Shown: positions 1-64,000 of the stretch, in pieces | Numbering within the stretch: the first letter of the stretch is position 1 | How the letters are laid out: every line of letters starts with the position of its first letter | Virus record (IMG/VR): IMGVR_UViG_3300025132_000023 | Coordinates: 32,168 to 96,167 of that record | From: a virus | DNA: 64,000 nucleotides | Reading direction: 5' to 3' (one strand) | Notes under the pieces: generated by a model | Told to the model about the DNA's origin: nothing | Seen by the model: only the letters and a program-made list of their open reading frames with translations | The model's database searches: none | Program-made: the position numbers and the translations under genes

Positions 1-1654
1 TAACGCGAGACAAGTCTACATCTTCTGTCATAGTTTTAAACCCTTCTGGGCTTTCTTTATCTTTCACTCTTCTAGTTTCTGTAGGGAACATAGTCTTCTT
101 CTTTCTTTCTTCTTCGGCTACAAGTTCTTGTGCCTTTTCTGCAAAGAACTCTTTTTCCCATTGTTTTTCTTCATCCGATTTTGGTTTAGAAGTTACTTCT
201 CTATGTAATGTTTCTCTTTCTCTCTTAGCCTTTATTTTCTCTTGGGCTTGTGATTGATATTGTTTATACTCAGTAATATTTTCTTGTGCGCCTTCATAAA
301 AATCTAATATATTTTGCAGGTTTGGAAATTGGGTTAATGATTCATCTAAGTTTTTATCAGTATTATCATTTACTATCTGCTCTAACGCTTCTATAGCCTT
401 TTTATGGTCTACTATCTTTTCATATTCTTCTTCTATCTCTTGAACAATATCAATTATTTTCTCTGCCCTAAAGTCATCAAAGTCTTTTCCTTTCTTTTCA
501 GATTGAGTCATTTTATCATATTGGCTTCTAATATCTGTATCTAATTCATCTATTCCCCAATCCTCTGTACCGTCTTTCTCTTCGATAAAATCGGAAAAAG
601 CCTGATAAAATTTACCATCTCCACCAATAGACTGTTCAAACGATTTAACAAGTTTACTAAAATGCTTACCTGAATTTGCTTGAGAATATTTGTAACTATC
701 ATTATTTAGTTGTCTTATCAAATGTGGCACACTTGCTCTATCAGTTTTTTTCGCAGAGATTCTTTCTGCAACCCTTCTTAGTTTAGACGCACTAGGTAAT
801 CCCCTACCAAATTCCCCTTTCATAAATCTCTCAAACTTTTTGTATAAATCTGAGGGTTTTCTCTTTCCATCTTCCATAGTAATTAGGTTATCAATAATAA
901 CAGGGTGGACTGTCTTCTTGCCTCTCCACATTGACTCATCTAATTTTAATAAAAATTTACTAGAATTAATTTTATTCTCTACCAGTTTTTTCTTATCTGC
1001 GTCTGTTAATCTTACGTTATCTTTTAATGCTGATAGTATCTCATTTAATGTTCTCTCTTGAACACTCATGTTTCTAGTAGTTTCTTGTGTTTTAGGAGAA
1101 GTGCGTATAATTTTAGTAACTTTACTAATGACTTCCCATTCTTTTTCATCCATATAATCCTTTAAAGTAAATAAACTGTCTGCAATAAATTTAGCATCAC
1201 TTACCTTTAATCCTCTAGGTTTATAGGGGCCGCCCCATGCGTCCTTTAATTGTTTTGAAGACCATGTTATTTTGGGCATTCTGTCAATTGGTTGTTTATC
1301 TGCTTCAGAATATGTTAAGAACTCTTTACTATGTTTTGGTTTTCCCTCAAACCGAGTTCCCCGTTTCTTAACTTTAGATATTACATTCTTAAGAACTTTT
1401 TGCACCTGTTGTAATGTTAAATTATTTTTTGCTAGAAGGGTTTTATATTGTTTTTTTGATAATAATCTGTAAAGTTCTGTTTCTGCTGTAGCACTTTTTC
1501 TTTCAGGCTTCTTAGGCGCATATTTTTGTTTGGCATGAGAACGGGCTTGTTCTGCTGAAAACCGTTGCTTTCCTGTTTTCTTATGTTTCAATGAAAGTAA
1601 CCATTTAACATATTCTTGTTCAGTCATGTCTTCTTTCAACAAAATTTCGCCCAT
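1..1654 (-). CDS. Unknown virion-block protein, truncated by window edge
   Basis: An open frame runs without a stop from the ATG at 1654 to the left edge, so at least 551 residues are visible and the C-terminus is missing. I recognise no domain. The protein is lysine- and glutamate-rich and mostly helical; the last visible third looks coiled-coil-like. It starts MGEILLKEDM, without the tryptophan of the tag found in many neighbours, although ILLK resembles the end of that tag. It is the last visible gene of the leftward morphogenesis block, two genes downstream of the portal, where scaffold, protease or capsid genes are often found in tailed viruses; no such function can be shown here. Confidence 0.75.
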   Translation of the reverse strand, partial: MGEILLKEDMTEQEYVKWLLSLKHKKTGKQRFSAEQARSHAKQKYAPKKPERKSATAETELYRLLSKKQYKTLLAKNNLTLQQVQKVLKNVISKVKKRGTRFEGKPKHSKEFLTYSEADKQPIDRMPKITWSSKQLKDAWGGPYKPRGLKVSDAKFIADSLFTLKDYMDEKEWEVISKVTKIIRTSPKTQETTRNMSVQERTLNEILSALKDNVRLTDADKKKLVENKINSSKFLLKLDESMWRGKKTVHPVIIDNLITMEDGKRKPSDLYKKFERFMKGEFGRGLPSASKLRRVAERISAKKTDRASVPHLIRQLNNDSYKYSQANSGKHFSKLVKSFEQSIGGDGKFYQAFSDFIEEKDGTEDWGIDELDTDIRSQYDKMTQSEKKGKDFDDFRAEKIIDIVQEIEEEYEKIVDHKKAIEALEQIVNDNTDKNLDESLTQFPNLQNILDFYEGAQENITEYKQYQSQAQEKIKAKRERETLHREVTSKPKSDEEKQWEKEFFAEKAQELVAEEERKKKTMFPTETRRVKDKESPEGFKTMTEDVDLSRV

Positions 1655-1665
1655 TGTTCTCACCC

Positions 1666-1875
1666 CTAATAGAAAGGAATATTTTCCTTCTTCTTGTTCT
1701 TTGCCTTTTGATGTGTAATCACATTAGGCACATTATCTGGTTGCTTTCTTACCTTGGTGCTTGGGTCAGTTGCTACCATATCGTAACTCTTACTTTCAGT
1801 CACTCCTCTTTCATTGTGTAACTTGTTAATCTTCTTAACAAGTTCCTGCTTTGCTCTCTTTATTTCGTCTGTCAT
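1666..1875 (-). CDS. Small basic hypothetical protein (69 aa)
   Basis: Short, strongly charged protein (MTDEIKRAKQEL...) with a helical N-terminal half and a lysine-rich tail ending KKKENIPFY. No family recognised. It follows the 251-residue gene by one base and precedes the truncated gene by about a dozen bases, so it is translated from the same leftward message. Confidence 0.65.
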   Translation of the reverse strand: MTDEIKRAKQELVKKINKLHNERGVTESKSYDMVATDPSTKVRKQPDNVPNVITHQKAKNKKKENIPFY

Positions 1876-1876
1876 T

Positions 1877-2632
1877 TTAACGCCTCTTTGGGTCAGGGTC
1901 TAAGTGAACCTTATTTTGAGTTTCTAAATATTTTACTGGAATTTTCTTCCCACTAGCAAGGAACTTTTGTAGTTGTCGCCATTGTTTAAAACTAGATTTT
2001 AGGAAAGTATATGGAGGAGAATTTTCTCCATCCCCTATTCCTTTAATTACCACATCAAATTCAAACCATCCTAGTTTTTCAAATATTTTATCAAATTCTC
2101 TTGTAACTCTTCTCTTAGAGTAATCTTGTAGTTCTTCCCACGTTTGCCATCTTCTATTAAATTCTTTACTAGGGTATGTCGATACTTCTCTTTTATAATA
2201 TCTTTGATAACCATATCTGTTTGGGTCAGAAGTATGTGGTTTGCGGTCATATCTTCTTACATCAAAGAATCTTTGTAAGAAGTGAAAGAACTGTGCGGGG
2301 CTGCTATATGGGTGGTCAGGTTTTGTAGGTTCATGGCCCCAAGCCTTATTATTTCTAACTCGACTTGCTACTTGCCATAATGTTGTATAAGCGTTATCAA
2401 TTTCTGGTTTTAATTCTGTCCACTTATTTTTATACATATCTAGTTCTCTACTAAAATCCTCATCTTTAGGGTCTATTCCTATATGTTCTTTTAATCGTCT
2501 GGTATTTTCATCTCGTTGTGCTGCAAAATCATCGCCGGGAAATGCCCCATATAAACCCGGATTTTCTTCCAAAAGGTCTTCCAACCATTCAGGAATTTTA
2601 TCGTCTTTTTTAAGCACTAATAACCAATTCAT
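1877..2632 (-). CDS. Portal-adjacent hypothetical protein with N-terminal W tag
   Basis: 251 residues starting MNWLLVLKKDD, a member of the set of proteins that share an N-terminal M-x-W-x-x-L-x-K tag. The body is rich in aromatic and charged residues with several predicted helices; I recognise no fold. Its start overlaps the portal stop by four bases (ATGA), so the two are translationally coupled and probably made in a fixed ratio. Position just downstream of portal suggests a head or connector role, by inference only. Confidence 0.7.
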   Translation of the reverse strand: MNWLLVLKKDDKIPEWLEDLLEENPGLYGAFPGDDFAAQRDENTRRLKEHIGIDPKDEDFSRELDMYKNKWTELKPEIDNAYTTLWQVASRVRNNKAWGHEPTKPDHPYSSPAQFFHFLQRFFDVRRYDRKPHTSDPNRYGYQRYYKREVSTYPSKEFNRRWQTWEELQDYSKRRVTREFDKIFEKLGWFEFDVVIKGIGDGENSPPYTFLKSSFKQWRQLQKFLASGKKIPVKYLETQNKVHLDPDPKRR

Positions 2633-4266
2633 CTTGTTCGCCTTTCTGTCCTACTATCTACGTTTGTATTTCCTGCTTCTCTAGGTAAGCCTGTATTTCT
2701 TTTATCTGGGCCTGTTTCAGATGAAGGTTTATTTCTTGTTGCTGGTGGGTTTTCTTGTGGTGTAGGTGCATTACCTTGTTCCATCATTTGTCCCATTTGA
2801 CTTGCATCAATATTTGTTCCAGCATAGGGGTCACGCTCAATTTGTCCCTCTTGACCTTTTGGTTGTTGTCCTCCTTCTGGTGGAGGTTTATGATATGAAA
2901 ATCTTCCTTCATCGTCCATTTCAACTTCAAATCCTAAGTTCTTAATTGATGCAGCAATTTGAACTTCAAGTTCTCTTAGCCTTATCTTTGCTAATTCATC
3001 TTCCTCTTCTGAAGGAGGCAATCTTAATTCCCAATCTGTAATGCCAAATTGTTGTGTAATAAATGGCAATACATAGTCATTCCAAATTGTTTGTGCCATT
3101 TCAACTGCACGGTTTGTAACAAGAATTTGCATACCTTCATTGTTTAATCCACCACTAGCAGAATTGTCTGCCATGAAAATTTTAGATACCCCATAGAAAG
3201 CAGAAATCCTATCTCTTAGGTCTTCTTTAACAGCAATGTAATCCATCTCTTTTAGAGTGTTCATAAAATTAATCCACTCAATAGAACCCTTACCATTTTC
3301 TGCTTCTATTCCCATTACAGGGATAAAGTGCGGGTCTTGTTCCATCTTTTCTTTAACGCCTCTCCAGAAATTTTTCATTGAATCAATGTTTCTGGTTTGA
3401 ACTGCAAGCAATCCTCTTGGCATTCTGCTCTTAGTATAAGAAGAATTTACATAATTTTCCATAGCAATTAAAGTAGTAATGTGATTCCAAAGAGTAAGGA
3501 TTGGTGATAACCCATAAAGTCTGCTTGGATTATATTTGCTAAAGTGTAGAACTTCTCCTTTAATATAATACTGTTCTTCACCATGCGCTCTATTCACATA
3601 ATGTATAGGATATGTTGGGCCACCACATTCTTCACAAAGTTCTGTCGGGTCATCAGATTTAAATTCTCTATGTCTAAGACAAGTAAATCCTTCATTACCT
3701 TTTGCCCCTTTCTCATCAGAATAAATTGCCATAGTTACAGGGTCACCCCTATACATTTCTTTGATTCTATGCATCTTAATTTCACTATTCCCATCTAGGA
3801 AATATTCTTTTACAAGAATAACATATGCATCATCCATAATGTTAAGGTCATCTTCCATTTCCTTAAGAACATCTATGAACATCTGTTCTGAACCATTAAT
3901 ATATCCTCCTAAGAATTTCTTAGCATATTTTAATTGGTCTTTGTCCGGCTTCTTTAAATTTTGTGAACCACATTCTTGACAAACAGGAGTAGGAGATTTA
4001 TGTTTCTTTCCACAATCAGCACACTTAACTACAAACTTCTCATCCCAATGATAGCCCCTTCTAAATATTTCATTCTTTAATTGATTAGTGCAAGTTCTAA
4101 CTATTACACATTGTTGGGCAACGTGATAAATCACAGGCCCGGTTATCATATACGAGGCATCTTTTTCTTGAATACCCGGATTGAATACTTTTCTATCCGC
4201 AGGTTTAGGAGTTCTTCTCCTAAACACATTACGAAGAGAAAATCTTCTTTGTTCTTCTTCTACCAT
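2629..4266 (-). CDS. Portal protein
   Basis: 545-residue protein with the look of phage portals: a stem and clip region with a run around MENYVNSSYTKSRMPRG and ISAFYGVSKIFM, then a long acidic/helical C-terminus ending in a low-complexity Pro/Gln/Asn tail. The portal forms the dodecameric ring at the capsid vertex through which DNA is pumped. It lies one gene from TerL, as expected. Two Cys4 zinc-ribbon-like insertions are visible in the first half (CADCGKK...CQECG and CLRHREF...CEECGG), unusual for a bacteriophage portal but common in archaeal proteins. Assignment rests on motif impression and context. Confidence 0.8.
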   Translation of the reverse strand: MVEEEQRRFSLRNVFRRRTPKPADRKVFNPGIQEKDASYMITGPVIYHVAQQCVIVRTCTNQLKNEIFRRGYHWDEKFVVKCADCGKKHKSPTPVCQECGSQNLKKPDKDQLKYAKKFLGGYINGSEQMFIDVLKEMEDDLNIMDDAYVILVKEYFLDGNSEIKMHRIKEMYRGDPVTMAIYSDEKGAKGNEGFTCLRHREFKSDDPTELCEECGGPTYPIHYVNRAHGEEQYYIKGEVLHFSKYNPSRLYGLSPILTLWNHITTLIAMENYVNSSYTKSRMPRGLLAVQTRNIDSMKNFWRGVKEKMEQDPHFIPVMGIEAENGKGSIEWINFMNTLKEMDYIAVKEDLRDRISAFYGVSKIFMADNSASGGLNNEGMQILVTNRAVEMAQTIWNDYVLPFITQQFGITDWELRLPPSEEEDELAKIRLRELEVQIAASIKNLGFEVEMDDEGRFSYHKPPPEGGQQPKGQEGQIERDPYAGTNIDASQMGQMMEQGNAPTPQENPPATRNKPSSETGPDKRNTGLPREAGNTNVDSRTERRTR

Positions 4267-4269
4267 CTA

Positions 4270-5580
4270 TTATACATCCATCTTTGAATTTTCTTCTAAC
4301 TTACTAATTGAATCAATATCAATGTCCCATTCATTCCAATTGAAATTAGTGTTGTCTTTGTGATTGTGATACTTCATTAACTTAAACAATTCATCTTTCC
4401 TTTGCTTATACCAATCTTCTTTCTTATTCTGCTTTTTAATTTTTATTAGTTCTAATAATACTTTTGCATTAGGCCCCTTCATTCTAAAGTGCGGCATACA
4501 TTTTGTTAATAACTTTTTAATATCTGAGCCGGAATAAAAGTTTAATCTATTTACAGGTCTAGTATCTTGAGGGGATTTTTGGTCTAAATGTAATCTTCCA
4601 ATGCTTCCTAATGATTTATACATTTCAGTCATAAATGCTTTTCCTCTTTCTCCGGTTGCAATTAGTCCTACTCTAGGGTTATGATTTCTATCCATTGTAA
4701 TATAGCCATCGGAGTCAATAAATGCTGCTGTATATGCCCATATATTCTTTTTGATTTCGTCATTAAATTTATAGTATGCTCCATTTACAGAAGTTATGTT
4801 TTCTTCCCTAGCAAGTTTTGCAATTACCGCAGAAGAAGTTTTATCGTATAAATTCTTATCTAACGAATCATGTATTTCTCTTGCAGAAATTCCGGGATTA
4901 TCACAAACCGATTTAAGTATCTCGGCCTTCACTACCGCCTTAGTGCTAGGGCTTATAGAGGTTTCCTTTAGAATTGCCTTAAATTCTCTTTTGGCTTTTG
5001 TTGCTTTCTTTAGATTCTCAGCATAACCCTTACCATAATATTTACCTTTCATTTCTAGGTTTGCTTCCCAATTCTTACAAAGAGCATCAATAACATTTCG
5101 CCTAGTGTCTTCATCACTAATCTTACTTAACTTTAATAGGTGGGTTTCATTACAAGTCATACTTTGTAAAGGAGCCTTATACTTCTTAACCCAATATATT
5201 GAATCAATGCACTTATGTAAATAATCTGTGTAGCCATCAATCACATTATCTATAGCCTTAGTAAATTCTATCTTCTTTTCACCCTTAAGAGTTCTTCGAT
5301 GCATTCTCATCTCTTTAATAACGTCAGGTATAGTATGTCCTTGAATTTTATATTGGTCTGGATAAACATCTAACATCTTTTTAGCATCTGTTAGGTTCAT
5401 ATTAAATTCTTGGGCATAATCCTTTGCTATCTCTTCATGGCTTCTAATAGGCTTATCTCCTAACCACGCCCTATTAAGTTGTTCAATTTCTTGTGTTAAT
5501 TTAGACTTTTCATTTAGAAGTTTGGCTTGTTCTTCCAAAGTTTTTGCCTCTTCTTTCTCTGCTTCTGATTCTAATACCAT
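4270..5580 (-). CDS. LAGLIDADG-domain protein between terL and portal
   Basis: 436 residues. Near residue 285 the segment YTAAFIDSDGYITM is a good match to the LAGLIDADG homing-endonuclease helix plus catalytic aspartate, followed by FYSGSDIKKLLTKCMPHF and a lysine-rich end typical of the second half of such domains. The first ~270 residues are a separate, helical, charged region with a possible winged-helix segment (ISAREIHDSLDK). Only one LAGLIDADG motif is seen, so it would act as a dimer. No intein or intron flanks are visible: the ORF is free-standing between terL and portal. It may be a homing gene fused to, or domesticated by, a structural or regulatory protein. Confidence 0.7.
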   Translation of the reverse strand: MVLESEAEKEEAKTLEEQAKLLNEKSKLTQEIEQLNRAWLGDKPIRSHEEIAKDYAQEFNMNLTDAKKMLDVYPDQYKIQGHTIPDVIKEMRMHRRTLKGEKKIEFTKAIDNVIDGYTDYLHKCIDSIYWVKKYKAPLQSMTCNETHLLKLSKISDEDTRRNVIDALCKNWEANLEMKGKYYGKGYAENLKKATKAKREFKAILKETSISPSTKAVVKAEILKSVCDNPGISAREIHDSLDKNLYDKTSSAVIAKLAREENITSVNGAYYKFNDEIKKNIWAYTAAFIDSDGYITMDRNHNPRVGLIATGERGKAFMTEMYKSLGSIGRLHLDQKSPQDTRPVNRLNFYSGSDIKKLLTKCMPHFRMKGPNAKVLLELIKIKKQNKKEDWYKQRKDELFKLMKYHNHKDNTNFNWNEWDIDIDSISKLEENSKMDV

Positions 5581-5594
5581 AATTCATACCCGAC

Positions 5595-7034
5595 CTAAAA
5601 ATTTAATCCTACCATGCTCGCGTTTTGCCCGTATAGCGGCTCCTCAGGGGCTTCAAAGATTCCCATGTCATCAAGCAGCATAAACGCTTCTGTTGGAGTC
5701 TGTGAGGCCGCATTTGCTAATGCTAGTCCCATCACTAAGTCGTCATGTGCGCCTACTCCCTCAAACTTCCCAGATTGGGTAATAGAAAACATAGATAACT
5801 CTTCTAATAAGGCTTGAGACATCTTTCTACTGTTATTATCACCATAAGGAAGGTGTAATTTATTGTTTTCAAAATTCATTTGAAGATTTAAGATGATTTC
5901 TTGTTTCTTTCTTCTAGTTGTGTCAAAATCTCGAACATTTAAGTCAGAAACTGCCCTTAGTTCTTGAGTAAAGGCTTTTGCAAACGTATTTGTTTCATAT
6001 AGTATAACCTCAGGCTCAAATACTTGACCAATTAGCCTTAATTTATCAATATTCTCTCTAAACTGAACATTCTTGGCCCTATCCACATGAACAATGCTTT
6101 TATTTTTCTCATCATCAACTTCTAAAACCATAATTACGTTATAATCGCCATCTGTAGAGATAGCAGGGTCAACACCAACATAATATTTGTATCCTTTATC
6201 CTTTCTGTGACCCAATTTAAGAATTAAGTCTTTATTTTTAGCATTTTCCAAGTGTTCTTGTCCGAAAAGTGCCGTGCCTGTTGAAACAGGAATACATAAA
6301 TACTCTCTTGTAAACTTTAATGAACCAATCTCTGCTTTTCTTTGCATTAGAGCATCATAGTCCCATCTTTCAGGCCATAGTGGTTCATTCATAGAATCTA
6401 AACACGGATACTTTCTAACTGTATAAGCAGCATTCTCTTCTAACTGTGAGAAAATATCAGTATATGTGAAAGGGGTTCCTATCATTCTTAAATTAGCAGT
6501 ATGATGCAGAGTTGGTATCATATCTCCGAAGAACCAATCAGTAACTCTTTGAATACCTGTTAAACTAAACTCTTTCAAAGGGTCGTCAATAATAATTTCT
6601 TGAGGGTGAAGACCACGAATCTGTGAACCTACTGACCTTTCAAGAATAGAGTTTCCATTTGTTAATGTAATGTTTCCAATAGCCCAACCTCTTGAAGGTC
6701 TAAACTTTTTTAGTTGTGGTAGATTAAAATACCTATCAATTTCTCTCATGTGAACTAGGGTCTGCTTTTGGTTAGAGGAAATGTAAAGCATTTGGAATGG
6801 GGGTTCTTTGAATACTAAATTCCACACTACCCAAGAATGCATAAAGACAGACTTTCCGTGGTCACGACTACAAACAATAACACTTCTATCTGTGTCTTGC
6901 ATAGTTTGAAGCCACTCTTGCATATATTCAGGATACATCATTCCTAGAACATTTTGAAAGAAATATGGAAATGAATCCTTAGACATTTCCATGTCCATTC
7001 TGTGGGCAAAATTTAATTCTTCTAATTCTACCAT
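5595..7034 (-). CDS. terL: Large terminase subunit (DNA-packaging ATPase/nuclease)
   Basis: 479 residues with the full terminase layout. The ATPase shows a variant Walker A, SRDHGKS (residues 56-62), Walker B in EIIIDDPL and a coupling region ending MIGTPF. The RNase H-like nuclease follows with YYVGVDPAISTDGDYN (first Asp), LYETNTFAK and GAHDDLVMGLALA (last Asp pair). The enzyme cuts concatemeric DNA and pumps it through the portal ring. The start overlaps the previous gene by one base. Length is normal for tailed viruses. Confidence 0.95.
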   Translation of the reverse strand: MVELEELNFAHRMDMEMSKDSFPYFFQNVLGMMYPEYMQEWLQTMQDTDRSVIVCSRDHGKSVFMHSWVVWNLVFKEPPFQMLYISSNQKQTLVHMREIDRYFNLPQLKKFRPSRGWAIGNITLTNGNSILERSVGSQIRGLHPQEIIIDDPLKEFSLTGIQRVTDWFFGDMIPTLHHTANLRMIGTPFTYTDIFSQLEENAAYTVRKYPCLDSMNEPLWPERWDYDALMQRKAEIGSLKFTREYLCIPVSTGTALFGQEHLENAKNKDLILKLGHRKDKGYKYYVGVDPAISTDGDYNVIMVLEVDDEKNKSIVHVDRAKNVQFRENIDKLRLIGQVFEPEVILYETNTFAKAFTQELRAVSDLNVRDFDTTRRKKQEIILNLQMNFENNKLHLPYGDNNSRKMSQALLEELSMFSITQSGKFEGVGAHDDLVMGLALANAASQTPTEAFMLLDDMGIFEAPEEPLYGQNASMVGLNF

Positions 7035-7615
7035 TATCTTTCACCTTCTGCTTCATTCCATTCTTGTGCCATTGCTGTTGGAATATAAATTACCAAATCA
7101 TTATTTCTTTCTTCTGCTCTTGCTACATGGAAGTCTACAACTTTCTTTGGAATGTGTTCATAATATTTTGTTATATCTGTAGGATTAACATCAAAGAATT
7201 TTCTTCCAAAAGAATCTGCCCAATTCTTTCCTCCCAAAGACTTGTTATTTAATAAACCTATAGCGGCTTTGTGGCCCATCTTAGACATTTTCATTTTCTG
7301 TAGTTTTGCGCCAATATTTGTAAATCCTTTCTTTCCACCGTTTGCATAGTCTGGATGAACTCTTGCTCCTGCTAAGGCCCACCATTTACCGTGGTCTTCA
7401 AACCCAGAATAACCTATGATTCTATTATTATCCCAAGCAGTAAAATAGTCACCATCAAAAGTAAATGGGTTTAAACCTACAGGATTAGTTCTTCTTGCGG
7501 GTCTTGGATTATCTGGATTTGATTCAGTCCAAACTTCAACTATTTCATCTTCTGAAAATAATCTTGCTGGAAATGTAATTCCTTTGTATGCTTTTACAAT
7601 CTCAAACCAATCCAA
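7034..7615 (-). CDS. GNAT-like acetyltransferase with N-terminal W tag
   Basis: 193 residues, starting with a TTG codon (MDWFEIVKAYK) behind GGTGGTGGG. After the tag comes a probable GNAT acyltransferase fold: the strand AWDNNRIIGYSGFE, then ALAGARVHPDYANGGKKGF, which fits the acetyl-CoA-binding strand and pyrophosphate loop, and the helix IGAKLQKMKM. A virus acetyltransferase could modify host or virion proteins; substrate unknown. The tag suggests the enzyme is handled with the structural proteins. Confidence 0.6.
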   Translation of the reverse strand: MDWFEIVKAYKGITFPARLFSEDEIVEVWTESNPDNPRPARRTNPVGLNPFTFDGDYFTAWDNNRIIGYSGFEDHGKWWALAGARVHPDYANGGKKGFTNIGAKLQKMKMSKMGHKAAIGLLNNKSLGGKNWADSFGRKFFDVNPTDITKYYEHIPKKVVDFHVARAEERNNDLVIYIPTAMAQEWNEAEGER

Positions 7616-7675
7616 ATTCCCACCACCTAAATCTATTTAATTTAATTTTGCGTAAAGGCAAATTCTTTTTTCCCA

Positions 7676-7960
7676 TTAATATCCCATTTCAAATTTACTT
7701 GGACTTGTTAGTTCTCTTGCTTTTTGACAACAGAATCTAATTTTTTGAGTGGATTGTAGGAACCAAAAAGTATCTTTTTCAAGCCTAAATTGTTCTTCTA
7801 AATAATTACACAACTCTCTCCTAGTCATGGCTTCAATATCAGAATCAATTTTTAACTTAAGAATTGGCCCGGTTTCTGGTGGTAGCCTTGCATCTAACAC
7901 AACATATATGTGACCCATCCAATCAATGAGTTTACTAATTATTCTGTGTCTAAGTTTCAT
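7676..7960 (-). CDS. Hypothetical protein (94 aa)
   Basis: Starts MKLRHRIISKLIDWMGHIY. Compact alpha/beta-looking protein with a C-terminal Cys pair (IRFCCQKAREL). No family recognised. Its ATG overlaps the stop of the upstream 52-residue gene. A 60-bp AT-rich gap with a TTTGC/GCAAA hairpin (about 7650-7670) separates it from the downstream acetyltransferase-like gene. Confidence 0.6.
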   Translation of the reverse strand: MKLRHRIISKLIDWMGHIYVVLDARLPPETGPILKLKIDSDIEAMTRRELCNYLEEQFRLEKDTFWFLQSTQKIRFCCQKARELTSPSKFEMGY

Positions 7961-8115
7961 TTCTTATCAACTACCTTATGTTCAAATAAATAATCTGAAG
8001 CATCATCAACAGATGACCAATCGTGTTCATCCAAATCATATTTATCTGCGACTTCCTCTAAATCATCTATTGCCTCATCAACAGGCTTTTTCTTTACGAT
8101 GTTAAACCAGTTCAT
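7957..8115 (-). CDS. Small W-tag protein (52 aa)
   Basis: An uninterrupted 53-codon frame filling the gap between two called genes, with ATGA overlaps at both ends. The product begins MNWFNIVKKKP, matching the N-terminal tag of its neighbours, and is otherwise a short acidic helical segment (EAIDDLEEVADKYDLDEHDW) ending in HKVVDKK. The tag makes up about a fifth of the protein, so its function may be mainly tag-dependent. Confidence 0.75.
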   Translation of the reverse strand: MNWFNIVKKKPVDEAIDDLEEVADKYDLDEHDWSSVDDASDYLFEHKVVDKK

Positions 8116-10679
8116 CGGAACACCGCCTTTACATGATAAACGACATCTTCATTAACACCAAATTTCTTTGCGATAGTGTTCATATTATCAAACTCACTAA
8201 CAATACCAACAATGTCAGTTGCAGTAATTTCTACGTTATATCGCTTCTTCACAAAGTCTATTGTATCGTTAACATTGTCAAAATCGCTGGTGTCTCCAAA
8301 GCCTAGATAAGTAGGCTTGTTTAACATCTTTCTAATTTCATCATGGGCAACTAATATAGAACGCTCTGGTATAGATAGTTTAATTTTATCTCCTCTTTCA
8401 GTATGAAGAGACATGAACTTTTCAACTTGTGCTTTCTTTGATAAATCCTTTTTAAACAATTTAGACTTAGAGGCAATAAATATTATTAAATATTTATACA
8501 TTGGTGTAGGCTTACCTGCTTTCTCATATTCTCTTGCAAGTCTTTCTACACTTTGTCCTTCAATCTTTAAATCATCTAAGGAAACATTATCATTTTCTTT
8601 TGCAATCCTTTCCAATATGTGTCCAAAATACTGATATTCTAGGGACATATTTTCAGTAAATTCTTCAAGAATAGTTAGAACGTTTTGAACAGAGGTTTCA
8701 AGATTTTGCTTAGAAGGAGAAGTAGTAGTCAATGCTGTTCTGTATTGGTTTATCTGAAGCAAATCATTATTATCAATCAACCCAATTCCATATTCTAAGA
8801 ATATAGTAAATAGATGAGAAATTAATCTGTCAGGTGCGCCTCGCGCCATAAATCGCGCTAACTCGCCCTTTCGTAAAAATTTAGGAACGTCCTTAAAAGG
8901 TTGCATTTCTCCTTGTGAAGGTTCTACATAATAGTCTTGTATTGCTTCTAATACATTTTGCATAGACTCTTCAAACTCTCCTAAATCTTCTCTAAGTGAA
9001 CCTAAATGTCCTAATCTAAATCTTGAGAAAACGTTATATAATTCTCTTTGTGACGCATCTTCTTTCTCTTCTCTTCCAGCAATTCCTCCTGATGGCATAT
9101 CTACTGCATCCCAAATCTCCGGCATAGAAGTTCTATCTAATGGGTCTTCTAAGAGATTACCTATTGCTTCTAATAAGTCTAAATGAAATTGTTCTAACTC
9201 ATCAAAAGAAGGCAAATCCTGTTCTCCTAAATAGTCTGCATTAAATTCAAATGCAGAGCCTCTATGTCTTAGAAACTCATTAACTTCTTGTGTATAAGGA
9301 ATATAATAAAATTCTCTTTTTGCATCAGAAATCATTTCTTTTCTATTTTTATGTTCATCTAATAGTTCTTGTAAGTCCTCTGCTATACCAGCATCCATTT
9401 CGTTTTCTTCTTTAATTTCTTGTTCTAGTACCTCCAAGAATTTCTCCCATGACTTCTTATCAAAGGGGTCTTCTACAATTCCTTTCTGAGCAGCAATTGC
9501 GTAAAGAGGGTCAACATCTGTTATTCTAGTTTTACGACCTGTTTGCTTTTTAAAGTTCTCAGCCGTTTCTTCAACTGTGCCACCACCTGTGCCAAACTCG
9601 CTGGTTGCGCCAGTATTTCCTGTAACATCTTCTTCGTTTACACCATAAAGGTCTATCATTTCTTCTTCTTCATCTATAGCGAAATCATCATCTTCTTCTT
9701 CACCAGAACGGTCATCACCTGCCTCATCAAACAACTCTTGTATTTTTGTCATTATTGCATTGTGAACATTATCTAAAGTATCTAATTCGTCATCACTTGC
9801 AACAGGATAATGCACAGTTCTACTTTTAATAACATAATTCATACTATCCATTTTTTCATATAGTTTGTGTAATACCTCTAATTCCTTGTCTAAGGTATGG
9901 AAGAAAGTCTCTGATTCTTTTCTATTAGTAATTGTTGTCTTCTCACCAACCACTTCGCCCTCTTCATTTAGAAGTTCTTCGACTTCTTTTTCAAGTCCTT
10001 CCCAATTAAGTAACAATTCTTTAATTGCATTTTGCAAGACTTCATATTCATCATACACACCAGACCAGAAGTCATAGAATTTCTCTCTTGATTTAATATA
10101 TTTAGGGTCAATCACTCCTATTAATTCTGAGTCATCAAATCTTTCAATTTTTAGTTTTCTTTTCCTGTCTGTTGTTTCAAGAGCATCTGATAAAGAAGAA
10201 AGTCCTAATGCATAGTGTGACATAAACTCTTTACCTTTTAGGGTATCCAACATATCATCTAAAAATTTCCTAGTATCTTTGTCTTTGTTTACTAAAGTAA
10301 TATCATCAATGTTAAGAGCAGATTTGAGTTGGTTGGGTCTTAGTTTTCTATTGCGATATTTGAAATTAATTAATATTTCCTTTAATGATGTTTTACTTAA
10401 CTTACCTGTATCGGTTCCTTTAGTAAGAAACTCAATATAGTCTTCAATATATTTATCAGAAAATCCTCTATCTTGTAGTTCTTCTGTAACATCCTTGATA
10501 CTTGCATCTCTATCTTGAGATTGAGTAACTTCTATAACATCACTTCTAGGAACATGGTCTTCTTGGAACTCTAATGTTTCTGCTTCATCCATCATATCAG
10601 CATATACCATCATGTCTTTAATATCATACTTATCCATGTAGGCGTGTCTTGTCAAACCAATATAATCTTTAATCTCCAT
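8112..10679 (-). CDS. Very long acidic helical protein (855 aa)
   Basis: Starts MEIKDYIGLTRHAY and lacks the W tag. Strongly acidic, with a Glu/Asp-rich stretch about residues 325-350 (EEEDDDFAIDEEEEMIDLYG) and long predicted helices before and after. No enzyme motif is seen. Large, helical and located in the morphogenesis block, it could be a tape-measure, scaffold or baseplate-associated protein, but it lacks the hydrophobic segments common in tape measures. Its start overlaps the end of the next gene by 11 bases. Confidence 0.7.
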   Translation of the reverse strand: MEIKDYIGLTRHAYMDKYDIKDMMVYADMMDEAETLEFQEDHVPRSDVIEVTQSQDRDASIKDVTEELQDRGFSDKYIEDYIEFLTKGTDTGKLSKTSLKEILINFKYRNRKLRPNQLKSALNIDDITLVNKDKDTRKFLDDMLDTLKGKEFMSHYALGLSSLSDALETTDRKRKLKIERFDDSELIGVIDPKYIKSREKFYDFWSGVYDEYEVLQNAIKELLLNWEGLEKEVEELLNEEGEVVGEKTTITNRKESETFFHTLDKELEVLHKLYEKMDSMNYVIKSRTVHYPVASDDELDTLDNVHNAIMTKIQELFDEAGDDRSGEEEDDDFAIDEEEEMIDLYGVNEEDVTGNTGATSEFGTGGGTVEETAENFKKQTGRKTRITDVDPLYAIAAQKGIVEDPFDKKSWEKFLEVLEQEIKEENEMDAGIAEDLQELLDEHKNRKEMISDAKREFYYIPYTQEVNEFLRHRGSAFEFNADYLGEQDLPSFDELEQFHLDLLEAIGNLLEDPLDRTSMPEIWDAVDMPSGGIAGREEKEDASQRELYNVFSRFRLGHLGSLREDLGEFEESMQNVLEAIQDYYVEPSQGEMQPFKDVPKFLRKGELARFMARGAPDRLISHLFTIFLEYGIGLIDNNDLLQINQYRTALTTTSPSKQNLETSVQNVLTILEEFTENMSLEYQYFGHILERIAKENDNVSLDDLKIEGQSVERLAREYEKAGKPTPMYKYLIIFIASKSKLFKKDLSKKAQVEKFMSLHTERGDKIKLSIPERSILVAHDEIRKMLNKPTYLGFGDTSDFDNVNDTIDFVKKRYNVEITATDIVGIVSEFDNMNTIAKKFGVNEDVVYHVKAVFR

Positions 10680-12768
10680 CTTGTGTTACCTCCACTAAAT
10701 CCTTCTTTTCAAGCCGTCCCATAAGTGTATACATCTGGTCTTGAATAACTTCCCCTTTCTTTTCATATTCTAATAACTCTATATATACAGATGAATTATC
10801 TATAATATGTTGAACCTTTTCTTTAACTGCATCTACTAAACCTTGAACAATATCATCTTGATTTTTCTCCGCTAGTTTAATTAATTCTTTTAACATATCT
10901 AATTGTTTCTTTTCAACATCTTCATCCAATATGCGATTCTTCATGCCATTTAATTTCCTACTTCCATAATAATAATCTAACTTGATAATAGTATGCAGGA
11001 TACTTGAAGGAGTAACATCGTGTAGATTTTCATCATATTCTTCAAACTCATCTAATAGTGTATTTAATGTATTGGTTTTTGTCATTGATATGTCTATTCC
11101 ATCATCAGCATCTCTAAAGTTTTTCAGTTGGCTAACAAATATTTTAGCCTTTTCCATAGACACTCCAAGATGATTAAATTTATACATATCTTTAACAGGT
11201 TTAAACATTGGCTCATCTGTTTTTCTACCTTCTAAAAGAGAAACTATTGAAATCGCCATTCTATTATTGCCTTTTCCGTAAAATTCTTTTAACTCATTAT
11301 TAACAGCAGCAACATCATTTCTTGCTGTTTTAATAATTTCAGGTAGTTTTTCAAATAAATCTACTTCTTCCTTGGTGAATAAATTTGTTCCCTGTTGTTC
11401 ACCTTGGTAATATTTTTCTAAAGTTTGTAAATCATCTACTACTGCTCTTGCTTCGTCAGAACTAGAGTTCATAACATATGTATAAAACTTAGGAAATTCT
11501 TCTCCTCTCTTTCTATAAATATTTCTTAATTCTTTAATTTTCTCAGGAGCAACACCGGAGGGGTGAGTTTTAACATAACTATCTCTTTTACCGCCTTCTC
11601 CCCTATCATAAGATTCTGCTCTATCATCTCTAGTGTAATACTCTGATTGTTTATCTTTAGCCTTTTCAAACAATGCTACCAACTGTGAAGAAACTTTTCT
11701 TTTTGTTTTTACTTCTTCTCCTGTTTCCACAACGTTTCTTAAATTTAAAGTCCCGGATGTTAATATCGTTTCTAACGTTGCAGAAACTCCAACTTTCCCC
11801 TTAATCATTAATAACGATTGTCTTGCATTTTCAATAGCCTTTTTGCTTTTTGTTTTAGGCGTAGGCATAAATTCTATTTTCTTTCTCCAGCCTTTGCTTC
11901 CTAATAACTTTAAGTAGTTTAATGCATCTTCTTCGCCTTCTACCTTATTAGTATAACTATTTGCATCTATGCTTTCTTTTTCTCTTTGCACCCTATCAGA
12001 AACATCTGCCTTTCCTAATAGTTTCAATAGAACAGATTTACTAGCACCACCAGTTCTAGTAAATTTAATTTGGTTCCCTGTGCTTCTTTGTTCAAACTTA
12101 TTGATAATATCTTTTACTTGCTCTAAATGGTTAGGAGTAATTACTAATGGGCCATTTTCTATTTTGGCTTTCCCTAAAGTAATCACAATTTCAGAACCTG
12201 TTTTTTCAACAGTAACATTATAGTCTTTAAAAGCCTCTTGTATTTCTTTCATTGCGCCTACTTGCTTAGTTCTATATTCTTTGTCTGTTATGTAATACAA
12301 TAGTTCATCATCATCTTCATCTATCAACTCTAATAGTTCAGCCTTGTGCCTTGATAATACATCCATCTTACGTTGTCTATTTTTACCAGCCCAACTTCTA
12401 AACCCCTTACCTACAAACTTCTGTAGGGGTTTCTTGTCACCTTCTTTAAGGGACTCTAATATCTCATCAAATTTAAATTCTGATGTAGACTTTTCTTGAC
12501 GCTTTTTACTTTCTGCTGTAAGTATCTTATTTAGTCCTTCAACCACTTTCAATGCTTCTGCGGCAATAGTATCTTCTTGTTCTTTAAATTCACTAGGGAT
12601 TTGTTTCTTTTGAGAAAGAGCAGTAACTTTATTTTTAACACGAATAATGTTTGTCTTATCTTCTTTCTCTGCTTCACCTAAGATATAATCTGCACCTTTA
12701 TCTGTAGTTAAAAAACCCGCAACATTTGCAGGTTTTGGCAAAGCCTTTAACAAATTTTCCCAAGCCAC
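10669..12768 (-). CDS. Long W-tag helical protein (699 aa)
   Basis: Begins with GTG, MAWENLLKALPK, then a charged, mostly helical body with several probable coiled-coil stretches and no catalytic motif I can name. It forms a pair with the 855-residue gene, which it overlaps by 11 bases; together they are the two largest genes in the block. A structural role (scaffold, tape measure, inner-core protein) is an inference from size and context. Confidence 0.7.
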   Translation of the reverse strand: MAWENLLKALPKPANVAGFLTTDKGADYILGEAEKEDKTNIIRVKNKVTALSQKKQIPSEFKEQEDTIAAEALKVVEGLNKILTAESKKRQEKSTSEFKFDEILESLKEGDKKPLQKFVGKGFRSWAGKNRQRKMDVLSRHKAELLELIDEDDDELLYYITDKEYRTKQVGAMKEIQEAFKDYNVTVEKTGSEIVITLGKAKIENGPLVITPNHLEQVKDIINKFEQRSTGNQIKFTRTGGASKSVLLKLLGKADVSDRVQREKESIDANSYTNKVEGEEDALNYLKLLGSKGWRKKIEFMPTPKTKSKKAIENARQSLLMIKGKVGVSATLETILTSGTLNLRNVVETGEEVKTKRKVSSQLVALFEKAKDKQSEYYTRDDRAESYDRGEGGKRDSYVKTHPSGVAPEKIKELRNIYRKRGEEFPKFYTYVMNSSSDEARAVVDDLQTLEKYYQGEQQGTNLFTKEEVDLFEKLPEIIKTARNDVAAVNNELKEFYGKGNNRMAISIVSLLEGRKTDEPMFKPVKDMYKFNHLGVSMEKAKIFVSQLKNFRDADDGIDISMTKTNTLNTLLDEFEEYDENLHDVTPSSILHTIIKLDYYYGSRKLNGMKNRILDEDVEKKQLDMLKELIKLAEKNQDDIVQGLVDAVKEKVQHIIDNSSVYIELLEYEKKGEVIQDQMYTLMGRLEKKDLVEVTQDGD

Positions 12769-12772
12769 TCAA

Positions 12773-13630
12773 TCACGCCGTAAACCAATCATCTTCTTTT
12801 ATTCCTTCTGGTATAAACAAGAAGGATTTATTTGGATTCTTTCTGACTTCTTCTTTAAAGCCAGTTACAAAATCCGGTTTGTCCATGTTTGGTGCAACGC
12901 TTCGACCCCTATTTGTTACCTCAGGGAATCCTTTTAAGTTGTCATCTTTGAGCCTTTGTCTATTTAATCGGAAAAGACCCTTCTCAACCAAACTCATTAT
13001 TATTGGATTTTCCCCATGCTTTAGATTTACTAGTTTACCCAAACCAAACTGTTCCATCATGGCTCTTTGTTTTTTAAGGGCACTCTTACTATTATCATCA
13101 TACCATGTTCTAATGTATAGAACTGCTGCTTCTGCATTTGTTAAAGGAACATCGTCAGGCATAAACACCATGTCAGTATCGTGTGGTAAATCTATAGTAA
13201 CGCTATGGTAAGGTCTTTTAGTATCTTCCTTAATAGTAAGCCCTATCTCATTTGATGCCAAAGACCAAACTTGTCTACCATGTGATGCTTCTCGCTCTAA
13301 TGGAACCATACTTTGTCTATCCATCTTCCCCCACTTAGCCTCATTAAACTCTACGTCCCAATCGCGTAATTCCCAAGAGTCAATGTTTACTTTACCATAT
13401 ATTCCTCTTTGGGAATTACTCATTAATCTTGGCCTAAATTCGTTATTCTTTCTTTTAATCCACTTAGTCATAGTTCTTTCTTGATTGAACTTATCCATCC
13501 ATGTTCCTGTAGTATCAAAGACTAATGTTTTTAATTCTGGAAACTTATCCAGAAAGAAGAAACCTTCTTTTTCTCCACCCATTGTAGTGCCCATTTTAAG
13601 CACCTTTTCCCATATCTCTCTCTTATCCAT
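12773..13630 (-). CDS. W-tag hypothetical protein (285 aa)
   Basis: The N-terminus MDKREIWEKVLKMG carries a slightly displaced version of the shared tag (W at residue 7). The rest is rich in Trp, Arg and beta-strand-like segments (NIDSWELRDWDVEFNEAKW; HSVTIDLPHDTDMVFMPDD). No family recognised. It sits four bases upstream of the 699-residue gene in the same leftward transcript. Confidence 0.65.
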   Translation of the reverse strand: MDKREIWEKVLKMGTTMGGEKEGFFFLDKFPELKTLVFDTTGTWMDKFNQERTMTKWIKRKNNEFRPRLMSNSQRGIYGKVNIDSWELRDWDVEFNEAKWGKMDRQSMVPLEREASHGRQVWSLASNEIGLTIKEDTKRPYHSVTIDLPHDTDMVFMPDDVPLTNAEAAVLYIRTWYDDNSKSALKKQRAMMEQFGLGKLVNLKHGENPIIMSLVEKGLFRLNRQRLKDDNLKGFPEVTNRGRSVAPNMDKPDFVTGFKEEVRKNPNKSFLFIPEGIKEDDWFTA

Positions 13631-13638
13631 TTTATCAC

Positions 13639-14040
13639 CTAATCTTGAACTTCATCCCTACTTCTTTTTGTTTCTCCTGACTTACAATCCCAAGGGCGAA
13701 ATGCATGAACATCTTTTGCTCTTTGTCCGTTTGTTGGAGAACTAAAAGATTCTAATATTTCTTTATGTATATCACAAGATTGATGTCCACAGTTTCCGCA
13801 TTTCCATGTTGCTCTCATATTACATAATGGGTTTCTGCAAACGCATTCATCTTTTGTTTGTGGTGCAACATCTGTTTCAACTTTATCATCAGGTTTAGTT
13901 AAATCTGAAGTTTTAAACTTTGTTTTACTTTTACTCCTAGTCCTCTCAACATGGGGAGATGGTTCGCGGGTTAAAGGTTGTGGGCCGACAGGCCGAGGGC
14001 GATTGATTAGTTTGAGTATATTCGTCCATTCATTCGCCAT
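13639..14040 (-). CDS. W-tag zinc-finger protein, B-box/AN1-like
   Basis: I chose the ATG at 14040, giving MANEWTNILKLI, because it restores the tag; the upstream ATG adds only six residues. A basic, proline-rich linker is followed by a Cys/His cluster of the form CxC-x4-C...WKCGNCGHQSCDIH, resembling a B-box or AN1-type zinc finger. The same cluster recurs in the protein at 22498-22869 (AEWACVTCGAQWCDDH), so the two are paralogues in their zinc domain. Function unknown; such fingers usually mediate protein contacts. Confidence 0.7.
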   Translation of the reverse strand: MANEWTNILKLINRPRPVGPQPLTREPSPHVERTRSKSKTKFKTSDLTKPDDKVETDVAPQTKDECVCRNPLCNMRATWKCGNCGHQSCDIHKEILESFSSPTNGQRAKDVHAFRPWDCKSGETKRSRDEVQD

Positions 14041-14209
14041 ATGAAAACCTCTCATTTAATTTCTTCTTTCTCTCATCGCAACCGCAGCCTTTGCCTCTTA
14101 CTTCATTGATTGCGTAAACTGCTTTCTTAATACCTGTAGCAGTTGTGATTCTTTCTATGGTGTCACCCAAGCCTTTGTCTTCTTTAAGTAATGCTTTCTT
14201 CCAACTCAT
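14030..14209 (-). CDS. Small W-tag protein with CGC motif (59 aa)
   Basis: A 60-codon frame in an otherwise empty interval. The product starts MSWKKALLKED, matching the shared tag, and ends in a basic helix with KGCGCDERKKK. The end overlaps the next gene by 11 bases, consistent with the packing of the rest of the operon. No family recognised. Confidence 0.75.
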   Translation of the reverse strand: MSWKKALLKEDKGLGDTIERITTATGIKKAVYAINEVRGKGCGCDERKKKLNERFSYGE

Positions 14210-14211
14210 AA

Positions 14212-14553
14212 TTACATATCTCCATATTGGAATAGGGTAGGAGAACTATCTGGTTTTACTGTTCTAGTTTGTACTAATGGTCTTTTTGCATCCATCTCTT
14301 GTTGCATATTAGAATGCAATAACTCTCTTACTTCAACAAACCATTCGTCTATCTGTTTAGCGATTTCTCCTAACCTCTTATCTTCAATTTGTTTAGCAGC
14401 CTGTTGAATGTTTTTACCACCTATTGATTGTCCTTTTACCATCTTTATTTGTCTTAAGATGTTATCCACCTTATTTAAATTAAAACGAATCCTTTTGGTG
14501 TCACCTGTGGCGTGAACCATTAAGTCCTGTTTAAGTATATCTTCCCATTTCAT
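14212..14553 (-). CDS. W-tag hypothetical protein (113 aa)
   Basis: Starts MKWEDILKQDL, one of the best matches to the shared tag. The rest is helical (VDNILRQIKMV; IEDKRLGEIAKQIDEWF) with a short polar tail. It overlaps the next gene upstream by four bases. No known domain. Confidence 0.7.
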   Translation of the reverse strand: MKWEDILKQDLMVHATGDTKRIRFNLNKVDNILRQIKMVKGQSIGGKNIQQAAKQIEDKRLGEIAKQIDEWFVEVRELLHSNMQQEMDAKRPLVQTRTVKPDSSPTLFQYGDM

Positions 14554-15722
14554 ACTTCATTCCTCCTTGCGTCTAATGTTTCTTGTGTTACATCTGTTAA
14601 GTTATCCAAAGACTCTTTATGATTTTCTAATGCTTGAATCTCTTTTTGTTTATCTGCTACTGCTCCCGGCGATAATTGAATCTCTTTACTTCTTTGCCCC
14701 AACCTTTCGCTTATATCCTGAGTCCTCAATTTTTCGTCTTCTCTTTTTGTCTTGGCATTTTGAAGTTCTTGAATTAATTTATTTGTTGTGGGGTCTGATT
14801 TTGGGTCTTTCTTTAATCTTTCAAGCAAGGCATCATTTCTTTCATTTTCTTGTTGTTTTGTTTGTTCACGCCTAACTAATCCTGCTCTTGGTGTCCATTG
14901 TGGGGTATCTGTGCCAACAGGTGGTTTATTTCCACCATATGTTGTTTTAAGGTTCTTTCTCCAATTATCTCTTTTAGCCCTACTAAGTGGATTTAATATG
15001 TGAGACATTGTGCTTTGGCCTGTTTTACCTGAACCCGATAACATTGATAGTCTTTCACCCATGTTAGTTTTACCATCTGGGTTACGAAGTGCTTCTTCTC
15101 TTTCTGCATCGCTTAAGTGCGTGGTTTCTCCTATAACTTCCTCTCTTGTCTTACCACGAAGGTCGGATATTTTGTCTGCTGCTCCTGTTACTGCTTGTCC
15201 AAACTTTTTACCTGCTGCTCTCAATGGTGCAGTAAATGGGCTTTCAGTAGCATAACTTACTGCTGCATCACCTGTGCCCCTTAATGCACTTTCTGCAAGG
15301 TCTTTTGTTTTATCTTTAGCGCGAGATGCAGTATCTTTAATCTTTTTATTTCTTTCTGTTCTTTTGGCTTCTGCTTCCTTAACTTTTTGAGAATGTTCTT
15401 TATCTGCTTGTTCTTTTGCCTTTCTTCTTGCAGCGTCTTTCTTTTTCTTTGCTTCCATTTTTTCATTGTGTCTTTTCATTCTATCAGATACAACGGGAAA
15501 TTCTTCTAGTTGAGTAGTTTCTGGTGCGGTTGCTCTTTCTTGTCTTCTAGCAACTTTAGATTGAATCTCTTTTTTCTCTTTTCTTGAAACGCCTGTTTGA
15601 GTAACGGGTCTATCTTTTCTTGAACTCCTTAAACTTTCTTCTGCTAATCCTGCTCTTGCAGGGCTATCTTTTGGCGGGGTCGCCACCTTAGCGACTTCAA
15701 ACCAAGCAGCAGTTGCATTCAT
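14550..15722 (-). CDS. Charged coiled-coil W-tag protein (390 aa)
   Basis: Starts MNATAAWFEVAKVA, a displaced form of the tag. The body is extremely rich in Lys, Arg, Glu and Gln, with a long heptad-like stretch about residues 75-130 and no globular-looking part until the small apolar segment SPFTAPLRAAGKKFGQAVTG. It looks like an extended or scaffold-like protein. No family recognised. Confidence 0.65.
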   Translation of the reverse strand: MNATAAWFEVAKVATPPKDSPARAGLAEESLRSSRKDRPVTQTGVSRKEKKEIQSKVARRQERATAPETTQLEEFPVVSDRMKRHNEKMEAKKKKDAARRKAKEQADKEHSQKVKEAEAKRTERNKKIKDTASRAKDKTKDLAESALRGTGDAAVSYATESPFTAPLRAAGKKFGQAVTGAADKISDLRGKTREEVIGETTHLSDAEREEALRNPDGKTNMGERLSMLSGSGKTGQSTMSHILNPLSRAKRDNWRKNLKTTYGGNKPPVGTDTPQWTPRAGLVRREQTKQQENERNDALLERLKKDPKSDPTTNKLIQELQNAKTKREDEKLRTQDISERLGQRSKEIQLSPGAVADKQKEIQALENHKESLDNLTDVTQETLDARRNEV

Positions 15723-15730
15723 TAAATCAC

Positions 15731-16072
15731 CTAATAATATGTTTCTGCTTGTCTTCTACCTTTGCGCGGCTGTGAACAAGCGGGGGCAGTTTTACTTCCT
15801 TTTTCTTCTACACAAATAGACCAAGATTGTTGATTCCATTCTTGATATTCTTTAATATTTTGTCCACGCCTTCCTATGATTAACCCTGCTGCGCCGGGTT
15901 TTGTTATTATTCTTATCTTTTTCATCATTCTATCTACAGTTATGCTAATTAGGTGTTTTGCCATCTTCTTTCTCTCAAAGAAACTCCACAAATTACTCCT
16001 AATCCTTTTATCTCCTGAAGGCCTATTTGACCTTGGACTTCTTGTTTTTAATAATTCAAACCATTCTTCCAT
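15731..16072 (-). CDS. W-tag protein with KH-domain signature
   Basis: 113 residues starting MEEWFELLKTR. Residues about 52-80 contain IRIITKPGAAGLIIGRRG followed by QNIK, a clear KH-domain core with the invariant GxxG loop (GRRG, residues 67-70), which normally binds single-stranded RNA or DNA. A nucleic-acid-binding KH domain attached to the shared tag in a morphogenesis operon is unusual. Length is enough for one minimal KH domain plus tails. Confidence 0.7.
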   Translation of the reverse strand: MEEWFELLKTRSPRSNRPSGDKRIRSNLWSFFERKKMAKHLISITVDRMMKKIRIITKPGAAGLIIGRRGQNIKEYQEWNQQSWSICVEEKGSKTAPACSQPRKGRRQAETYY

Positions 16073-16076
16073 TAAA

Positions 16077-16373
16077 TCACCTCTCCTCTTGTCTTAACTT
16101 ATGTTGCCATGAGGAATCAAAAAATTGAGCATCTGTATCGCTCTTAGGGTCACTAACAAAACTTGGCTTTTTCATTTTAGGTAATTTATCTTGAACCATT
16201 TTAAGTCTATACAATACTACAAATCTATTACACTCATCACAAACTCTGCCATCACATAAAGGCTTACCATTGTTCCCAAATCCCTCATAGGGTTTACCAC
16301 ATAAAGCACAAATCTTTTCATCTTCCATATCTTCTGGTTGTCTAACCGTCTTAAGTGCTTTATCCCAACTCAT
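16077..16373 (-). CDS. W-tag zinc-binding protein (98 aa)
   Basis: Starts MSWDKALKTVR. The central segment has CALCGKPY...CDGRVCDEC, a four-to-five cysteine cluster like the small zinc proteins common in phages, then a helix (FVVLYRLKMVQDKL). No enzymatic motif. Two bases separate it from the next gene. Confidence 0.7.
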   Translation of the reverse strand: MSWDKALKTVRQPEDMEDEKICALCGKPYEGFGNNGKPLCDGRVCDECNRFVVLYRLKMVQDKLPKMKKPSFVSDPKSDTDAQFFDSSWQHKLRQEER

Positions 16374-16374
16374 A

Positions 16375-17145
16375 TTATTCTTCCTCTAAAATGTCTCTTA
16401 ATATAACTTCTGTATCTAATAGAAATTTACTGTCTTTTGGCCCAACTAATGTGCTGGCTGTAATAAAAGCAAGACCTCTAAGAACAGTATCTATATGATA
16501 TTTCATTTTATCTGTTACTTTGGCATCAGCAGGTAATTTCTTTCTAGGAACCCTTGCCCATTCTTTACCGTCTTTCCTTTTATTCGCCTCTTGTTCTTTT
16601 ATATATTCTGGTGTTCCCCACCTATGCTCATCAGGATGATAAAAGTATGCCATTTCATCTTCTTTGGCTAATATCTCTTCCATTGATTTCATTACTGCAC
16701 CACCACGAAGTTTCTTCTGTTTAATGCGCCTAGTATCTCCTTCTTCATTTTTAACATAATCACAAATTGTATTATCATTTGTTAACTTAACCCACATTTC
16801 TGGAAAACTATCCATTTGAGTTCCATGATTTCTTAACCATACTTCTTTACAACTATCGCAAACATTCACATTTTTAGTTGCGTGCCTCCAAGAAGCAGGA
16901 TGAACCTCCATGCCTTCTCTTTCTAATGCCTCTCTAGTAACTTTAGGCGCACATTCTCTACATACTCTTGGAGTTGGTTGTCCTTCTAATCCTAAGTTTT
17001 TCCACTCCCTAGCAATTTGTTGTCTTCTTTTGTATGGGATGTTATAGATATATTCACCATTAACTTTAGGAACTTCTGCACCTACTCCTCTATATTGTCG
17101 CTTGCATTTTACGCAAGTGGCTTTTAATATGTTTTCCCAACTCAT
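16375..17145 (-). CDS. W-tag protein with paired zinc ribbons (256 aa)
   Basis: The ATG at 17145 gives MSWENILKATC and restores the tag; the longer frame upstream would add 13 unlikely residues. Two cysteine sets are visible, CVKCKRQY...CREC near the start and CDSCKEVW in the middle, so it probably folds around one or two zinc ions. The C-terminal part is helical. It overlaps the next gene by four bases. Confidence 0.7.
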   Translation of the reverse strand: MSWENILKATCVKCKRQYRGVGAEVPKVNGEYIYNIPYKRRQQIAREWKNLGLEGQPTPRVCRECAPKVTREALEREGMEVHPASWRHATKNVNVCDSCKEVWLRNHGTQMDSFPEMWVKLTNDNTICDYVKNEEGDTRRIKQKKLRGGAVMKSMEEILAKEDEMAYFYHPDEHRWGTPEYIKEQEANKRKDGKEWARVPRKKLPADAKVTDKMKYHIDTVLRGLAFITASTLVGPKDSKFLLDTEVILRDILEEE

Positions 17146-17798
17146 TGCATCTTCTCCTCCATCTTTTGTTTTACATCTAACCAAACTTGTGGATGATTCT
17201 GTGCTAATACTTCTTGAACAATCTGCATTTGCGCTACTATGATTGTATCCTGTCTCTTGTGAACTAACTTGCCCTTGAACTCCATTAGATACCGTAGGCT
17301 TTCCCTAATTTCTTTTGCCAACTTGGTCAAACTATCAATATATTTTGGATGCAATTCGTCCTCTTCAAAGAGAACATCAATCTTTTGCTCCAAACGGGTT
17401 ATGTTCTTCGATAGACTGTCTATCTCGTCTACCTCTTTCACGGCTATAATACTTGCCGCCGCCTTCTGAACCAATGGCTGAAGATGTTTCCTCATGTGCC
17501 TCTTTACCTGTTCTTCTGAACATTTCAAAAGCATAGACACGCCTTTGGGTGTAACAGCACCACTATGTAATTGCTGTTCTAATTCACCCCTTAACTCATG
17601 TATGCAGAAACTACACCGAGGATTAGAAGCATCTACATAATCCCCCATATGATTTCTATGATGCCTTGCAGTTGTTCCGCTAGGCCAATCCATTCTGTTA
17701 TCTAAATCATCGGCAGTAATTGCCATTGTCTCTAATTGTGCTTCTAAGTCATCACGTTCTTCGTGATTACATAATTTACATCTTCTTCGCTTTACCAT
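17142..17798 (-). CDS. Zinc/HTH repeat protein, candidate small terminase subunit
   Basis: 219 residues from MVKRRRCKLCNHEERDDL. The first 110 residues hold two repeats, each with CxxC, a helix, a short turn and a terminal RHHRNH or KRHMRKH segment, the pattern of small phage DNA-binding proteins that are often annotated as small terminase or HTH proteins. The C-terminal half is coiled-coil-like (LSKNITRLEQKIDVL) and could oligomerise. DNA recognition for packaging is plausible but terL is ten kilobases away. It has no W tag. Confidence 0.6.
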   Translation of the reverse strand: MVKRRRCKLCNHEERDDLEAQLETMAITADDLDNRMDWPSGTTARHHRNHMGDYVDASNPRCSFCIHELRGELEQQLHSGAVTPKGVSMLLKCSEEQVKRHMRKHLQPLVQKAAASIIAVKEVDEIDSLSKNITRLEQKIDVLFEEDELHPKYIDSLTKLAKEIRESLRYLMEFKGKLVHKRQDTIIVAQMQIVQEVLAQNHPQVWLDVKQKMEEKMQ

Positions 17799-18979
17799 GC
17801 TAATACACTCTCCCAACTTTTCTTTACCTTAGTGTTCTTTTTCTTAGGTGCAGACTTTTTCTTTGGAACTTCCTTTTTCTCTACCAGACCCGGCATAAAT
17901 ACTGTTTCTTTTCCGGGGGTTCTCTTACAATGCCCAGATAGAATCGCAAGATTTTTCATCTGCCTTCTTGTAATATTAAGTGAAATACCCTTTACCTCAC
18001 CAATGAATTTATCATAGTCTGCTATTCTCTTAACAGTCTTACTGTCCTTTAAACCTATGTCAATAAAAGTAAATGCTTTTAATCTGCCATGTGCATGAGA
18101 ATCCCTAAACATACCTGTTGTTTTATTCATTCCCCAACCGGGATTATTTTTATCTCCAATCATTTCAGCAACATAGTCTTTAACTGCGTCTATTTGCATT
18201 AGTTCTGCCGCAGTAGTTCCTTTACCTGTATCTACAATCTTAAGTTTAAGATGTTCAAAACTAACATCTTCTTCTAGTGCTTTGACTACTTCACTTAAAA
18301 CATGAAGCAATCCGTTTTGGATTAACACCTTCTTGCGAATAAGCATCTTTTTAACTTCATACAAATCTCCACTACCTGCAAAGAACGCTTGCCACATTGG
18401 AGGCTCTGCTTGGTTTTCAGCAGTATTATACCAATCTGAAGAAACTGCTTTTATAGGCTCCTCTTTACCGCCAAATATTTTAGCCTTTAGATTTCTATAT
18501 TTAACATAGTCATCTGTTCTGTAATGTCCATAGACTTCAACAACATCTTCTTCCTCATCATAGTCTGCATTACTTCTATTGACTTCAGCCCAATTAGGAA
18601 TAGTAAATATAATGTTTCTAGGGTCATCTTTTGTGTCTCGCATATTTTTTAATTTTACATATACTTTAGTGACTTCCTTTTTATCTTGTTCTGTTATAGC
18701 CTCATTCATCTCTAACATATCATCTAGTAATTTAATTATGTTATGTCCACCGTCAGGTATTTCGTTTTCCTTATTCCTAGATACTTCCAACTCACCATGA
18801 CTTGCAACTAAATCGAGTAATGTTTTATCAGAAGTTATACCTAAAGCATCTCCTTTCGCAGACTCACATTCAGTCTTCCAACCTTCATATGCATCTTTAA
18901 ACTTAGAAGAATCAAATGTTTGGGTTCCTTGAGAGCCATCAATATTAACTACTGTTGAGGACTTCTTCTCTTTAACCAT
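17792..18979 (-). CDS. Hypothetical 395-aa protein with tag-like C-terminus
   Basis: Start taken at 18979 (MVKEKKSSTVVNID). The middle is a well-folded-looking alpha/beta protein (IIFTIPNWAEV; LKAFTFIDIGL) of unknown family; the end is a lysine-rich linker followed by SWESVLAW at the extreme C-terminus. That octapeptide resembles the N-terminal tag of the neighbours (SWENILK), so the signal may also work at the other end. A major structural protein is possible. Its stop overlaps the next start. Confidence 0.65.
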   Translation of the reverse strand: MVKEKKSSTVVNIDGSQGTQTFDSSKFKDAYEGWKTECESAKGDALGITSDKTLLDLVASHGELEVSRNKENEIPDGGHNIIKLLDDMLEMNEAITEQDKKEVTKVYVKLKNMRDTKDDPRNIIFTIPNWAEVNRSNADYDEEEDVVEVYGHYRTDDYVKYRNLKAKIFGGKEEPIKAVSSDWYNTAENQAEPPMWQAFFAGSGDLYEVKKMLIRKKVLIQNGLLHVLSEVVKALEEDVSFEHLKLKIVDTGKGTTAAELMQIDAVKDYVAEMIGDKNNPGWGMNKTTGMFRDSHAHGRLKAFTFIDIGLKDSKTVKRIADYDKFIGEVKGISLNITRRQMKNLAILSGHCKRTPGKETVFMPGLVEKKEVPKKKSAPKKKNTKVKKSWESVLAW

Positions 18980-18980
18980 A

Positions 18981-19202
18981 TTATTCCTCCTTACGATTAT
19001 CCTCATGTGTTGACATTAAACCTGCCGTCCCTGCCACAGCAGCACCCGCCAACGGTATTACCTTTTCCATATCGCATTTACAATCTCCGCCGCAACTACA
19101 ATCTTTCTTTTTTCCACCATAGGATATATTGAATAAAGCATCAGTTCCTCCACCTGATGATAATATTGCTCCACCTTCTTTAATTATATTCCACCACTTC
19201 AT
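18981..19202 (-). CDS. W-tag Cys-rich protein with apolar helix (73 aa)
   Basis: Starts MKWWNIIKEGG, then a glycine-rich stretch, a tight cysteine cluster (DCSCGGDCKCD) and an Ala/Gly-rich apolar segment (VIPLAGAAVAGTAGLM) that could insert in a membrane or pack as a helix. The short cluster may bind metal. No known family. Confidence 0.65.
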   Translation of the reverse strand: MKWWNIIKEGGAILSSGGGTDALFNISYGGKKKDCSCGGDCKCDMEKVIPLAGAAVAGTAGLMSTHEDNRKEE

Positions 19203-19414
19203 AATCTGTTCACTTCCGTTATTAAATCTTCATAGTATTCGCTATCTGGATTGTGTAGTATCCAAACTTCTTTTTCCTTTTCTTTAATTAGAACTCCTAG
19301 CGGGTCGGTTCTTTGAAACCCGAATGTATTTACAAAGTCTGTAGGAATATCGAAGTTTTTAGTAAGAGTCTGCGAGCGAATTTTATAGTCGCTTTTGAAT
19401 AAATTAAACCACAT
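19199..19414 (-). CDS. W-tag hypothetical protein (71 aa)
   Basis: Starts MWFNLFKSDYK, a one-residue-shorter version of the tag. The rest is a small alpha/beta-like body (GVLIKEKEKEVWILHN). Overlaps the next gene by four bases. No family recognised. Confidence 0.6.
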   Translation of the reverse strand: MWFNLFKSDYKIRSQTLTKNFDIPTDFVNTFGFQRTDPLGVLIKEKEKEVWILHNPDSEYYEDLITEVNRL

Positions 19415-19415
19415 A

Positions 19416-20075
19416 TTAATTATACTCCTTTATTGCTGTTTTAATTTTAGAATATAATGGGTGCTTTGTATAAAAATTAATTTTATATTTATCTCCTTCT
19501 ACTTCTGGGGGAATGGGTTTAAAAACGTTTTCAGGATTATCACTCTTTATTTCAATAATCATCACATTAGTAGGTTCTTGTTTTACTTCTTCTTTAAAGC
19601 CCATAGCCTCATGGTATGTTTTTATATGTTCATCATTAAAAAATTCAAATCCATCTTTTCCTACAAAAGGTATTTTTGGCGCACCCATCCATTCTAAGTT
19701 TCTATTCATTCTTTCAACTGCATCATCCGTCATGTCACCTCTAACCCATTGATTCATAATTCCTTCTCCCGCAGATTTACCGTGCTTTCCATGTGTCTCT
19801 AGGAAAAAAGGAATGACTTTTGGTTTGAAAAAATCTGCCTTTATTTCTTTAGGAGAAACATCATCTTTAGTTCGTTGTAACATTTTGTCTGATAAAGTGT
19901 CAAATTTAATCCAATTAAAAAGAACCCCTCCTGCCTTCTTATCTTCCTTACTTACTGCTACAATAAATTTAGTTAAATCCCCCCAACGATTCGGCTTCCC
20001 ATGTCCTCCACTAAGAAACTTATTAATTTGTTTTTTTGTGAACTCCTGTTTTTCAATTAACTCAAACCAATTCAT
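19416..20075 (-). CDS. W-tag protein with HGKSAG motif (219 aa)
   Basis: Starts MNWFELIEKQEF. It contains GGHGKPNRWGD and LETHGKHGKSAGEG. The HGKSxG string recurs in the two cassette-encoded proteins of the divergent region (26765-27304 and 29111-29620), so it may share a domain with them. The second half is alpha/beta with a polar C-terminus. No P-loop geometry around the motif is evident, so I do not call it an ATPase. Confidence 0.6.
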   Translation of the reverse strand: MNWFELIEKQEFTKKQINKFLSGGHGKPNRWGDLTKFIVAVSKEDKKAGGVLFNWIKFDTLSDKMLQRTKDDVSPKEIKADFFKPKVIPFFLETHGKHGKSAGEGIMNQWVRGDMTDDAVERMNRNLEWMGAPKIPFVGKDGFEFFNDEHIKTYHEAMGFKEEVKQEPTNVMIIEIKSDNPENVFKPIPPEVEGDKYKINFYTKHPLYSKIKTAIKEYN

Positions 20076-20792
20076 TCAATCCCATCCCCTTTTTGCTGGC
20101 TTTCTTCTGGGTATCTTTTTTCTTGGACTTACAACAGCATCTTTCCAATCTCTATGTTCTTCCCTATACCTTTCAGAAGGTTTCATCTCTCCTTCAGTTA
20201 TATGTCCTACTCCTACCTGATGTGGTTTAAGGTCGTTAGTGTCCTTTAGTGGAGAATAAAGGTCTACACAATCTTGCCATTGGTCTATAATGTCATCCAT
20301 ACTTAGCCTGCCACTTTCATCTTTTTGTGTCATCGCATATAAATCAACACCGAAAAGTTTTGCACTCTTTTCTTCAAGATTTTCGCTTTCAAACAAATTA
20401 CTAATGGTTACACAGTTCATGTTTCTAATAGTGTTGGTAATTTTCTTTATGTTAGCAGCAGTATTGTCAGCCATAGTAGACTCTAATACATACTCTGTTA
20501 ACATTTCTTTAACCTGCTCACAACAAAACTCATCATTTTCTGCTACCATAACATCTTCTTCCATTGTTACAGGATACACTTGGCTTATCTCGTCTTCAGC
20601 CATTCCTCCTTCTTTGGTGTATGGCTGGTCTTCATCGTCTTCTGGTGCTGAAGGCTGACCTCCTCTATTTGGGCCACCACCGCCACCGCCTCCTCCGCGC
20701 CTATTATCTAGTTCGGTGTCCCTTTCAACCTTAGTCTTCCATTTACCATCAGGCCCCTTAGTTCTGACCTTTATTATATCTTCCCACTTCAT
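20076..20792 (-). CDS. W-tag protein with poly-Gly linker and CCE domain
   Basis: 238 residues: the tag MKWEDIIKVRT, a basic segment, an eight-glycine run (about residues 33-40), an acidic linker, then a helical domain with EFCCEQVKEML, NMNCVTIS and IIDQWQDCVD. The same cysteine pattern (CCE, NC, W-x2-C) recurs in the protein at 22184-22501, so the two share a domain. The poly-Gly/acidic linker suggests a flexible tether between tag and domain. Confidence 0.7.
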   Translation of the reverse strand: MKWEDIIKVRTKGPDGKWKTKVERDTELDNRRGGGGGGGGPNRGGQPSAPEDDEDQPYTKEGGMAEDEISQVYPVTMEEDVMVAENDEFCCEQVKEMLTEYVLESTMADNTAANIKKITNTIRNMNCVTISNLFESENLEEKSAKLFGVDLYAMTQKDESGRLSMDDIIDQWQDCVDLYSPLKDTNDLKPHQVGVGHITEGEMKPSERYREEHRDWKDAVVSPRKKIPRRKPAKRGWD

Positions 20793-21100
20793 CTTAAATC
20801 CTCCATTCCGGTACAGTTCTCATAAATAAACATTGTCTCATTTACAATTTTTGATAGTGAATCTAAATAAATTCTTCTGTAATTGTTTGCTTTTGGTTCT
20901 GGATTTGCGTGATTAAGTGCTTCTTGCAACTTTGAAAAGTATTTAACAAAATCTCCATCTCTTGCTTGCACATAATCAAAAACTTCTTTCTCTCTTCTAA
21001 ATTCAGTATATTTTTGAAACAACGGGCCTACCTGTTTATTGAAATAATCCATTGCTGGTTTAACACATCTATCTGATTTAAGTATTGTTTCCCAGTTCAT
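20789..21100 (-). CDS. W-tag helical protein (103 aa)
   Basis: Starts MNWETILKSDR; the remainder is predicted almost entirely helical (FQKYTEFRREKEVFDYVQA; YLDSLSKIVNETMFIYE). Overlaps the next gene by four bases. No family recognised. Confidence 0.65.
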   Translation of the reverse strand: MNWETILKSDRCVKPAMDYFNKQVGPLFQKYTEFRREKEVFDYVQARDGDFVKYFSKLQEALNHANPEPKANNYRRIYLDSLSKIVNETMFIYENCTGMEDLR

Positions 21101-21113
21101 GTCATTTCCTCTT

Positions 21114-21353
21114 TTAGTATTTGTTGTATTCCTGTTCCTCTCTTAATATTTGTCTTATTGTTTTCTTAAACCTGTCAGACTTTACTCCACCAACTTCTAA
21201 ATATGCGCTCATTAATCCCCGAATTAAATCCTTTGTTTTTGGTGAATCCTTCTCTAAATAAAACTTATAATAAAAGCGTTCTTTGTTATTAAACAATTCT
21301 GTTACTAATTTTTCTTCTACTTGTGCTGTAAGATTTCTAAACTGTCTTGCCAT
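21114..21353 (-). CDS. Hypothetical protein (79 aa)
   Basis: Starts MARQFRNLTAQVEEKL, without the W tag. Helical, charged, ends LREEQEYNKY. It shares its first base with the last base of the upstream gene. No family recognised. Confidence 0.6.
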   Translation of the reverse strand: MARQFRNLTAQVEEKLVTELFNNKERFYYKFYLEKDSPKTKDLIRGLMSAYLEVGGVKSDRFKKTIRQILREEQEYNKY

Positions 21354-21715
21354 TATATCACCCGATAAAATGTCTTTTTTCCGTTCCTCCCAACACCGCG
21401 TTCCTGCTTAGTTGTAATATCCATACTCTCTAATCTCTTTCTAAGGAAAGAAGTTAAGTTTTCATCACTATCTTTTAGACCCGGATTCTGTTCCCTTAAT
21501 GATTTAACAATGTCATCAATTGATGACCACCCTTCTGCAATGCTGAAATAACTAGTAATTTGTTTTTCTAAAGAATCGTAAAATTCATTGCTTCTCTTTC
21601 CATGTTTCTTCCTAAGATAATCTAAGTGTTTCATATCGTTAGGCTGTGCATACTTTTCAGCAAGCATTTCAAACTCCTTCATTTCTGAAGACTTAACTAA
21701 TTCAAACCAAGTCAT
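21353..21715 (-). CDS. W-tag protein with possible winged helix (120 aa)
   Basis: The ATG at 21715 gives MTWFELVKSSE; the longer frame would add 11 residues upstream of the tag. The C-terminal part (DIVKSLREQNPGLKD...FLRKRLESM...GRNGKKTFYRVI) looks like a small winged-helix with a beta-wing ending in YRV. DNA binding is inferred weakly. Confidence 0.65.
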   Translation of the reverse strand: MTWFELVKSSEMKEFEMLAEKYAQPNDMKHLDYLRKKHGKRSNEFYDSLEKQITSYFSIAEGWSSIDDIVKSLREQNPGLKDSDENLTSFLRKRLESMDITTKQERGVGRNGKKTFYRVI

Positions 21716-22197
21716 GTTTTCTGCATCCTTTCTGCACACTCTCGACAAAACGTCAAATCAATTTGCTTACCCTTAGCACTCTTACCATAGTCAATAGTGA
21801 ATCTATTACGCGCACCCAACATTCTACCACACATAGCACATTTATTCTTAGGCATAGTTTTAGTGGCCTTTGGTTTAATCGCTTCCATTGCTCCTCCTCC
21901 ACCACCCTCTAACTTTACTTCTCCTTCTTTAGCCTTTCTTGAACCTAATCTTGTTTGCATTTCAGGTGTAAAGTCTTTCTGCCTTTGAAGAACTTCTTTA
22001 TGTCTGTCTGCAATTGGAGTATTTGCTCTTACTGCGTCCATCCAATTTCCTTCTTCATCTTGCATTATTCCTCTACCCATTACTCGCGTTTTTTTGTTTG
22101 GGTCAACTTCTTCTCGCTTCTCACCAGAGAATACATTAGGAGGTTGAATCTTCTTTTTCTTCCTTGGACGATTCTTATCAATATTATACCAGTTCAT
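21712..22197 (-). CDS. W-tag protein with C-terminal zinc ribbon (161 aa)
   Basis: Start at 22197 (MNWYNIDKNRP). Basic, disordered first half with a five-glycine run, then a C-terminal zinc ribbon: CAMCGRML...CRECAERM. Again the layout is tag, flexible linker, small metal-binding domain. Its start lies 14 bases inside the end of the upstream gene. Confidence 0.7.
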   Translation of the reverse strand: MNWYNIDKNRPRKKKKIQPPNVFSGEKREEVDPNKKTRVMGRGIMQDEEGNWMDAVRANTPIADRHKEVLQRQKDFTPEMQTRLGSRKAKEGEVKLEGGGGGAMEAIKPKATKTMPKNKCAMCGRMLGARNRFTIDYGKSAKGKQIDLTFCRECAERMQKT

Positions 22198-22501
22198 TTG
22201 CACCACCCATTTCTGCACATTTATCCCATGCATCTACTATTTGTTGCATTCCGGGCATTCCCATGTCAGCAAACATTTCTAGTTCTTGTCTTAAATTACT
22301 ACAATTATAGTTCTTCCATTCAGAACTTTGTAATACTCCTCTTCCAATTTCTCCATATTCTCTTAATTGGTTTTCTGCTGCTTCTCTAGCGTGTTCACAA
22401 CAAAGGTCATTGTTCTCATGTGGATTATTCTTAGGTGGCCCATCTAAAATCATTCGTGCTGCTTGAGCATTATCAAGTTTTAATATTTGAATCCAAGTCA
22501 C
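22184..22501 (-). CDS. W-tag protein with CCE domain (105 aa)
   Basis: Tag MTWIQILKLDN followed directly by a helical cysteine domain: NDLCCEHAREAAE, NYNCSNLR, IVDAWDKCAE. The same pattern is in the C-terminal part of the protein at 20076-20792, which has a long linker in addition, so these are paralogues. Conserved cysteines could bind metal or form disulphides in the virion. Confidence 0.7.
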   Translation of the reverse strand: MTWIQILKLDNAQAARMILDGPPKNNPHENNDLCCEHAREAAENQLREYGEIGRGVLQSSEWKNYNCSNLRQELEMFADMGMPGMQQIVDAWDKCAEMGGANELV

Positions 22502-22869
22502 TTCTCATCACCTTTCTTTTTTTGTTCCTCATCCCACTTTCTCTTATCTGACCTATCTAATCGCTTGCCCTTTTTACTTGGGTCTTTACCAATATACACT
22601 TGATTAGTATGTCCATCCATTCCGCTAAATCTATGGTCATCACACCATTGTGCGCCACAAGTAACACACGCCCACTCTGCTAAATTATGACATCCTCTTC
22701 CCATAGGTTGCCAAGAAGAACAAGCGTCTTTTGGGAAACTAGAAATATCAAAATCTTTCATGGTATCTTTAGCATCTTTCTTAGAAGTAAAACCTTTAAA
22801 CTTCTTTTTCTTTGGCCCATCGCCTTCTTTCTTAGGTATATTAAATTTAACTATATTTTGCCATGACAT
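22498..22869 (-). CDS. W-tag protein with B-box-like zinc finger (123 aa)
   Basis: Start at 22869 (MSWQNIVKFN). A basic linker leads to a Cys/His cluster, C...GCHNLAEWACVTCG then QWCDDH, closely matching the finger in the protein at 13639-14040. The tail is highly basic (DKRKWDEEQKKKGDEK). Paralogous finger, different flanks, same tag. Confidence 0.7.
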   Translation of the reverse strand: MSWQNIVKFNIPKKEGDGPKKKKFKGFTSKKDAKDTMKDFDISSFPKDACSSWQPMGRGCHNLAEWACVTCGAQWCDDHRFSGMDGHTNQVYIGKDPSKKGKRLDRSDKRKWDEEQKKKGDEK

Positions 22870-22873
22870 AATA

Positions 22874-23935
22874 TTACCTCCAATCTGCTTCTTTATCAAA
22901 CGCACTTTTTTGTGATGCTGTAAGTGTTACTCCAGTATTAATAACATAGCCAATCTTGTATATTATTTTATCCCCTTTTCTAATGTTTAGAGTATTAACA
23001 TACATATGATGTTTATCATTACGAGAAGTTCTCCAAGCATAATATCTAACAATATGATACTTTTCATCAGTTGAAGATTTTGCACCTACGAACCTTTGCC
23101 TGCTTGTGCCTGTCTTTTTCTTCTTTCTTTCATAGTCGTCTTTAATATCTCTAAGAATTTCTGCTTCCCTCTCTCTAACTAGACCTATTAATTTGTTATA
23201 ATCATTATCTGCCCATCTAAATCCTTCTTTGAAATCAAAAGGAGGTACTCCGCTCTGCCATAAAGAACGTCTTTTCCACCTGCTTTCTACAAACTTCGTA
23301 AAATCAGGGTCAGCAGAACTTGTTTCTGATACTACGTCTTCTGCGGGCTTTAATGACCTACCCATTTCATCATCAAAAGGAGAAGGTTTAGCAGAGTCTG
23401 CTTTCCAAGGATTACCGTTTTTATCCAATGGGCCTAAAACTTCCTTTTTACCCATAGGAGTTACCTTAATCTTCCTTAATGCCATACAAGCAATCTCCTC
23501 TGGTATACTATCTGTATAAGTTCTATTAGTCATATACTTATTAAAGTTTGGAATATTGCTAATATTATGTTCTCTTCGCATCTCATGAAGCACTTCAGAT
23601 TCTAAACTCTTTGTTTTAGTGTTTACCTTATCAAGCAAGTTCTTTAATTCGTCCCTACAAGAATCGTCCGTGTAAACATCTAATTTGTCATCAATCATAG
23701 TTTCGTCCATAACATCTCGTTGAACTTCATCACTATCATCTAAAACATCATATTCGTGAAGTCTAGTTTTACCCCTGCCCCTGTTAACATCACTTTGATA
23801 CGCAGAAGCCCTTCTATCTTCCCAACCTATACCGTGTTCTCTAGCATAGGCTTCTGTAGCGTCTTCGCGCTCCTTTCTTTGACGCGCTTCTTCAGGCGTG
23901 AGTTTACGAGCCTTTAGGATGTCTCCCCAACTCAT
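22874..23935 (-). CDS. W-tag hypothetical protein (353 aa)
   Basis: Starts MSWGDILKARK, then a charged helical first half with an acidic stretch (YDVLDDSDEVQRD) and a C-terminal part with alternating aromatic strands (YHIVRYYAWRTSRNDKHHMYV) that looks like a small beta-rich domain. No family recognised. It is the first large gene of the leftward block. Confidence 0.7.
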   Translation of the reverse strand: MSWGDILKARKLTPEEARQRKEREDATEAYAREHGIGWEDRRASAYQSDVNRGRGKTRLHEYDVLDDSDEVQRDVMDETMIDDKLDVYTDDSCRDELKNLLDKVNTKTKSLESEVLHEMRREHNISNIPNFNKYMTNRTYTDSIPEEIACMALRKIKVTPMGKKEVLGPLDKNGNPWKADSAKPSPFDDEMGRSLKPAEDVVSETSSADPDFTKFVESRWKRRSLWQSGVPPFDFKEGFRWADNDYNKLIGLVREREAEILRDIKDDYERKKKKTGTSRQRFVGAKSSTDEKYHIVRYYAWRTSRNDKHHMYVNTLNIRKGDKIIYKIGYVINTGVTLTASQKSAFDKEADWR

Positions 23936-24009
23936 TCTTCTGCCTCGATTAATGTCTTCATAAAGTCCTTGAAAAATTTACATTCTCCGTTTGGATGTCT
24001 TGCTGCCAT
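23932..24009 (-). CDS. 25-aa leader peptide of the leftward operon
   Basis: ATG at 24009 behind a strong ribosome-binding site, GGAGGAG (24013-24019), encoding MAARHPNGECKFFKDF and ending TLIEAEE. Its stop overlaps the start of the 353-residue gene (ATGA), so it is the first translated gene of the leftward transcript. The strong initiation signal and coupling favour a real product or a translation leader. No homology recognised. Confidence 0.6.
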   Translation of the reverse strand: MAARHPNGECKFFKDFMKTLIEAEE

Positions 24010-24361
24010 AATACTCCTCCTAATTGTCGCCCGGTTTAACTTATTTAACCATTAAAACTGAAAATTTGGCCCGTCATTTATTTGCCACTTGCGATTTTTC
24101 TTTTGCTCTTTTTATCCTATTCCCAGAATAAAAATAGTTTATTGTTTATTTAACTAGATAAAAACGTATTAATCTCTTGTATCTCTTTACGCGACCCGCG
24201 ATTTATTAATAGTTAATTATGCACCTTTACCTTTAGTGCGCTCTCTCTATATGACCCATGTGCGCCTACTATTTAGAATGTGACTTGACACAATTAACAT
24301 TTTAAGCCTGTTATAACTAAACAAATCATTAGAATATTAAAAGAAAAAAATCGACCCAAAG
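24010..24361. promoter_or_regulatory. AT-rich upstream region of the leftward operon
   Basis: No gene. The stretch is AT-rich with several TATA-like runs read leftward, the nearest TTAAATAA at about 24030-24038. The operon's first gene has a strong ribosome-binding site, so the transcript must have a short leader. The promoter itself cannot be fixed by eye. Confidence 0.4.
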
Positions 24362-24511
24362 CATATGGTCATGTAAAATACATAGACCCGTCAGGAACTT
24401 CTTCCAACAACGATAGTCGTATTCAGCGTTCAATGGAGCATAATAGTGATAGCACTTATTATTGGCCTCATTCTCTGAATACTCATCGTTTGTTTACATC
24501 GTTCCATATGG
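24362..24511. other. Array unit 0: single long hairpin
   Basis: Between the degenerate GCATATGG and the first full CCATATGG lies one long imperfect hairpin. AACGAT...GTATTCAG (about 24409-24426) pairs with CTGAATAC...ATCGTT (about 24475-24489), and an inner stem forms around AATAGTG/CACTTATT. No ORF. It looks like half of the two-hairpin units that follow. Confidence 0.6.
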
Positions 24512-24856
24512 TTGTCTATTAGGACGTATTACGGTATTACAAGGAGTAAACGCCAGCACTTGCGCGGTGTTAATAGAACTCTATTCATAAATAGAGCCTA
24601 AGCGGTAGTTCGTAGTTAACACAGCGGCAGGGTGCTTGGTCGTTTACTTCCTTGTAATACCCAAATGTCCATATAAGACATTGCCCGATAAATGGGGATA
24701 TATGCCGTTACACTAACATGAAATGTATTCACTCCGTTGCATTGGAGAGCAAGAGTAAATTCCGGGACGTTTAGACTCTTGCTTTAGCAATCCCTGCACA
24801 TTACTCTGCTCTCCAATCCTCTACGTTTACATACATTTCATTACACTACCATATGG
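24504..24856. other. Array unit 1: two long hairpins, non-coding
   Basis: Hairpin one has arms at 24533-24552 and 24641-24661 (20 pairs with one bulge), inner stems GTGTTAA/TTAACAC and a CTCTATT/AATAGAG apex followed by GAGCCTAAGCGGTAG. A linker with GCCCGATAAATGGGG (about 24682-24696) follows. Hairpin two has arms 24719-24728/24831-24840 and 24741-24751/24807-24817. No ORF of useful length. Confidence 0.75.
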
Positions 24857-25175
24857 TTACTTAGTCATGGAGTAAGGCAAGAATGTGCGTATTCAGTCAG
24901 GCTCCTAAGAGTCTGAGTCTAAATGTGGTGAATACCGCATTCTTGCCTTACTCCGAGCAAGATAATCCCATATCGGGTTCTTTTGATTTATGGTCTGTCT
25001 CAAACAGTTCAGATGCTAATCATAAACTTTTAGCAGAGACAGTACCGCTTAGGCTGAGTCTTACGACTCCCTTATGCACGCTAACTACCTCCGGCTGTTA
25101 TCGTACCGCTAAAAGATTATGTTAACATCATCACAACTCACCAGACCTTTTCTTTTTTAATTAACAACCATATGG
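24849..25175. other. Array unit 2: two long hairpins, non-coding
   Basis: Hairpin one: 17 perfect pairs (24869-24885 with 24938-24954) extended by CGTATTCA/TGAATAC(C)G. Its flanks, GGTTACTTAGTCA and GAGCAAGATAA, recur inverted around hairpins in units 7 and 8. Linker AATCCCATATCGGGTT. Hairpin two: 25021-25034 with 25108-25121, with TACCGCTTAGGCTGAG (the loop motif on the other strand) and a GAGTC/GACTC tip. Confidence 0.75.
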
Positions 25176-25458
25176 TTTAGTAAGTGGTTGGTTTAAGGCG
25201 GGAACCTATGTAGAATGTTAAACACGGCTGTTCTTAAGAACGAGCCTAAGCGGTAGTGTTGGAAATTCTACCGGGTTCCTCGCCTTAAGCACAACCCTAC
25301 ATAACCAGACATCGGGTAACATTCGGTTAATCCCAACATTCACTCCGTAGTATCTCCTGAACGGAACCTGTATTGACATTTAGATTAACGCTTAAGCGTT
25401 CATACTTGGTTCCCTTCAGGTTATCTCACTTCGTTCATTTAACCTCACTACCATATGG
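25168..25458. other. Array unit 3: two long hairpins, non-coding
   Basis: Left boundary CCATATGGTTTAGTAAGT is shared with unit 7. Hairpin one: 25195-25206 with 25274-25286, an inner TAGAAT/ATTCTA stem and a GTTCTTAAGAAC tip followed by GAGCCTAAGCGGTAG. Linker ATAACCAGACATCGGGTAAC. Hairpin two: 25356-25368 with 25408-25420 around the palindrome AACGCTTAAGCGTT. Confidence 0.75.
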
Positions 25459-25497
25459 TAGGCTGTGCTTTGCTAACAGAATGCCCGATAACGGGAC

Positions 25498-25602
25498 TTA
25501 CTTCATTGTTACGATTTTACAGCAATTACCCATTTTTACTCTTAAATCGCCTAATTCCATTCCGCAGTTATTACATATCTCAATCATTATTTTTACATCC
25601 AT
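25498..25602 (-). CDS. Small Cys-containing peptide (34 aa)
   Basis: 35-codon frame on the minus strand overlapping the end of the 28-residue gene. Product MDVKIMIEICNNCGMELGD then a tail with NCCK, so it has a CxxC and a CC, suggesting a half zinc ribbon. It is the last gene of the cassette operon. Codon spacing and coupling are the only support. Confidence 0.45.
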   Translation of the reverse strand: MDVKIMIEICNNCGMELGDLRVKMGNCCKIVTMK

Positions 25603-25666
25603 TAAACCAGCACCAATAGAACGAGGAATCACATTCTTTACAATCAGGAGGGAGAGTATCTCTCAT
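25580..25666 (-). CDS. Cys/Trp-rich micropeptide (28 aa)
   Basis: Starts at an ATGA overlap with the W-tag micropeptide. Product MRDTLPPDCKECDSSFYWCW then FNGCKNND: four cysteines spaced CxxC...C...C, enough for one zinc. No homology recognised. Confidence 0.5.
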   Translation of the reverse strand: MRDTLPPDCKECDSSFYWCWFNGCKNND

Positions 25667-25740
25667 TCCTCTCCCCCCTTTTTACCAATAGCATATATTC
25701 TACAAAACTCTGCATGAGCCTTTAACAAGTTCCAACTCAT
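25663..25740 (-). CDS. W-tag micropeptide (25 aa) in array cassette
   Basis: Product begins MSWNLLKAHAEF and ends GKKGGEE, so about a third of it is the N-terminal tag shared by the morphogenesis proteins. ATGA overlaps link it to the genes on both sides, and GGGGGAGAGGAATG at its end serves the next start. It is the only tagged gene outside the main leftward block and ties the cassette array to the tag system. Confidence 0.65.
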   Translation of the reverse strand: MSWNLLKAHAEFCRIYAIGKKGGEE

Positions 25741-26459
25741 TCTTCTTCCCCCATTACAAGTTTAGTTGTTTCTGGGGAGCATTGATATGAAGCCTCACTA
25801 ATTATCTTCGTTTCGCAATCAACAGTATGTGTTACTTCACAAGCACTTAATTCTGTAAGGGTACTTTCTACTGCCTTGCGTATTCTTAGCATCTCTGCCA
25901 ATGGGACTTGAACAACTCTATCTTCTACTGCCTTTCTATCTGTTATTGACTCCACTTCATAAGTAATCCAAAAGGTTAGAGTGTAGGTATGACCGTAATT
26001 ATCAAGTCTTGTTAACAAAGTTACGTTATCGTCATATTTCAGCATGGCTCTACCATAAAAGGACTGTGTGCCATTAGTAGGCCCAAAGTAAATACCTAGA
26101 TATGGGCCTCTTACGCGCATCCACTTATCCATAGTCTTTGTAGTCTGAACTACGGCTACATCAGTATTAATACCATAGTCTGTCAATCCCTTCTGTGCTA
26201 GTCTTGCTTGACTACTGTAATCTAACTCCATAAGGACTTGACCGTTTTCATCAGTTACTGCATAAGTAGTGGTTGTATCGTCCGTTGATTGAAAGCCGTA
26301 TAATCTAGCATCATCCTCAGGATTATCATAGTTATAGTTACTAGTCTGTGCTATGCCTCTATCATACAACATACTCTGCACCTTATTAGGGTGAAAGTTG
26401 ACTTCTGACATATCTGTATCAAAGACTATTTCCATTTTTCTCTCATAGATAGTCATCAT
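25737..26459 (-). CDS. Cassette protein, hypothetical (240 aa)
   Basis: Starts MMTIYERKMEIVF. Beta-rich looking with repeated Thr/Tyr stretches (DDTTTTYAVTDENGQVLMEL; YTLTFWITYEVES) and an acidic end (LVMGEEE). No transmembrane segment, no enzyme motif, no family recognised. Start and stop are coupled to its neighbours, in a five-gene mini-operon inside array unit 4. Base composition is visibly richer in GC than the main operons. Confidence 0.65.
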   Translation of the reverse strand: MMTIYERKMEIVFDTDMSEVNFHPNKVQSMLYDRGIAQTSNYNYDNPEDDARLYGFQSTDDTTTTYAVTDENGQVLMELDYSSQARLAQKGLTDYGINTDVAVVQTTKTMDKWMRVRGPYLGIYFGPTNGTQSFYGRAMLKYDDNVTLLTRLDNYGHTYTLTFWITYEVESITDRKAVEDRVVQVPLAEMLRIRKAVESTLTELSACEVTHTVDCETKIISEASYQCSPETTKLVMGEEE

Positions 26460-26659
26460 TCATCACCTATCGCTTCAACGTAGTCTGATAGTGCAGATTG
26501 CATATCAGCCATTACTTCCTTTAGGTTATCACCAGATACTCGTAGTTTGCTAATACATAGAACAAGGGCAGACCCCGATTTCATATGCTTAACTTCTAGC
26601 ACGTATTTTGGCTCAGTTATTGGTATTGTTTCATTATTCTCGTTCATCATTTGAATCAT
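26456..26659 (-). CDS. Cassette protein, hypothetical (67 aa)
   Basis: The frame is open back to the CCATATGG site at 26710, but a TATA element at 26677-26685 places the likely transcript start near 26656-26660, so I take the ATG at 26659 (MIQMMNENNETIP) as a leaderless start. The product is a small alpha/beta protein (PKYVLEVKHMKSGSALVLCI) with an acidic C-terminus. First gene of the cassette operon. Confidence 0.55.
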   Translation of the reverse strand: MIQMMNENNETIPITEPKYVLEVKHMKSGSALVLCISKLRVSGDNLKEVMADMQSALSDYVEAIGDE

Positions 26660-26676
26660 TCTTATGTTGGGAGATG

Positions 26677-26688
26677 AATATATCAGGT
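26677..26688 (-). promoter_or_regulatory. TATA promoter of array unit 4
   Basis: Read on the minus strand: CACCTGATATATTC, about 25 bases inside the flanking CCATATGG and roughly 25 bases upstream of the ATG at 26659, the spacing of an archaeal TATA box to a leaderless start. Nearly the same sequence occurs at the same place in units 5 and 6. Confidence 0.6.
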
Positions 26689-26709
26689 GAGTGTTAGCAA
26701 AGCACACTA

Positions 26710-27418
26710 CCATATGGTTTGCTTTGCGTTAAACCGGAGAGGTGGAGAGGGGCGCAAAACCCACCTATTCCTCCTCATCGCCTCCGATGAAGGATACCAC
26801 AGGATAACCGTTCTCATCATAAGAACCATCCCAATGGTATTTCTTTGACATATCTCCGTTTGCGTGTGCATTGAATGCCGCATTAAGGAACAATCGCTCC
26901 TTCTTCACGCCATCCTTAGCAAAGACAGTTTCACCGTCTGTTAGGGTGTTGTAAAGAACTCCACCCGACTTACCGTGGGTTCTTGCCGTAGCATAAACCG
27001 CAGGATAAACCACATCGCGTAGGCTGATGTAAAGCGTATCATTAAGGTAAAGGTCGAAGGAAGACTTCGTTGCCGTATCCATAAGGGACTTTCGGCCCTG
27101 TCCAATGGGCGAATTTGCCACATCGGTGAATACACCTACAATGCTGTTCCAATATCTCTTACGAGTGCTTGGGTTAGCATCACCGAGAGCGAACATTGAA
27201 CGCACAATCATTGCCAAATCGCTTTGGTCTGGATTAACTGCGAACCACTCTTCAAGGTCAGTTTTCTTTGTTTCCCACTTGCTGTCATCTATTTCATTAC
27301 TCATGTTATCAATCTCCGAAAAGGTTTGATAGGTTTGCGCCCCTAAAATTCCTCTCCATTATTATAATTCGGTATGAACATATGAGGTGTGTTTAATACA
27401 AAGTAACACACCATATGG
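26710..27418. mobile_element. Array unit 5: coding cassette
   Basis: One minus-strand gene enclosed by nested inverted repeats. The outer pair is 26719-26734 with 27390-27405 (CTTTG-type ends, 13 of 16 matching). The inner pair is GGGGCGCAAAACC (26749-26762) with GGTTTGCGCCCC (27332-27343), plus GGAGAGG/CCTCTCC. The gene therefore lies in the loop of a long potential stem. Terminal sites are CCATATGG. Confidence 0.65.
26765..27304 (-). CDS. Cassette protein with HGKSGG motif (179 aa), paralogue of 29111-29620
   Basis: Starts MSNEIDDSKWETKK. It shares with the 169-residue protein of unit 11 the blocks GD-x-N-x-STR...NSI, HGKS-x-G and W-D-G-S, in the same order and at similar spacing, so the two are diverged paralogues carried by separate cassettes. 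Predicted mainly helical, acidic end (GGDEEE). No known domain. Base composition is more GC-rich than the flanking operons. The N-terminus fits a soluble protein. Confidence 0.7.
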   Translation of the reverse strand: MSNEIDDSKWETKKTDLEEWFAVNPDQSDLAMIVRSMFALGDANPSTRKRYWNSIVGVFTDVANSPIGQGRKSLMDTATKSSFDLYLNDTLYISLRDVVYPAVYATARTHGKSGGVLYNTLTDGETVFAKDGVKKERLFLNAAFNAHANGDMSKKYHWDGSYDENGYPVVSFIGGDEEE

Positions 27419-27873
27419 TTTTACTTTGTGTCAAAAACCAGACGGGAGAATTGCTCAGATTTAAACATGGGCTAAACTACCGTGATTCCATGTCTGAGGC
27501 TTACGATTCTCCGCTAAGAGTCTGAATGGGTTTTGTTTCGTGCTTTCCTAAGGCACTCTCAGACCCGACTGAGCAAATGAAGTGGATATTGGACTCTCTT
27601 TCGATTACCAATAAAGACGCATGGGCGTTAGTTCTACATATCTTTGAGTATACAGTTCTAACCCGCGCTTACCCCGTATTACCCCGCTAAGGGTGTTGTC
27701 CTGCCTTTCCTTTGTAAGAACGACTCGGTGGCCCGCTAAGGCCCAATACGGTTGCTTTACACCCTAACGATGGTGTTATTCAGCCAATCCGTGGTGACTC
27801 GCGAAGGTCACCATTCTTATGATTAAGGGTGAATATATCAGGTGCAATTGACACAAAGTATCACACCATATGG
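27411..27873. ncRNA. Array unit 6: promoter-bearing non-coding cassette
   Basis: A 13-bp perfect inverted repeat, TACTTTGTGTCAA (27422-27434) and its complement (27848-27860), is the same CTTTG-type end that bounds the coding cassettes, and the right end carries CACCTGATATATTC on the minus strand (about 27830-27845). Yet the interior has no credible ORF. It holds nested stems instead, for example TGGTGAC/GTCACCA with a TCGCGAAG loop (27792-27813), AGGGTGT/ACACCCT and CCGTATT/AATACGG. Inferred: a transcribed structured RNA of about 400 bases. Confidence 0.5.
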
Positions 27874-28153
27874 TTTAGTAAGTATGCAAGTTAAACTTGC
27901 AAAGGGAGGGAGTTAAACTCAGGTGTAAGGGCCAAAGGCCTAATCTAAATGTTGCCTGAGTGGACTCCTCAGTTTGCAAGTTTAACGCCAGCATCTACAT
28001 AACCAGATTTGAAAATCTGGTACTGGGTTATCTTGCATCGGCTAAAGGTAGACTATGAGCAGCACGAACACTAAGGCTCGTATTCTTAGGAACACGCCTT
28101 GCTGCTACTATTCTACCTTTAGACGCTGACTAAGTAACCTTAATACCATATGG
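27866..28153. other. Array unit 7: two long hairpins, non-coding
   Basis: Hairpin one: 13 perfect pairs (27890-27902 with 27973-27985), inner CTCAGG/CCTGAG and GGCC/GGCC. Linker ATAACCAGATTTGAAAATCT closes with GGGTTAT. Hairpin two: 28042-28064 with 28100-28122, flanked by GGTTATCTTGC and TGACTAAGTAACC. These flanks are the reverse complement of those in unit 2, while the stem sequences are unrelated. Confidence 0.75.
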
Positions 28154-28493
28154 TAGTAGAAAGGTCTTTTTAGTATATTGGTGCTATAAGAATAATATAT
28201 ATGTGAGTTCAAACTCAAGCCTAAGCGTTCATATAAATTATTGTAGTTGCGTGCAACTGCCCTCTTATAGTGCGAATCTAATAAAAAGCATATAGAAGTC
28301 ATCTTTTTACGCAGTAAAACGGGGCTTATTTTTGTAGGCTTTCAAGACCCCAATTTTCTCTGGTATGGTTATCTTGCTCCGAAGTGTATTCTGTTACTTG
28401 CAGCAACCACACTCAGGCTCGTAATCTTAGGACTACGACTTGCTGCAATTAACAGCATACACTCCGTTGACTAAGTAACCTAATACCATATGG
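28146..28493. other. Array unit 8: two long hairpins, non-coding
   Basis: Hairpin one spans about 28161-28300 (GCTATAAG/CTTATAGTGC and TATATG/CATATA stems; loop with AAGCCTAAGCG). Linker GGGG...CCCC near 28321-28350. Hairpin two: 28384-28406 with 28440-28462 (21 of 23 paired), flanked by GGTTATCTTGC and TGACTAAGTAACC as in unit 7. No ORF. Confidence 0.75.
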
Positions 28494-28792
28494 TTTGATA
28501 AAGTGGTTTGCGTTTAGACGCTAGTTTACAGACGCAAAATCTACGGTCTGGTTTAGTAACAAGAGGTCACCAAAGTGACAATCTAAATGTCTCGCCAGTT
28601 AATCAACCAGAGCGTAGAGTTTGGGGCTTAAAGTAGCGTCTAAACGCATAACCCATATCATTCCCGATAAATAGGGTATGTATTCCACATAGCGAAAGCC
28701 GAAGGAGATAAACCTATGAACACTTAGGTTCTTGTTATGACAAGCCCTATGTTCACCTCCTTCAACCTCGCAGTTCCATCATTACCATATGG
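28486..28792. other. Array unit 9: two long hairpins, non-coding
   Basis: Hairpin one: GCGTTTAGACGCTA (28510-28523) with 28634-28647, inner TCTACG/CGTAGA, TCTGGTT/AACCAGA and a GTCAC/GTGAC tip. Linker CCCGATAAATAGGG (28674-28687). Hairpin two: about 28701-28733 with 28740-28763 (GAAGGAG...TGAACA with TGTTCACCTCCTTC). No ORF. Confidence 0.75.
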
Positions 28793-29014
28793 TAGTATAA
28801 TTAGAATTAGATGGGTTAATCGTATCTGTTAAAGTGTAGGATTCGGAACCCGTCCCTTGTGAATCGAATTAGCGGTCACCCGTGACCCCTGACCATTTTT
28901 CTTATTTCTCGTTTTTCCAAAACGCGATAATAACCTTAACATCCTCGCAGAAAACGGCTTGTTTTTCCTTCTCGGCCTTTCAGACCCCTGAAAAACGCTA
29001 TCATTACCATATGG
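28785..29014. other. Array unit 10: short, weakly structured
   Basis: Only 222 bases between sites. Contains GGTCACCCGTGACC (about 28874-28887) and TTCGGAACCCGTCCCTTGTG with a possible partner in GAATCGAA, but no long arms like the other units. Possibly a degraded unit. No ORF. Confidence 0.5.
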
Positions 29015-29035
29015 TTCTGCTTTGCACGGAACCTC

Positions 29036-29043
29036 TTATATAT
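29036..29043 (+). promoter_or_regulatory. TATA box of the unit 11 gene
   Basis: TTATATAT, about 75 bases upstream of the ATG and about 25 bases inside the CCATATGG site, the same position as the TATA elements of units 4 and 6 on the other strand. The message would have a leader of about 45 bases, agreeing with the AGGTGAT ribosome-binding site before the ATG. Confidence 0.55.
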
Positions 29044-29110
29044 CCGATGACTGTCCCAAGAATGCCCCCGAAACTTGGGCGCGAAAGAAAATACACATAG
29101 GTGATAAAAG

Positions 29111-29620
29111 ATGGAAGATATTGAGTGGGATTCAGTAAAGATAAAAGTAAGCACTATGCTTGAAGGTAACGCGGAAGTTGGAGACATTCCAGAAGACGTT
29201 GTTACTCTAGCACAGATGCTAATAACGACTGGTGACAATAACGCTTCAACGCGTGATTCGTTGACCAACAGCATTAAGGATATGCTAAAGCCCTACGCGG
29301 GTTATCCTTGGAAGAGAGGCAATCAGGGCATTCTACCTGCCGCAGCACGCGCAGTAGTGGATTCAGCAACTGATAACATCCGAGAGGCAGCAAGAGAGTT
29401 CTTTAACTCTACTTCGCAGTATTCTCAGCCCCTTCTACGAAAGCACGGAAAGAGCAAGGGTTCCCCTGTTTACTCCGATGCTGACGAGTATGCAAACGAA
29501 CTTGCTTCAAAGGCTCGTAAGGCTGCAACACAACTCTTCAAGGATGGAGAGTGGGATGGTTCGCTATCCGGTCTTGCTGCTTGTGCGGCTTATGACGACA
29601 TAACCACGGAGGATGAGTAA
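29111..29620 (+). CDS. Cassette protein with HGKSKG motif (169 aa), paralogue of 26765-27304
   Basis: ATG preceded by AGGTGAT. Mostly helical, alanine-rich (AAARAVVDSATDNIREAAREF) with LRKHGKSKGSPVY and DGEWDGSLSG blocks that match the 179-residue protein of unit 5 in order and spacing. Codon use is clearly more GC-rich than the operon genes on either side. No enzyme family recognised. It is transcribed away from the leftward block. Confidence 0.7.
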   Translation: MEDIEWDSVKIKVSTMLEGNAEVGDIPEDVVTLAQMLITTGDNNASTRDSLTNSIKDMLKPYAGYPWKRGNQGILPAAARAVVDSATDNIREAAREFFNSTSQYSQPLLRKHGKSKGSPVYSDADEYANELASKARKAATQLFKDGEWDGSLSGLAACAAYDDITTEDE

Positions 29621-29748
29621 TTCTTCCTTCGTTAACCTAAGTTTCGGGGTGCAACTACCGGAGGGGGGAATAGGGCTTAAAGGCCTTATTTCCCTCTCCA
29701 CTTCTTTCAGGTTTTTGCTGGAAGCAAAGCCCAGATAAAACCATATGG

Positions 29749-30308
29749 TAGTGTTTGGCTTCTTAACGGAGGGGGGCCGCGAGGGGTTCCGCACCGTTTA
29801 TATGTTCTCACGAAAGGGTATGATTGCTTTCGGCATTAGCGTTCTATTAACGCAGAAAGAACCTAATCTGATAATTCCAGTATATGAAAGGACTCAGATT
29901 TATGGTGTAAAAAGTTACTGCCGTTAAAGAGTGGGGAAATTAATAGTGGACAATGAGGCTTATATGTATAATATATCCATTATGTATATACATATCCATA
30001 TGCCATATCCTATATGATATGATAAGGGAGTCAATTTCTACAACTCATCCCCCCAAAAGTAGGCATGATATGTCATGTTTCTATTATTCTAGTGGGGGTA
30101 GAATAATGAAGTGGACATGATGTGTTAGGATATAAGTAATAAGTTAATATATTATATATTATTATATTATTATTATTATTATTATACTCTCTTACTACTC
30201 CTCCTCCTCCTCCTCCTTTCGGGGTAGGGGGGTGGAAAAACGATAAAAATAGAAAGATGCTAGAAGTGGGCATATAGTATTATCTTTACGGGAATTTGTG
30301 ATGATATT
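29749..30308. other. Low-complexity, dyad-rich region; possible replication origin or regulatory hub
   Basis: No convincing gene. Contents in order: a TATA-like TTTATATG (about 29801-29808); dense TATAT and CATATCC repeats (29959-30025); the dyad CATGATATGTCATG (about 30064-30077); a perfect 9-bp hairpin ATTATTCTA/TAGAATAAT (30083-30107); an ATT microsatellite (about 30160-30185); a TCC run (about 30197-30217); then G-rich GGGGTAGGGGGGTGG. AT-rich, strand-skewed sequence between divergent operons is typical of origins, but this is inference. Confidence 0.45.
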
Positions 30309-30374
30309 ATGTTTCTATCGAAGGTGGAAAGATGGGAGAAAGATGACGAGAGCAAAGTTTTAACAGGTGACAAA

Positions 30375-30980
30375 ATGAGAACAAGTTGGACAAAAGCAGA
30401 CATTAAGAAGTTGGTTCGGTTATGGAATAAAGGAACCAAGATAAAGGATATTCATAAAGAGTTTCCTAATAGAACCACAGGTTCAGTAACTAATAAGATT
30501 TATTCGTTACAACGAAGTGGTGAATTGGAGAGCCGTCATAAAGATGGCAAGAATCCACCAAAGAAAACAAAGGCTACTATTGGAGGAAGACCTTTGGATG
30601 ACAAACATTACCCGTGGGAAGAAAAGGTTCCTTATGGGAAATACCCTAAAGGATGGAAGAATCCTTGGGGTAAAACCACAGAGAATTTACAGAAGATGGC
30701 ACAGGATTCAAAAAAGTGGGGCGAATCTGGGACAGCAATCGTATCCATGATTGAAGAAATCAAGGAATTTTTGCTAACCAAGAATACGCAGTATGGAGAT
30801 AGTGCGCTAAATCCAATACGAATTTTCTCAAAGGCGGATAAATCAGAACAACTTAAAGTCAGAATAGACGATAAGTTAAATAGACTCATGCAAGGTAACG
30901 CATCACTAGAGTCTGATGAAGACGTTATTAAGGATTTAATAGGATATTTAATTCTATTACTAATCCATTTACGAGAATAA
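30375..30980 (+). CDS. SANT/Myb-like HTH fused to Nmad1/DUF1599-like domain
   Basis: I chose the ATG at 30375 (MRTSWTKADIKKLV), preceded by GGTGA, over the frame's earlier ATG at 30309. Residues 1-50 form a Myb/SANT-type helix-turn-helix (SWTKADIKKLVRLWNKG...NRTTGSVTNKIYSLQ). The C-terminal 85 residues (TKNTQYGDSALNPIRIFSK...RIDDKLNRLMQG...DLIGYLILL) match my memory of the phage nucleotide-modification-associated domain 1 family. A role in modified-nucleotide metabolism or DNA sensing is possible. First gene of the rightward block. Confidence 0.65.
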   Translation: MRTSWTKADIKKLVRLWNKGTKIKDIHKEFPNRTTGSVTNKIYSLQRSGELESRHKDGKNPPKKTKATIGGRPLDDKHYPWEEKVPYGKYPKGWKNPWGKTTENLQKMAQDSKKWGESGTAIVSMIEEIKEFLLTKNTQYGDSALNPIRIFSKADKSEQLKVRIDDKLNRLMQGNASLESDEDVIKDLIGYLILLLIHLRE

Positions 30981-31553
30981 AACTACCTCTGAACCAATAG
31001 GTCAGAAGATATTTAGTAGGTTTGCAAAGTAATAACCATGAAGTTTTTACCTCCATAAAAGCATAGTATAGTTCGTTTACTAATGGTTTCCCTACACAAC
31101 AAATTCCAAGGCATGAGAATATTAAGAATGGTATATGCCCCGTTGATTGAAACAGTATTCTAAGAGAGAGTATTTTGAACTTGAAGATTTACTGGACTGA
31201 AGCAAGCCACTTAATAAAACCTGCCGAGACTAGGGGCAAAACAGTTTCAAGACTGTAAGCGGATTATACCGCACAAACAAATAAATAAAGGAACTCAATT
31301 CTCGCGAGTTGTTTTAGTGGTTTTACTACAAGTAATAAAAGAAGAACAAAAGTCCATGCTGGGACGTTTCATTGATTCGGTGTAGTTGTTCGTTACTTCT
31401 TTTTTCCACGACCCTTTTTAGATTCCTTTTCGGAATAAGGTTTGATAAATAAAAAGAACAAACTCTGCTAGATAACATCATGGTTATTGCGATTAACCTG
31501 TTCTTCCTTACTCCGTTAGTTTCAAACTCTAGGAGTATTTAAACTCCGTAAAA
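30981..31553 (+). ncRNA. Structured non-coding stretch upstream of tRNA-Leu
   Basis: About 570 bases without an ORF inside an otherwise packed operon. AATAACCATGA near 31030-31040 and TCATGGTTATT near 31474-31486 form an 11-bp perfect inverted repeat enclosing about 440 bases. Inside are GCGG/CCGC (near 31258-31272), CTCGCGAG, and a stem GAAGAACAA/TTGTTC...CTTC with a GTCC/GGGAC tip (31340-31402). This looks like a large structured RNA, but I could not match it to RNase P RNA, 7S RNA or a group I intron. Confidence 0.4.
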
Positions 31554-31640
31554 TGCGGGATTCCCAAGTATGGTCAAAGGGGCCGGACTTAAGATTCGGT
31601 GCGTAGTGCTTCGGGGGTTCAAATCCCCCTCCCGCAACCA
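31554..31640 (+). tRNA. tRNA-Leu (anticodon UAA), CCA encoded
   Basis: 87 bases with a complete tRNA layout: acceptor TGCGGGA/TCCCGCA, D-arm with a 3-bp stem, anticodon arm CCGGA-CTTAAGA-TTCGG giving anticodon UAA, long class II variable arm, T-arm GGGGG-TTCAAAT-CCCCC, and an encoded CCA end. It reads UUA (and UUG by wobble), common in this AT-rich genome, so it may supplement the host pool. Confidence 0.93.
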
Positions 31641-31658
31641 AAATTAAAAGTGATTATT

Positions 31659-32150
31659 ATGAATATATTTATATTAGATAAAGACCCAAAGATGAGTGCA
31701 AAGATGATGGTAGATAAACACATAGTTAAGATGCCATTAGAAAGTATGCAAATGATTTCAACTTGCCTACGATTACGAGGTTTTGATGCCCCGTATCGTA
31801 GTGCTTTTATGTATCATCCTTGCACTATATGGGCAAGAGAATCAAGTCAAAACATGGCTTGGTTAGTAGAACATTTCAAGGCATTATGTGAAGAATATAC
31901 CTTACGATATGGTAAGACTCACAAGTGCGAGATTGTATTTAGTCAGTATGCTTCAGAAGTAAATGAATTAATTGACTATTTACCTGACAAAGGTTTAACA
32001 CCCTTTGTTCAAGCAATGCCCGAACCATATCAAAATAATGATGTAGTTAAGGCATATAGAACATATTATGTAAATGGCAAGAACCATATTGCAGATTGGA
32101 AGACAGAGATACCGGAGTGGTGGAATAATGAAGTGTATAAAATGTGTTAA
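31659..32150 (+). CDS. Phage-type DUF protein, pyrimidine-dimer-glycosylase-like annotation
   Basis: Starts at the ATG at 31659; the longer frame would run through the tRNA. The sequence (NIFILDKDPKMSAKMMVDKH, SAFMYHPCTIWARES, LTPFVQAMPEPYQ, YRTYYVNGK) matches a widespread phage family I remember being annotated as pyrimidine dimer DNA glycosylase-related. 163 residues is normal for it. The repair function is by annotation memory only. It begins 18 bases after the tRNA. Confidence 0.6.
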   Translation: MNIFILDKDPKMSAKMMVDKHIVKMPLESMQMISTCLRLRGFDAPYRSAFMYHPCTIWARESSQNMAWLVEHFKALCEEYTLRYGKTHKCEIVFSQYASEVNELIDYLPDKGLTPFVQAMPEPYQNNDVVKAYRTYYVNGKNHIADWKTEIPEWWNNEVYKMC

Positions 32151-32277
32151 CGGAGTAATTATGAAACAGATTCGATTGGCGGAATTTGTTCCAGAAGAAT
32201 GTGATTGTGTAATTAAGGGATGGTTTAAGTCCCTCAAGCGCAATCCTTATAGCCAAAACAAAACAGGAGAGAAATGA
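32128..32277 (+). CDS. Small Cys protein (49 aa)
   Basis: ATG inside the end of the previous gene (MKCIKCVNGVIMKQ...EECDCVIKGWFK). CxxC plus CxC suggests a small zinc-binding knuckle. Ends KTGEK one base before the next start, with GGAGAG as ribosome-binding site for it. Confidence 0.6.
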   Translation: MKCIKCVNGVIMKQIRLAEFVPEECDCVIKGWFKSLKRNPYSQNKTGEK

Positions 32278-32278
32278 T

Positions 32279-32674
32279 ATGAGTAGTTGGAAGAAGACTA
32301 ATAAGACGGTGTGTCGAGTGCATTACTCGATGGATAAATATAGAGAGACAGAAGAAAGCACAAGTGTTAAGACTGTAGAAGGAGAGATGGTTTATGTTAA
32401 TATGCCATTTGCTTCTACGTTTGTTAACATCGAAGATAGTGATGGTAAGATGACCAGTATATCAAGAGATTGTATTCTCAAGGTAGACTGGCTTAAGTTG
32501 CCAAAGTGGGCTTTACTCACAGAAGGACAAGTTGTTGATTCTGCTGAGATGAGACTCAAGAATCTTGATAGAGAAATTACTGAGGAAAAGAAGAGATTTA
32601 ACTCACAAGAGAACTTAGATAAGATGTTAGATTCACATGATGAAGAATCTAAGAAGAGTATGGAGTCAGTCTAA
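32279..32674 (+). CDS. Hypothetical protein (131 aa)
   Basis: Starts MSSWKKTNKTVCRVHYS. A beta-rich first half (EGEMVYVNMPFASTFVNIED) and a charged helical C-terminus. The second and third residues resemble the W tag only superficially (no L-L-K). No family recognised. Confidence 0.6.
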   Translation: MSSWKKTNKTVCRVHYSMDKYRETEESTSVKTVEGEMVYVNMPFASTFVNIEDSDGKMTSISRDCILKVDWLKLPKWALLTEGQVVDSAEMRLKNLDREITEEKKRFNSQENLDKMLDSHDEESKKSMESV

Positions 32675-32769
32675 TGTCAATAGACAAGGCTCTAAAAAGA
32701 TATGGCAAAAAGCCTAGACTAATAGATTTTCTACTAGCAGGTAGTGAATCAACACACGGAGATGATTAA
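32674..32769 (+). CDS. Micropeptide (31 aa)
   Basis: TAATG overlap with the previous stop. Product MSIDKALKRYGKKPRLID followed by FLLAGSESTHGDD. Supported only by its coupling on both sides. Confidence 0.45.
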   Translation: MSIDKALKRYGKKPRLIDFLLAGSESTHGDD

Positions 32770-32913
32770 ATGATAGAAATAAGAACAGATTGGATAAACG
32801 ATATTGAATACGCTTGGAGTGATTTTAGCACAGTAATAGCAATTTACATGGTAGCCCTATGTATTGTGCCTGCTGTTTATATTTACTACAAGCAAGATGT
32901 AATGGAGTGGTAA
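32770..32913 (+). CDS. Single-pass membrane peptide (47 aa)
   Basis: Begins one base after the previous stop. A polar N-terminus (MIEIRTDWINDIEYAW) precedes a hydrophobic helix (STVIAIYMVALCIVPAVYIY) and a short charged end (YKQDVMEW). One of several tiny membrane proteins in the rightward block. Confidence 0.55.
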   Translation: MIEIRTDWINDIEYAWSDFSTVIAIYMVALCIVPAVYIYYKQDVMEW

Positions 32914-32914
32914 T

Positions 32915-33184
32915 GTGAGAATGGAACCTACTGAAAAGCCACAAAGAGAAATAGAATTTAAGTTAGTAAACGATGAGGAAATGCCTCCAATTATTATTAC
33001 AATGGATGAGAACGATATGCCAAAGGTTGTTATAAATAGAAACCATGCAATATGGTTGAGTTTGTATCGTAAGACTATTGGTGGTTGTGCAGAAGCATTG
33101 TATAGTAAGATAGATGATTTACTACACTCCCATCTTTCAGAACAGAGAATGTATGAAAAGATGGATAATGACATGGGGGCATAA
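32915..33184 (+). CDS. Hypothetical protein (about 89 aa)
   Basis: GTG start at 32915, or ATG six bases further on. Acidic beta-rich first half (EMPPIIITMDENDMPKVVIN) and helical second half. Ends with its stop three bases before the next ATG. No family recognised. Confidence 0.6.
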   Translation: MRMEPTEKPQREIEFKLVNDEEMPPIIITMDENDMPKVVINRNHAIWLSLYRKTIGGCAEALYSKIDDLLHSHLSEQRMYEKMDNDMGA

Positions 33185-33186
33185 GC

Positions 33187-33291
33187 ATGACCGGCATCAT
33201 CCAAGTCAGATGCGAAACCTGTGATGAATGGGTCGCAAAAGGCCAAAGATGGTGTAAGTCCTGTATAGAAAAACAAATAGAAGAGGAATAA
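33187..33291 (+). CDS. Zinc-ribbon micropeptide (34 aa)
   Basis: Product MTGIIQVRCETCDEWVAK, then WCKSCIEKQIEEE: a CxxC...CxxC pair at the spacing of a minimal zinc ribbon. Its last codons GAAGAGGAA double as the purine-rich ribosome-binding site of the next gene. Confidence 0.6.
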   Translation: MTGIIQVRCETCDEWVAKGQRWCKSCIEKQIEEE

Positions 33292-33293
33292 AA

Positions 33294-33587
33294 ATGGAAG
33301 AACAATTAAAACAATATATAGATAACTTGTATTCTAGTGAAGCAGGAAGTCACGATAAGCCCGGAAATAGATGTATGTGTAATCCACTTGCAGGTCTTTT
33401 ATCAGAAGAATCTTGGGGATTATATGGCCCTAATGTTACTGAAGAGGATATTAATGTTAGAGAATTTATTATCAAATTGCTTTATGTTGCTCAAGAATCT
33501 GGGTCAGCATCAGCAATGGATTATACTATTCGCCAATTGGCACAAGAAACAAGTATCTATAACTTTCAAAAGGAGGAAGAAGAATGA
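33294..33587 (+). CDS. Hypothetical protein (97 aa)
   Basis: Starts MEEQLKQYIDNLYSSE. Cysteine-containing loop (RCMCNPLAGLL) and helical C-terminus (DYTIRQLAQETSIYNF). Ends KEEEE because its last codons are the ribosome-binding site GGAGGAAGAAG of the next gene. No family recognised. Confidence 0.6.
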   Translation: MEEQLKQYIDNLYSSEAGSHDKPGNRCMCNPLAGLLSEESWGLYGPNVTEEDINVREFIIKLLYVAQESGSASAMDYTIRQLAQETSIYNFQKEEEE

Positions 33588-33763
33588 CAAAATTTAAGAC
33601 AAGAAACGGAATGACAACATTTAATAAAGAATGCATATGTGCATATACTGTGTATGTGAATGACCAGAACCAGCGATTGGTTGACGTTCACATCAATGGA
33701 GGGTCAATATTTACAATATTGGCTGGTTCAACAAAAGACTTTCTATCGTGGGTGGAAGCGTAA
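33584..33763 (+). CDS. Hypothetical protein (59 aa)
   Basis: ATGA overlap with the previous gene; strong GGAGGAAGAAG before the ATG. Product MTKFKTRNGMTTFNKECICA, then beta-strand-like segments (RLVDVHINGGSIFTILAG). Small beta protein of unknown role. Confidence 0.6.
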   Translation: MTKFKTRNGMTTFNKECICAYTVYVNDQNQRLVDVHINGGSIFTILAGSTKDFLSWVEA

Positions 33764-33873
33764 TGGCTAAACATTATTGCACTACTTGTGGATTTGGAAT
33801 ACCGCAAGGTTCAATTCACAAGCAGCATCCTTGCGCCCATTGTAGAAAGAAAACAAAAGGAGTGATTGAATGA
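33763..33873 (+). CDS. Zinc-ribbon micropeptide (36 aa)
   Basis: Product MAKHYCTTCGFGIPQGS followed by HPCAHCRKKTKGVIE: CxxC...CxxC. TAATG and ATGA overlaps on both sides show coupling. Probably binds zinc. Confidence 0.6.
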   Translation: MAKHYCTTCGFGIPQGSIHKQHPCAHCRKKTKGVIE

Positions 33874-34178
33874 AGAGAAAGTTTGTAGTTTTCTCTACTG
33901 AGAGTTGTGCGCCTTGTCGCCAACTGTTTAATTACTGTCAAGAAAATGGAAAGCATTGGGATTTTATTTATCCCGGTGGAAATGAGTTGTTGTTTAATAC
34001 CATGCGTATTTCAACTTCTCCCACATTGACAGAAGTAAAGAATGGTGAACATACTGTTCTAGCAGTTGGATTGGGCGATATTTACAAGATGATGGCAGCA
34101 GGTCTATTAGAAGATTGGCCTACTGAAATTGACTTGGATAAAAGAGAAGCAACTCCGGTGGTGAAAGAAGATGAGTAG
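33870..34178 (+). CDS. Thioredoxin/glutaredoxin-like protein
   Basis: 102 residues: strand KFVVFSTESC, redox motif CAPC (C13, C16), helix RQLFNYCQENG, and the conserved cis-proline region in ISTSPTLTEV. Length and order fit a minimal thioredoxin-fold oxidoreductase. The nearby class II ribonucleotide reductase needs such a reductant for its C-terminal cysteines, so it is a likely partner. Confidence 0.8.
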   Translation: MKRKFVVFSTESCAPCRQLFNYCQENGKHWDFIYPGGNELLFNTMRISTSPTLTEVKNGEHTVLAVGLGDIYKMMAAGLLEDWPTEIDLDKREATPVVKEDE

Positions 34179-34305
34179 TGGCAAAGTTAGTTTTATACTA
34201 GACGGTGAACGTGTAGTTTCTATGCCACTAGAAGAATACCATGCAATGGTATCTGAATTAATGAAACTAAGAGTTAGAGTAAAACAACTGGAGGCAGGAT
34301 TATGA
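34171..34305 (+). CDS. Small helical protein (44 aa)
   Basis: ATG lies inside the end of the thioredoxin-like gene. Product MSSGKVSFILDGERVVSM then LKLRVRVKQLEAGL: a short beta pair and a coiled-coil-like helix. ATGA overlap with the next gene. Confidence 0.5.
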   Translation: MSSGKVSFILDGERVVSMPLEEYHAMVSELMKLRVRVKQLEAGL

Positions 34306-34535
34306 GTAAATTAAGAGTATGTAGAATTTGTGGATTAGATGAAACCGTTGGCGGAGAATGGTGTGATAAATATAACCCCATATATTTTCGTGAGAAAGTA
34401 TATTACGCCAAGGATTCTTCATTAGAAGGACATGGTATATGTCTGAAGATGGCACACAATGCAAGACATAAGAAAAACACAATATTATCAAAAGTAAATG
34501 ATAGAACCTATGTATGGGTAAATAAGGATGAATGA
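34302..34535 (+). CDS. Cys-containing hypothetical protein (77 aa)
   Basis: Starts MSKLRVCRICGLDE; CxxC near the N-terminus and two later Cys (GEWCDKYN, GICLKMAH) suggest one zinc site, as in HNH-adjacent or recruitment zinc knuckles, but no HNH residues are seen. Basic C-terminus. Confidence 0.6.
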   Translation: MSKLRVCRICGLDETVGGEWCDKYNPIYFREKVYYAKDSSLEGHGICLKMAHNARHKKNTILSKVNDRTYVWVNKDE

Positions 34536-35704
34536 ATATGGATATTAAACCAAGAAGAAGTTTAAAGAACGGTAGATGGGATAGAAGACTGAAAGAACGC
34601 ATGGTTGCGCTAAGTAACGCAGACAACTATGATGATGCAAAACATGAGTGGATTGCCACCGGAAATGTATGGTGGAATGAAATTGGTAATTATGAACAGT
34701 TACCAGATTATGTTGCAGTTCACCCAGACAAATGCCTATGTGGACATGACATTGTATATCACTTTGAAATCCATAATACTGAGACTGATGTTAGAGAATG
34801 TGTTGGTTCAGACCACATTAATTCGTATCTAATTCTACGAGCAATTCGTGAAGAAACAGGATTAGAAGATGACTATATTACTGATGAAATGATTGAAGAG
34901 TGGATTCAAGTAAGAGTTACTACATTGAAAAAGAACGCTTGGTGGAAGATGCATGGTGAACAGTTTACTGAAATGTTTGATGCAGTAAAAGACATTGACC
35001 TTAGAGTTAATGTTAGAAAGAGTGGTAAGAAATACTATGACTCTACTTTGAGAATGTATAGAGATAAAACTCTAGTGCGTAAGAGAAGTGAAGGAACGTT
35101 TGGAACGCCACGTTATCAAATGGCATCAATAGTATGGCGGTGGAATCACCCCGACAATAAAAAGGCTCAAATCAACACAAAGGGTTGGCCTAACAAGAAA
35201 CTGTATAATGATTTAATGATGTTTTATTTCACGCTTGAAAAAGCAAACGCAATTATCAAAAAAGAAGATGATTTTGTGATAGCGAGAATGGCAGAAATTA
35301 AAAAACATGATGAAATCCAAGAGAACCGACTTGTGGCGGCAAAAGAACGCCGTGAAAGAGTGGTCGCTACAGTAGAAGACATGACACATCAGCCTAAATT
35401 TTTAGAGATGTGCGAATATTATGGACTAGAACCTTTCGTTCCTGAACAAGGAAAAGACAATTGGGAAGAAAGATTCTTAAATGATATTAAACACCGGATG
35501 ATAAAGGGGAACCCACTAACAGATAAGCAATTAACTAAACTGTGGGAAATCCTAGATTCAGACACAAGAGAAGCAGTACCTGCAACTCAAAAACAGAAGG
35601 ACTATTTGATTCGTTTAGGATTTGAAGGGGATATTGACGACATTAGCAAGTCCGATGCAAGCGAACAAATAAATAGAATAAAACAAGAGAGATGGAACAC
35701 ATGA
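34532..35704 (+). CDS. Hypothetical protein with C-terminal KQxxYL module (390 aa)
   Basis: Starts MNMDIKPRRSLK. The first third has CLCGHDIVYHFEIHN and ECVGSDHINS, a probable Cys/His metal site in a phage-like domain. The last 35 residues (ATQKQKDYLIRLGFEGDIDD...ASEQINRIK) match a short helical module common in phage DNA-metabolism proteins. The middle is charged and helical. Possibly a DNA-binding or recombination accessory factor. Confidence 0.6.
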   Translation: MNMDIKPRRSLKNGRWDRRLKERMVALSNADNYDDAKHEWIATGNVWWNEIGNYEQLPDYVAVHPDKCLCGHDIVYHFEIHNTETDVRECVGSDHINSYLILRAIREETGLEDDYITDEMIEEWIQVRVTTLKKNAWWKMHGEQFTEMFDAVKDIDLRVNVRKSGKKYYDSTLRMYRDKTLVRKRSEGTFGTPRYQMASIVWRWNHPDNKKAQINTKGWPNKKLYNDLMMFYFTLEKANAIIKKEDDFVIARMAEIKKHDEIQENRLVAAKERRERVVATVEDMTHQPKFLEMCEYYGLEPFVPEQGKDNWEERFLNDIKHRMIKGNPLTDKQLTKLWEILDSDTREAVPATQKQKDYLIRLGFEGDIDDISKSDASEQINRIKQERWNT

Positions 35705-35898
35705 GTGACAAAAAGATAACTAAGGCTGACTTAGAGAAGGAGTTAGAGGAAACTACTGACCAGTTGCAAAAGGTAAGCGGTGCTTATCAGCAACTTCTAG
35801 TAGCAAATCAGAACCTGAATCTATTAGTTAGCAAATATGAAGAAACCATCAATCTGCTTACCGCGAGAATTTTAGAATCTCGCCAACAGCAAGGTTGA
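35701..35898 (+). CDS. Coiled-coil protein (65 aa)
   Basis: ATGA overlap with the preceding gene. Product (MSDKKITKADLEKELEET...) is one long amphipathic helix with heptads, ending LESRQQQG. Likely forms a dimeric coiled coil; partner unknown. Confidence 0.6.
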   Translation: MSDKKITKADLEKELEETTDQLQKVSGAYQQLLVANQNLNLLVSKYEETINLLTARILESRQQQG

Positions 35899-35955
35899 TA
35901 AGCCCTGTCGGGTAGGGAAACCTACCGACATGGGACAATAAATGAGGCGATAAAT
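35899..35955 (+). promoter_or_regulatory. Intercistronic hairpin
   Basis: TGTCGGGTAGG-GAAA-CCTACCGACA (about 35907-35931), a stem of ten pairs with one bulge and a GAAA tetraloop, lies between the coiled-coil gene and the ubiquitin-like gene. It is not followed by a T-run, so it is more likely an RNA-processing or translation-control element than a terminator. Confidence 0.55.
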
Positions 35956-36156
35956 ATGATATTGACTATAATGAACGATACTGGACATACCACCTTAGAA
36001 GTTACTGCTTCTGAGGTAATAGACCAAATTAACGACCACCCTACCCATTGGGTTTTTATTGATGGGGAAATCACATCGAGAGAGATGATTTCGGAAGTTA
36101 ATTGGGATAGTGTTGAGGATGTTTCCTTAACACAGGCTATTGTTGGCGGCTTCTAA
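35956..36156 (+). CDS. Ubiquitin-like beta-grasp protein ending Gly-Gly-Phe
   Basis: 66 residues. It can be laid along ubiquitin almost end to end: MILTIMNDTGHTTLEV for the first beta hairpin (ubiquitin has TGKTITLEV), ASEVIDQIND for the helix, HWVFIDGEITSREMIS for strands three and four, and VEDVSLTQAIVGGF for the last strand and tail. The end is Gly-Gly plus one Phe, as in precursors trimmed to expose Gly-Gly. E1-like and JAMM proteins are encoded 6-7 kb downstream in the same block. Fold by eye only; tail read directly. Confidence 0.55.
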   Translation: MILTIMNDTGHTTLEVTASEVIDQINDHPTHWVFIDGEITSREMISEVNWDSVEDVSLTQAIVGGF

Positions 36157-36230
36157 GCCCCTTCAATACGCCTAAAATTTTAGAAGATTACTGAGCGCAG
36201 CCCCTTCGCGCTCGGTTTTCTTCGCCCTTA
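36157..36230 (+). terminator. Hairpin with T-rich tail
   Basis: GAGCGC...GCGCTC (about 36194-36216) followed by GGTTTTCTTC resembles a stem plus U-rich terminator. It lies between the ubiquitin-like gene and the 133-residue gene and may partly uncouple them. Confidence 0.45.
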
Positions 36231-36632
36231 ATGGAGGTTAAGAACTTGATTGAAAATGATAATTTTAATTTTGTAACTGATTCACATTTTCCAAAGATAA
36301 TGGAAATATTTGGATGGTCTTTGAAGGAATATAAGACATATAACAATCTTGCAGTTGTAAGAGCAGACTTCTATCCTGTTGGATATGTATTAGGCTTTAG
36401 TAAGAAAGCAGTAATAGTATGTGATGGGGAGATGTTGATTACTTACAAAGGTAAAGAGTATAATGACTTTTCACAATTATATGAAGAATATGGGGATGGA
36501 GCATATGAAACATTTCCAGAATGGGACATAAAAATTGTGAAAGAATGGCTCATTAAAGGGCTGAACGGAGAATGGGTTTTCGCATTCTCAAACTTGGCAG
36601 AAATGCCTTATAGAACACAGGTGAAGTGCTAA
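36231..36632 (+). CDS. Hypothetical protein (133 aa)
   Basis: Starts MEVKNLIENDNFNFV. Alpha/beta protein (FYPVGYVLGFSKKAVIVCDG; YKGKEYNDFSQLYEEYG) of no family I recognise. TAATG overlap with the ribonucleotide reductase, so probably expressed with it. Confidence 0.6.
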   Translation: MEVKNLIENDNFNFVTDSHFPKIMEIFGWSLKEYKTYNNLAVVRADFYPVGYVLGFSKKAVIVCDGEMLITYKGKEYNDFSQLYEEYGDGAYETFPEWDIKIVKEWLIKGLNGEWVFAFSNLAEMPYRTQVKC

Positions 36633-38503
36633 TGACAGAAGAAACAGCAGGACAGATAATGAGTAACGTTACGCATTACTTAAAGTATGCGAAATATAAA
36701 CACGATGAGCAAAAGAAGGAAACATGGGAAGAAACGGTAAATAGAAACCGTGATATGCATTTAAAGAATTTTGGGCATTTAGGCCCAGAAGTATATGAGG
36801 GTATTAATAACATATATGATAACTTTGTAATGACAAAGAAGATTCTACCTTCAATGCGCTCATTCCAATATGCAGGTAAGCCAATTGAAATTGCTCCAAA
36901 TAGCATTTATAATTGTGCATATTTGCCTATTGATGACATGGCTTGTTTCCATGAAATATTCTTTTTATTATTGAATGGAACAGGCGTAGGATATTCGGTG
37001 CAACGACACCACGTTGTCAAACTACCGGAGATTCGTAAACCAAATCCAGCAAGAAGTAGAAAGATTGTAATACAGGATTCTATTGTTGGATGGGCAGACG
37101 CTATTAAGGAACTATTTCGTTCCTATACAGGCGAACTGACACAAAAGCCTAGATTTATCTATGATGATATTAGACCCAAAGGAACTCCTTTGAAGACTAG
37201 AGGCGGTAAAGCACCCGGCCCCGAACCTTTGAGAGAATGTCTAGTTATTATAGAGAATATGCTTACACAGATGGAAGATGGTTCTTATCTATCTCCACTA
37301 CAATGCCATGATATAATTTGTCATATGGCAAACGCAGTAACTGCGGGTGGAAATAGACGAGCAGCATTAATCTCTTTATTTAGTGCAAACGATGAAGAGA
37401 TGAAAACGTGCAAGTCTGGGCATTGGTGGGATGGTAACTCTCAAAGAATGAGAGCAAACAATTCTGCCGTTATTCTAAGAAGCAAGGTAACTAAAGATTA
37501 CTTTAATTCCTTGTGGAAGAATATTGAGGAATCCGGTTCAGGAGAACCCGGAATCTATTTCACGCATGATAAGGATTGGGGAACTAATCCTTGTTGTGAA
37601 ATAGCATTGCGTCCTTATCAGTTCTGTAACTTAACAGAAGTAAATGCCTCTACAATAGAGGATGATAAGGATTTGTATGAAAGAGTAGAAGCCGCAACTA
37701 TACTTGGAACATTGCAAGCAACATATACTGACTTCTATTATCTGCGTGATATATGGAAGACAACAACTGAAAGAGATGCCCTTCTAGGTGTATCAATGAC
37801 AGGAATTGCTTCACAGAAGACAGACATATTAGATGTAACAGGTGCGGCACTTCATGCTAAAGAAGTAAACAAGAAGTGGGCAGGGCTATTAGATATTAAC
37901 CCTGCTTCAAGAATTACTTGTGTTAAACCATCGGGAACATCTTCGATGATATTAGGAACGTCAAGCGGTATTCACGCTTGGCACGCTGATTACTATATTA
38001 GAAGAATTAGAATCGGTAAAGACGAAGCAATCTACAAGTATCTGTATGAGAACCATCCAGAGTTAGTAGTAGATGAAATCGGTAACACAAGCGGTGCAAT
38101 AATTGAGATACCTCAAAAAGCACCAGAGGGAGCCTTAACAGGACAAAAAGAAGACGCTTTTGGTTTCCTTGAAAGAGTGAAGAACATGACTATTAGATGG
38201 GTTAACCCCGGACATAGTGATGGTCAAAACACTCACAATATCTCAGCGACTGTATATATTAATGACGGTCAATGGGATGAAGTTGGCGAATGGATGTGGT
38301 TAAACAGACATTATTATAATGGATTGTCTTGTTATCCAGAGATGGCAGTTTATACCCAAGCACCATTTGAAGCGTGCGATAAAGAAACTTACTTGAAGAT
38401 GTTAGTTCCATTGAGAGAAATTGATTTGACTAACATTGTGGAGTTTGAAGATAGCACCGATTTTAGTGACCCCGCTTGCGGTGGTGGCGGCTGTGACATA
38501 TAG
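36632..38503 (+). CDS. Class II (B12-dependent) ribonucleotide reductase
   Basis: 623 residues. Signatures of the monomeric adenosylcobalamin-dependent class: NCAYLP (redox Cys95), the thiyl-radical segment NPCCEIAL (residues 319-326, Cys321), FCNLTEVN (Cys332), PSGTSSMILGTSSGIH near residue 450, and a C-terminal redox tail CGGGGCDI. It reduces ribonucleotides to deoxyribonucleotides for viral DNA synthesis and needs a reductant such as the thioredoxin-like protein at 33870. No small subunit is present, as expected for class II. The second Cys in NPCC replaces the usual Gly or Ala. Confidence 0.93.
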   Translation: MTEETAGQIMSNVTHYLKYAKYKHDEQKKETWEETVNRNRDMHLKNFGHLGPEVYEGINNIYDNFVMTKKILPSMRSFQYAGKPIEIAPNSIYNCAYLPIDDMACFHEIFFLLLNGTGVGYSVQRHHVVKLPEIRKPNPARSRKIVIQDSIVGWADAIKELFRSYTGELTQKPRFIYDDIRPKGTPLKTRGGKAPGPEPLRECLVIIENMLTQMEDGSYLSPLQCHDIICHMANAVTAGGNRRAALISLFSANDEEMKTCKSGHWWDGNSQRMRANNSAVILRSKVTKDYFNSLWKNIEESGSGEPGIYFTHDKDWGTNPCCEIALRPYQFCNLTEVNASTIEDDKDLYERVEAATILGTLQATYTDFYYLRDIWKTTTERDALLGVSMTGIASQKTDILDVTGAALHAKEVNKKWAGLLDINPASRITCVKPSGTSSMILGTSSGIHAWHADYYIRRIRIGKDEAIYKYLYENHPELVVDEIGNTSGAIIEIPQKAPEGALTGQKEDAFGFLERVKNMTIRWVNPGHSDGQNTHNISATVYINDGQWDEVGEWMWLNRHYYNGLSCYPEMAVYTQAPFEACDKETYLKMLVPLREIDLTNIVEFEDSTDFSDPACGGGGCDI

Positions 38504-38840
38504 TTATCACACCGTAAGAAATTTAAAAATCCTTAAGACAATTTGGCCTCTAATGCTAGAACAAGCAGAAAAAGAAATAGAAATACCAACTTCGACATAT
38601 GTTGGACACTATCGTGACGAATATATGTATAATAGCAAAGAGTCAGCACTAAAGGCTCTAACTAGATATTATGAGGACACAATTGTTGAACTAGAAACGA
38701 TTAAAAGTTTCATGAACTATGCGCGGAGACTTTTTATAGTATCGGGTATAGTAGGTAGTGATAGAGAGTATAATAAGTTAATCAAATTATACTACGATAT
38801 TGGAATGTATATAGAAGTGAATAAAAATGATGATTTGTAA
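38493..38840 (+). CDS. Hypothetical protein (115 aa), coupled to RNR
   Basis: GTG at 38493 overlaps the reductase stop; the longer frame upstream is out of context. Product MTYSYHTVRNLKIL..., helical (SALKALTRYYEDTIVELETIK). No family recognised. Confidence 0.55.
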   Translation: MTYSYHTVRNLKILKTIWPLMLEQAEKEIEIPTSTYVGHYRDEYMYNSKESALKALTRYYEDTIVELETIKSFMNYARRLFIVSGIVGSDREYNKLIKLYYDIGMYIEVNKNDDL

Positions 38841-39246
38841 ATGTGGAAATAATAATTTTGAATTAATGATGAATGCCAAACTGCAATGCCAAAGTTGCGG
38901 TAAATATTGGAACCCCTTCTCTGCTCAAGAGCATAAGGTAATGGAGAAGGACGGGTTTCATTTCTTCTGGGTAGTAATGCGAAGCCATTTCTTAGATAGA
39001 TGGGATATTCAATTGCCCGACTTAGAAGAAGAAGAACTGTTAAAAGACTGTGTAGCGTTGAAGAACGTTAGTAAGCAAAACAAGGCTTACTTTACCCCAT
39101 ATCATGGGGGCCATCTTTTCTGGAAGTTTAAGTTTAACAAGCAAAAGAGAAGACTAGAATTAGAGTTAATAACAGTTACTTCAACTAAGGTAAAAGAGTT
39201 GAAGTATGAGAAGAACCCAAAGAAAATGGATATAAAATTTAAGTGA
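38827..39246 (+). CDS. Zinc-ribbon protein (139 aa)
   Basis: MMICKCGNNNFELMMN...KLQCQSCGKYW: CxC and CxxC form an N-terminal zinc ribbon like those of archaeal transcription or replication proteins. The remainder is alpha/beta with a lysine-rich end. Overlaps the previous gene by 14 bases. Confidence 0.6.
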   Translation: MMICKCGNNNFELMMNAKLQCQSCGKYWNPFSAQEHKVMEKDGFHFFWVVMRSHFLDRWDIQLPDLEEEELLKDCVALKNVSKQNKAYFTPYHGGHLFWKFKFNKQKRRLELELITVTSTKVKELKYEKNPKKMDIKFK

Positions 39247-39250
39247 TAAA

Positions 39251-39679
39251 ATGGATGATAATGCAGTATTAGAATTATATGGTAAATTAAATAAAACTCA
39301 GATAATAAGTGGCTATAAAAAGTATCTTGAGGACAATAAGAGATTTCGTAAGAAGAACGATGGGTTTAAGGGATGTATCCCATCTACATTAGAAAGACCT
39401 AAGATTGGTGACACAGTATATTCTTGGAGACAATTCAAGAAACTGCCAAAGGCTTCTGTCATCGTTTACACCTTTAGCCAAGGGTGTGACGTAAAGTATT
39501 TGTCTAAGTTATTAGACAATGGTTTCTTTAGTAATAAGAAACATAAGCCACCGCAGAAGAAATTACCATCGCACTATCGTAAAAGAAGAAAGGTTCAAGT
39601 AATTGAAATGGGACGTTATGGTAAAACCGTATCCAAGTATTTTTGGCCGCACGAATTAAAGCAAAGAGAGGAAGAGTAA
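39251..39679 (+). CDS. Hypothetical basic protein (142 aa)
   Basis: Starts MDDNAVLELYGKLNKTQ. Basic with a central proline/lysine stretch (KKHKPPQKKLPSHYRKRR); the segment SVIVYTFSQGCDVKYLSKLL looks like a helix-turn-helix. Ends QREEE over the next ribosome-binding site. Possibly DNA-binding. Confidence 0.55.
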   Translation: MDDNAVLELYGKLNKTQIISGYKKYLEDNKRFRKKNDGFKGCIPSTLERPKIGDTVYSWRQFKKLPKASVIVYTFSQGCDVKYLSKLLDNGFFSNKKHKPPQKKLPSHYRKRRKVQVIEMGRYGKTVSKYFWPHELKQREEE

Positions 39680-39680
39680 A

Positions 39681-41024
39681 ATGTTAGATAAATATCAATA
39701 TACATATAATTGCACGTTCATAATAAATACGGCAGATGATAATCGTGATAACACGCAGATAACAGATGTTGATATTTATACTAGTTATCCTCTTTACCGC
39801 ACAAGAGTAGAAGGCCCGTCTTACCGAAAAGAAATCATGTGTCATTTGACTCGTTCAAACAAGAAAGGTGACCCTGTAATGCTAGGGATTGCAAACACTC
39901 TTGAGTCTACACTTAGATTGCAAACTAGCCGAGGAGGACGTTATGGGACTTCAGAAATGCCTGAGAATTTTAAGGTGGCTATTGTATTCCCTAACACAGT
40001 TACCGAATCAACCGGCGGGCCTATGATAATAAACATAGAGAAGAAGAACCCCTATTACTATCTAATGAATAACAGAGTGACTAAGAAGAACTGTTTACTC
40101 AATGTTGCTAGAACAATTTACCGTTCTTGTTTTGAAGAAGATTCATTGAAACTAATGGAGTATATGTTTAACATGATTGTGTTACCCGAAAACATCAAGT
40201 ATGTTTTGGAAAATAGAACCCCTTACTTCTTTATTAACGACCCTCTCAATAAAAAGGGACAACGTGAAAGAGTAGAGGTTAGATTAAACACAGAAATGAT
40301 TGGGCCAACAACCGCAGCGTTAGAAATCTCTGATGGTATTTGGGCCCCCATTGAAGTTAAAGACCTAGATGTGTTTATTAACTTTCATTATCATGGACAC
40401 CAGCGTTCTACTAAATGGATGCTAAGTCCTAAAGGACTATGGACTACTTTAATAGGTGAGAAACCTACTGAGTCACAAGAGCATTTAATGTATGAGTTTC
40501 TAACTCAAAACAGAACATCAGATTTGATTGAGGAAAGAGCAAAACAACTTATGCAAGATTTAGTGGATAAGTATCCAGAAAAAATTAAAATTGTTAAGTA
40601 TCAAAACAATCAAAAGAAATGGATTACTGCTATGTTAGTAAGAGGTAAGATGGCTGATTGGATTATCATAGATTCTGCATATAAGACGCAGATTCAAAAG
40701 GTAAAGACGTTCCTCTTTGTTCATAAGGATACTCTACTAACTGAGCCTGAACGAAGACATGGTATAACTGAAGTTAATAACTTTGATGCAGGTTTGTTAA
40801 GAGGCCCAATCTGTATTGATAACATTCATACTAACACTAGTCTAGGTGACCAATATGCTGCTAGAGCATTAGCACTACTAAATGATAATGTGACTATACA
40901 GTTAGTAAATACTATCCAAAGATATGTGCCTACAGCAGTATTGAATGGAGAAATGGAATCCCGATTTGACTTTGAAAACTTAACGGGTTCTGATATTAGA
41001 GATAGATTGGGGAATCAAATGTGA
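39681..41024 (+). CDS. Unknown 447-aa protein, speculative E2-like candidate
   Basis: No family recognised with certainty. The N-terminal 200 residues are beta-rich; the rest contains LLRGPICIDNIHTNTSLG (Cys378) followed by the helix QYAARALALLNDN. GxICxD followed by a helix recalls the catalytic segment of E2 enzymes, and Prok-E2_D family proteins are described as having a separate N-terminal domain and lying beside E1, JAB and ubiquitin-like genes. The gene is coupled to TFB and lies next to an E1-like gene. The match is weak; it could equally be an unrelated virus protein. Confidence 0.5.
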   Translation: MLDKYQYTYNCTFIINTADDNRDNTQITDVDIYTSYPLYRTRVEGPSYRKEIMCHLTRSNKKGDPVMLGIANTLESTLRLQTSRGGRYGTSEMPENFKVAIVFPNTVTESTGGPMIINIEKKNPYYYLMNNRVTKKNCLLNVARTIYRSCFEEDSLKLMEYMFNMIVLPENIKYVLENRTPYFFINDPLNKKGQRERVEVRLNTEMIGPTTAALEISDGIWAPIEVKDLDVFINFHYHGHQRSTKWMLSPKGLWTTLIGEKPTESQEHLMYEFLTQNRTSDLIEERAKQLMQDLVDKYPEKIKIVKYQNNQKKWITAMLVRGKMADWIIIDSAYKTQIQKVKTFLFVHKDTLLTEPERRHGITEVNNFDAGLLRGPICIDNIHTNTSLGDQYAARALALLNDNVTIQLVNTIQRYVPTAVLNGEMESRFDFENLTGSDIRDRLGNQM

Positions 41025-41821
41025 ACTGTTTGAATTGTTCTAGTAATTTAATAGATTTTGACGACAGACTTGATGAGTTTGTATGTGGGGAATGCAGAAC
41101 CGTGTTGGTAAACAGAATACATGAAGAAGTATTACCAATAACTTACAAGCCTAATGTCACTCATGTGAGAAGTGGTATAAACACATTGCAGACAGAAGTA
41201 AATATGATTTCTTCATACTATGAGTTTGGTTATGAAGTAGAAGACGACATTATTGCACTAATCCGCGAAGTGATAGAAAGAGGGATGCCTTACTCCGAAA
41301 GAATGATAGCCAAGGCAATTCTTCATTACGTCTTTAAATGCCACTTAGTCCCTAACAATATCCGAAAGGATATTAGAGGAGAACGAGATAAACGGACATT
41401 TAAAAAGGCATTAGGTGTAATTAAGCATTATGTTGATACGCCTTGGTGGAGAACAAATAACCCGGAAGGACACATTGCGAAAATAGTAAGTAATATGTTT
41501 GTGGTGAGCGAAGCAGTTCCTGATGATTTTAGAGATAATATGATTAACGATGTAAAAAAGGTTATTCATTATATGGATGGGGTATTGTCGTTTCAAGGAT
41601 ATGGTCAGACTATGACAAACTATGCCATGATGGTATGGTTAGCCACTAGTGTGTTACTTAGAATAAACTTAAGTGTTAATGAAATAGCAGAAGTGTTCTT
41701 TGTATCGGCAAGTTCTATTAAGAAAAGATGGGACACAACACAACACTTGTTTAACGTTACAAGTAGAAGTATTCTAAACTTAACGTTAGAAGAATTTATA
41801 GAAGGAATAAGATATGAATAA
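41021..41821 (+). CDS. Transcription initiation factor TFB (TFIIB-like)
   Basis: 266 residues. An N-terminal zinc ribbon, CLNC...CGEC (C3, C6, C22, C25), is followed by about 200 helical residues in two repeats with the size of cyclin folds; the second ends SVNEIAEVFFVSASSIKKRW, the recognition-helix region. TFB recruits archaeal RNA polymerase to TATA promoters, so a viral copy may redirect transcription to viral genes. GTG start overlapping the previous stop. Confidence 0.85.
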   Translation: MNCLNCSSNLIDFDDRLDEFVCGECRTVLVNRIHEEVLPITYKPNVTHVRSGINTLQTEVNMISSYYEFGYEVEDDIIALIREVIERGMPYSERMIAKAILHYVFKCHLVPNNIRKDIRGERDKRTFKKALGVIKHYVDTPWWRTNNPEGHIAKIVSNMFVVSEAVPDDFRDNMINDVKKVIHYMDGVLSFQGYGQTMTNYAMMVWLATSVLLRINLSVNEIAEVFFVSASSIKKRWDTTQHLFNVTSRSILNLTLEEFIEGIRYE

Positions 41822-42398
41822 AGATAAAAGAAATATAATGATAATAGGGGTAGGGGGAATAGGTAGTTATCTTGCCCCACTACTAAAGAGAGTAGGTGTT
41901 TATTCTATGTTTTTGGCAGACCCAGATATTGTAGAAGAAAAGAACCTATTGTATCAAAACTTTCATAAGATAACTGTAGGAGAAAAGAAAGTTAATTCTC
42001 TACATATGAATGGTCATGTTAGAAGTGACTATCCTATAAGAACAGATGTTTGTCTTAGAAAAGATAAAATGGATTTAATTGTTTGTTGTGCAGACAACTT
42101 AGACATTAGACGACTTGTATACCGTCAAGGATTTCAAGACGATGCTAAAGTTAAATGGTTAGATTTAAGAGCGCAAGGTAGAAATGGGGCATTGATTAGT
42201 TACTTAACTGACCCCAAATTTAGCGATATGTTCTTACAAGGGCCGGAAGGTTCTTTCTCCTGTCAAGGAGAGCAAGATGAGATTACACCAGAGAGCGTGC
42301 ATTTTACCCACGTTGCAGTAGCAGGTATGGCTGCACAATGGATTCAAAGATGGTTCAATGGTGAAGAAGTAAAAGATAAAATGGTGATAAATATATGA
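41814..42398 (+). CDS. E1/ThiF-like adenylating enzyme
   Basis: 194 residues, only the adenylation core. GVGGIGSYLAPL (12-23) is the nucleotide-binding glycine loop; ADPDIVEEKNLLYQNF (35-50) matches the Asp-x-Asp...N...Q region; GEKKV (57-61) supplies the conserved Lys; CCADNLDIRR (91-100) the Asp that holds ATP/Mg. Cys150 (GSFSCQGEQ) is a candidate acceptor. The usual Arg before Gln is replaced (LYQ), so activity needs testing. Such enzymes activate the C-terminal glycine of ubiquitin-like proteins. Overlaps TFB and the next gene. Confidence 0.85.
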   Translation: MNKDKRNIMIIGVGGIGSYLAPLLKRVGVYSMFLADPDIVEEKNLLYQNFHKITVGEKKVNSLHMNGHVRSDYPIRTDVCLRKDKMDLIVCCADNLDIRRLVYRQGFQDDAKVKWLDLRAQGRNGALISYLTDPKFSDMFLQGPEGSFSCQGEQDEITPESVHFTHVAVAGMAAQWIQRWFNGEEVKDKMVINI

Positions 42399-43075
42399 AA
42401 CACAAAAGAAGAGTTTGGAATGAAGAGGAAAAGAAATTCCTTTGGGAATTGCACACAACAAAGATGGATGATGGTAAGAAATTACCTCATGCTCTAGTAG
42501 TGCATTTCTTTAATGAAAGATATAAGAGTAGAACGCGTAGTTCTAAAAGCATAGAGTATATGCTAGGGAAGATGACTAAGGTTGAGGCAATAAAGAAAGT
42601 CAAGGTAACTCCTGACATGGAGAAGACAGTTGCTCAACTTACTAAGGCAATTGAAGAGAAGCCAAAGAAGAAGTCGATGCGAGGAAAGGTTGATAGACGT
42701 AAGTTTAATACTAAGAACGCTAGAAAGGCTTGGAACTATCCCGGAGATAAGTACCTAATAATGAATTGGGACGCAAATGATGAAAACAGAAAGAAGATTG
42801 CAAAACATCTAGGTAGAACACTACATTCTTGTCGTACTAGATTAAGTAAGATTAAGAAGCAACCAGATTATTATGATAAGTTGTTAGGAATGGATACTTC
42901 TACACATTCTGTTGTTATTGAACCTACTGTAAGTGAACAACTTGTGGCAAAGGTTGATAACGGCGGGGGGCTGTTGGAGAAATTGCTGAGATGGCTAGTC
43001 CACAGACGGCAAACCAAAGAACAACGTAAGATTGCAAAGATTGAAAGAAAGTTGCAAAAGTTGAGAGGGATTTAA
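42395..43075 (+). CDS. SANT/Myb-like DNA-binding protein (226 aa)
   Basis: Two probable Myb/SANT-type modules: RRVWNEEEKKFLWELH...SSKSIEYMLGKM at the N-terminus, and KYLIMNWDANDENRKKIAKHLGR-type sequence ending HSCRTRLSKIK in the middle. Basic C-terminal helix (EQRKIAKIERKLQKL). Sits between the E1-like and JAMM genes with an ATGA overlap. Likely a DNA-binding regulator; also resembles the N-terminal module of the protein at 30375. Confidence 0.65.
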   Translation: MKHKRRVWNEEEKKFLWELHTTKMDDGKKLPHALVVHFFNERYKSRTRSSKSIEYMLGKMTKVEAIKKVKVTPDMEKTVAQLTKAIEEKPKKKSMRGKVDRRKFNTKNARKAWNYPGDKYLIMNWDANDENRKKIAKHLGRTLHSCRTRLSKIKKQPDYYDKLLGMDTSTHSVVIEPTVSEQLVAKVDNGGGLLEKLLRWLVHRRQTKEQRKIAKIERKLQKLRGI

Positions 43076-43570
43076 ATGGTGTTAAACATGGTTGGTTTTG
43101 AAGTTAAGATAGAAGATTGGAAAGAGCAGATTCAATGGGCTTATCGGAACGGAAGCACTCAAGATTTCCATGATGCTATTTGGGCTATGTCAACATATGC
43201 CTTCGATATACCTAGAGAAGTGCAGGTAGTTATTGATAGACATGATATGCTCTTTATGAGTGTAGGCACACCGGGTTTTGTATCCTTTGATGGACATTTC
43301 CCTAAAGGCATGGTAATACCTTTGAAAGAATGGATTCATACTCATCCATTCGGGCAAGCATATTTTAGCGGAACCGATAAGAATACCGTAAAGATATGGC
43401 ACTCTCTGTTAGAGTCTGCTACTGTTTTGGGTAAGCATCAAAAAGCAGAATTAAAGTTTAGAGTATTAAACGATGGGAAAGACCATTTGTATACCCATAG
43501 TGAAAGAGAAAACAGATGGAACACAGTCAACCAAGTAATGAATACACTTTGGGGTGACGAAGAAGAATGA
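43076..43570 (+). CDS. JAMM/MPN-family metalloprotease (isopeptidase-like)
   Basis: 164 residues. WIHTHPFGQAYFSGTDKNT contains a perfect JAMM motif HxH-x7-S-x2-D: His88, His90, Ser98, Asp101. An upstream Glu needed for catalysis could be Glu48 (IPREVQVV). Such enzymes cut ubiquitin-like proteins from partners or trim residues after Gly-Gly, and here could remove the terminal Phe of the protein at 35956. It lies two genes after the E1-like gene. Confidence 0.85.
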   Translation: MVLNMVGFEVKIEDWKEQIQWAYRNGSTQDFHDAIWAMSTYAFDIPREVQVVIDRHDMLFMSVGTPGFVSFDGHFPKGMVIPLKEWIHTHPFGQAYFSGTDKNTVKIWHSLLESATVLGKHQKAELKFRVLNDGKDHLYTHSERENRWNTVNQVMNTLWGDEEE

Positions 43571-43629
43571 TTCAAGAGATGCTAATATGGTTTGTAATCA
43601 TAACAGTATTCTTTTGGTTCTTTGATTGA
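43567..43629 (+). CDS. Membrane micropeptide (20 aa)
   Basis: ATGA overlap after the JAMM gene. Product MIQEMLIWFVIITVFFWFFD is almost entirely one hydrophobic helix. Coupling and composition support translation; function unknown. Confidence 0.5.
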   Translation: MIQEMLIWFVIITVFFWFFD

Positions 43630-43638
43630 GGTGAAAAA

Positions 43639-43836
43639 ATGTTTGGAAAAGAAACAGAAACATCGGTAAGTGTAAGAGATGTAGATTGTGGAGATGAAAC
43701 GATACTACGTCTAAAGCGTGATGGCAGAGTATTTGCACACGTTACAATAACAAAGCATGGGCACACCCATGTGTTTGATATAATTCAGAGAGATGTTATG
43801 TCAAACGCTAAAAACGGAAGTGAAAATAATGAATAA
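43639..43836 (+). CDS. Hypothetical small beta protein (65 aa)
   Basis: ATG behind GAGGTGA. Product MFGKETETSVSVRDVDCGDE then alternating strands (RLKRDGRVFAHVTITKHGHT). No C-terminal Gly-Gly, so not called ubiquitin-like. No family recognised. Confidence 0.55.
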   Translation: MFGKETETSVSVRDVDCGDETILRLKRDGRVFAHVTITKHGHTHVFDIIQRDVMSNAKNGSENNE

Positions 43837-44269
43837 GGCATATGTAATGGGCCTCCTGTTTATGACAGGAATGTTGGCAGGTTGTGCGGAAGCAATTCCT
43901 GACCCGCCAAGTGTAGTTGAAGGAGATAATGCACCTGATTGGGTGTATTTGAACGGAACCTACACATATATAGTTGAAGATAACAATTCAACGATTCCTG
44001 TGATTTCACTAGGAAATGAAAGCACTTGGCTACAGGTTGATTCCTTTACGCTGAATGCAACTCACATGAGTTTTGTGACAGAAGATAATGCTATTACCTT
44101 CAACAACAAGTCCTTTACTCTAGGTGGGTATCTACAACAAGAAAGTGTGCTTTGGGATGGCGGTTATGCCCCACTTATGGGTAATAACACATTGTTCTTC
44201 CCTAAGTTCCCATACGATATAACTGTGGATTACATGGTTGTATATCGTGAGTGGACAGGAACAGAGTGA
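43829..44269 (+). CDS. Virus-encoded lipoprotein (146 aa)
   Basis: Start at 43829 gives MNKAYVMGLLFMTGMLAGC, a signal peptide with lipobox LAGC (lipidated Cys19). The mature part is acidic with many N-x-S/T sites and beta-strand-like repeats (YLNGTYTYIVEDNNST; TWLQVDSFTLNATHMS). It should be exported and anchored on the outer face of the membrane. Possible roles are superinfection exclusion or receptor masking; not shown. Confidence 0.75.
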   Translation: MNKAYVMGLLFMTGMLAGCAEAIPDPPSVVEGDNAPDWVYLNGTYTYIVEDNNSTIPVISLGNESTWLQVDSFTLNATHMSFVTEDNAITFNNKSFTLGGYLQQESVLWDGGYAPLMGNNTLFFPKFPYDITVDYMVVYREWTGTE

Positions 44270-44274
44270 GCAAA

Positions 44275-44694
44275 ATGAAGAAGGCAATCACAGTTAAGTT
44301 TCCTGCTCCAATGCCAGCAGAAGTACCTTGTCCTATTTGCAGTAAAGAAGAAGGCAAGAGAGGAGGAGGTTGCTTAGGTTGTAATTGGAAGGGTAAGATG
44401 GAAGTAACTGTTGATGCCAAAATACCAATTCAAAGAGTGCATATTATACAATATGTTGCTGATAATTTAAGTGCGGTTTCATCTGAATTAACTAGATTAT
44501 TTGGGTTAGTTCCTGAGGTATCTACTTTAGAAGTAATTGATAGTGAGTTGGGTCAATACGAAATCGTGCAAATCAGCAGTTTAGGGGGGGCAGTTTGGGT
44601 AGCCAATCGGTTAGACGAATTTGCCGCCCCTAGATACTTGTTTAATTCAAAGGACTTATCCAATTTTAGAAAGGGGTTAGAACATGAAAGATGA
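44275..44694 (+). CDS. Protein with DnaJ-like zinc motif (139 aa)
   Basis: Starts MKKAITVKFPAPMPAEV. CPICSKEEGKRGGGCLGCNW has the CxxC...GxxxCxxC look of a DnaJ-type zinc motif or short zinc ribbon; the rest is alpha/beta (VEVSTLEVIDSELGQYEIVQI-like strands). No family recognised. Ends inside the next gene. Confidence 0.55.
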   Translation: MKKAITVKFPAPMPAEVPCPICSKEEGKRGGGCLGCNWKGKMEVTVDAKIPIQRVHIIQYVADNLSAVSSELTRLFGLVPEVSTLEVIDSELGQYEIVQISSLGGAVWVANRLDEFAAPRYLFNSKDLSNFRKGLEHER

Positions 44695-44929
44695 AAGAAT
44701 AATAGCAAGAATACCAAGAAACGCTGCTGATGAGTTAGTCATTAGAACGGCGAACTTTTGGAATATAGATATAATAGATATGCGTTGGTATAAGAATGGT
44801 GAACCAACTCGTAAAGGACTTAGAGTAAATATGCAAGAAGGCAAGACTTTACTCAAGGCAATTAAAAAAGCAATAGGTGATGAAAATGATAACAAGCAAG
44901 AATCAAGTGAAGACAACGGTGAAGAATAG
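44684..44929 (+). CDS. PC4-like ssDNA-binding/transcription coactivator
   Basis: 81 residues. NFWNIDIIDMRWYKNGE then TRKGLRVNMQEGKTLLKAI fits the beta-sheet and C-terminal helix of the PC4/YdbC family (typically IDIRxWYxxxGxxxPTKKGIxL). PC4-fold proteins bind single-stranded DNA as dimers and act in transcription or repair. The acidic end (ESSEDNGEE) is typical of ssDNA-binding proteins. Confidence 0.65.
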   Translation: MKDERIIARIPRNAADELVIRTANFWNIDIIDMRWYKNGEPTRKGLRVNMQEGKTLLKAIKKAIGDENDNKQESSEDNGEE

Positions 44930-45119
44930 ATTCACCAATGTATATGTGAATCCAAACGCATATGATGAAATGAAACTAGCAATAGAAGATTACGTTGAAA
45001 AACTTCTATCTTATGTAGAAGAAGAATATGTAACCGATGCTAGAAAGAAATTGGACGGTAACCACGTTAATAGTGCGGTGGTTAAAATGAATAGAATACT
45101 GCCGGGAGGTAGATATTAA
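44886..45119 (+). CDS. Possible histone-fold-like small protein (77 aa)
   Basis: Start at 44886 (MITSKNQVKTTVKNRF), preceded by GGTGATG. NAYDEMKLAIEDYVEKLLSY continuing to DARKKLDGNHVNSAVVKM resembles the long central helix, RK-containing loop and last helix of archaeal histones, but the first helix is not evident. A DNA-binding helical protein is likely; histone identity is tentative. Overlaps the PC4-like gene. Confidence 0.45.
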   Translation: MITSKNQVKTTVKNRFTNVYVNPNAYDEMKLAIEDYVEKLLSYVEEEYVTDARKKLDGNHVNSAVVKMNRILPGGRY

Positions 45120-45250
45120 TGAGTGCTTTAAATTGGTGTATGTGTTGGAGAACCGAATGGGAATATAAACACATGACAGATGATAAAGGTGGATGTAAAC
45201 ATTGTGGAAAGAGAGTTAAGTTCTTTTTCGTGAAGAAGGTGACAGCATGA
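45119..45250 (+). CDS. Zinc-ribbon protein (43 aa)
   Basis: Product MSALNWCMCWRTEWEYKH, then CKHCGKRVKFFFVKKVTA: CxC/CxxC cluster. TAATG start overlapping the previous stop. Probably zinc-binding. Confidence 0.6.
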   Translation: MSALNWCMCWRTEWEYKHMTDDKGGCKHCGKRVKFFFVKKVTA

Positions 45251-45399
45251 AACCTTGTTTTAACTGTGGAACCTATGATGGTAAGAATAAAGACGGCAAT
45301 ACTATTGCATTACAATCAACCAAGTTTGGTAGTGTTTGTGGTGCTTGTATAGAAGACGCGCTTTCTTTTTTGTATGCCAAAAAGAAAGGAGGACTATAG
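45247..45399 (+). CDS. Zinc-ribbon protein (50 aa)
   Basis: MKPCFNCGTYDGKNKDG...FGSVCGACIEDALSFL: CxxC...CxxC with 20-odd residues between, a minimal zinc ribbon. ATGA overlap with the previous gene; ends over GGAGGAC before the next start. Confidence 0.6.
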   Translation: MKPCFNCGTYDGKNKDGNTIALQSTKFGSVCGACIEDALSFLYAKKKGGL

Positions 45400-45576
45400 A
45401 TGACAGAATGTTTTATATGTAATAAAGATAAAGAGCAACTACTTGCGATTGATAATAAGAGATTAAATTTCAAGGCTACAGTTTGCTTTCCTTGTGTCGT
45501 CCTTAAACTAAAAGAAGAAAAGGATAAGGATGCTCATGCACAAATTGCTAAACTATTTGCAGAGGAAGCAGCATGA
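45400..45576 (+). CDS. Zinc-ribbon protein (58 aa)
   Basis: MTECFICNKDKEQLLAID...ATVCFPCVVLKLKEEK: CxxC...CxxC followed by an acidic/basic helix. Third consecutive tiny zinc protein. ATGA overlap with the DNA ligase. Confidence 0.6.
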   Translation: MTECFICNKDKEQLLAIDNKRLNFKATVCFPCVVLKLKEEKDKDAHAQIAKLFAEEAA

Positions 45577-47102
45577 AGTTTGCAGAATTTGCTAGACTAT
45601 GTGAAGCAATAGAATTTGTAAACCCTACTATTAAGATAACGATTGCTTCACAGGCAATGCACGGTGTAAAGAATAAACACCACCTTATGGAAATTTTAGC
45701 AATGGAGTATCCTATTGCTAACATCGGTTCTAAGAGAATCCAAAAGTGGGTATGTTCTTCACTAGGAATTTTTGATGATGAATTAGATGATGCAATGTAT
45801 ACTTGGGGAGACATAGGTGAAGCGATTGCTCAAGTAGATGAGGGTAATGAAACAGATTCAAATCTAACTCTATCATCTATACTGCAACTATTGCGTATGG
45901 ATTATAGTAGAATAGAAAGTAATACTTATACTAATTTTGATGCTGCATTTAGTGCAATGAGTGCTAGAGAAAAGAAGTGGTTTATAAGATACTTATTGAG
46001 AAAGCCACGCAACGGTGTTAATAATAAGATACCGTTGAAACTATTAGCAAAGGTTTTTGATAAAGGCGTTAGAGAGATTGAAAAGTTTAGAATGTTTAAT
46101 AGCGTAGTAGATATTACTCAAGCGTTAGAACTAGGAGAAGACCCTGAATGTAATTTAGAACATGGGGTCTTTGTATCCCCTATGTTAGCAAAGGCCCGAA
46201 AGGGTGCAGAGAAACCAGCAGAGTTTATCATTGACGTTAAGTATGATGGTAACCGCTATCAAATTCATAAGCATGGCAATAACGTTATTATATTTAATAG
46301 AAAGGGTAAGATTGTTACAGACCAATTCCCAGATGTTAAGGATATAGTTTCTGAGTTTGAAGGAAACATGATATTGGACACAGAAATATATCCTATCAAA
46401 AGAGATGGTTCTCCTGCTGAACACAAGTTGATGGCAAAGAGAGTGCATAAGAAAGACAAGGCAAAAGCAGTAGAAGAATGTCCTGTTCATTTAGCAGTAT
46501 TCGACATACTATCTTATAATGGTGAAACATTCTTAGAAGAGAAGTTTTCTGATAGAAGACTTTTGTTGGAAGATAAAGTGCCTGAAGACTACCACGCTAC
46601 TACCTTACCCGAAAACATTAAGGCGGCGTATAATCTCGCTATTGATTGGGGCTATGAAGGTATTATGATTAAGGATGCTACCATGTCTTATCAAGCAGGT
46701 AAGAGAAGCAAAGGATGGTTAAAGTATAAACCTCCTCTAATCGAACTAGATGTAGTCATTACATCTGCTGAGTATGGTGAAGGAAAAAGAAGTAGTGTGT
46801 TTGGAACATATGGTATATCTGTAAAGGATGGTTCAGACTATGTATCTGTTGGTAAGGTTGGAACAGGCTTTTCTGATTTAGACCTAGACTTCTTAACTAC
46901 TGAGTTAAGAAAGAATGTTGACCACTTTGAAGGAGATACCTATCATTTCTTACCTAGAGTAGTATTGACAGTAAGAAGCGACTTGGTATCAATGGACGCT
47001 AAAGGAAACCTCGGACTGAGATTCCCAAGATGCGTAGCCATCAGACATGACAAGTATGCTTCTGATGCTGATACGCTGACAAGACTACAGGAGATGGCTT
47101 AA
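45573..47102 (+). CDS. ATP-dependent DNA ligase
   Basis: 509 residues with an archaeal-type three-domain layout: helical DNA-binding domain (to about 195), nucleotidyltransferase with motif I KYDGNR (Lys223 becomes adenylated), motif III AVFDILSYNGE, motif IV YEGIMIKD, motif V GWLKYKP, and an OB-fold with motif VI near LGLRFPRCVAIR. It seals nicks in viral DNA, for example between Okazaki fragments. Length is close to host archaeal ligases. Confidence 0.93.
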   Translation: MKFAEFARLCEAIEFVNPTIKITIASQAMHGVKNKHHLMEILAMEYPIANIGSKRIQKWVCSSLGIFDDELDDAMYTWGDIGEAIAQVDEGNETDSNLTLSSILQLLRMDYSRIESNTYTNFDAAFSAMSAREKKWFIRYLLRKPRNGVNNKIPLKLLAKVFDKGVREIEKFRMFNSVVDITQALELGEDPECNLEHGVFVSPMLAKARKGAEKPAEFIIDVKYDGNRYQIHKHGNNVIIFNRKGKIVTDQFPDVKDIVSEFEGNMILDTEIYPIKRDGSPAEHKLMAKRVHKKDKAKAVEECPVHLAVFDILSYNGETFLEEKFSDRRLLLEDKVPEDYHATTLPENIKAAYNLAIDWGYEGIMIKDATMSYQAGKRSKGWLKYKPPLIELDVVITSAEYGEGKRSSVFGTYGISVKDGSDYVSVGKVGTGFSDLDLDFLTTELRKNVDHFEGDTYHFLPRVVLTVRSDLVSMDAKGNLGLRFPRCVAIRHDKYASDADTLTRLQEMA

Positions 47103-47103
47103 A

Positions 47104-47595
47104 ATGATAGCAGAAGGTGATATAACGCTAATAGACAATTTGCCCTATAATTGTATAAAAATTGAGGGTGGAGTGGCATTTTTGAAGATGGTTGGTGAAG
47201 AGAAGCGGGGTCGTTTCCGAAAGATGGATGCAAAAATGGTTCCCTATCTGGACGAGAATAAAAACTTAATCGTTCCAAAGGCAAAACCATTCTCAAGAAG
47301 ACGAATGCTTCGATTTGATTACATGAAGGTCATTAAGGAGAATGTTGATATGGGTGTATCCCACGATTTACCTTATTGGGTTGCTGAATGGTTAGAAGAA
47401 CTTATAGTTCAATTGGCTCATAAGGCGGAACAGAACGCAATTGATAGTAAGTCAAGAACAATCAATGCAGGTCATTGGTATTGGTTTGAAGTAGGGCCAA
47501 CAGAAGGTTTAGGTCATTGGCCCCAACACGTTGAGTATGCTAAGGATTACAAAGAATACTTACGAGATGAACAAAACAAAGTAGAAGAGGAATAA
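47104..47595 (+). CDS. Hypothetical protein (163 aa)
   Basis: Starts MIAEGDITLIDNLPYNC. Beta-rich first half (FLKMVGEEKRGRFRKMD) with two GG/RFRK turns, then a helical half. No family recognised. One base after the ligase stop; ends VEEE over the next ribosome-binding site. Confidence 0.6.
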   Translation: MIAEGDITLIDNLPYNCIKIEGGVAFLKMVGEEKRGRFRKMDAKMVPYLDENKNLIVPKAKPFSRRRMLRFDYMKVIKENVDMGVSHDLPYWVAEWLEELIVQLAHKAEQNAIDSKSRTINAGHWYWFEVGPTEGLGHWPQHVEYAKDYKEYLRDEQNKVEEE

Positions 47596-47598
47596 AGA

Positions 47599-47997
47599 AT
47601 GTTTAGTAAAGGACAATTAGAAGGAATATTGTTATCCTTGACAAAACCAGAAGTGCATATGTCAAGGTCTGATGATACATCTATTGGATATAGAGTAAGA
47701 GTCAGAATAAACTTTAGGGGGAGTGAACCTTTTTTACTTGCCTTAGGAGATACCTTTAATAAAAGAGGTATTAAGTATACGTTTAAAGAAAAGGAACATA
47801 AAAGCAGACCGCGACCAATATTAACTGTTGGTGGTTTAGTAAATATTTGGAAACTATGTCAATTGGTTCCAGATGATTTACCAGATTCAAAAAATATGTG
47901 GTCTGATTTTAAAGAGATAATTAGATTGATAGACAATGGAGAACATTTAACGTTAGAAGGGTTTGAAAAGATTCTTAAACTTAAAGGTGAAATCTAA
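47599..47997 (+). CDS. LAGLIDADG-like or hypothetical protein (132 aa)
   Basis: Starts MFSKGQLEGILLSLT. The pattern YRVRVRINFRGSEPFLLALG and HKSRPRPILTVGGLVNIWKLCQ recalls half of a LAGLIDADG-type endonuclease domain, but the catalytic acidic motif itself is not clear, so I leave the function open. Stop overlaps the next start. Confidence 0.5.
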   Translation: MFSKGQLEGILLSLTKPEVHMSRSDDTSIGYRVRVRINFRGSEPFLLALGDTFNKRGIKYTFKEKEHKSRPRPILTVGGLVNIWKLCQLVPDDLPDSKNMWSDFKEIIRLIDNGEHLTLEGFEKILKLKGEI

Positions 47998-48203
47998 TGT
48001 TTAACAAACAAGATGTTACTAAGTTGGTAATGTTTTCAGAAGACACGCTTAGGCGTGGATGTAGAGAATGTAACTATGACCAACTAGCATTTACGGCAGG
48101 AATAAGTGTAGAACCTAGAACAAGGGTTTACTTCTTAGATATTGATTGCCCTAAATGTGGAACATCTTACAAAGAGATTATGAATATGGAAGAGATTGAA
48201 TGA
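47997..48203 (+). CDS. Zinc-ribbon protein (68 aa)
   Basis: MFNKQDVTKLVMFSED..., with CRECNYDQ and DCPKCGTSY forming a two-knuckle ribbon. ATGA overlap with the next gene. Confidence 0.6.
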   Translation: MFNKQDVTKLVMFSEDTLRRGCRECNYDQLAFTAGISVEPRTRVYFLDIDCPKCGTSYKEIMNMEEIE

Positions 48204-49036
48204 TTGGTATAGAAATAAAAAGACCGATAATAATTGTAGGTAAAGAAGGAACGCCTAAAGACCAAAAGGCAATGGAGTTTCTTAGTAATGACCCTATAAT
48301 TAAATATGCAAATGAATATGATATTACTGAAAATAACAGTATTCCCATTAATAGAGGCATCTTGATTAAGGATGTTACTTACAAGCCTCAACTTGATTTG
48401 ATTATTGATACGTTAGATAATTATAGAGGACAGGTTGTAATAACATCCCTTAATCAAAAGGATGTTCCTAAGAAACTTTTTAACAAGTGTAAGTTAAAAA
48501 GAGCAACAAAGAATGTAATGCGAGAAGAGTTAAGTCGCATTGCCCCAAATTCAGATGACCCCGGAATTGATAGCCAAAATATCTTTTCCCTCATCCATTT
48601 CTATTTAAGAGAAAAGGATAGAGAAAAGGTAGTTGCTGAATTAAAATGGAGTAAGCCTTTTGATGAACAGTTTATTTCTTGGGTTGCAAGTAATATAAGC
48701 CCTCATAAGTTGGCATATATTGACGCAAAGGTTAAGAGAAGATGGTCGCAAGATTACTTCTATGAATTACTTGGTTATGCCCACACCGGAGAGGTAATAG
48801 GTAAAGCAAAGTTTCCTAGTAAGAAACCTAAAAACCATAAAGGCCCAATATGTAGAAAGTTAAAACTAAAAACTAGTCAGTTTTATTTATTAGAACAACT
48901 GGTTAAAGACAAAGACTTTGCACGCTATGCTTCTAAACAACTAAACAATGTTGAAAGAAGAGTGCTTAGACTACCTGAACCTACAAAGAGAAAGAAGGTA
49001 TTAACTCAAAAGATAATCACATTAGGTGATTTTTAA
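48200..49036 (+). CDS. Degenerate clamp-loader-like protein (278 aa)
   Basis: Lacks a Walker A, but KRPIIIVGKEGTPKDQK, YRGQVVITSLNQKDVPKKLF (sensor-like strand) and the following helical region with SIxxFYxREKD-type helices follow the order of an AAA+ clamp-loader subunit (delta or RFC-large-like) with the nucleotide site lost. An RFC small subunit is encoded four genes downstream, so this may be its non-catalytic partner. Inference only. Confidence 0.4.
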   Translation: MIGIEIKRPIIIVGKEGTPKDQKAMEFLSNDPIIKYANEYDITENNSIPINRGILIKDVTYKPQLDLIIDTLDNYRGQVVITSLNQKDVPKKLFNKCKLKRATKNVMREELSRIAPNSDDPGIDSQNIFSLIHFYLREKDREKVVAELKWSKPFDEQFISWVASNISPHKLAYIDAKVKRRWSQDYFYELLGYAHTGEVIGKAKFPSKKPKNHKGPICRKLKLKTSQFYLLEQLVKDKDFARYASKQLNNVERRVLRLPEPTKRKKVLTQKIITLGDF

Positions 49037-49281
49037 TGGCAGGAAAAAATAAACATTATTATAGAAAGAAAGCAGCCAAAGAGTTTGGCTTAAGAACCAA
49101 GACTCAATTTCATATAACTGAGATAGTCGAGTTTTGTAATAAATATAAGAACCAAAGAGGAACACAACATCTAAGAACGCAGACTAATGCTCAACAGATG
49201 GGAAATCTTTTGAAAGGAAGTAAAGATTTTGAGTGTATTACTCCGGGGATTTGGGAATATATAGGAGAAGAAGAAGAATGA
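49036..49281 (+). CDS. Small winged-helix-like protein (81 aa)
   Basis: MAGKNKHYYRKKAAKEFG, then FHITEIVEFCNKYKN, AQQMGNLLKGSKDF and PGIWEYIGEEEE. The helix-helix-wing order with a terminal W-x-Y suggests a DNA-binding winged helix. Ends EEEE over the next ribosome-binding site. Confidence 0.55.
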   Translation: MAGKNKHYYRKKAAKEFGLRTKTQFHITEIVEFCNKYKNQRGTQHLRTQTNAQQMGNLLKGSKDFECITPGIWEYIGEEEE

Positions 49282-49493
49282 CTATATGGTTTGCTGGAGA
49301 CAAAACCCAACATAAAGTAGAAACTTGTGTTGTGTGTAAACACACTAATAGATATATATTTGGAATAAGAGAATATGTTAGCGTAGATGGGGGTTCGGTT
49401 TGTATTCCTTGTATCAATGTATTTGTTAATGATTACATTGTTATGGTAAACCCTTGGGACAAATCAAAATGGAAAAAGGAGGAAGAAGAATGA
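49278..49493 (+). CDS. Zinc-ribbon protein (71 aa)
   Basis: MTIWFAGDKTQHKVETC..., with CVVC and CIPC spaced 26 residues apart. Ends KEEEE, the coding strand of the next gene's GGAGGAAGAAG ribosome-binding site. Probably zinc-binding. Confidence 0.6.
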   Translation: MTIWFAGDKTQHKVETCVVCKHTNRYIFGIREYVSVDGGSVCIPCINVFVNDYIVMVNPWDKSKWKKEEEE

Positions 49494-49888
49494 GAGATGA
49501 AAGACACAACTTTGTTGTAGAAAAACTTAAAGAAATGTTAATAGAAATGAAAGAATCATATGAAAATAGAGAATTGATTCGTCAAGATATTATAAGACAG
49601 TATAGAGAATTAGAACAATTGGTAAAATATTTACCAGAAGATTTTGCGGGGAAAGATTGGATGGAACAGAATCTTGTAAAACAAGAAGCCTTACTTGACG
49701 AGATGGAAGAGGTATCAAAATCAAATAGAAAGTATATTGAGCAATGTGAGAAATCTAGTGCTTCAATTACATATGCTATTGACTTACACGCACAAGATGT
49801 TTTAAGCGATGAAGAGTTGCAAGACACAATACGAATGGAAGCCGAAATAATTGAGGCTCATAATCCAGTATTCTTTGGAGTAGATTAA
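49490..49888 (+). CDS. Coiled-coil protein (132 aa)
   Basis: Start at 49490 (MRDERHNFVVEKLKEML). Almost wholly helical with strong heptads through residue 75 and again near the end. It directly precedes the RFC gene by one base; a structural or clamp-loader accessory role is possible. Confidence 0.6.
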   Translation: MRDERHNFVVEKLKEMLIEMKESYENRELIRQDIIRQYRELEQLVKYLPEDFAGKDWMEQNLVKQEALLDEMEEVSKSNRKYIEQCEKSSASITYAIDLHAQDVLSDEELQDTIRMEAEIIEAHNPVFFGVD

Positions 49889-49889
49889 T

Positions 49890-50804
49890 ATGTTATGGAC
49901 AGAAAAATATAGACCTCATCATTTGGATGAGATAATAGGACAAGATAAGTTTGTTGATGATGCTTTATCTTGGGAAAATGGTATGCCAAATGTATTGCTT
50001 TATGGTGTGGCAGGTGTAGGTAAAACTGCCGCAGCAGGAGCATTGGCAAATCATATATTAGATGGCAGCAAAGATGGTAATTTCTTTGAGATAAATGCCT
50101 CTGATGATAGAAGACTAGAAGTGGTTAGAACCACTATTAAAGAAATCGCCACGGCGATGAAGGTGGGTGATGTGCCCCATAAGATTGTTTTGTTAGATGA
50201 AATGGATGGTATGACACCGGATGCTCAAAACGCATTGAAGCGCATAATGGAAAGATATAGTCATAATATTAGATTTGTTATTACTTGTAATAATAGACAT
50301 AAAATCATTACACCTTTGCAATCAAGATGTGCAAACTATTTATTTGTAAAGATAAGTAATGAGGACATAAAGATTGTATTGCAAAGAATTATAGATAAAG
50401 AGAACATAACTACCATTAGCGAAGGTGATTTAGAAACGTTTATATCTGCCATCGGGGGTGACTTGCGTAGAGCAATCACGGAGTTACAGGCTTCGGTTGC
50501 GAGCAATACGCCCTTAACAATACAGATAACTAGAATGATGGAACCTTACGATGATTTGTTGAACCTCATTCTTGATAAGAAATACGAATTAGCACTATCA
50601 AAAATGACAGAACTGTTAGCCTTATCGGTAGATATGAAAACCATTTGTATTCATTTACATGATAGCATAACTATAGGAAGAGGTAAAGATTTGGGGCCAT
50701 TAGTTAAATTCAAACTATTAAGAGTTGTAGGCGAAACCGAGTGGAGAAGTAGTAATATGACACCGAAGTTATTAGCCGGATGGATGATAGGTCAGATGAT
50801 ATAA
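49890..50804 (+). CDS. rfcS: Replication factor C small subunit (clamp loader ATPase)
   Basis: 304 residues. RFC box MLWTEKYRPHHLDEIIGQ, Walker A GVAGVGKT (39-46), Walker B IVLLDEMDGM, sensor 1 VITCNNRHKI and the SRC motif QSRCANY with its arginine finger. It loads PCNA onto primed DNA. Slightly shorter than host RFC small subunits (about 320 residues). No large subunit with a Walker A is seen in the window. Confidence 0.95.
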   Translation: MLWTEKYRPHHLDEIIGQDKFVDDALSWENGMPNVLLYGVAGVGKTAAAGALANHILDGSKDGNFFEINASDDRRLEVVRTTIKEIATAMKVGDVPHKIVLLDEMDGMTPDAQNALKRIMERYSHNIRFVITCNNRHKIITPLQSRCANYLFVKISNEDIKIVLQRIIDKENITTISEGDLETFISAIGGDLRRAITELQASVASNTPLTIQITRMMEPYDDLLNLILDKKYELALSKMTELLALSVDMKTICIHLHDSITIGRGKDLGPLVKFKLLRVVGETEWRSSNMTPKLLAGWMIGQMI

Positions 50805-50875
50805 TGGATGGAGTAGTAGTTGTTGTATTATTATTCTTTCTATGGAGAGCGTTGTTTGGGGGGCAACATCATTGA
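50804..50875 (+). CDS. Membrane micropeptide (23 aa)
   Basis: TAATG overlap with the RFC stop. Product MDGVVVVVLLFFLWRALFGG then QHH: one hydrophobic helix. Function unknown. Confidence 0.45.
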   Translation: MDGVVVVVLLFFLWRALFGGQHH

Positions 50876-50970
50876 CTAGTTCTGAAGCAATGGCCGTAGG
50901 ATGTGTTGGCGTAATATGTTATGGTTATGCAACACTACAATTTCTACGGTTTATACATAAGGGGAAATAA
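50872..50970 (+). CDS. Membrane micropeptide (32 aa)
   Basis: TTG start at 50872 overlapping the previous stop, or ATG at 50890. Product contains AVGCVGVICYGYATLQFL, a hydrophobic helix with a basic end (RFIHKGK). Likely membrane-inserted. Confidence 0.4.
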   Translation: MTSSEAMAVGCVGVICYGYATLQFLRFIHKGK

Positions 50971-50972
50971 AT

Positions 50973-51245
50973 ATGGCTAAGAGCATATTAGACTTAAATG
51001 ATGATGGAAAGATTGACATGGAAGACATAAAACACCTTCTATTGAGATATGAAATAATCCTTGTTGGAGGATTATTATTGATTGTATTGCCCGTATTAAA
51101 CGCTATGGGTTTTATTACAGTAAGTAGCGATACGTTCTGGGTATTAGCAGGTGTTGTAATTACAGCAGAAGCACTACTAGAAATATACTACGAAAAACAA
51201 AAATTGAAGAATAAGCAATTTATAAGTGAGGATGAGGAAAGATGA
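50973..51245 (+). CDS. Two-helix membrane protein with EF-hand loop (90 aa)
   Basis: Residues 7-18, DLNDDGKIDMED, are a canonical calcium-binding loop of the EF-hand/dockerin type (ligands D7, N9, D11, D15, D18), followed by a helix. Then come two hydrophobic helices (IILVGGLLLIVLPVLNAMGF; TFWVLAGVVITAEALLEI) and a charged tail. Calcium sensing at the membrane is possible; one loop alone is half an EF-hand pair. Confidence 0.65.
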   Translation: MAKSILDLNDDGKIDMEDIKHLLLRYEIILVGGLLLIVLPVLNAMGFITVSSDTFWVLAGVVITAEALLEIYYEKQKLKNKQFISEDEER

Positions 51246-51319
51246 GACAGACAAGTTTGACAGAATTTGGATTAAAGGTAGGCATTAGACAAACAGTAAT
51301 AACGGAGTTTGTTGAATGA
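51242..51319 (+). CDS. PIP-box-like micropeptide (25 aa)
   Basis: ATGA overlap with the previous gene. Product MRQTSLTEFGLKVGIRQTVI followed by TEFVE. QTSLTEFG (residues 3-10) fits the PCNA-interacting QxxLxxF[F/G] pattern, and QTVITEF is a second, imperfect copy. Lying between the RFC and PCNA genes, it could bind the sliding clamp, as small PCNA-binding peptides do in some archaea. Function inferred. Confidence 0.5.
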   Translation: MRQTSLTEFGLKVGIRQTVITEFVE

Positions 51320-51381
51320 CATGGGAAGAATATAGAAAAAGAGTTATTGAATATAAGAAGAACAGAAAATATTGGAAGTGA
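51316..51381 (+). CDS. Basic micropeptide (21 aa)
   Basis: ATGA overlap. Product MTWEEYRKRVIEYKKNRKYW then K: a strongly basic helix. Its MTWEE start resembles the leftward-block tag but lacks L-L-K. Coupling is the only support. Confidence 0.4.
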   Translation: MTWEEYRKRVIEYKKNRKYWK

Positions 51382-51386
51382 AAAAA

Positions 51387-52610
51387 ATGGATGAATATAT
51401 ACAAAAGGAAATAGCCAAGGCTGCTGAAGTCTTGGAAATGGAAGTATCAGAAGTAGAAGCAAAGTGGCTGGATATTTGTGATAAAAATAATATAACTGCT
51501 GATGAAAGCAAGTTAGGACTAAGCCTGTTTAGACAATGGTTTAGTGGAATGAACGCTCTTAAGGAGCAAGACGTAGCACCTGCGGCTACGGGTGGAGGAG
51601 GAAACGACTTCATTAAGGAAGCCTATGGTTTCTTTATCTCTGCTGAAGCAGCAAGAGATATGGGTAAGTGGCAAAATGACCGTGTAAAGGGTGAATATGA
51701 TGCTGCACCACAGGCAACCTATGAGGCAGGAAAGGTCGCAATTGTAACGCAAGTGCAAGATGGCTTTGAAGCAAAGCGAATGGATGCAGAAGAGGGTGAA
51801 AAGATTGGTATCCTAAAGGAACTACCAGAAAACAATTTTGGTGTTGATTTGGATACTTGGATTGTTCCCCTACATGACCGCCATGCTTGGGCTAATGGTG
51901 ACAAGAACCCAATGTATGGGAAGCCCTTGCCTCATGCACAATGGATGATGGCAGGAGTCTTTGTTGGAGAAGTAGCCGGAGAAACAGGAACATACTTCTT
52001 TTCATACAAGGGAGATGCTTGTAAGGAGTTTACTCCTGAAACGTTTAAGTTAGTATCTGTTCCTTGCATTAAGGACAGAAACTATGGAAACAGAATCTAT
52101 GGATTCAAGCGCGGAACACTAGAGGGTCTTAAGTATGAAGAAGATACTGATAAGCAACCTTCTATTACTGATATGCAAAACTATGTAATGGAACACGCAT
52201 CGGGTAACTATAGTGCATTGTTGAATCTAAACAGATACCACACGCAAATGCAATCTTCTGGTAAGAGAAGCCCAGAGCGATTTGTTATTACTGATGGTTC
52301 TGTATCTAGTATCAACATGACACCTAATTCATTCGGAACACGCCGAATGACTGTAACTGATATTAATGCTGACTTCGATTATGAAGGCGGTTCTTGGGCT
52401 GGAACAACTTGTTGGGTTCCTGAGCATTTGGGCATTGATTTCGGTATCGGTTCTAGCGTGGTTGTTGTGGGTAGAACCTCACAACGCAAGAATGATGACG
52501 GCTCTTGGGGAGATGTATCGCTTAACGTTAGCGGCATTCTTTGCACCGAGAACCGTGGAGTAGCCGTTGAGCCATTTGAGGCTCAAGAAGAAGACCTTGA
52601 CTGGTTTTAG
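51387..52610 (+). CDS. OB-fold ssDNA-binding protein, RPA-like candidate
   Basis: 407 residues from the ATG at 51387. An acidic helical N-terminus is followed by beta-rich segments (AIVTQVQDGFEAKRMD; WMMAGVFVGEVAGETGTYFF; RMTVTDINADFDYEGGSWAG; SSVVVVGRTSQR) that look like OB folds, and it ends EEDLDWF, an acidic-aromatic tail like that of single-stranded DNA-binding proteins. Placed between clamp loader and clamp, an RPA/SSB role is likely. More GC-rich than its neighbours, suggesting strong expression or different ancestry. Confidence 0.6.
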   Translation: MDEYIQKEIAKAAEVLEMEVSEVEAKWLDICDKNNITADESKLGLSLFRQWFSGMNALKEQDVAPAATGGGGNDFIKEAYGFFISAEAARDMGKWQNDRVKGEYDAAPQATYEAGKVAIVTQVQDGFEAKRMDAEEGEKIGILKELPENNFGVDLDTWIVPLHDRHAWANGDKNPMYGKPLPHAQWMMAGVFVGEVAGETGTYFFSYKGDACKEFTPETFKLVSVPCIKDRNYGNRIYGFKRGTLEGLKYEEDTDKQPSITDMQNYVMEHASGNYSALLNLNRYHTQMQSSGKRSPERFVITDGSVSSINMTPNSFGTRRMTVTDINADFDYEGGSWAGTTCWVPEHLGIDFGIGSSVVVVGRTSQRKNDDGSWGDVSLNVSGILCTENRGVAVEPFEAQEEDLDWF

Positions 52611-52676
52611 AGTTATATATCCTATCGGTGGTAGTGACCGACAGGTGGGTGCGAAGCCCACAAAAGAGGAATAACT
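52611..52676 (+). promoter_or_regulatory. TATA element and intercistronic hairpins
   Basis: GTTATATATCC (about 52611-52621) is a good archaeal TATA box. It is followed by CGGT/ACCG and GTGGG-TGCGAA-GCCCAC stems before GAGGAATAACTATG. An internal promoter for the clamp/polymerase genes is plausible. Confidence 0.5.
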
Positions 52677-52919
52677 ATGTTTAAAATAGAAAATGGTGTA
52701 ATTCACGGTGTTAGTTTTGCAGTTAAATTATCAACTGTAGAATTTCTAACGTGGAGAATGAATGAAGATACTTTTATGTATTGGCTTAAGTTCCATCTAC
52801 CGTCTGCTAAGGAAATTAGAATCCAAGTAGAAGAAGATGACTTAAGAGATATAATTAATGAATGGGGAAATGGAAATATAAATTTGGAATTGGTGTATGA
52901 AAATGGATTGGACGACTGA
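52677..52919 (+). CDS. Hypothetical protein (80 aa)
   Basis: MFKIENGVIHGVSFAVKL..., a small alpha/beta protein (HLPSAKEIRIQVEEDDL) with an acidic end. Ends inside the next gene. No family recognised. Confidence 0.55.
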   Translation: MFKIENGVIHGVSFAVKLSTVEFLTWRMNEDTFMYWLKFHLPSAKEIRIQVEEDDLRDIINEWGNGNINLELVYENGLDD

Positions 52920-53766
52920 GAAAAAAGGTAGCGCAGTAACTGAAGAAAATTTAGAAACTGCTGATAAGATTAAGAATGAGATTGATAAGGTCAATTTCGG
53001 TAAGGAACAAGAAGAATGGAATAAGCAATATGCTAAGGCTTTCTTGAAGAAGAGAACCGAAAAGAGCAGAATTTGCTGTGGTCTTTGGGGTGACCCAAAG
53101 AGAGGTAAAACAGGAGTAGCCTTAGATTTTCCTGATAGACCAATCTTTGTATTAGATTGGGATAGAGGAGTTGAATCTATTTGGCGAGAGCATCATGGTG
53201 CAGATGAAAGAATAAAGGTATTCTGTCCTATTGTCAAAGATAAGGATAATATTATTGATATTAATAAGTCTGAAAAGAACTCACTTATGTTCATAAACAT
53301 GGCTAGAGTTTTCATGCAGGAGAATCCTGATGAAAAACCTGTGTTTGTGTTTGATGGTGTAGATACGTTTCATAATGCGGCTCTGTTAAAAGTTAACCCT
53401 AATCCGTTAGTCGTCACGCAGTTAATGCCGTGGCAATACGGTGAAAGAAACAAAACCTTTAACTTCATGTTAGAGGCTGTGTATTCTTTGCCTTGCGATG
53501 TAATCTATATTACTCACAAGAAGGAACGTTATCTCAACAACGCGGTTGTTGGGTATGACCCAGTTTGGAAAGATTGGGGTGGCAAACTAGAGCAAGAGAT
53601 TTCTTTCTCTGCTCAAGAGTCTAAAGGCGAGATTAAGTATGTCGCCAAGTTATTAGCAAGCAGAACAAATGGGAATCTTGTTGGAACAATTTGGACAGTT
53701 AGAGAGGGTAAGCCTCCTAATACTGTTTGGCATGGAATACCAGAACTGCGAGAGGGAAACATATGA
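52903..53766 (+). CDS. RecA-like P-loop ATPase, Sak4-type candidate
   Basis: About 287 residues. After a charged N-terminus, CCGLWGDPKRGKTGVAL gives Walker A GDPKRGKT (63-70), DRPIFVLDWDRG a following strand, and EKPVFVFDGVDTF a Walker B-like strand. The layout fits phage RecA-like ATPases used in recombination or replication (Sak4/AAA_24 type). Coupled to PCNA by an ATGA overlap. Confidence 0.7.
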   Translation: MDWTTEKKGSAVTEENLETADKIKNEIDKVNFGKEQEEWNKQYAKAFLKKRTEKSRICCGLWGDPKRGKTGVALDFPDRPIFVLDWDRGVESIWREHHGADERIKVFCPIVKDKDNIIDINKSEKNSLMFINMARVFMQENPDEKPVFVFDGVDTFHNAALLKVNPNPLVVTQLMPWQYGERNKTFNFMLEAVYSLPCDVIYITHKKERYLNNAVVGYDPVWKDWGGKLEQEISFSAQESKGEIKYVAKLLASRTNGNLVGTIWTVREGKPPNTVWHGIPELREGNI

Positions 53767-54530
53767 TGGAAATATCCGTGAATTTAAATGAATTTAAAGA
53801 CGCGGTTGAGGCAATTTGGCTGAAAGGCAAGTATAAGTCCTCAACCGTTTCTAAGATAGATTCTATAAATAACTTAGGTGTGGCCTTTGTTAAGAAGAAT
53901 AATACTATTACTCTAGCAAACGCAAGCGAAACGATTGCTGCTAGTGTAACAATAAGAGCGTCTGCTGAAGATGTGAAAGAGGAACAAATGTTTATATTTG
54001 ATATTGAAAAACTAAACAAATATATGAAGGTGTTTAAGTCTGAACACTTGACAATGAGAATTGGTAATTCTCGATTAACATTAAAGAACGAGACACAATC
54101 TGCACAATTGCAAATGTCAATAGAACATAACAATCTAAATGCTATTATGAAGGTTCAAGGGCTAAAGATACCTAGTGAAGGTATGGCTCAATTTGGCAAA
54201 ACATTATTGGATGCCAAACTCTGTATGCAAGGAAAGGAACTTGCAAAGGCTATCAAACATTGTAACATTGTTGGAACAGCCACATTCAAATTAGATTATA
54301 ACGGAGAAACTTGTATGGTTTCTTCTGGTAATTTTCATGCAACTGAGCATTTTGAATATAATTTGCCTATGATTTCCCATGAAGGAGAACCTGCTACTGT
54401 TGAGTTTTCAGCACCCATAGATAGATTTTGTCAAGATGGGGTTATGTTTCTTTACATTAAAGACGATAAGCCTATACTACTAATAGGCTCAAATAGAAAA
54501 CTTGTAGTAGCACCATATATTAGAGCGTGA
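53763..54530 (+). CDS. pcn: PCNA sliding clamp
   Basis: About 255 residues, the usual PCNA length. The alternating sheet/helix pattern has PCNA hallmarks: the opening MEISVNLNEFKDAVEAIW, the TIRASAEDVKEEQMFIFDIEKLNKYM-type inter-domain segment, the linker region near NNLNAIMKVQGLKIPSEGM and the C-terminal PILLIGSNRKLVVAPYIRA strand. It tethers polymerase, ligase and nucleases to DNA. Start at 53763 overlaps the previous stop. Confidence 0.88.
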   Translation: MMEISVNLNEFKDAVEAIWLKGKYKSSTVSKIDSINNLGVAFVKKNNTITLANASETIAASVTIRASAEDVKEEQMFIFDIEKLNKYMKVFKSEHLTMRIGNSRLTLKNETQSAQLQMSIEHNNLNAIMKVQGLKIPSEGMAQFGKTLLDAKLCMQGKELAKAIKHCNIVGTATFKLDYNGETCMVSSGNFHATEHFEYNLPMISHEGEPATVEFSAPIDRFCQDGVMFLYIKDDKPILLIGSNRKLVVAPYIRA

Positions 54531-54534
54531 AATA

Positions 54535-56196
54535 ATGATAATAACAACATTAAGTAAGACCAATGAAGTAGCACTTCGTTGGAGAGAAGAGGGAGAAAGA
54601 AAAGAAGAGAAGATTTCTTTTGTTGATTTCAAACCATATTTTTATATTGAAGATGTAGACCAAGAAAAAGCACACCTTCGTATTAGAGAAAGAGGAGTAA
54701 ACACTCGTATTGAGTTATCTTATGAAAGAGGAGATTGGGTTTCCCTTGAAGGTAAGAGATTAAAAAAGGTTACTTGGTATCCTCCCTTGCCTTCTTACAA
54801 TAGAATACTTAAAAAAGAATGGGAACAAACGTATGAAGCAGATGTTCCTTTTCACTATAGATATGTAGTAGATAACTTGGAGTCAATACCAGAATATGAT
54901 TTAAGAAAGTGGTATTGGGATATGGAATGGCAACAGGGTGGAGATTTTGATGGTATGATAACTGCGTTAGTAGTTTATGATAACCATTCAAAAACCATGA
55001 ATAACTTTCATTGGTTTCCTCCTACCGCAGTAGGGGATTATTCTGACACAACATGGCGACATGAATCAGAAAAAGAGATGCTTGAGAATTTTATCCAATG
55101 GATGAATACTCGCGACCCCGATATGATGATTTCATGGTTCGGGTCTAAGTTCGATTTACCTAAACTTATTGAAAGACTTCTAGCAAACGGAATAGACCCT
55201 AGAAAAATTTCTCCTTACAACGAAGTGAAGGGAATATATTTTGATAACCGAGCAGGAGAACTAAAGTTATCAAAGGCAGTATCACATTATACCCCAATAG
55301 AACAACCCGTTAGAGGAAGAATTTTATTGAATTTAGATGTGGCATTTGAAAGACAATGGAACGACTCACAAAGAGGAACGCTCCCTTCTATGGCATTGGA
55401 TTATGTAGCAGAAATGGTTCTAGGTGAAAAGAAAATGGTGAGTGAAAAGTTCCCAGATAAAAATGAGTTTTTCGCTAAGGCATGGTTAGAAGAATCGCAG
55501 ACTTATATGGACTATGCTAAGAAAGATGTTGAGTTGCTTGTAAAGATAGATGAGAAAAATTATCTATCGGAGTCTATCCTTGCTTTACAGCGACTACTAA
55601 TAGCACCATTCGATGCGTGTTTTTATGCAAGCAATATGGGTAGCATATATTTTATGAGAAACGCTGATTGGAAAGCCCCAACAGGAAAAGAGGGGCCAAA
55701 GATAGATTATCAAGGGGCCATGATTTATGACCCTTCTGTTGAAGGAACATTTGGATTACATGAAAATGTTGCTGCGTTTGATTTCGCAGGTCTGTATCCT
55801 TCAATTACTGTAGCACTCAACATAAGTTGGGAAACCAAGTCTTCTGAAGAAACTGAATTTGGTATAAATATTTTAACTCCTAGAGATTTTAGTGATGAGG
55901 ATGAAGTCAATATGCTCTACTATAAAACAGATAAACTAGGTATGTTGCCGAAGGCTGTCCTTGAATTAAAAGAACTTCGTAATGAGTATAAGAAAAATAT
56001 GAAGGAAGCCAAGACAGATGATGAGTATTACAAATGGTATAATAACCAAATGGCAGTTAAAAGATTGATGGCATCTTTTTATGGTATCATTGGCTACCAA
56101 GGTTTTTCATGGGCTGACATTGATATGGCTGCTAGTATTACAGCAGGTGCGAGAAAAGCAATTAGAAGTGCAGCATTTAAGGTGATGGAACTATGA
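54535..56196 (+). CDS. polB: Family B DNA polymerase, N-terminal part (exonuclease, motifs A and B)
   Basis: 553 residues. Exo I YWDMEWQQGGDF (Asp129, Glu131), Exo II ISWFGSKFDLPKL, Exo III YMDYAKKDVELL, motif A AFDFAGLYPSI and motif B QMAVKRLMASFYGIIG are all present. The frame then stops after ARKAIRSAAFKVMEL, just before motif C, which is in the gene at 56705. The protein is thus the large half of a split polymerase and must pair with the small half to be active. The split site is close to that of the two-subunit PolB of Methanothermobacter. Confidence 0.93.
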   Translation: MIITTLSKTNEVALRWREEGERKEEKISFVDFKPYFYIEDVDQEKAHLRIRERGVNTRIELSYERGDWVSLEGKRLKKVTWYPPLPSYNRILKKEWEQTYEADVPFHYRYVVDNLESIPEYDLRKWYWDMEWQQGGDFDGMITALVVYDNHSKTMNNFHWFPPTAVGDYSDTTWRHESEKEMLENFIQWMNTRDPDMMISWFGSKFDLPKLIERLLANGIDPRKISPYNEVKGIYFDNRAGELKLSKAVSHYTPIEQPVRGRILLNLDVAFERQWNDSQRGTLPSMALDYVAEMVLGEKKMVSEKFPDKNEFFAKAWLEESQTYMDYAKKDVELLVKIDEKNYLSESILALQRLLIAPFDACFYASNMGSIYFMRNADWKAPTGKEGPKIDYQGAMIYDPSVEGTFGLHENVAAFDFAGLYPSITVALNISWETKSSEETEFGINILTPRDFSDEDEVNMLYYKTDKLGMLPKAVLELKELRNEYKKNMKEAKTDDEYYKWYNNQMAVKRLMASFYGIIGYQGFSWADIDMAASITAGARKAIRSAAFKVMEL

Positions 56197-56348
56197 CAGG
56201 ACACCAAAGAGATAAAACCCGATACACCAAAAAGTGTAGTGTATGCGGCGCACTTACTAGAGCGATAACAAATAATTATCATCGTTGTGGTAAGTGTTAC
56301 TTGGAATGGAAAAGAAAAGAACGGAGAGAAGAAAATGAAAAAAGATGA
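56193..56348 (+). CDS. Zinc-ribbon protein inside polB split (51 aa)
   Basis: ATGA overlap with the end of the polB large part. Product MTGHQRDKTRYTKKC..., with CSVCG and CGKCY knuckles and a very basic helical tail (LEWKRKERREENEKR). Could be the remnant of an HNH-like invader or a small DNA-binding protein; no HNH histidine pair is visible. Confidence 0.55.
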   Translation: MTGHQRDKTRYTKKCSVCGALTRAITNNYHRCGKCYLEWKRKERREENEKR

Positions 56349-56580
56349 AAGAATAAATATGGTGTGGAAACAAACTAGCGGAACAGGTCAGCGCGTAAGA
56401 AAATGGATAAATTTTGCTCGTTATTCTGATAGAAATAATTGTATCGGAAAGGGTAGAATATTACAAACTGAGATTCGTAATAAGACAGAAGAATTTCCTA
56501 GACAATTATATATTGAAATGCGATTAGATGGGGAACTTTTTATTGGAAGCCTCAACGCTATTAATGAGGAAGAAGAATGA
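56335..56580 (+). CDS. Hypothetical protein inside polB split (81 aa)
   Basis: MKKDERINMVWKQTSGTG..., beta-rich (FPRQLYIEMRLDGELFIGSL), ends NEEEE over the next ribosome-binding site. Overlaps the previous gene by 14 bases. No family recognised. Confidence 0.55.
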   Translation: MKKDERINMVWKQTSGTGQRVRKWINFARYSDRNNCIGKGRILQTEIRNKTEEFPRQLYIEMRLDGELFIGSLNAINEEEE

Positions 56581-56708
56581 CAAGAGGAGAAATAGAAATG
56601 TGGGCGCAAGATAATTTTGCGAGCCTTGCATTAGCAAGAACGGTCTTTAGTTTTGTAAAGATAGTTATTGCTTCTGCTATTATGATAGAAGTATTTGGGT
56701 GGGTATGA
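56577..56708 (+). CDS. Membrane peptide inside polB split (43 aa)
   Basis: MTRGEIEMWAQDNFASLA then a hydrophobic helix (SFVKIVIASAIMIEVFGWV). Its TGA overlaps the ATG of the polB small part, so translation is coupled to it. Confidence 0.5.
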   Translation: MTRGEIEMWAQDNFASLALARTVFSFVKIVIASAIMIEVFGWV

Positions 56709-57610
56709 TGAAATTAGTATATGGACACACAGATTCTATTTATGTGCAAATGCCAATGGAACAAACAGAAGAAATTTTAGCACTATTGAATACCCATGTG
56801 CGGCAAGAGTTTCCTAATGTCTTAGGACTAGAAGAACATCCTATTAAATTAGAACATGAAAAATACTTTCAAACCCTTGGAGTAGGAACAACTAAGAACA
56901 GAAATGCAGGATTGATAAATTGGAAAGATGGAGAATATTTAGATGAACCTGAGTTTGTTATGACAGGCTTTGTGGCAAAGAGAGTAGCAATATCTGAGAT
57001 TGAAAAGTTTATACAAATGTCAGTATTGAGAATGTGGGTTGAGAAAAAGACAGAAGCGGAAGTAACTTCTTTTATCAAACTATGGTATAACAAAGTAATC
57101 TCAGGCGACATTGAGTTGAAAAAATTATCAAACAGAAGCAGATATAGGCCCGAAAGACTTACCTTCAAATGTAGTAAATGCAATAAGGAATCTACTGTAA
57201 AACAACTAATAGATTCACAAGTTAATTACTGTGTAAAGTGTGGGCATGAAGATTCTTTGACAACCTTAGAAGGAAAAAGACCTTCTATCTCGCAAGGGAC
57301 AGAAGGATTGATTTGGTATAATCAGCAGGATTTTTCAGAACCTATAGAAGATTCTTATTTGTATATCAGAGTATCCGATATACCAACTAGACCTACTTAT
57401 AAAAACCCAATAACAAATGTATGGAAAAGACCAAAATACATTTCAGCACCCACCTTGCAAAGATTAGGTGAGATAGCAACTACACCAGATTATCATCACT
57501 ATGGTAATGCTTTGGTGAAAAAAGCCGACCCAATTTATCGAGCGATGGGGTGGGACTTAGATAAAATAAAGTTCGATATAAATCAGAAAACATTAGATGA
57601 ATGGTGGTAA
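56705..57610 (+). CDS. polB: Family B DNA polymerase, C-terminal part (motif C)
   Basis: About 301 residues, beginning MMKLVYGHTDSIYVQMP: motif C (YGHTDS) is only five residues from the start codon. The palm and thumb follow, with a Cys4 zinc ribbon inside (FKCSKCNKES...YCVKCGHED) and the expected thumb sequence near the end (DPIYRAMGWDLDKI). Together with the large part this makes a complete polymerase of about 850 residues. The junction lies at the position where PolB inteins commonly insert, but no intein sequence remains. Confidence 0.93.
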   Translation: MMKLVYGHTDSIYVQMPMEQTEEILALLNTHVRQEFPNVLGLEEHPIKLEHEKYFQTLGVGTTKNRNAGLINWKDGEYLDEPEFVMTGFVAKRVAISEIEKFIQMSVLRMWVEKKTEAEVTSFIKLWYNKVISGDIELKKLSNRSRYRPERLTFKCSKCNKESTVKQLIDSQVNYCVKCGHEDSLTTLEGKRPSISQGTEGLIWYNQQDFSEPIEDSYLYIRVSDIPTRPTYKNPITNVWKRPKYISAPTLQRLGEIATTPDYHHYGNALVKKADPIYRAMGWDLDKIKFDINQKTLDEWW

Positions 57611-57612
57611 AA

Positions 57613-58464
57613 ATGAAAGAATACACATACCAATGGAACCCGCAAGAAGATGAACCTATATTGAAGATAACAAAATCTTCATATGGTTCTTTTAAGTGGT
57701 GTCCTAAGAAATATGAATTTTCGTATATCGAGAGATTACCTCAAGATACTTCGGAAGCAATGATAAAAGGAACAGTAGTTCATAATACGAGAGAAGAATT
57801 TTTTGATATTTTCGATGTGAAGAAAGCAGAAAATTTATCCTACGATGAACTGGTTCAATATAATATTGGCCTACATCCAGTAGACGAATATGGTGACATT
57901 TATAAAACAATGTCAAGTTTTGAAGCACAACGTTTTGTTGATGCTAGAGATAGAGGAGAACTAAATGATTATTTGCCAGTAATCAATGAGGTTATGTTAG
58001 ATGCACAAATAACAATACCACATGATATAAACTCTAAGGCAATTTTATTGCGAGACTATACTGTGCATTTGCAAGGAATCATTGATAGAATGTTTAGACA
58101 GGGGGATAATTATATCCCAATAGAATTAAAGACAGGCCCTTGGAAAGACTATAAACTCACAGGTATGAGAGCAGAAATGTCTTTTTATAAGTTACTAATG
58201 GATAATGCTACTGATGAATACTTAGCAGAAAAGGGAATAGAGAGACAAGAAATAACACATTGGGGATGGTATTATCCTGTATCTAATTATATCCAAGTAG
58301 AACCAGTTAAGAAAACAAGTATGAATGCAGTTATGAAAGGAATTGCAAAGTTAATTTATGCTTATGAGAGAAACGAGTTCCCAGAAAAATATTACTACAA
58401 AACTTGCGAGTGGTGTAGTTTTAAGCCATTATGCCCTGCGGCACAAAAGGCGGAATTTATATGA
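57613..58464 (+). CDS. Cas4/RecB-like nuclease
   Basis: About 283 residues from the ATG at 57613. SYGSFKWCPKKYEF provides the first Cys, IPIELKTGPWKDYKLTGMRA the PD-(D/E)xK core (ExK) and motif Q-like segment, and CEWCSFKPLCP the C-terminal three cysteines, so four Cys can hold an iron-sulphur cluster as in Cas4 and AddB. Such nucleases process DNA ends in recombination or replication; there is no CRISPR array here. Confidence 0.8.
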   Translation: MKEYTYQWNPQEDEPILKITKSSYGSFKWCPKKYEFSYIERLPQDTSEAMIKGTVVHNTREEFFDIFDVKKAENLSYDELVQYNIGLHPVDEYGDIYKTMSSFEAQRFVDARDRGELNDYLPVINEVMLDAQITIPHDINSKAILLRDYTVHLQGIIDRMFRQGDNYIPIELKTGPWKDYKLTGMRAEMSFYKLLMDNATDEYLAEKGIERQEITHWGWYYPVSNYIQVEPVKKTSMNAVMKGIAKLIYAYERNEFPEKYYYKTCEWCSFKPLCPAAQKAEFI

Positions 58465-58829
58465 TAGAAGAAAAAGTAATAGAAAAATTGAAAGGAAAGA
58501 CATGGACATTTGATGAAATTAGTCAAGTGAACATATTAATAGAACAAATCCAAGAAGAGTTATACGATGAATTGGATGCAAAGGAAAAACTAGATTTAGT
58601 TTGGACTAAAGAAATAAGTGAAAATGGTAATACATTTGGGTCATTTTTTAAATCAAATGTAGACTATGTTTTATCAGAACAAATAGCAATAATAATAAAG
58701 GCACAATTAAGCCAAGCAAAAATAAATTTTAATGAGGATGATAAAGATGAAATTTCCGAGAGAAGTGTGGGCGGGAAGCCACCTGCCAAACGCGCCACAA
58801 ATGAAAAGACAAGTAGTAAGAAGTCATAA
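58461..58829 (+). CDS. Hypothetical helical protein (122 aa)
   Basis: ATGA overlap with the nuclease. MIEEKVIEKLKGKTWTFDE..., a helical body, then a basic disordered tail (GGKPPAKRATNEKTSSKKS) that suggests nucleic-acid contact. Its 3' end contains the start of the primase gene. Confidence 0.55.
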   Translation: MIEEKVIEKLKGKTWTFDEISQVNILIEQIQEELYDELDAKEKLDLVWTKEISENGNTFGSFFKSNVDYVLSEQIAIIIKAQLSQAKINFNEDDKDEISERSVGGKPPAKRATNEKTSSKKS

Positions 58830-59754
58830 AGAATATGTTGATTGGATTAATGCATTCAATGGCAAAATGAATTGTTATACTACAGTATATGATTTTGAAC
58901 ATTTTGCAGAAACGGCAAAAGTAGATTCATCTGTTATTATTGATAGAGCGTTTTTAGATTTTGATGCACACGGAGAGCCATTAGAAAAAGCATATGTAGA
59001 TTTCAAAGATATTTACCATGACTTACAAGGAAGAGGTTTAAAATTTGATGCGTTGTTTTCAGGTAAAGGATTTCACATTATAGTATATGGAGAGAAGGTA
59101 GATGATATTAGAAACATTCAAGCGTATTTTACCACGCTGGTTCAGCATTATCCTACTCTTGATAGAAGCGGAATCCAAACTAACAGACTTCGTAGAATCC
59201 CTAACACGGTGAATCTTAGTAGTGAAGGCCCATACTTTTGTATCCCCATTGATGCTGAAATAGTTGAAAGTTTAGAAGACATATTAACTCATGCTATGGA
59301 ACCTAGAATAAAACCTGTTGTCCAAAGACATTATCGTTATAATCAATTAATGAGTTGGCCTGTAGTTAAACCAATTGAAATGGTAGATATAGAAATAGAA
59401 GCACCAAAACCACCGGGAGAATTACCAATATTACCATGTTTATACAATGCAATTATGGTAGAGAATCCGGGACATTATGCAAGAGTATATTTAGCACAAT
59501 GGTATAGAGACATATTAGCAATGGGAGAAAGAGAAATACCCACAGAAGAACGTGAAAAGATAGTAGGTATTATTATGGAAGAGTTTAAGGCAATAGCCTC
59601 TAATGAAAACGTGTGGTTAGATTGGAATGAAGGAGTTACTAAACGCCACGTTAGATTTATTGTTAATGGTGGTTATCATGCGCCTAGTTGTAAAGACAAA
59701 TTAATACCTCAGGGTTATTGCCCCGGAAAGTGTTGGAGATATGCAGATGGATAA
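58747..59754 (+). CDS. Primase, archaeal PriS-like catalytic subunit
   Basis: 335 residues. IDRAFLDFDAHGEP carries the catalytic Asp-x-Asp (71-73); LFSGKGFHIIVYG the conserved SGxGxH motif (105-110); LRRIPNTVNL and the region after it fit the AEP-fold third acidic/His site. The C-terminus has CKDKLIPQGYCPGKCW, a probable metal knuckle. It makes primers for the viral polymerase. I chose the ATG at 58747, preceded by GAGGATGA. Confidence 0.8.
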   Translation: MKFPREVWAGSHLPNAPQMKRQVVRSHKEYVDWINAFNGKMNCYTTVYDFEHFAETAKVDSSVIIDRAFLDFDAHGEPLEKAYVDFKDIYHDLQGRGLKFDALFSGKGFHIIVYGEKVDDIRNIQAYFTTLVQHYPTLDRSGIQTNRLRRIPNTVNLSSEGPYFCIPIDAEIVESLEDILTHAMEPRIKPVVQRHYRYNQLMSWPVVKPIEMVDIEIEAPKPPGELPILPCLYNAIMVENPGHYARVYLAQWYRDILAMGEREIPTEEREKIVGIIMEEFKAIASNENVWLDWNEGVTKRHVRFIVNGGYHAPSCKDKLIPQGYCPGKCWRYADG

Positions 59755-60427
59755 GTTAATAATAGATAGCAGAGAAAAGTCTGACTTGTGTGCTTATGTT
59801 GAATCAGAAGCAAGTAGATTAAATATTCCTAGTGAGAAACAATGGATAGAGATTGGAGATTATGTTTATAGAGATGTTTGTTTTGAAGCAAAATCTACTA
59901 TTGATTTCTTAATGTCTGTAATTAATAAGAGACTATGGAATCAAATAGATAATATGGATAGACACTTTGAACATTCTATAGTAATAATACATGGTTCTCT
60001 TCACCAATTAGTTGCTTATCCTAAATTTGTTAATATAAACATTCCCGAACAAACCCTGTTAAATAAGTTCTACGGTGCTATTAGTAAGATAACACTAGAT
60101 ACTGATACCAGAGTGTTCTGGACAGAAAGCCCAAAGAAAGCAGCAAGATTAATGACAACGATATGTAAAATGAGACCGTTTAATAGAGATGTAATAAGAC
60201 CGAGTTTACTAAAAAGAATAACAACAGATGATTTAAGAATAGATATGTTATGCACAGTTAAAGGTGTTAGTGAAAGTAAAGCGAAAAAGATAATAGAAAG
60301 ATATGGTTCCATAATGGAAATAGGAGAGGCAACGTCAGGGGAGTTAACTTTAATAGAGGGAATTGGCCCCACGATTGCACAGCGAATCATAGACACGTTG
60401 AATAGTGAAGATAGAGTGATAGTATGA
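59747..60427 (+). CDS. ERCC4/XPF-type structure-specific nuclease
   Basis: 226 residues. ERCC4 nuclease core IIDSREKSDL (Asp7, Arg9, Glu10, Lys11), IGDYVYRDVCFEAKS (GDY and ExK), then two helix-hairpin-helix motifs, VKGVSESKAKKIIERYG and IEGIGPTIAQRIID. This is the layout of archaeal XPF/Hef nuclease modules without the helicase; it cuts branched DNA and usually works with PCNA. Confidence 0.9.
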   Translation: MDKLIIDSREKSDLCAYVESEASRLNIPSEKQWIEIGDYVYRDVCFEAKSTIDFLMSVINKRLWNQIDNMDRHFEHSIVIIHGSLHQLVAYPKFVNINIPEQTLLNKFYGAISKITLDTDTRVFWTESPKKAARLMTTICKMRPFNRDVIRPSLLKRITTDDLRIDMLCTVKGVSESKAKKIIERYGSIMEIGEATSGELTLIEGIGPTIAQRIIDTLNSEDRVIV

Positions 60428-61884
60428 ATATTGAAAATAATAATGAAGATGAAGCGTTTTACGCTTTTATAGATGATGATAAGCAGGTAACAAGTAATAA
60501 ATTAACATTACCTGAAATAGCACAGAAGTTTACCGAAGATGCGGTGCAGGCTTCTAACTATAATAACGTACCTGCGTCACTAGCATTTTTTACAATGTTA
60601 GGGCAGTTATGTAAGGACATGGTAGCAATACCTAGTGGTGTAAATAAAGATGATATACGATTGCATTTCTTGTGGCTTCAGACCTCAGGAACTGGTAAAT
60701 CTACTTTAACAAATTGGTTTAAGCCGATTGTTGAAAGAACCTTTACCATATTAAATACTGACCACGGACAGGATTTTAATATATTTGATGTAACTGATTA
60801 TACAGATGCTGCATTAATTGGTTCAATGGAAAATGCTGAAGAACAAGTTCAGCAAGAAGATGGTAGTTTTGTAACAGTTCAAGTTGCTAGACCAACCCCC
60901 GGTCAATTAGAGGGTAATGGATTAGCAATGTGGGATGAGTTTGAGTATTCAGGAATATTTAAACAATCACAACACAAAGAAAATTCTATTGTATATCTAA
61001 ATACATTTATGAATACTTTGTGGGGTTCTACTTGGATTATTAAGAAGAAATTGAAATTAGGTGATGAACCTTTAGAGTGTAGATGTAAGCGTTCTTCGTT
61101 TGCTACAAGTTATATCCCTAAACAGTTAACAACTGTTATTACAGAAAAGGGTGTTCTACAGCGAATGCTCATATTTATATGGGAAGTTCCACAACACCAA
61201 CAACAACAGATGAGAAGAAGATTAATTTCTGATTGGGGAACAATAAAAAGTGCAGAAGAACCACTATTAAAATATGCAGACGCTTTTGTAAAACTTTTCC
61301 AAGTAGTCAAAGAAAGATATGAAGAAGTAGATTGTGACCCACTTAAGGTTGTTACAATTAATAAACAAGCAAACGATGCGTTAACTAGAGAATGTATATT
61401 GATGGAAGAATATATTACAGATAGTAGACAAGAAGTCTTTGAAGCAATGGAAACTTTCATTAATAGAATTTTGAAACATATTCAGAAACTTGCGGTTCTA
61501 TGTTGTATTGCCGAAGCCCCAAGTATTCCTGATAAATCAAAAAGATTTATTGTAACGCAAAACCATGTGCTACAGGCCTCTTCTCTTGTCCGACAATGTT
61601 ATAAGAGTCTTGTATCTTGGCTAGATGAAGCCCTTAGAGTGGAACACAAGAGTATGGCAAATCAAGCCAATTATGCCGTCTTTAAAAAGATTTGTAAACA
61701 AGAAGCAGATGAACAAGGATGGATTCATAAGGCAGAGTTGTTTTCTAAGGTTAGACAAGAAACTCAAAAAGGTGCAGCAACTATTTATAAATGGTGGCCT
61801 AAGGTAGAAGAATATTTTGAAACCAGAAAGATTAGTAAAAGCACATATGTAAGATTAAAGGAAGATGTAAACAATGAAACATAA
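60424..61884 (+). CDS. AAA+/DUF3987-like ATPase, putative replicative helicase
   Basis: 486 residues. WLQTSGTGKSTLTNWF holds Walker A (GTGKST, 89-94), GLAMWDEFEYSG Walker B, and SSFATSYIPKQL...KGVLQRMLIFIW the sensor/arginine-finger region. The arrangement recalls DUF3987 and primase-associated helicase ATPases, and the gene follows primase and the ERCC4-type nuclease. The C-terminal part is helical with a winged-helix-like end. No MCM gene is seen, so this is the best helicase candidate. Confidence 0.65.
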   Translation: MNIENNNEDEAFYAFIDDDKQVTSNKLTLPEIAQKFTEDAVQASNYNNVPASLAFFTMLGQLCKDMVAIPSGVNKDDIRLHFLWLQTSGTGKSTLTNWFKPIVERTFTILNTDHGQDFNIFDVTDYTDAALIGSMENAEEQVQQEDGSFVTVQVARPTPGQLEGNGLAMWDEFEYSGIFKQSQHKENSIVYLNTFMNTLWGSTWIIKKKLKLGDEPLECRCKRSSFATSYIPKQLTTVITEKGVLQRMLIFIWEVPQHQQQQMRRRLISDWGTIKSAEEPLLKYADAFVKLFQVVKERYEEVDCDPLKVVTINKQANDALTRECILMEEYITDSRQEVFEAMETFINRILKHIQKLAVLCCIAEAPSIPDKSKRFIVTQNHVLQASSLVRQCYKSLVSWLDEALRVEHKSMANQANYAVFKKICKQEADEQGWIHKAELFSKVRQETQKGAATIYKWWPKVEEYFETRKISKSTYVRLKEDVNNET

Positions 61885-62104
61885 GACTAAGTTTTTAGTA
61901 TTTGATGTAAACAATGGCCCCAAGACGGTGGTTGATAGTTTAAATGTTGAGGGAGAAGCCGGATGGCAACTAGCCTCTATAATAGCAGTAGGTGATGGAA
62001 ATCATCTTGTGGCTTTCTTAACCAAGTCATGGGAAGATAGCATAGTTAATCCAGAAGAAGATAAGAAAAAGAGTATTTCTAAGTTATGGGGTAGTTCAGA
62101 ATGA
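61874..62104 (+). CDS. Hypothetical protein (76 aa)
   Basis: MKHKTKFLVFDVNNGPKTVV..., a small alpha/beta protein (GWQLASIIAVGDGNHLVAFL) resembling DUF-type domains that follow WQL signatures. Overlaps genes at both ends. Confidence 0.55.
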   Translation: MKHKTKFLVFDVNNGPKTVVDSLNVEGEAGWQLASIIAVGDGNHLVAFLTKSWEDSIVNPEEDKKKSISKLWGSSE

Positions 62105-62697
62105 GTGATGTAATGGCCCTTGATATTGAAACTAAGAACTATTCTTATGATATTGGCGGGTGGGATAATACCCATATGTTTCAAGTGTCTACTGTATGCA
62201 CATGGGATGGAGATAAAGGAACCATCTATATTGATAAAGCAGTAGATGACTTAAAGAAAGGTAACATAGATGTTAAGCCTATATCTCAACTTAAGTTTGA
62301 TTTAGATGACCACCTTGAAAAGGGTGGTAAGTTGCTAGGACATAACATTGCAGGATTTGATTTACCTGTATTAAGAGATGCACTTGATATATATTGTATA
62401 CAAAAGTATTTAAATAAAAGAGCATATATTGATACTAGCCGAGAGATAACTAAAATTGCAGGTGAAAGATATAGCCTTAACAATTTAGTATCTCACACAC
62501 TCGATGAATCCAAAATAATGGATAGCGCAGATGCACCTAAGGTCTGGAAAGCAGGGGGATATTCAGAAGTTGCTGAATATTGCTTAAAGGATTGTCAGTT
62601 GGTTTATGACCTATGGCAGAAGGGTGTAACTGAAAACGTTGTTAAAGGATTTTCAAACGAGAAAGAAGAAGAAGTAATAATGGAAGTGAATTGGTAA
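62101..62697 (+). CDS. DEDD-type 3'-5' exonuclease
   Basis: 198 residues with an RNase H-like exonuclease core: VMALDIETKNYS (Asp8, Glu10), KLLGHNIAGFDLPVL (HN-x-x-FD, second Asp) and YCLKDCQLVYDLW (third Asp). It is separate from the proofreading domain of the polymerase. A repair or RNA-primer-removal role is possible. Confidence 0.8.
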   Translation: MSDVMALDIETKNYSYDIGGWDNTHMFQVSTVCTWDGDKGTIYIDKAVDDLKKGNIDVKPISQLKFDLDDHLEKGGKLLGHNIAGFDLPVLRDALDIYCIQKYLNKRAYIDTSREITKIAGERYSLNNLVSHTLDESKIMDSADAPKVWKAGGYSEVAEYCLKDCQLVYDLWQKGVTENVVKGFSNEKEEEVIMEVNW

Positions 62698-62855
62698 TGG
62701 TGTCAACAATAGAAGCCGTGCTATGGGTAGTATTTATCCTTGGAGTTAGCCTGTTATTCTTCGCTGCGTTTGGTTCAGATAGAGTATCGAATCAAACCAT
62801 CGAAGAATACATGGATAATCTAATAACTGAGGAAAGTGGAATCCGTGGCCCTTAG
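62697..62855 (+). CDS. Single-pass membrane protein (52 aa)
   Basis: TAATG overlap with the exonuclease. MVSTIEAVLWVVFILGVSLL then FFAAFGSDR: hydrophobic helix and an acidic soluble tail. Function unknown. Confidence 0.55.
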   Translation: MVSTIEAVLWVVFILGVSLLFFAAFGSDRVSNQTIEEYMDNLITEESGIRGP

Positions 62856-63006
62856 AGAACAATGCCCGTCTTGTGGTGTTGAAACAATCCCTAGAAGGAT
62901 TCTAGGGTTTTATGTGGGTTCTCCGCAAAGAGTAAAGATTTGGGAATGCCGAGAGTGTAATGCTCTTTGGTCTGAGAAAGTCTTACCCTTAGCGGAGGCT
63001 CACTAA
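62845..63006 (+). CDS. Zinc-ribbon protein (53 aa), last gene of the rightward block
   Basis: GTG start at 62845. MALREQCPSCGVETIPRR...IWECRECNALWSEK: a standard two-knuckle zinc ribbon (CxxC...CxxC). It precedes the terminator. Confidence 0.65.
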   Translation: MALREQCPSCGVETIPRRILGFYVGSPQRVKIWECRECNALWSEKVLPLAEAH

Positions 63007-63054
63007 CTTTTTTTTGGCTTTTGAAAAATTCCAAAAGTTAATTTAGAAATAAGC
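63007..63054 (+). terminator. U-rich terminator of the rightward block
   Basis: A run of nine T directly after the last stop, then GGCTT...AAGCC enclosing a CTTTTG/CAAAAG stem, then TTTTTTTG. T-rich tracts are what archaeal RNA polymerase needs to stop, and the site separates convergent blocks. Confidence 0.7.
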
Positions 63055-63337
63055 CTTTTTTTGATTCTAGGAAAATTAATTACCAGCATTAACTTGTTAT
63101 ATATTTTCCTCAGTTTTGTATCTCTTGGGGTTTTGAAACACCCCGAAAATGTGCGATTGCGGGCCTTCTGAGAGCGTTCTTTGGGTCGGTTATCCCATCA
63201 CAGCATCAGCCCCCAAATGCCGCTATTTGGCCCCTGTGGGGGAATATGCTGGACTAAAAAGTTCCGCCAATGCTTCGTCAGTTTATATATGCTCGACACC
63301 AGAACTTCTTCTTTTAACACTTGTTCTTAACAAACTA
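63055..63337. other. Structured intergenic stretch between convergent blocks
   Basis: No credible gene. GGGGT/ACCCC hairpin (about 63127-63145); a longer stem 63202-63253 in which CAGCAT pairs with ATGCTG, CCCC with GGGG, and CCAAA with TTTGG; then TTTATATA (about 63280-63288), a TATA box on either strand. Leftward, it would transcribe the hairpins as a small RNA. Confidence 0.5.
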
Positions 63338-63634
63338 TTACATCCAATCAGGTCTAGTAGGCCAATTAGCCCATGCTTCTGCTGTTGTATCATACTCTGT
63401 AATATCTAATAAAGCCTGTCTATATGTGGCTAACTCAGTTTGTTGTGTTGTGGTTAATGTATTGTAAAACAGAATGCCTTGATACTTATCTGCCATCTTT
63501 AACCTACCATTTCTTTTCGCTCTTAGTTCTTCCCAGTTAAATTCTTCTTGTGTATCTGGGTTATATAATTCATGGCCGGGGCCAACATTGTAACTTACTG
63601 TTACATTTGGGTTTACATATTCTTCTTCTGTCAT
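63338..63634 (-). CDS. Tail-fibre-assembly/chaperone-like protein (98 aa)
   Basis: MTEEEYVNPNVTVSYN..., with NTLTTTQQTELATYRQALLD and the ending TAEAWANWPTRPDWM. The Ala-rich helix followed by W-P-x-x-P-x-W is a familiar signature of phage tail-fibre-assembly chaperones. It lies beside a beta-rich virion gene, which fits. It is the first gene on this strand upstream of the window's right edge block. Confidence 0.7.
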   Translation of the reverse strand: MTEEEYVNPNVTVSYNVGPGHELYNPDTQEEFNWEELRAKRNGRLKMADKYQGILFYNTLTTTQQTELATYRQALLDITEYDTTAEAWANWPTRPDWM

Positions 63635-63642
63635 TTAATCAC

Positions 63643-64000
63643 CTAAATATCATGGCTATAATAAATATCTACTATCACATCACCCATGTCTACTCCACCA
63701 GATTCTCTTCTTATTGCCATAATGTCACCTGCGTTATAGGATGCGTTTAGACCTGTTACTGTGTAATAATGTGCTGTTGAGTTTGCATTCTCTGAGTTCT
63801 GTCTTGTGAAGTCACTTGCATCAAGGCTGATATTAGTCAATGTTCCTGCACCTGCATCCCCATTTGCGAATATCCTCCAAACCTGTGCGGTTGTTCCACT
63901 AAGAACAACACCGCTTGTTCTGAATTGAACGGCTCTAATTGTAATATCTGTTGGTATTACGATGTTTCCATACCCCGCTTCGTTATCATCAAAGGTAAGT
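63643..64000 (-). CDS. Beta-rich tail or receptor-binding protein, C-terminal part
   Basis: The frame is open from the right edge to the stop at 63643 (about 118 residues visible), so the N-terminus is outside the window. Thr/Ser/Gly-rich beta-strand repeats (YGNIVIPTDITIRAVQF; GAGTLTNISLDASDF; IMAIRRESGGVDMGDVIVD) are typical of fibre or receptor-binding tips. The adjacent chaperone-like gene supports this. Confidence 0.6.
   Translation of the reverse strand, partial: LTFDDNEAGYGNIVIPTDITIRAVQFRTSGVVLSGTTAQVWRIFANGDAGAGTLTNISLDASDFTRQNSENANSTAHYYTVTGLNASYNAGDIMAIRRESGGVDMGDVIVDIYYSHDI

Follow-up and report, generated by a model that had tools for sequence, protein, structure and literature searches.

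The locus described here raises the question of whether a virus can encode a ubiquitin-like conjugation and deconjugation pathway of its own. We analysed a window of 64,000 nucleotides, which corresponds to bases 32168-96167 of the IMG/VR virus record IMGVR_UViG_3300025132_000023 (total 96,167 bp) and in which an earlier note had pointed to a ubiquitin-like protein, an E1-like enzyme, a JAMM protease and a weak E2 candidate lying in one block. The left part of the window carries minus-strand genes, including a portal gene (2629-4266, minus strand), and the right part plus-strand genes, including those for RNR, an ATP ligase, an AAA clamp loader, a PD-(D/E)XK nuclease and a DNA polymerase B (PolB) split over two genes. 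Among named phages, the nearest to this PolB are the haloarchaeal tailed viruses, as was also reported for magrovirus PolB (PMC10160649). The window virus fits the published description of magroviruses (order Magrovirales), i.e. a tailed virus of 90-110 kb with a split PolB, a clamp loader, an ATP ligase and a TFB, whose structural genes lie on the strand opposite to the replication genes (PMC10768690). By its gene content it is probably a marine archaeal tailed virus of the magrovirus group. The marine virus AG-345-P14, a possible distant relative by PolB, was rejected since it is classified as a cyanophage (Kyanoviridae).

All four open reading frames of the earlier note were found exactly where it had placed them. 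The features of the locus, with the evidence for each, are the following:

35956..36156, plus strand: ubiquitin-like modifier, 66 aa, ending in VGG-F and devoid of lysine (AF2 model, Foldseek, GG in relatives)
36145..36150, plus strand: C-terminal Gly64-Gly65 of the modifier, followed by Phe66 as a candidate tail for trimming (alignment, tails of relatives)
39681..41024, plus strand: probable E2-like conjugating enzyme, 447 aa, with a UBC-like domain at about residues 280-447 (AF2 model, alignment, presence in 48/50 large records)
40812..40814, plus strand: candidate catalytic Cys378 of the E2-like protein, in GPICID (invariant, 139/139)
41021..41821, plus strand: divergent TFIIB/TFB homologue, overlapping the E2 gene by 4 nt and the E1 gene by 8 nt (PDB profile, zinc ribbon)
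41814..42398, plus strand: minimal E1-like activating enzyme, 194 aa (Pfam ThiF, 7.6e-16; UBA5 and MoeB matches in the PDB)
42261..42263, plus strand: candidate thioester Cys150 of the E1, in S-x-S-C-Q (invariant, 136/136)
42395..43075, plus strand: SANT/Myb-like protein, accessory and not conserved (weak Pfam Myb match, 0.17; PHROG matches)
43076..43570, plus strand: single-domain JAMM/MPN+ metalloprotease, 164 aa (conserved motif; AMSH-LP match in the PDB)
54535-56196 and 56699-57610, plus strand: the two genes of the split PolB

The 66-aa protein had been proposed to be ubiquitin-like with a Gly-Gly-Phe end, and structure prediction had been suggested as a check. The AF2 model, built with 50 homologues, exhibited a pLDDT of 90 and the order strand-strand-helix-strand-strand-helix-strand, and corresponds to a predicted beta-grasp (ubiquitin) fold, in agreement with the proposal. 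The best 50 Foldseek matches listed were nearly all ubiquitin or ubiquitin-like proteins (NEDD8, ISG15, SUMO and similar), with ubiquitin from an E1-ubiquitin-AMP complex at the top (E = 2e-3, probability 0.99). The TM-scores were about 0.4-0.5, the fold being therefore ubiquitin-like but not close. Pfam and PDB sequence searches with the modifier gave no match, and a search of 84,980 cellular genomes returned matches only on viral-looking contigs, all in one bin. Val63, Gly64 and Gly65 were invariant in an alignment of 50 sequences, and in all 105 distinct modifiers the C-terminus consists of GG and then 0-7 variable residues, mostly 1 or 2. A few of them already terminate in GG, so that trimming of the tail is not always needed. 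Among the 101 modifiers scored, lysine was absent from 34 and present once in 47, and the net charge ranged from -6 to -13. The median pairwise dN/dS of 0.23 indicates purifying selection.

The E1/ThiF-like and JAMM assignments of the earlier note stood up equally well. In addition to the Pfam ThiF match, the E1 family profile found UBA5, MoeB and the ubiquitin E1 (UBA1) as its best PDB entries (E from 8e-11 to 4e-10) and also matched Cap2 at 1e-9. The residues G12-x-GG-x-G17, D36, D38, N44, Q48, K59, D94 and N95 were invariant in the alignment, nucleotide-binding and Mg-binding residues among them; in the NLNRQ motif, the Arg position is occupied by Tyr. The metal ligands of the JAMM protein had been described as perfect, and E48, the candidate catalytic Glu, together with the H-x-H-x7-S-x2-D motif (H88-T-H90-x7-S98-x2-D101), was invariant in 137 of 137 sequences. 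The window protein itself matched Pfam weakly (Prok-JAB, E = 0.005), and 42 of 50 relatives matched Prok-JAB. The best PDB match of the family profile was AMSH-LP (2.6e-5), the nearest type being the AMSH deubiquitinases.

The 447-aa protein had been put forward as a weak E2 candidate on account of its GPICID motif. The motif is real: Cys378 is the sole invariant cysteine of the family (139/139 rows), and 112 of 140 members have it in the setting G-x-[ILV]-C-[ILV]-D, a pattern that we take to fit the latter half of the classical signature of E2 active sites (PROSITE PS00183). The AF2 model (pLDDT 86) showed a C-terminal domain with a helix (281-297) and four strands (302-348) before C378 and a helix (388-400) after it, which is the element order of the UBC fold. 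The fold and profile searches, for their part, were not significant. Foldseek of the whole model against the PDB gave no significant match (UbcH5B at E ~1) and, against BFVD, matched only three viral homologues of the whole protein. No Pfam match was obtained in 65 family members, Prok-E2_D not being among the families listed, and the PDB sequence search gave nothing usable. A Prok-E2_B search produced no match anywhere and thus has no bearing on the E2 question. In hhalign comparisons, neither PRTRC-B (E = 0.2, probability below 1) nor four yeast E2s, represented by approximate query sequences (E = 0.04), scored better than unrelated controls, and PRTRC-F, crAss gp75 and crAss gp78 were not significant. 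C378 was aligned opposite the E2 cysteine in both the PRTRC-B and the (approximate) yeast E2 alignments, both of them non-significant. PRTRC-B and yeast E2 reached only 4% probability against each other in the same small test, which therefore has little power. The E2 His-Pro-Asn motif is absent from the 447-aa protein. Taken with its invariant cysteine and predicted domain order, the 447-aa protein is likely an E2.

The modifier, E2-like, E1 and JAMM genes occurred in this order and on one strand in all of the 191 fetched loci that hold the four genes, some of these loci overlapping on the same contigs. The genes lying between them vary among loci (RNR, SANT/Myb, small ORFs). A chaperonin gene is found near the locus in some relatives. 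Using PolB relatives as a neutral bait, we screened 36 records with a length of at least 33 kb, of which 30 contained the E1; the six others (G002, G020, G349, G351, G352 and G354) are contigs that terminate at or before the expected locus, judged by the position of PolB. The modifier was present in 29 of the 30 E1-bearing records, and the exception, G004, begins inside the locus. In 50 large records obtained with mixed baits, the modifier was found in 46 and the E2-like, JAMM and E1 genes in 48 each, all the misses being at contig ends. Hence E1 and JAMM genes devoid of the ubiquitin-like gene, for which the earlier note had advised to look, were encountered only where a contig ends. The four-gene set appears to be universal in the sampled part of the virus group, i.e. 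relatives whose PolB is at least about 55% identical; magrovirus groups more distant than these lie outside the sample.

A link with transcription factors had also been suggested, from a TFB and a SANT/Myb protein among the four genes. The first half of this suggestion was strengthened, since 216 of 217 loci have a TFIIB-like gene placed between those for the E2 and the E1, while the SANT/Myb gene was detected in just 69 of 217. The TFB profile matched TFIIB in the PDB at 2e-19, Zn_Ribbon_TF was recognised in 21 of 24 TFB relatives, and the TFB gene overlaps or adjoins the E2 gene in 188 of 219 cases. In the window, the E2/TFB, TFB/E1 and E1/SANT overlaps are of 4, 8 and 4 nt and the JAMM gene comes directly after SANT; the E2, TFB, E1, SANT and JAMM genes therefore very likely form one transcript.

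From the predicted fold, the catalytic residues and the strict co-occurrence of the genes, which support the conjugation or processing pathway proposed in the earlier note, we consider it probable that the virus carries the genes for a ubiquitin-like pathway of its own, covering both conjugation and deconjugation. Its steps can be deduced from the genes as follows. The JAMM would trim the tail of 0-7 residues from the small acidic modifier and expose Gly-Gly, which the ThiF/E1-like protein would adenylate with ATP before holding the modifier as a thioester on Cys150. The large E2-like protein would then receive the charged modifier on Cys378 and attach it to lysines of proteins, and the JAMM would finally take it off again. 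No RING or other E3 was found, and the N-terminal part of the E2-like protein, of about 280 residues, may select the substrates in place of an E3. Long chains would be less likely than single tags or N-terminal links, given that lysines are scarce in the modifier or lacking altogether. As for the targets, host or viral transcription factors are perhaps the most plausible, since the viral TFIIB homologue always lies between the E2 and E1 genes. Removal or modification of host TBP or TFB by the virus, combined with the supply of a viral TFB, would explain this fixed link. A more specific version, in which the E1-E2 relay is locked to the viral TFIIB, tags host basal transcription factors or switches viral ones and thereby redirects RNA polymerase to viral genes, is tentative and, in our estimate, rather unlikely as formulated.

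Other functions of the same genes were weighed. The modifier might act as a sulfur carrier, like ThiS, MoaD or CysO, with the E1 adenylating it and a thiocarboxylate being formed without any protein conjugation, and the JAMM freeing it after use, e.g. in the thiolation of tRNA, of a cofactor or of cysteine. The E1 is indeed a minimal ThiF/MoeB-type domain, archaea commonly have Ubls of the sulfur-carrier type (PMC2948915) and a JAMM accompanies some sulfur-carrier operons (PMC1779556). This scheme nevertheless seems unlikely to us. The scan of the window proteins, which covered a subset of the ORFs, revealed no thiazole synthase, MoaE, cysteine synthase, rhodanese or thiolase, and the set always comes with a further protein that is just as conserved and whose E2-like cysteine is invariant. 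The E1 and the 447-aa protein match the JAMM in the invariance of their active-site residues, which argues for active charging catalysis and against a decoy. This bears on a possible mimicry directed at host defences, in which a dead-end modifier would flood the cell while the JAMM strips SAMP or other Ubl tags of the host, and the E1 and the 447-aa protein would intercept host modifiers, the aim being to disarm a Ubl-based defence. Precedents are the Ubl conjugation used by bacterial CBASS against phages (PMC10097602), the anti-phage Ubl system Bil (Hor et al. 2024, as cited in PMC12660748) and the many JAMM deSAMPylases of Borg elements, proposed to counter host tagging (PMC12660748). Counter-defence genes are patchy, whereas the present set occurs throughout the sample and belongs to the replication module; we hold such a mimicry to be very unlikely.

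Ubl and JAB pairs are also known from the tail assembly operons of lambdoid phages (PMC1779556), and a virion assembly device like the lambda tail proteins I and K, with a Ubl domain cut by a JAB/NlpC protease, was considered on these grounds. It is extremely improbable here. The genes lie on the strand opposite to that of the portal gene, amid RNR, ligase and DNA polymerase genes, the JAMM has a single domain, and the lambda pair comes without an E1. Because of the genome position and of the absence of an NlpC/P60 fusion, tail assembly of the TAPI/TAPK type was rejected.

The conjugation and deconjugation pathway, which we prefer, was compared with known systems. PRTRC-type and other bacterial Ubl/E1/E2/JAB operons (PMC1779556, class 6d; Bacteroidota loci L339-L349) encode like parts together, namely a Ubl, an E1, an E2-like protein with a conserved cysteine and, in many, also a JAB. 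The earlier note had drawn this comparison, which holds as an analogy with a related E1: the PRTRC E1 is homologous to the viral one (hhalign probability 97.5, E = 6e-12), the crAss E1 being closer (99.3). The viral E2-like protein and Ubl, on the other hand, could not be linked to PRTRC-B and PRTRC-C (hhalign probability below 1), and no PRTRC-E or -F partner was identified for the virus. Furthermore, the PRTRC-C Ubl of L339 has no terminal GG whereas the viral modifier always has one, and a TFB is built into the viral cluster. The closest parallel in a virus is the gp75-gp78 block of crAss-like phages (crAss001 and relatives, L322, L323, L350-L353), tailed viruses in whose replication region the JAB (gp77) and E1 (gp76) genes adjoin each other, with a conserved protein of unknown function encoded on either side. 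The E1 (hhalign probability 99.3, E = 1e-20) and the JAMM (E = 2e-5) of the two groups are homologous, and gp78 contains H-S-H and P-C-x-G, motifs that recall an E2. The crAss-like phages differ in their bacterial host, in having no TFB and in that no separate Ubl ending in GG was seen in them; in hhalign, neither gp75 nor gp78 matched the viral E2-like protein or Ubl.

Archaeal sampylation (SAMP/UbaA/HvJAMM1) likewise combines a small GG-ending beta-grasp modifier with an E1 and a JAMM, and in Haloferax TBP2 is sampylated and then degraded by the proteasome (PMC4895103), which sets a precedent for transcription factors as targets. It relies, however, on an E1 only, without a dedicated E2, and a survey detected no archaeal E2-like protein (PMC2948915), whereas the virus has a probable E2 in 48 of 50 large records. 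The sampylation genes are cellular and rarely clustered, and the viral modifier has no sequence match to known families. The CBASS Cap2/Cap3 and Bil systems share prokaryotic E1/E2/JAB chemistry during infection (PMC10097602); they are cellular defences, whereas in the present case all the parts belong to the virus, the Ubl stands free and the E1 and E2 are separate proteins. Borgs are archaeal extrachromosomal elements with AMSH-like JAMM proteins and one Borg SAMP, and the part of PMC12660748 covered describes many JAMM copies and one SAMP but no linked E1/E2/Ubl set. No archaeal virus with such a set was found in the literature covered, although the main magrovirus papers may contain an earlier ThiF or JAB annotation. 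The comparison supports a viral set that works like a ubiquitin-type conjugation pathway and is not to be classed as PRTRC or as sampylation.

Viruses hijack, mimic or block ubiquitin-type systems, and it would be unusual for a virus to possess a conserved core set made up of a modifier, an E1, a probable E2 and a deconjugase. If the TFIIB-locked reading is true, this would be a complete ubiquitin-type signalling pathway owned by a virus and, besides the known cases in Asgard and Caldiarchaeum, an E2-dependent pathway in archaea. To our knowledge E2-like proteins are rare in archaea, and the viral set therefore bears on the origin of the E1-E2 relay. The set is compact, with five proteins, and amenable to in vitro testing; the TFB gives it a fixed link to transcription. 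Our results suggest that these viruses, while infecting their hosts, operate a protein-tagging system of their own. The magrovirus-type group is described as abundant in the surface ocean, and the universality of the set in the sample suggests that protein tagging is central to the infection of Poseidoniales-type archaea.

Besides the cassette of genes for the modifier (a predicted beta-grasp ubiquitin-like protein), E2-like, E1 and JAMM proteins, the following features were found in the window:

31554-31640, tRNA-Leu (TAA) gene, near the change from minus-strand to plus-strand genes
34302-34535, small protein with CxxC motifs
34532-35704, 390-aa protein that directly precedes the modifier; it contains a C-x-C-x-H...C stretch, and its C-terminus is of the T-x-K-Q-x-x-Y-L type
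43793-44269, ORF with a lipoprotein-like signal (LAGCAEA) at its start, just downstream of the JAMM gene
45247-45399, small protein with CxxC motifs
45400-45576, small protein with CxxC motifs
54535-56196 and 56699-57610, DNA polymerase B, split into two separate genes

In most relatives, too, the 390-aa protein is encoded immediately before the modifier, and it could be a member of the modifier system. The three small CxxC proteins, encoded close to the cassette, are possibly zinc-ribbon or treble-clef proteins, and are candidates for E3-like partners.

Among the other records, the 184,733-bp IMG/VR record G010 (L176/L234) carried two complete cassettes, different from each other and 93 kb apart, and is probably two virus genomes fused during assembly. 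The JAMM match of G034 (L180) lies in two pieces (24245-24692), a split found in this relative only, which reflects either an assembly error or a broken gene. The modifier was also present on three different NZTP01 contigs (L184-L186), all binned in the bacterial (GTDB) Altibacter sp. MAG EAC109, most likely as viral contamination of the bin.

In crAss001 and its relatives (L322, L323, L350-L353), the JAB (gp77) and E1 (gp76) genes are kept as a block with gp78 and gp75 on either side, gp78 having conserved H-S-H and P-C-x-G motifs that are E2-like. This gp75-gp78 block, for which we found no description as a Ubl-type system in the literature searched, looks like a second such system borne by viruses.

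The same split of DNA polymerase B into two genes has been described for Aoguangviridae. The tRNA-Leu gene could aid host assignment.
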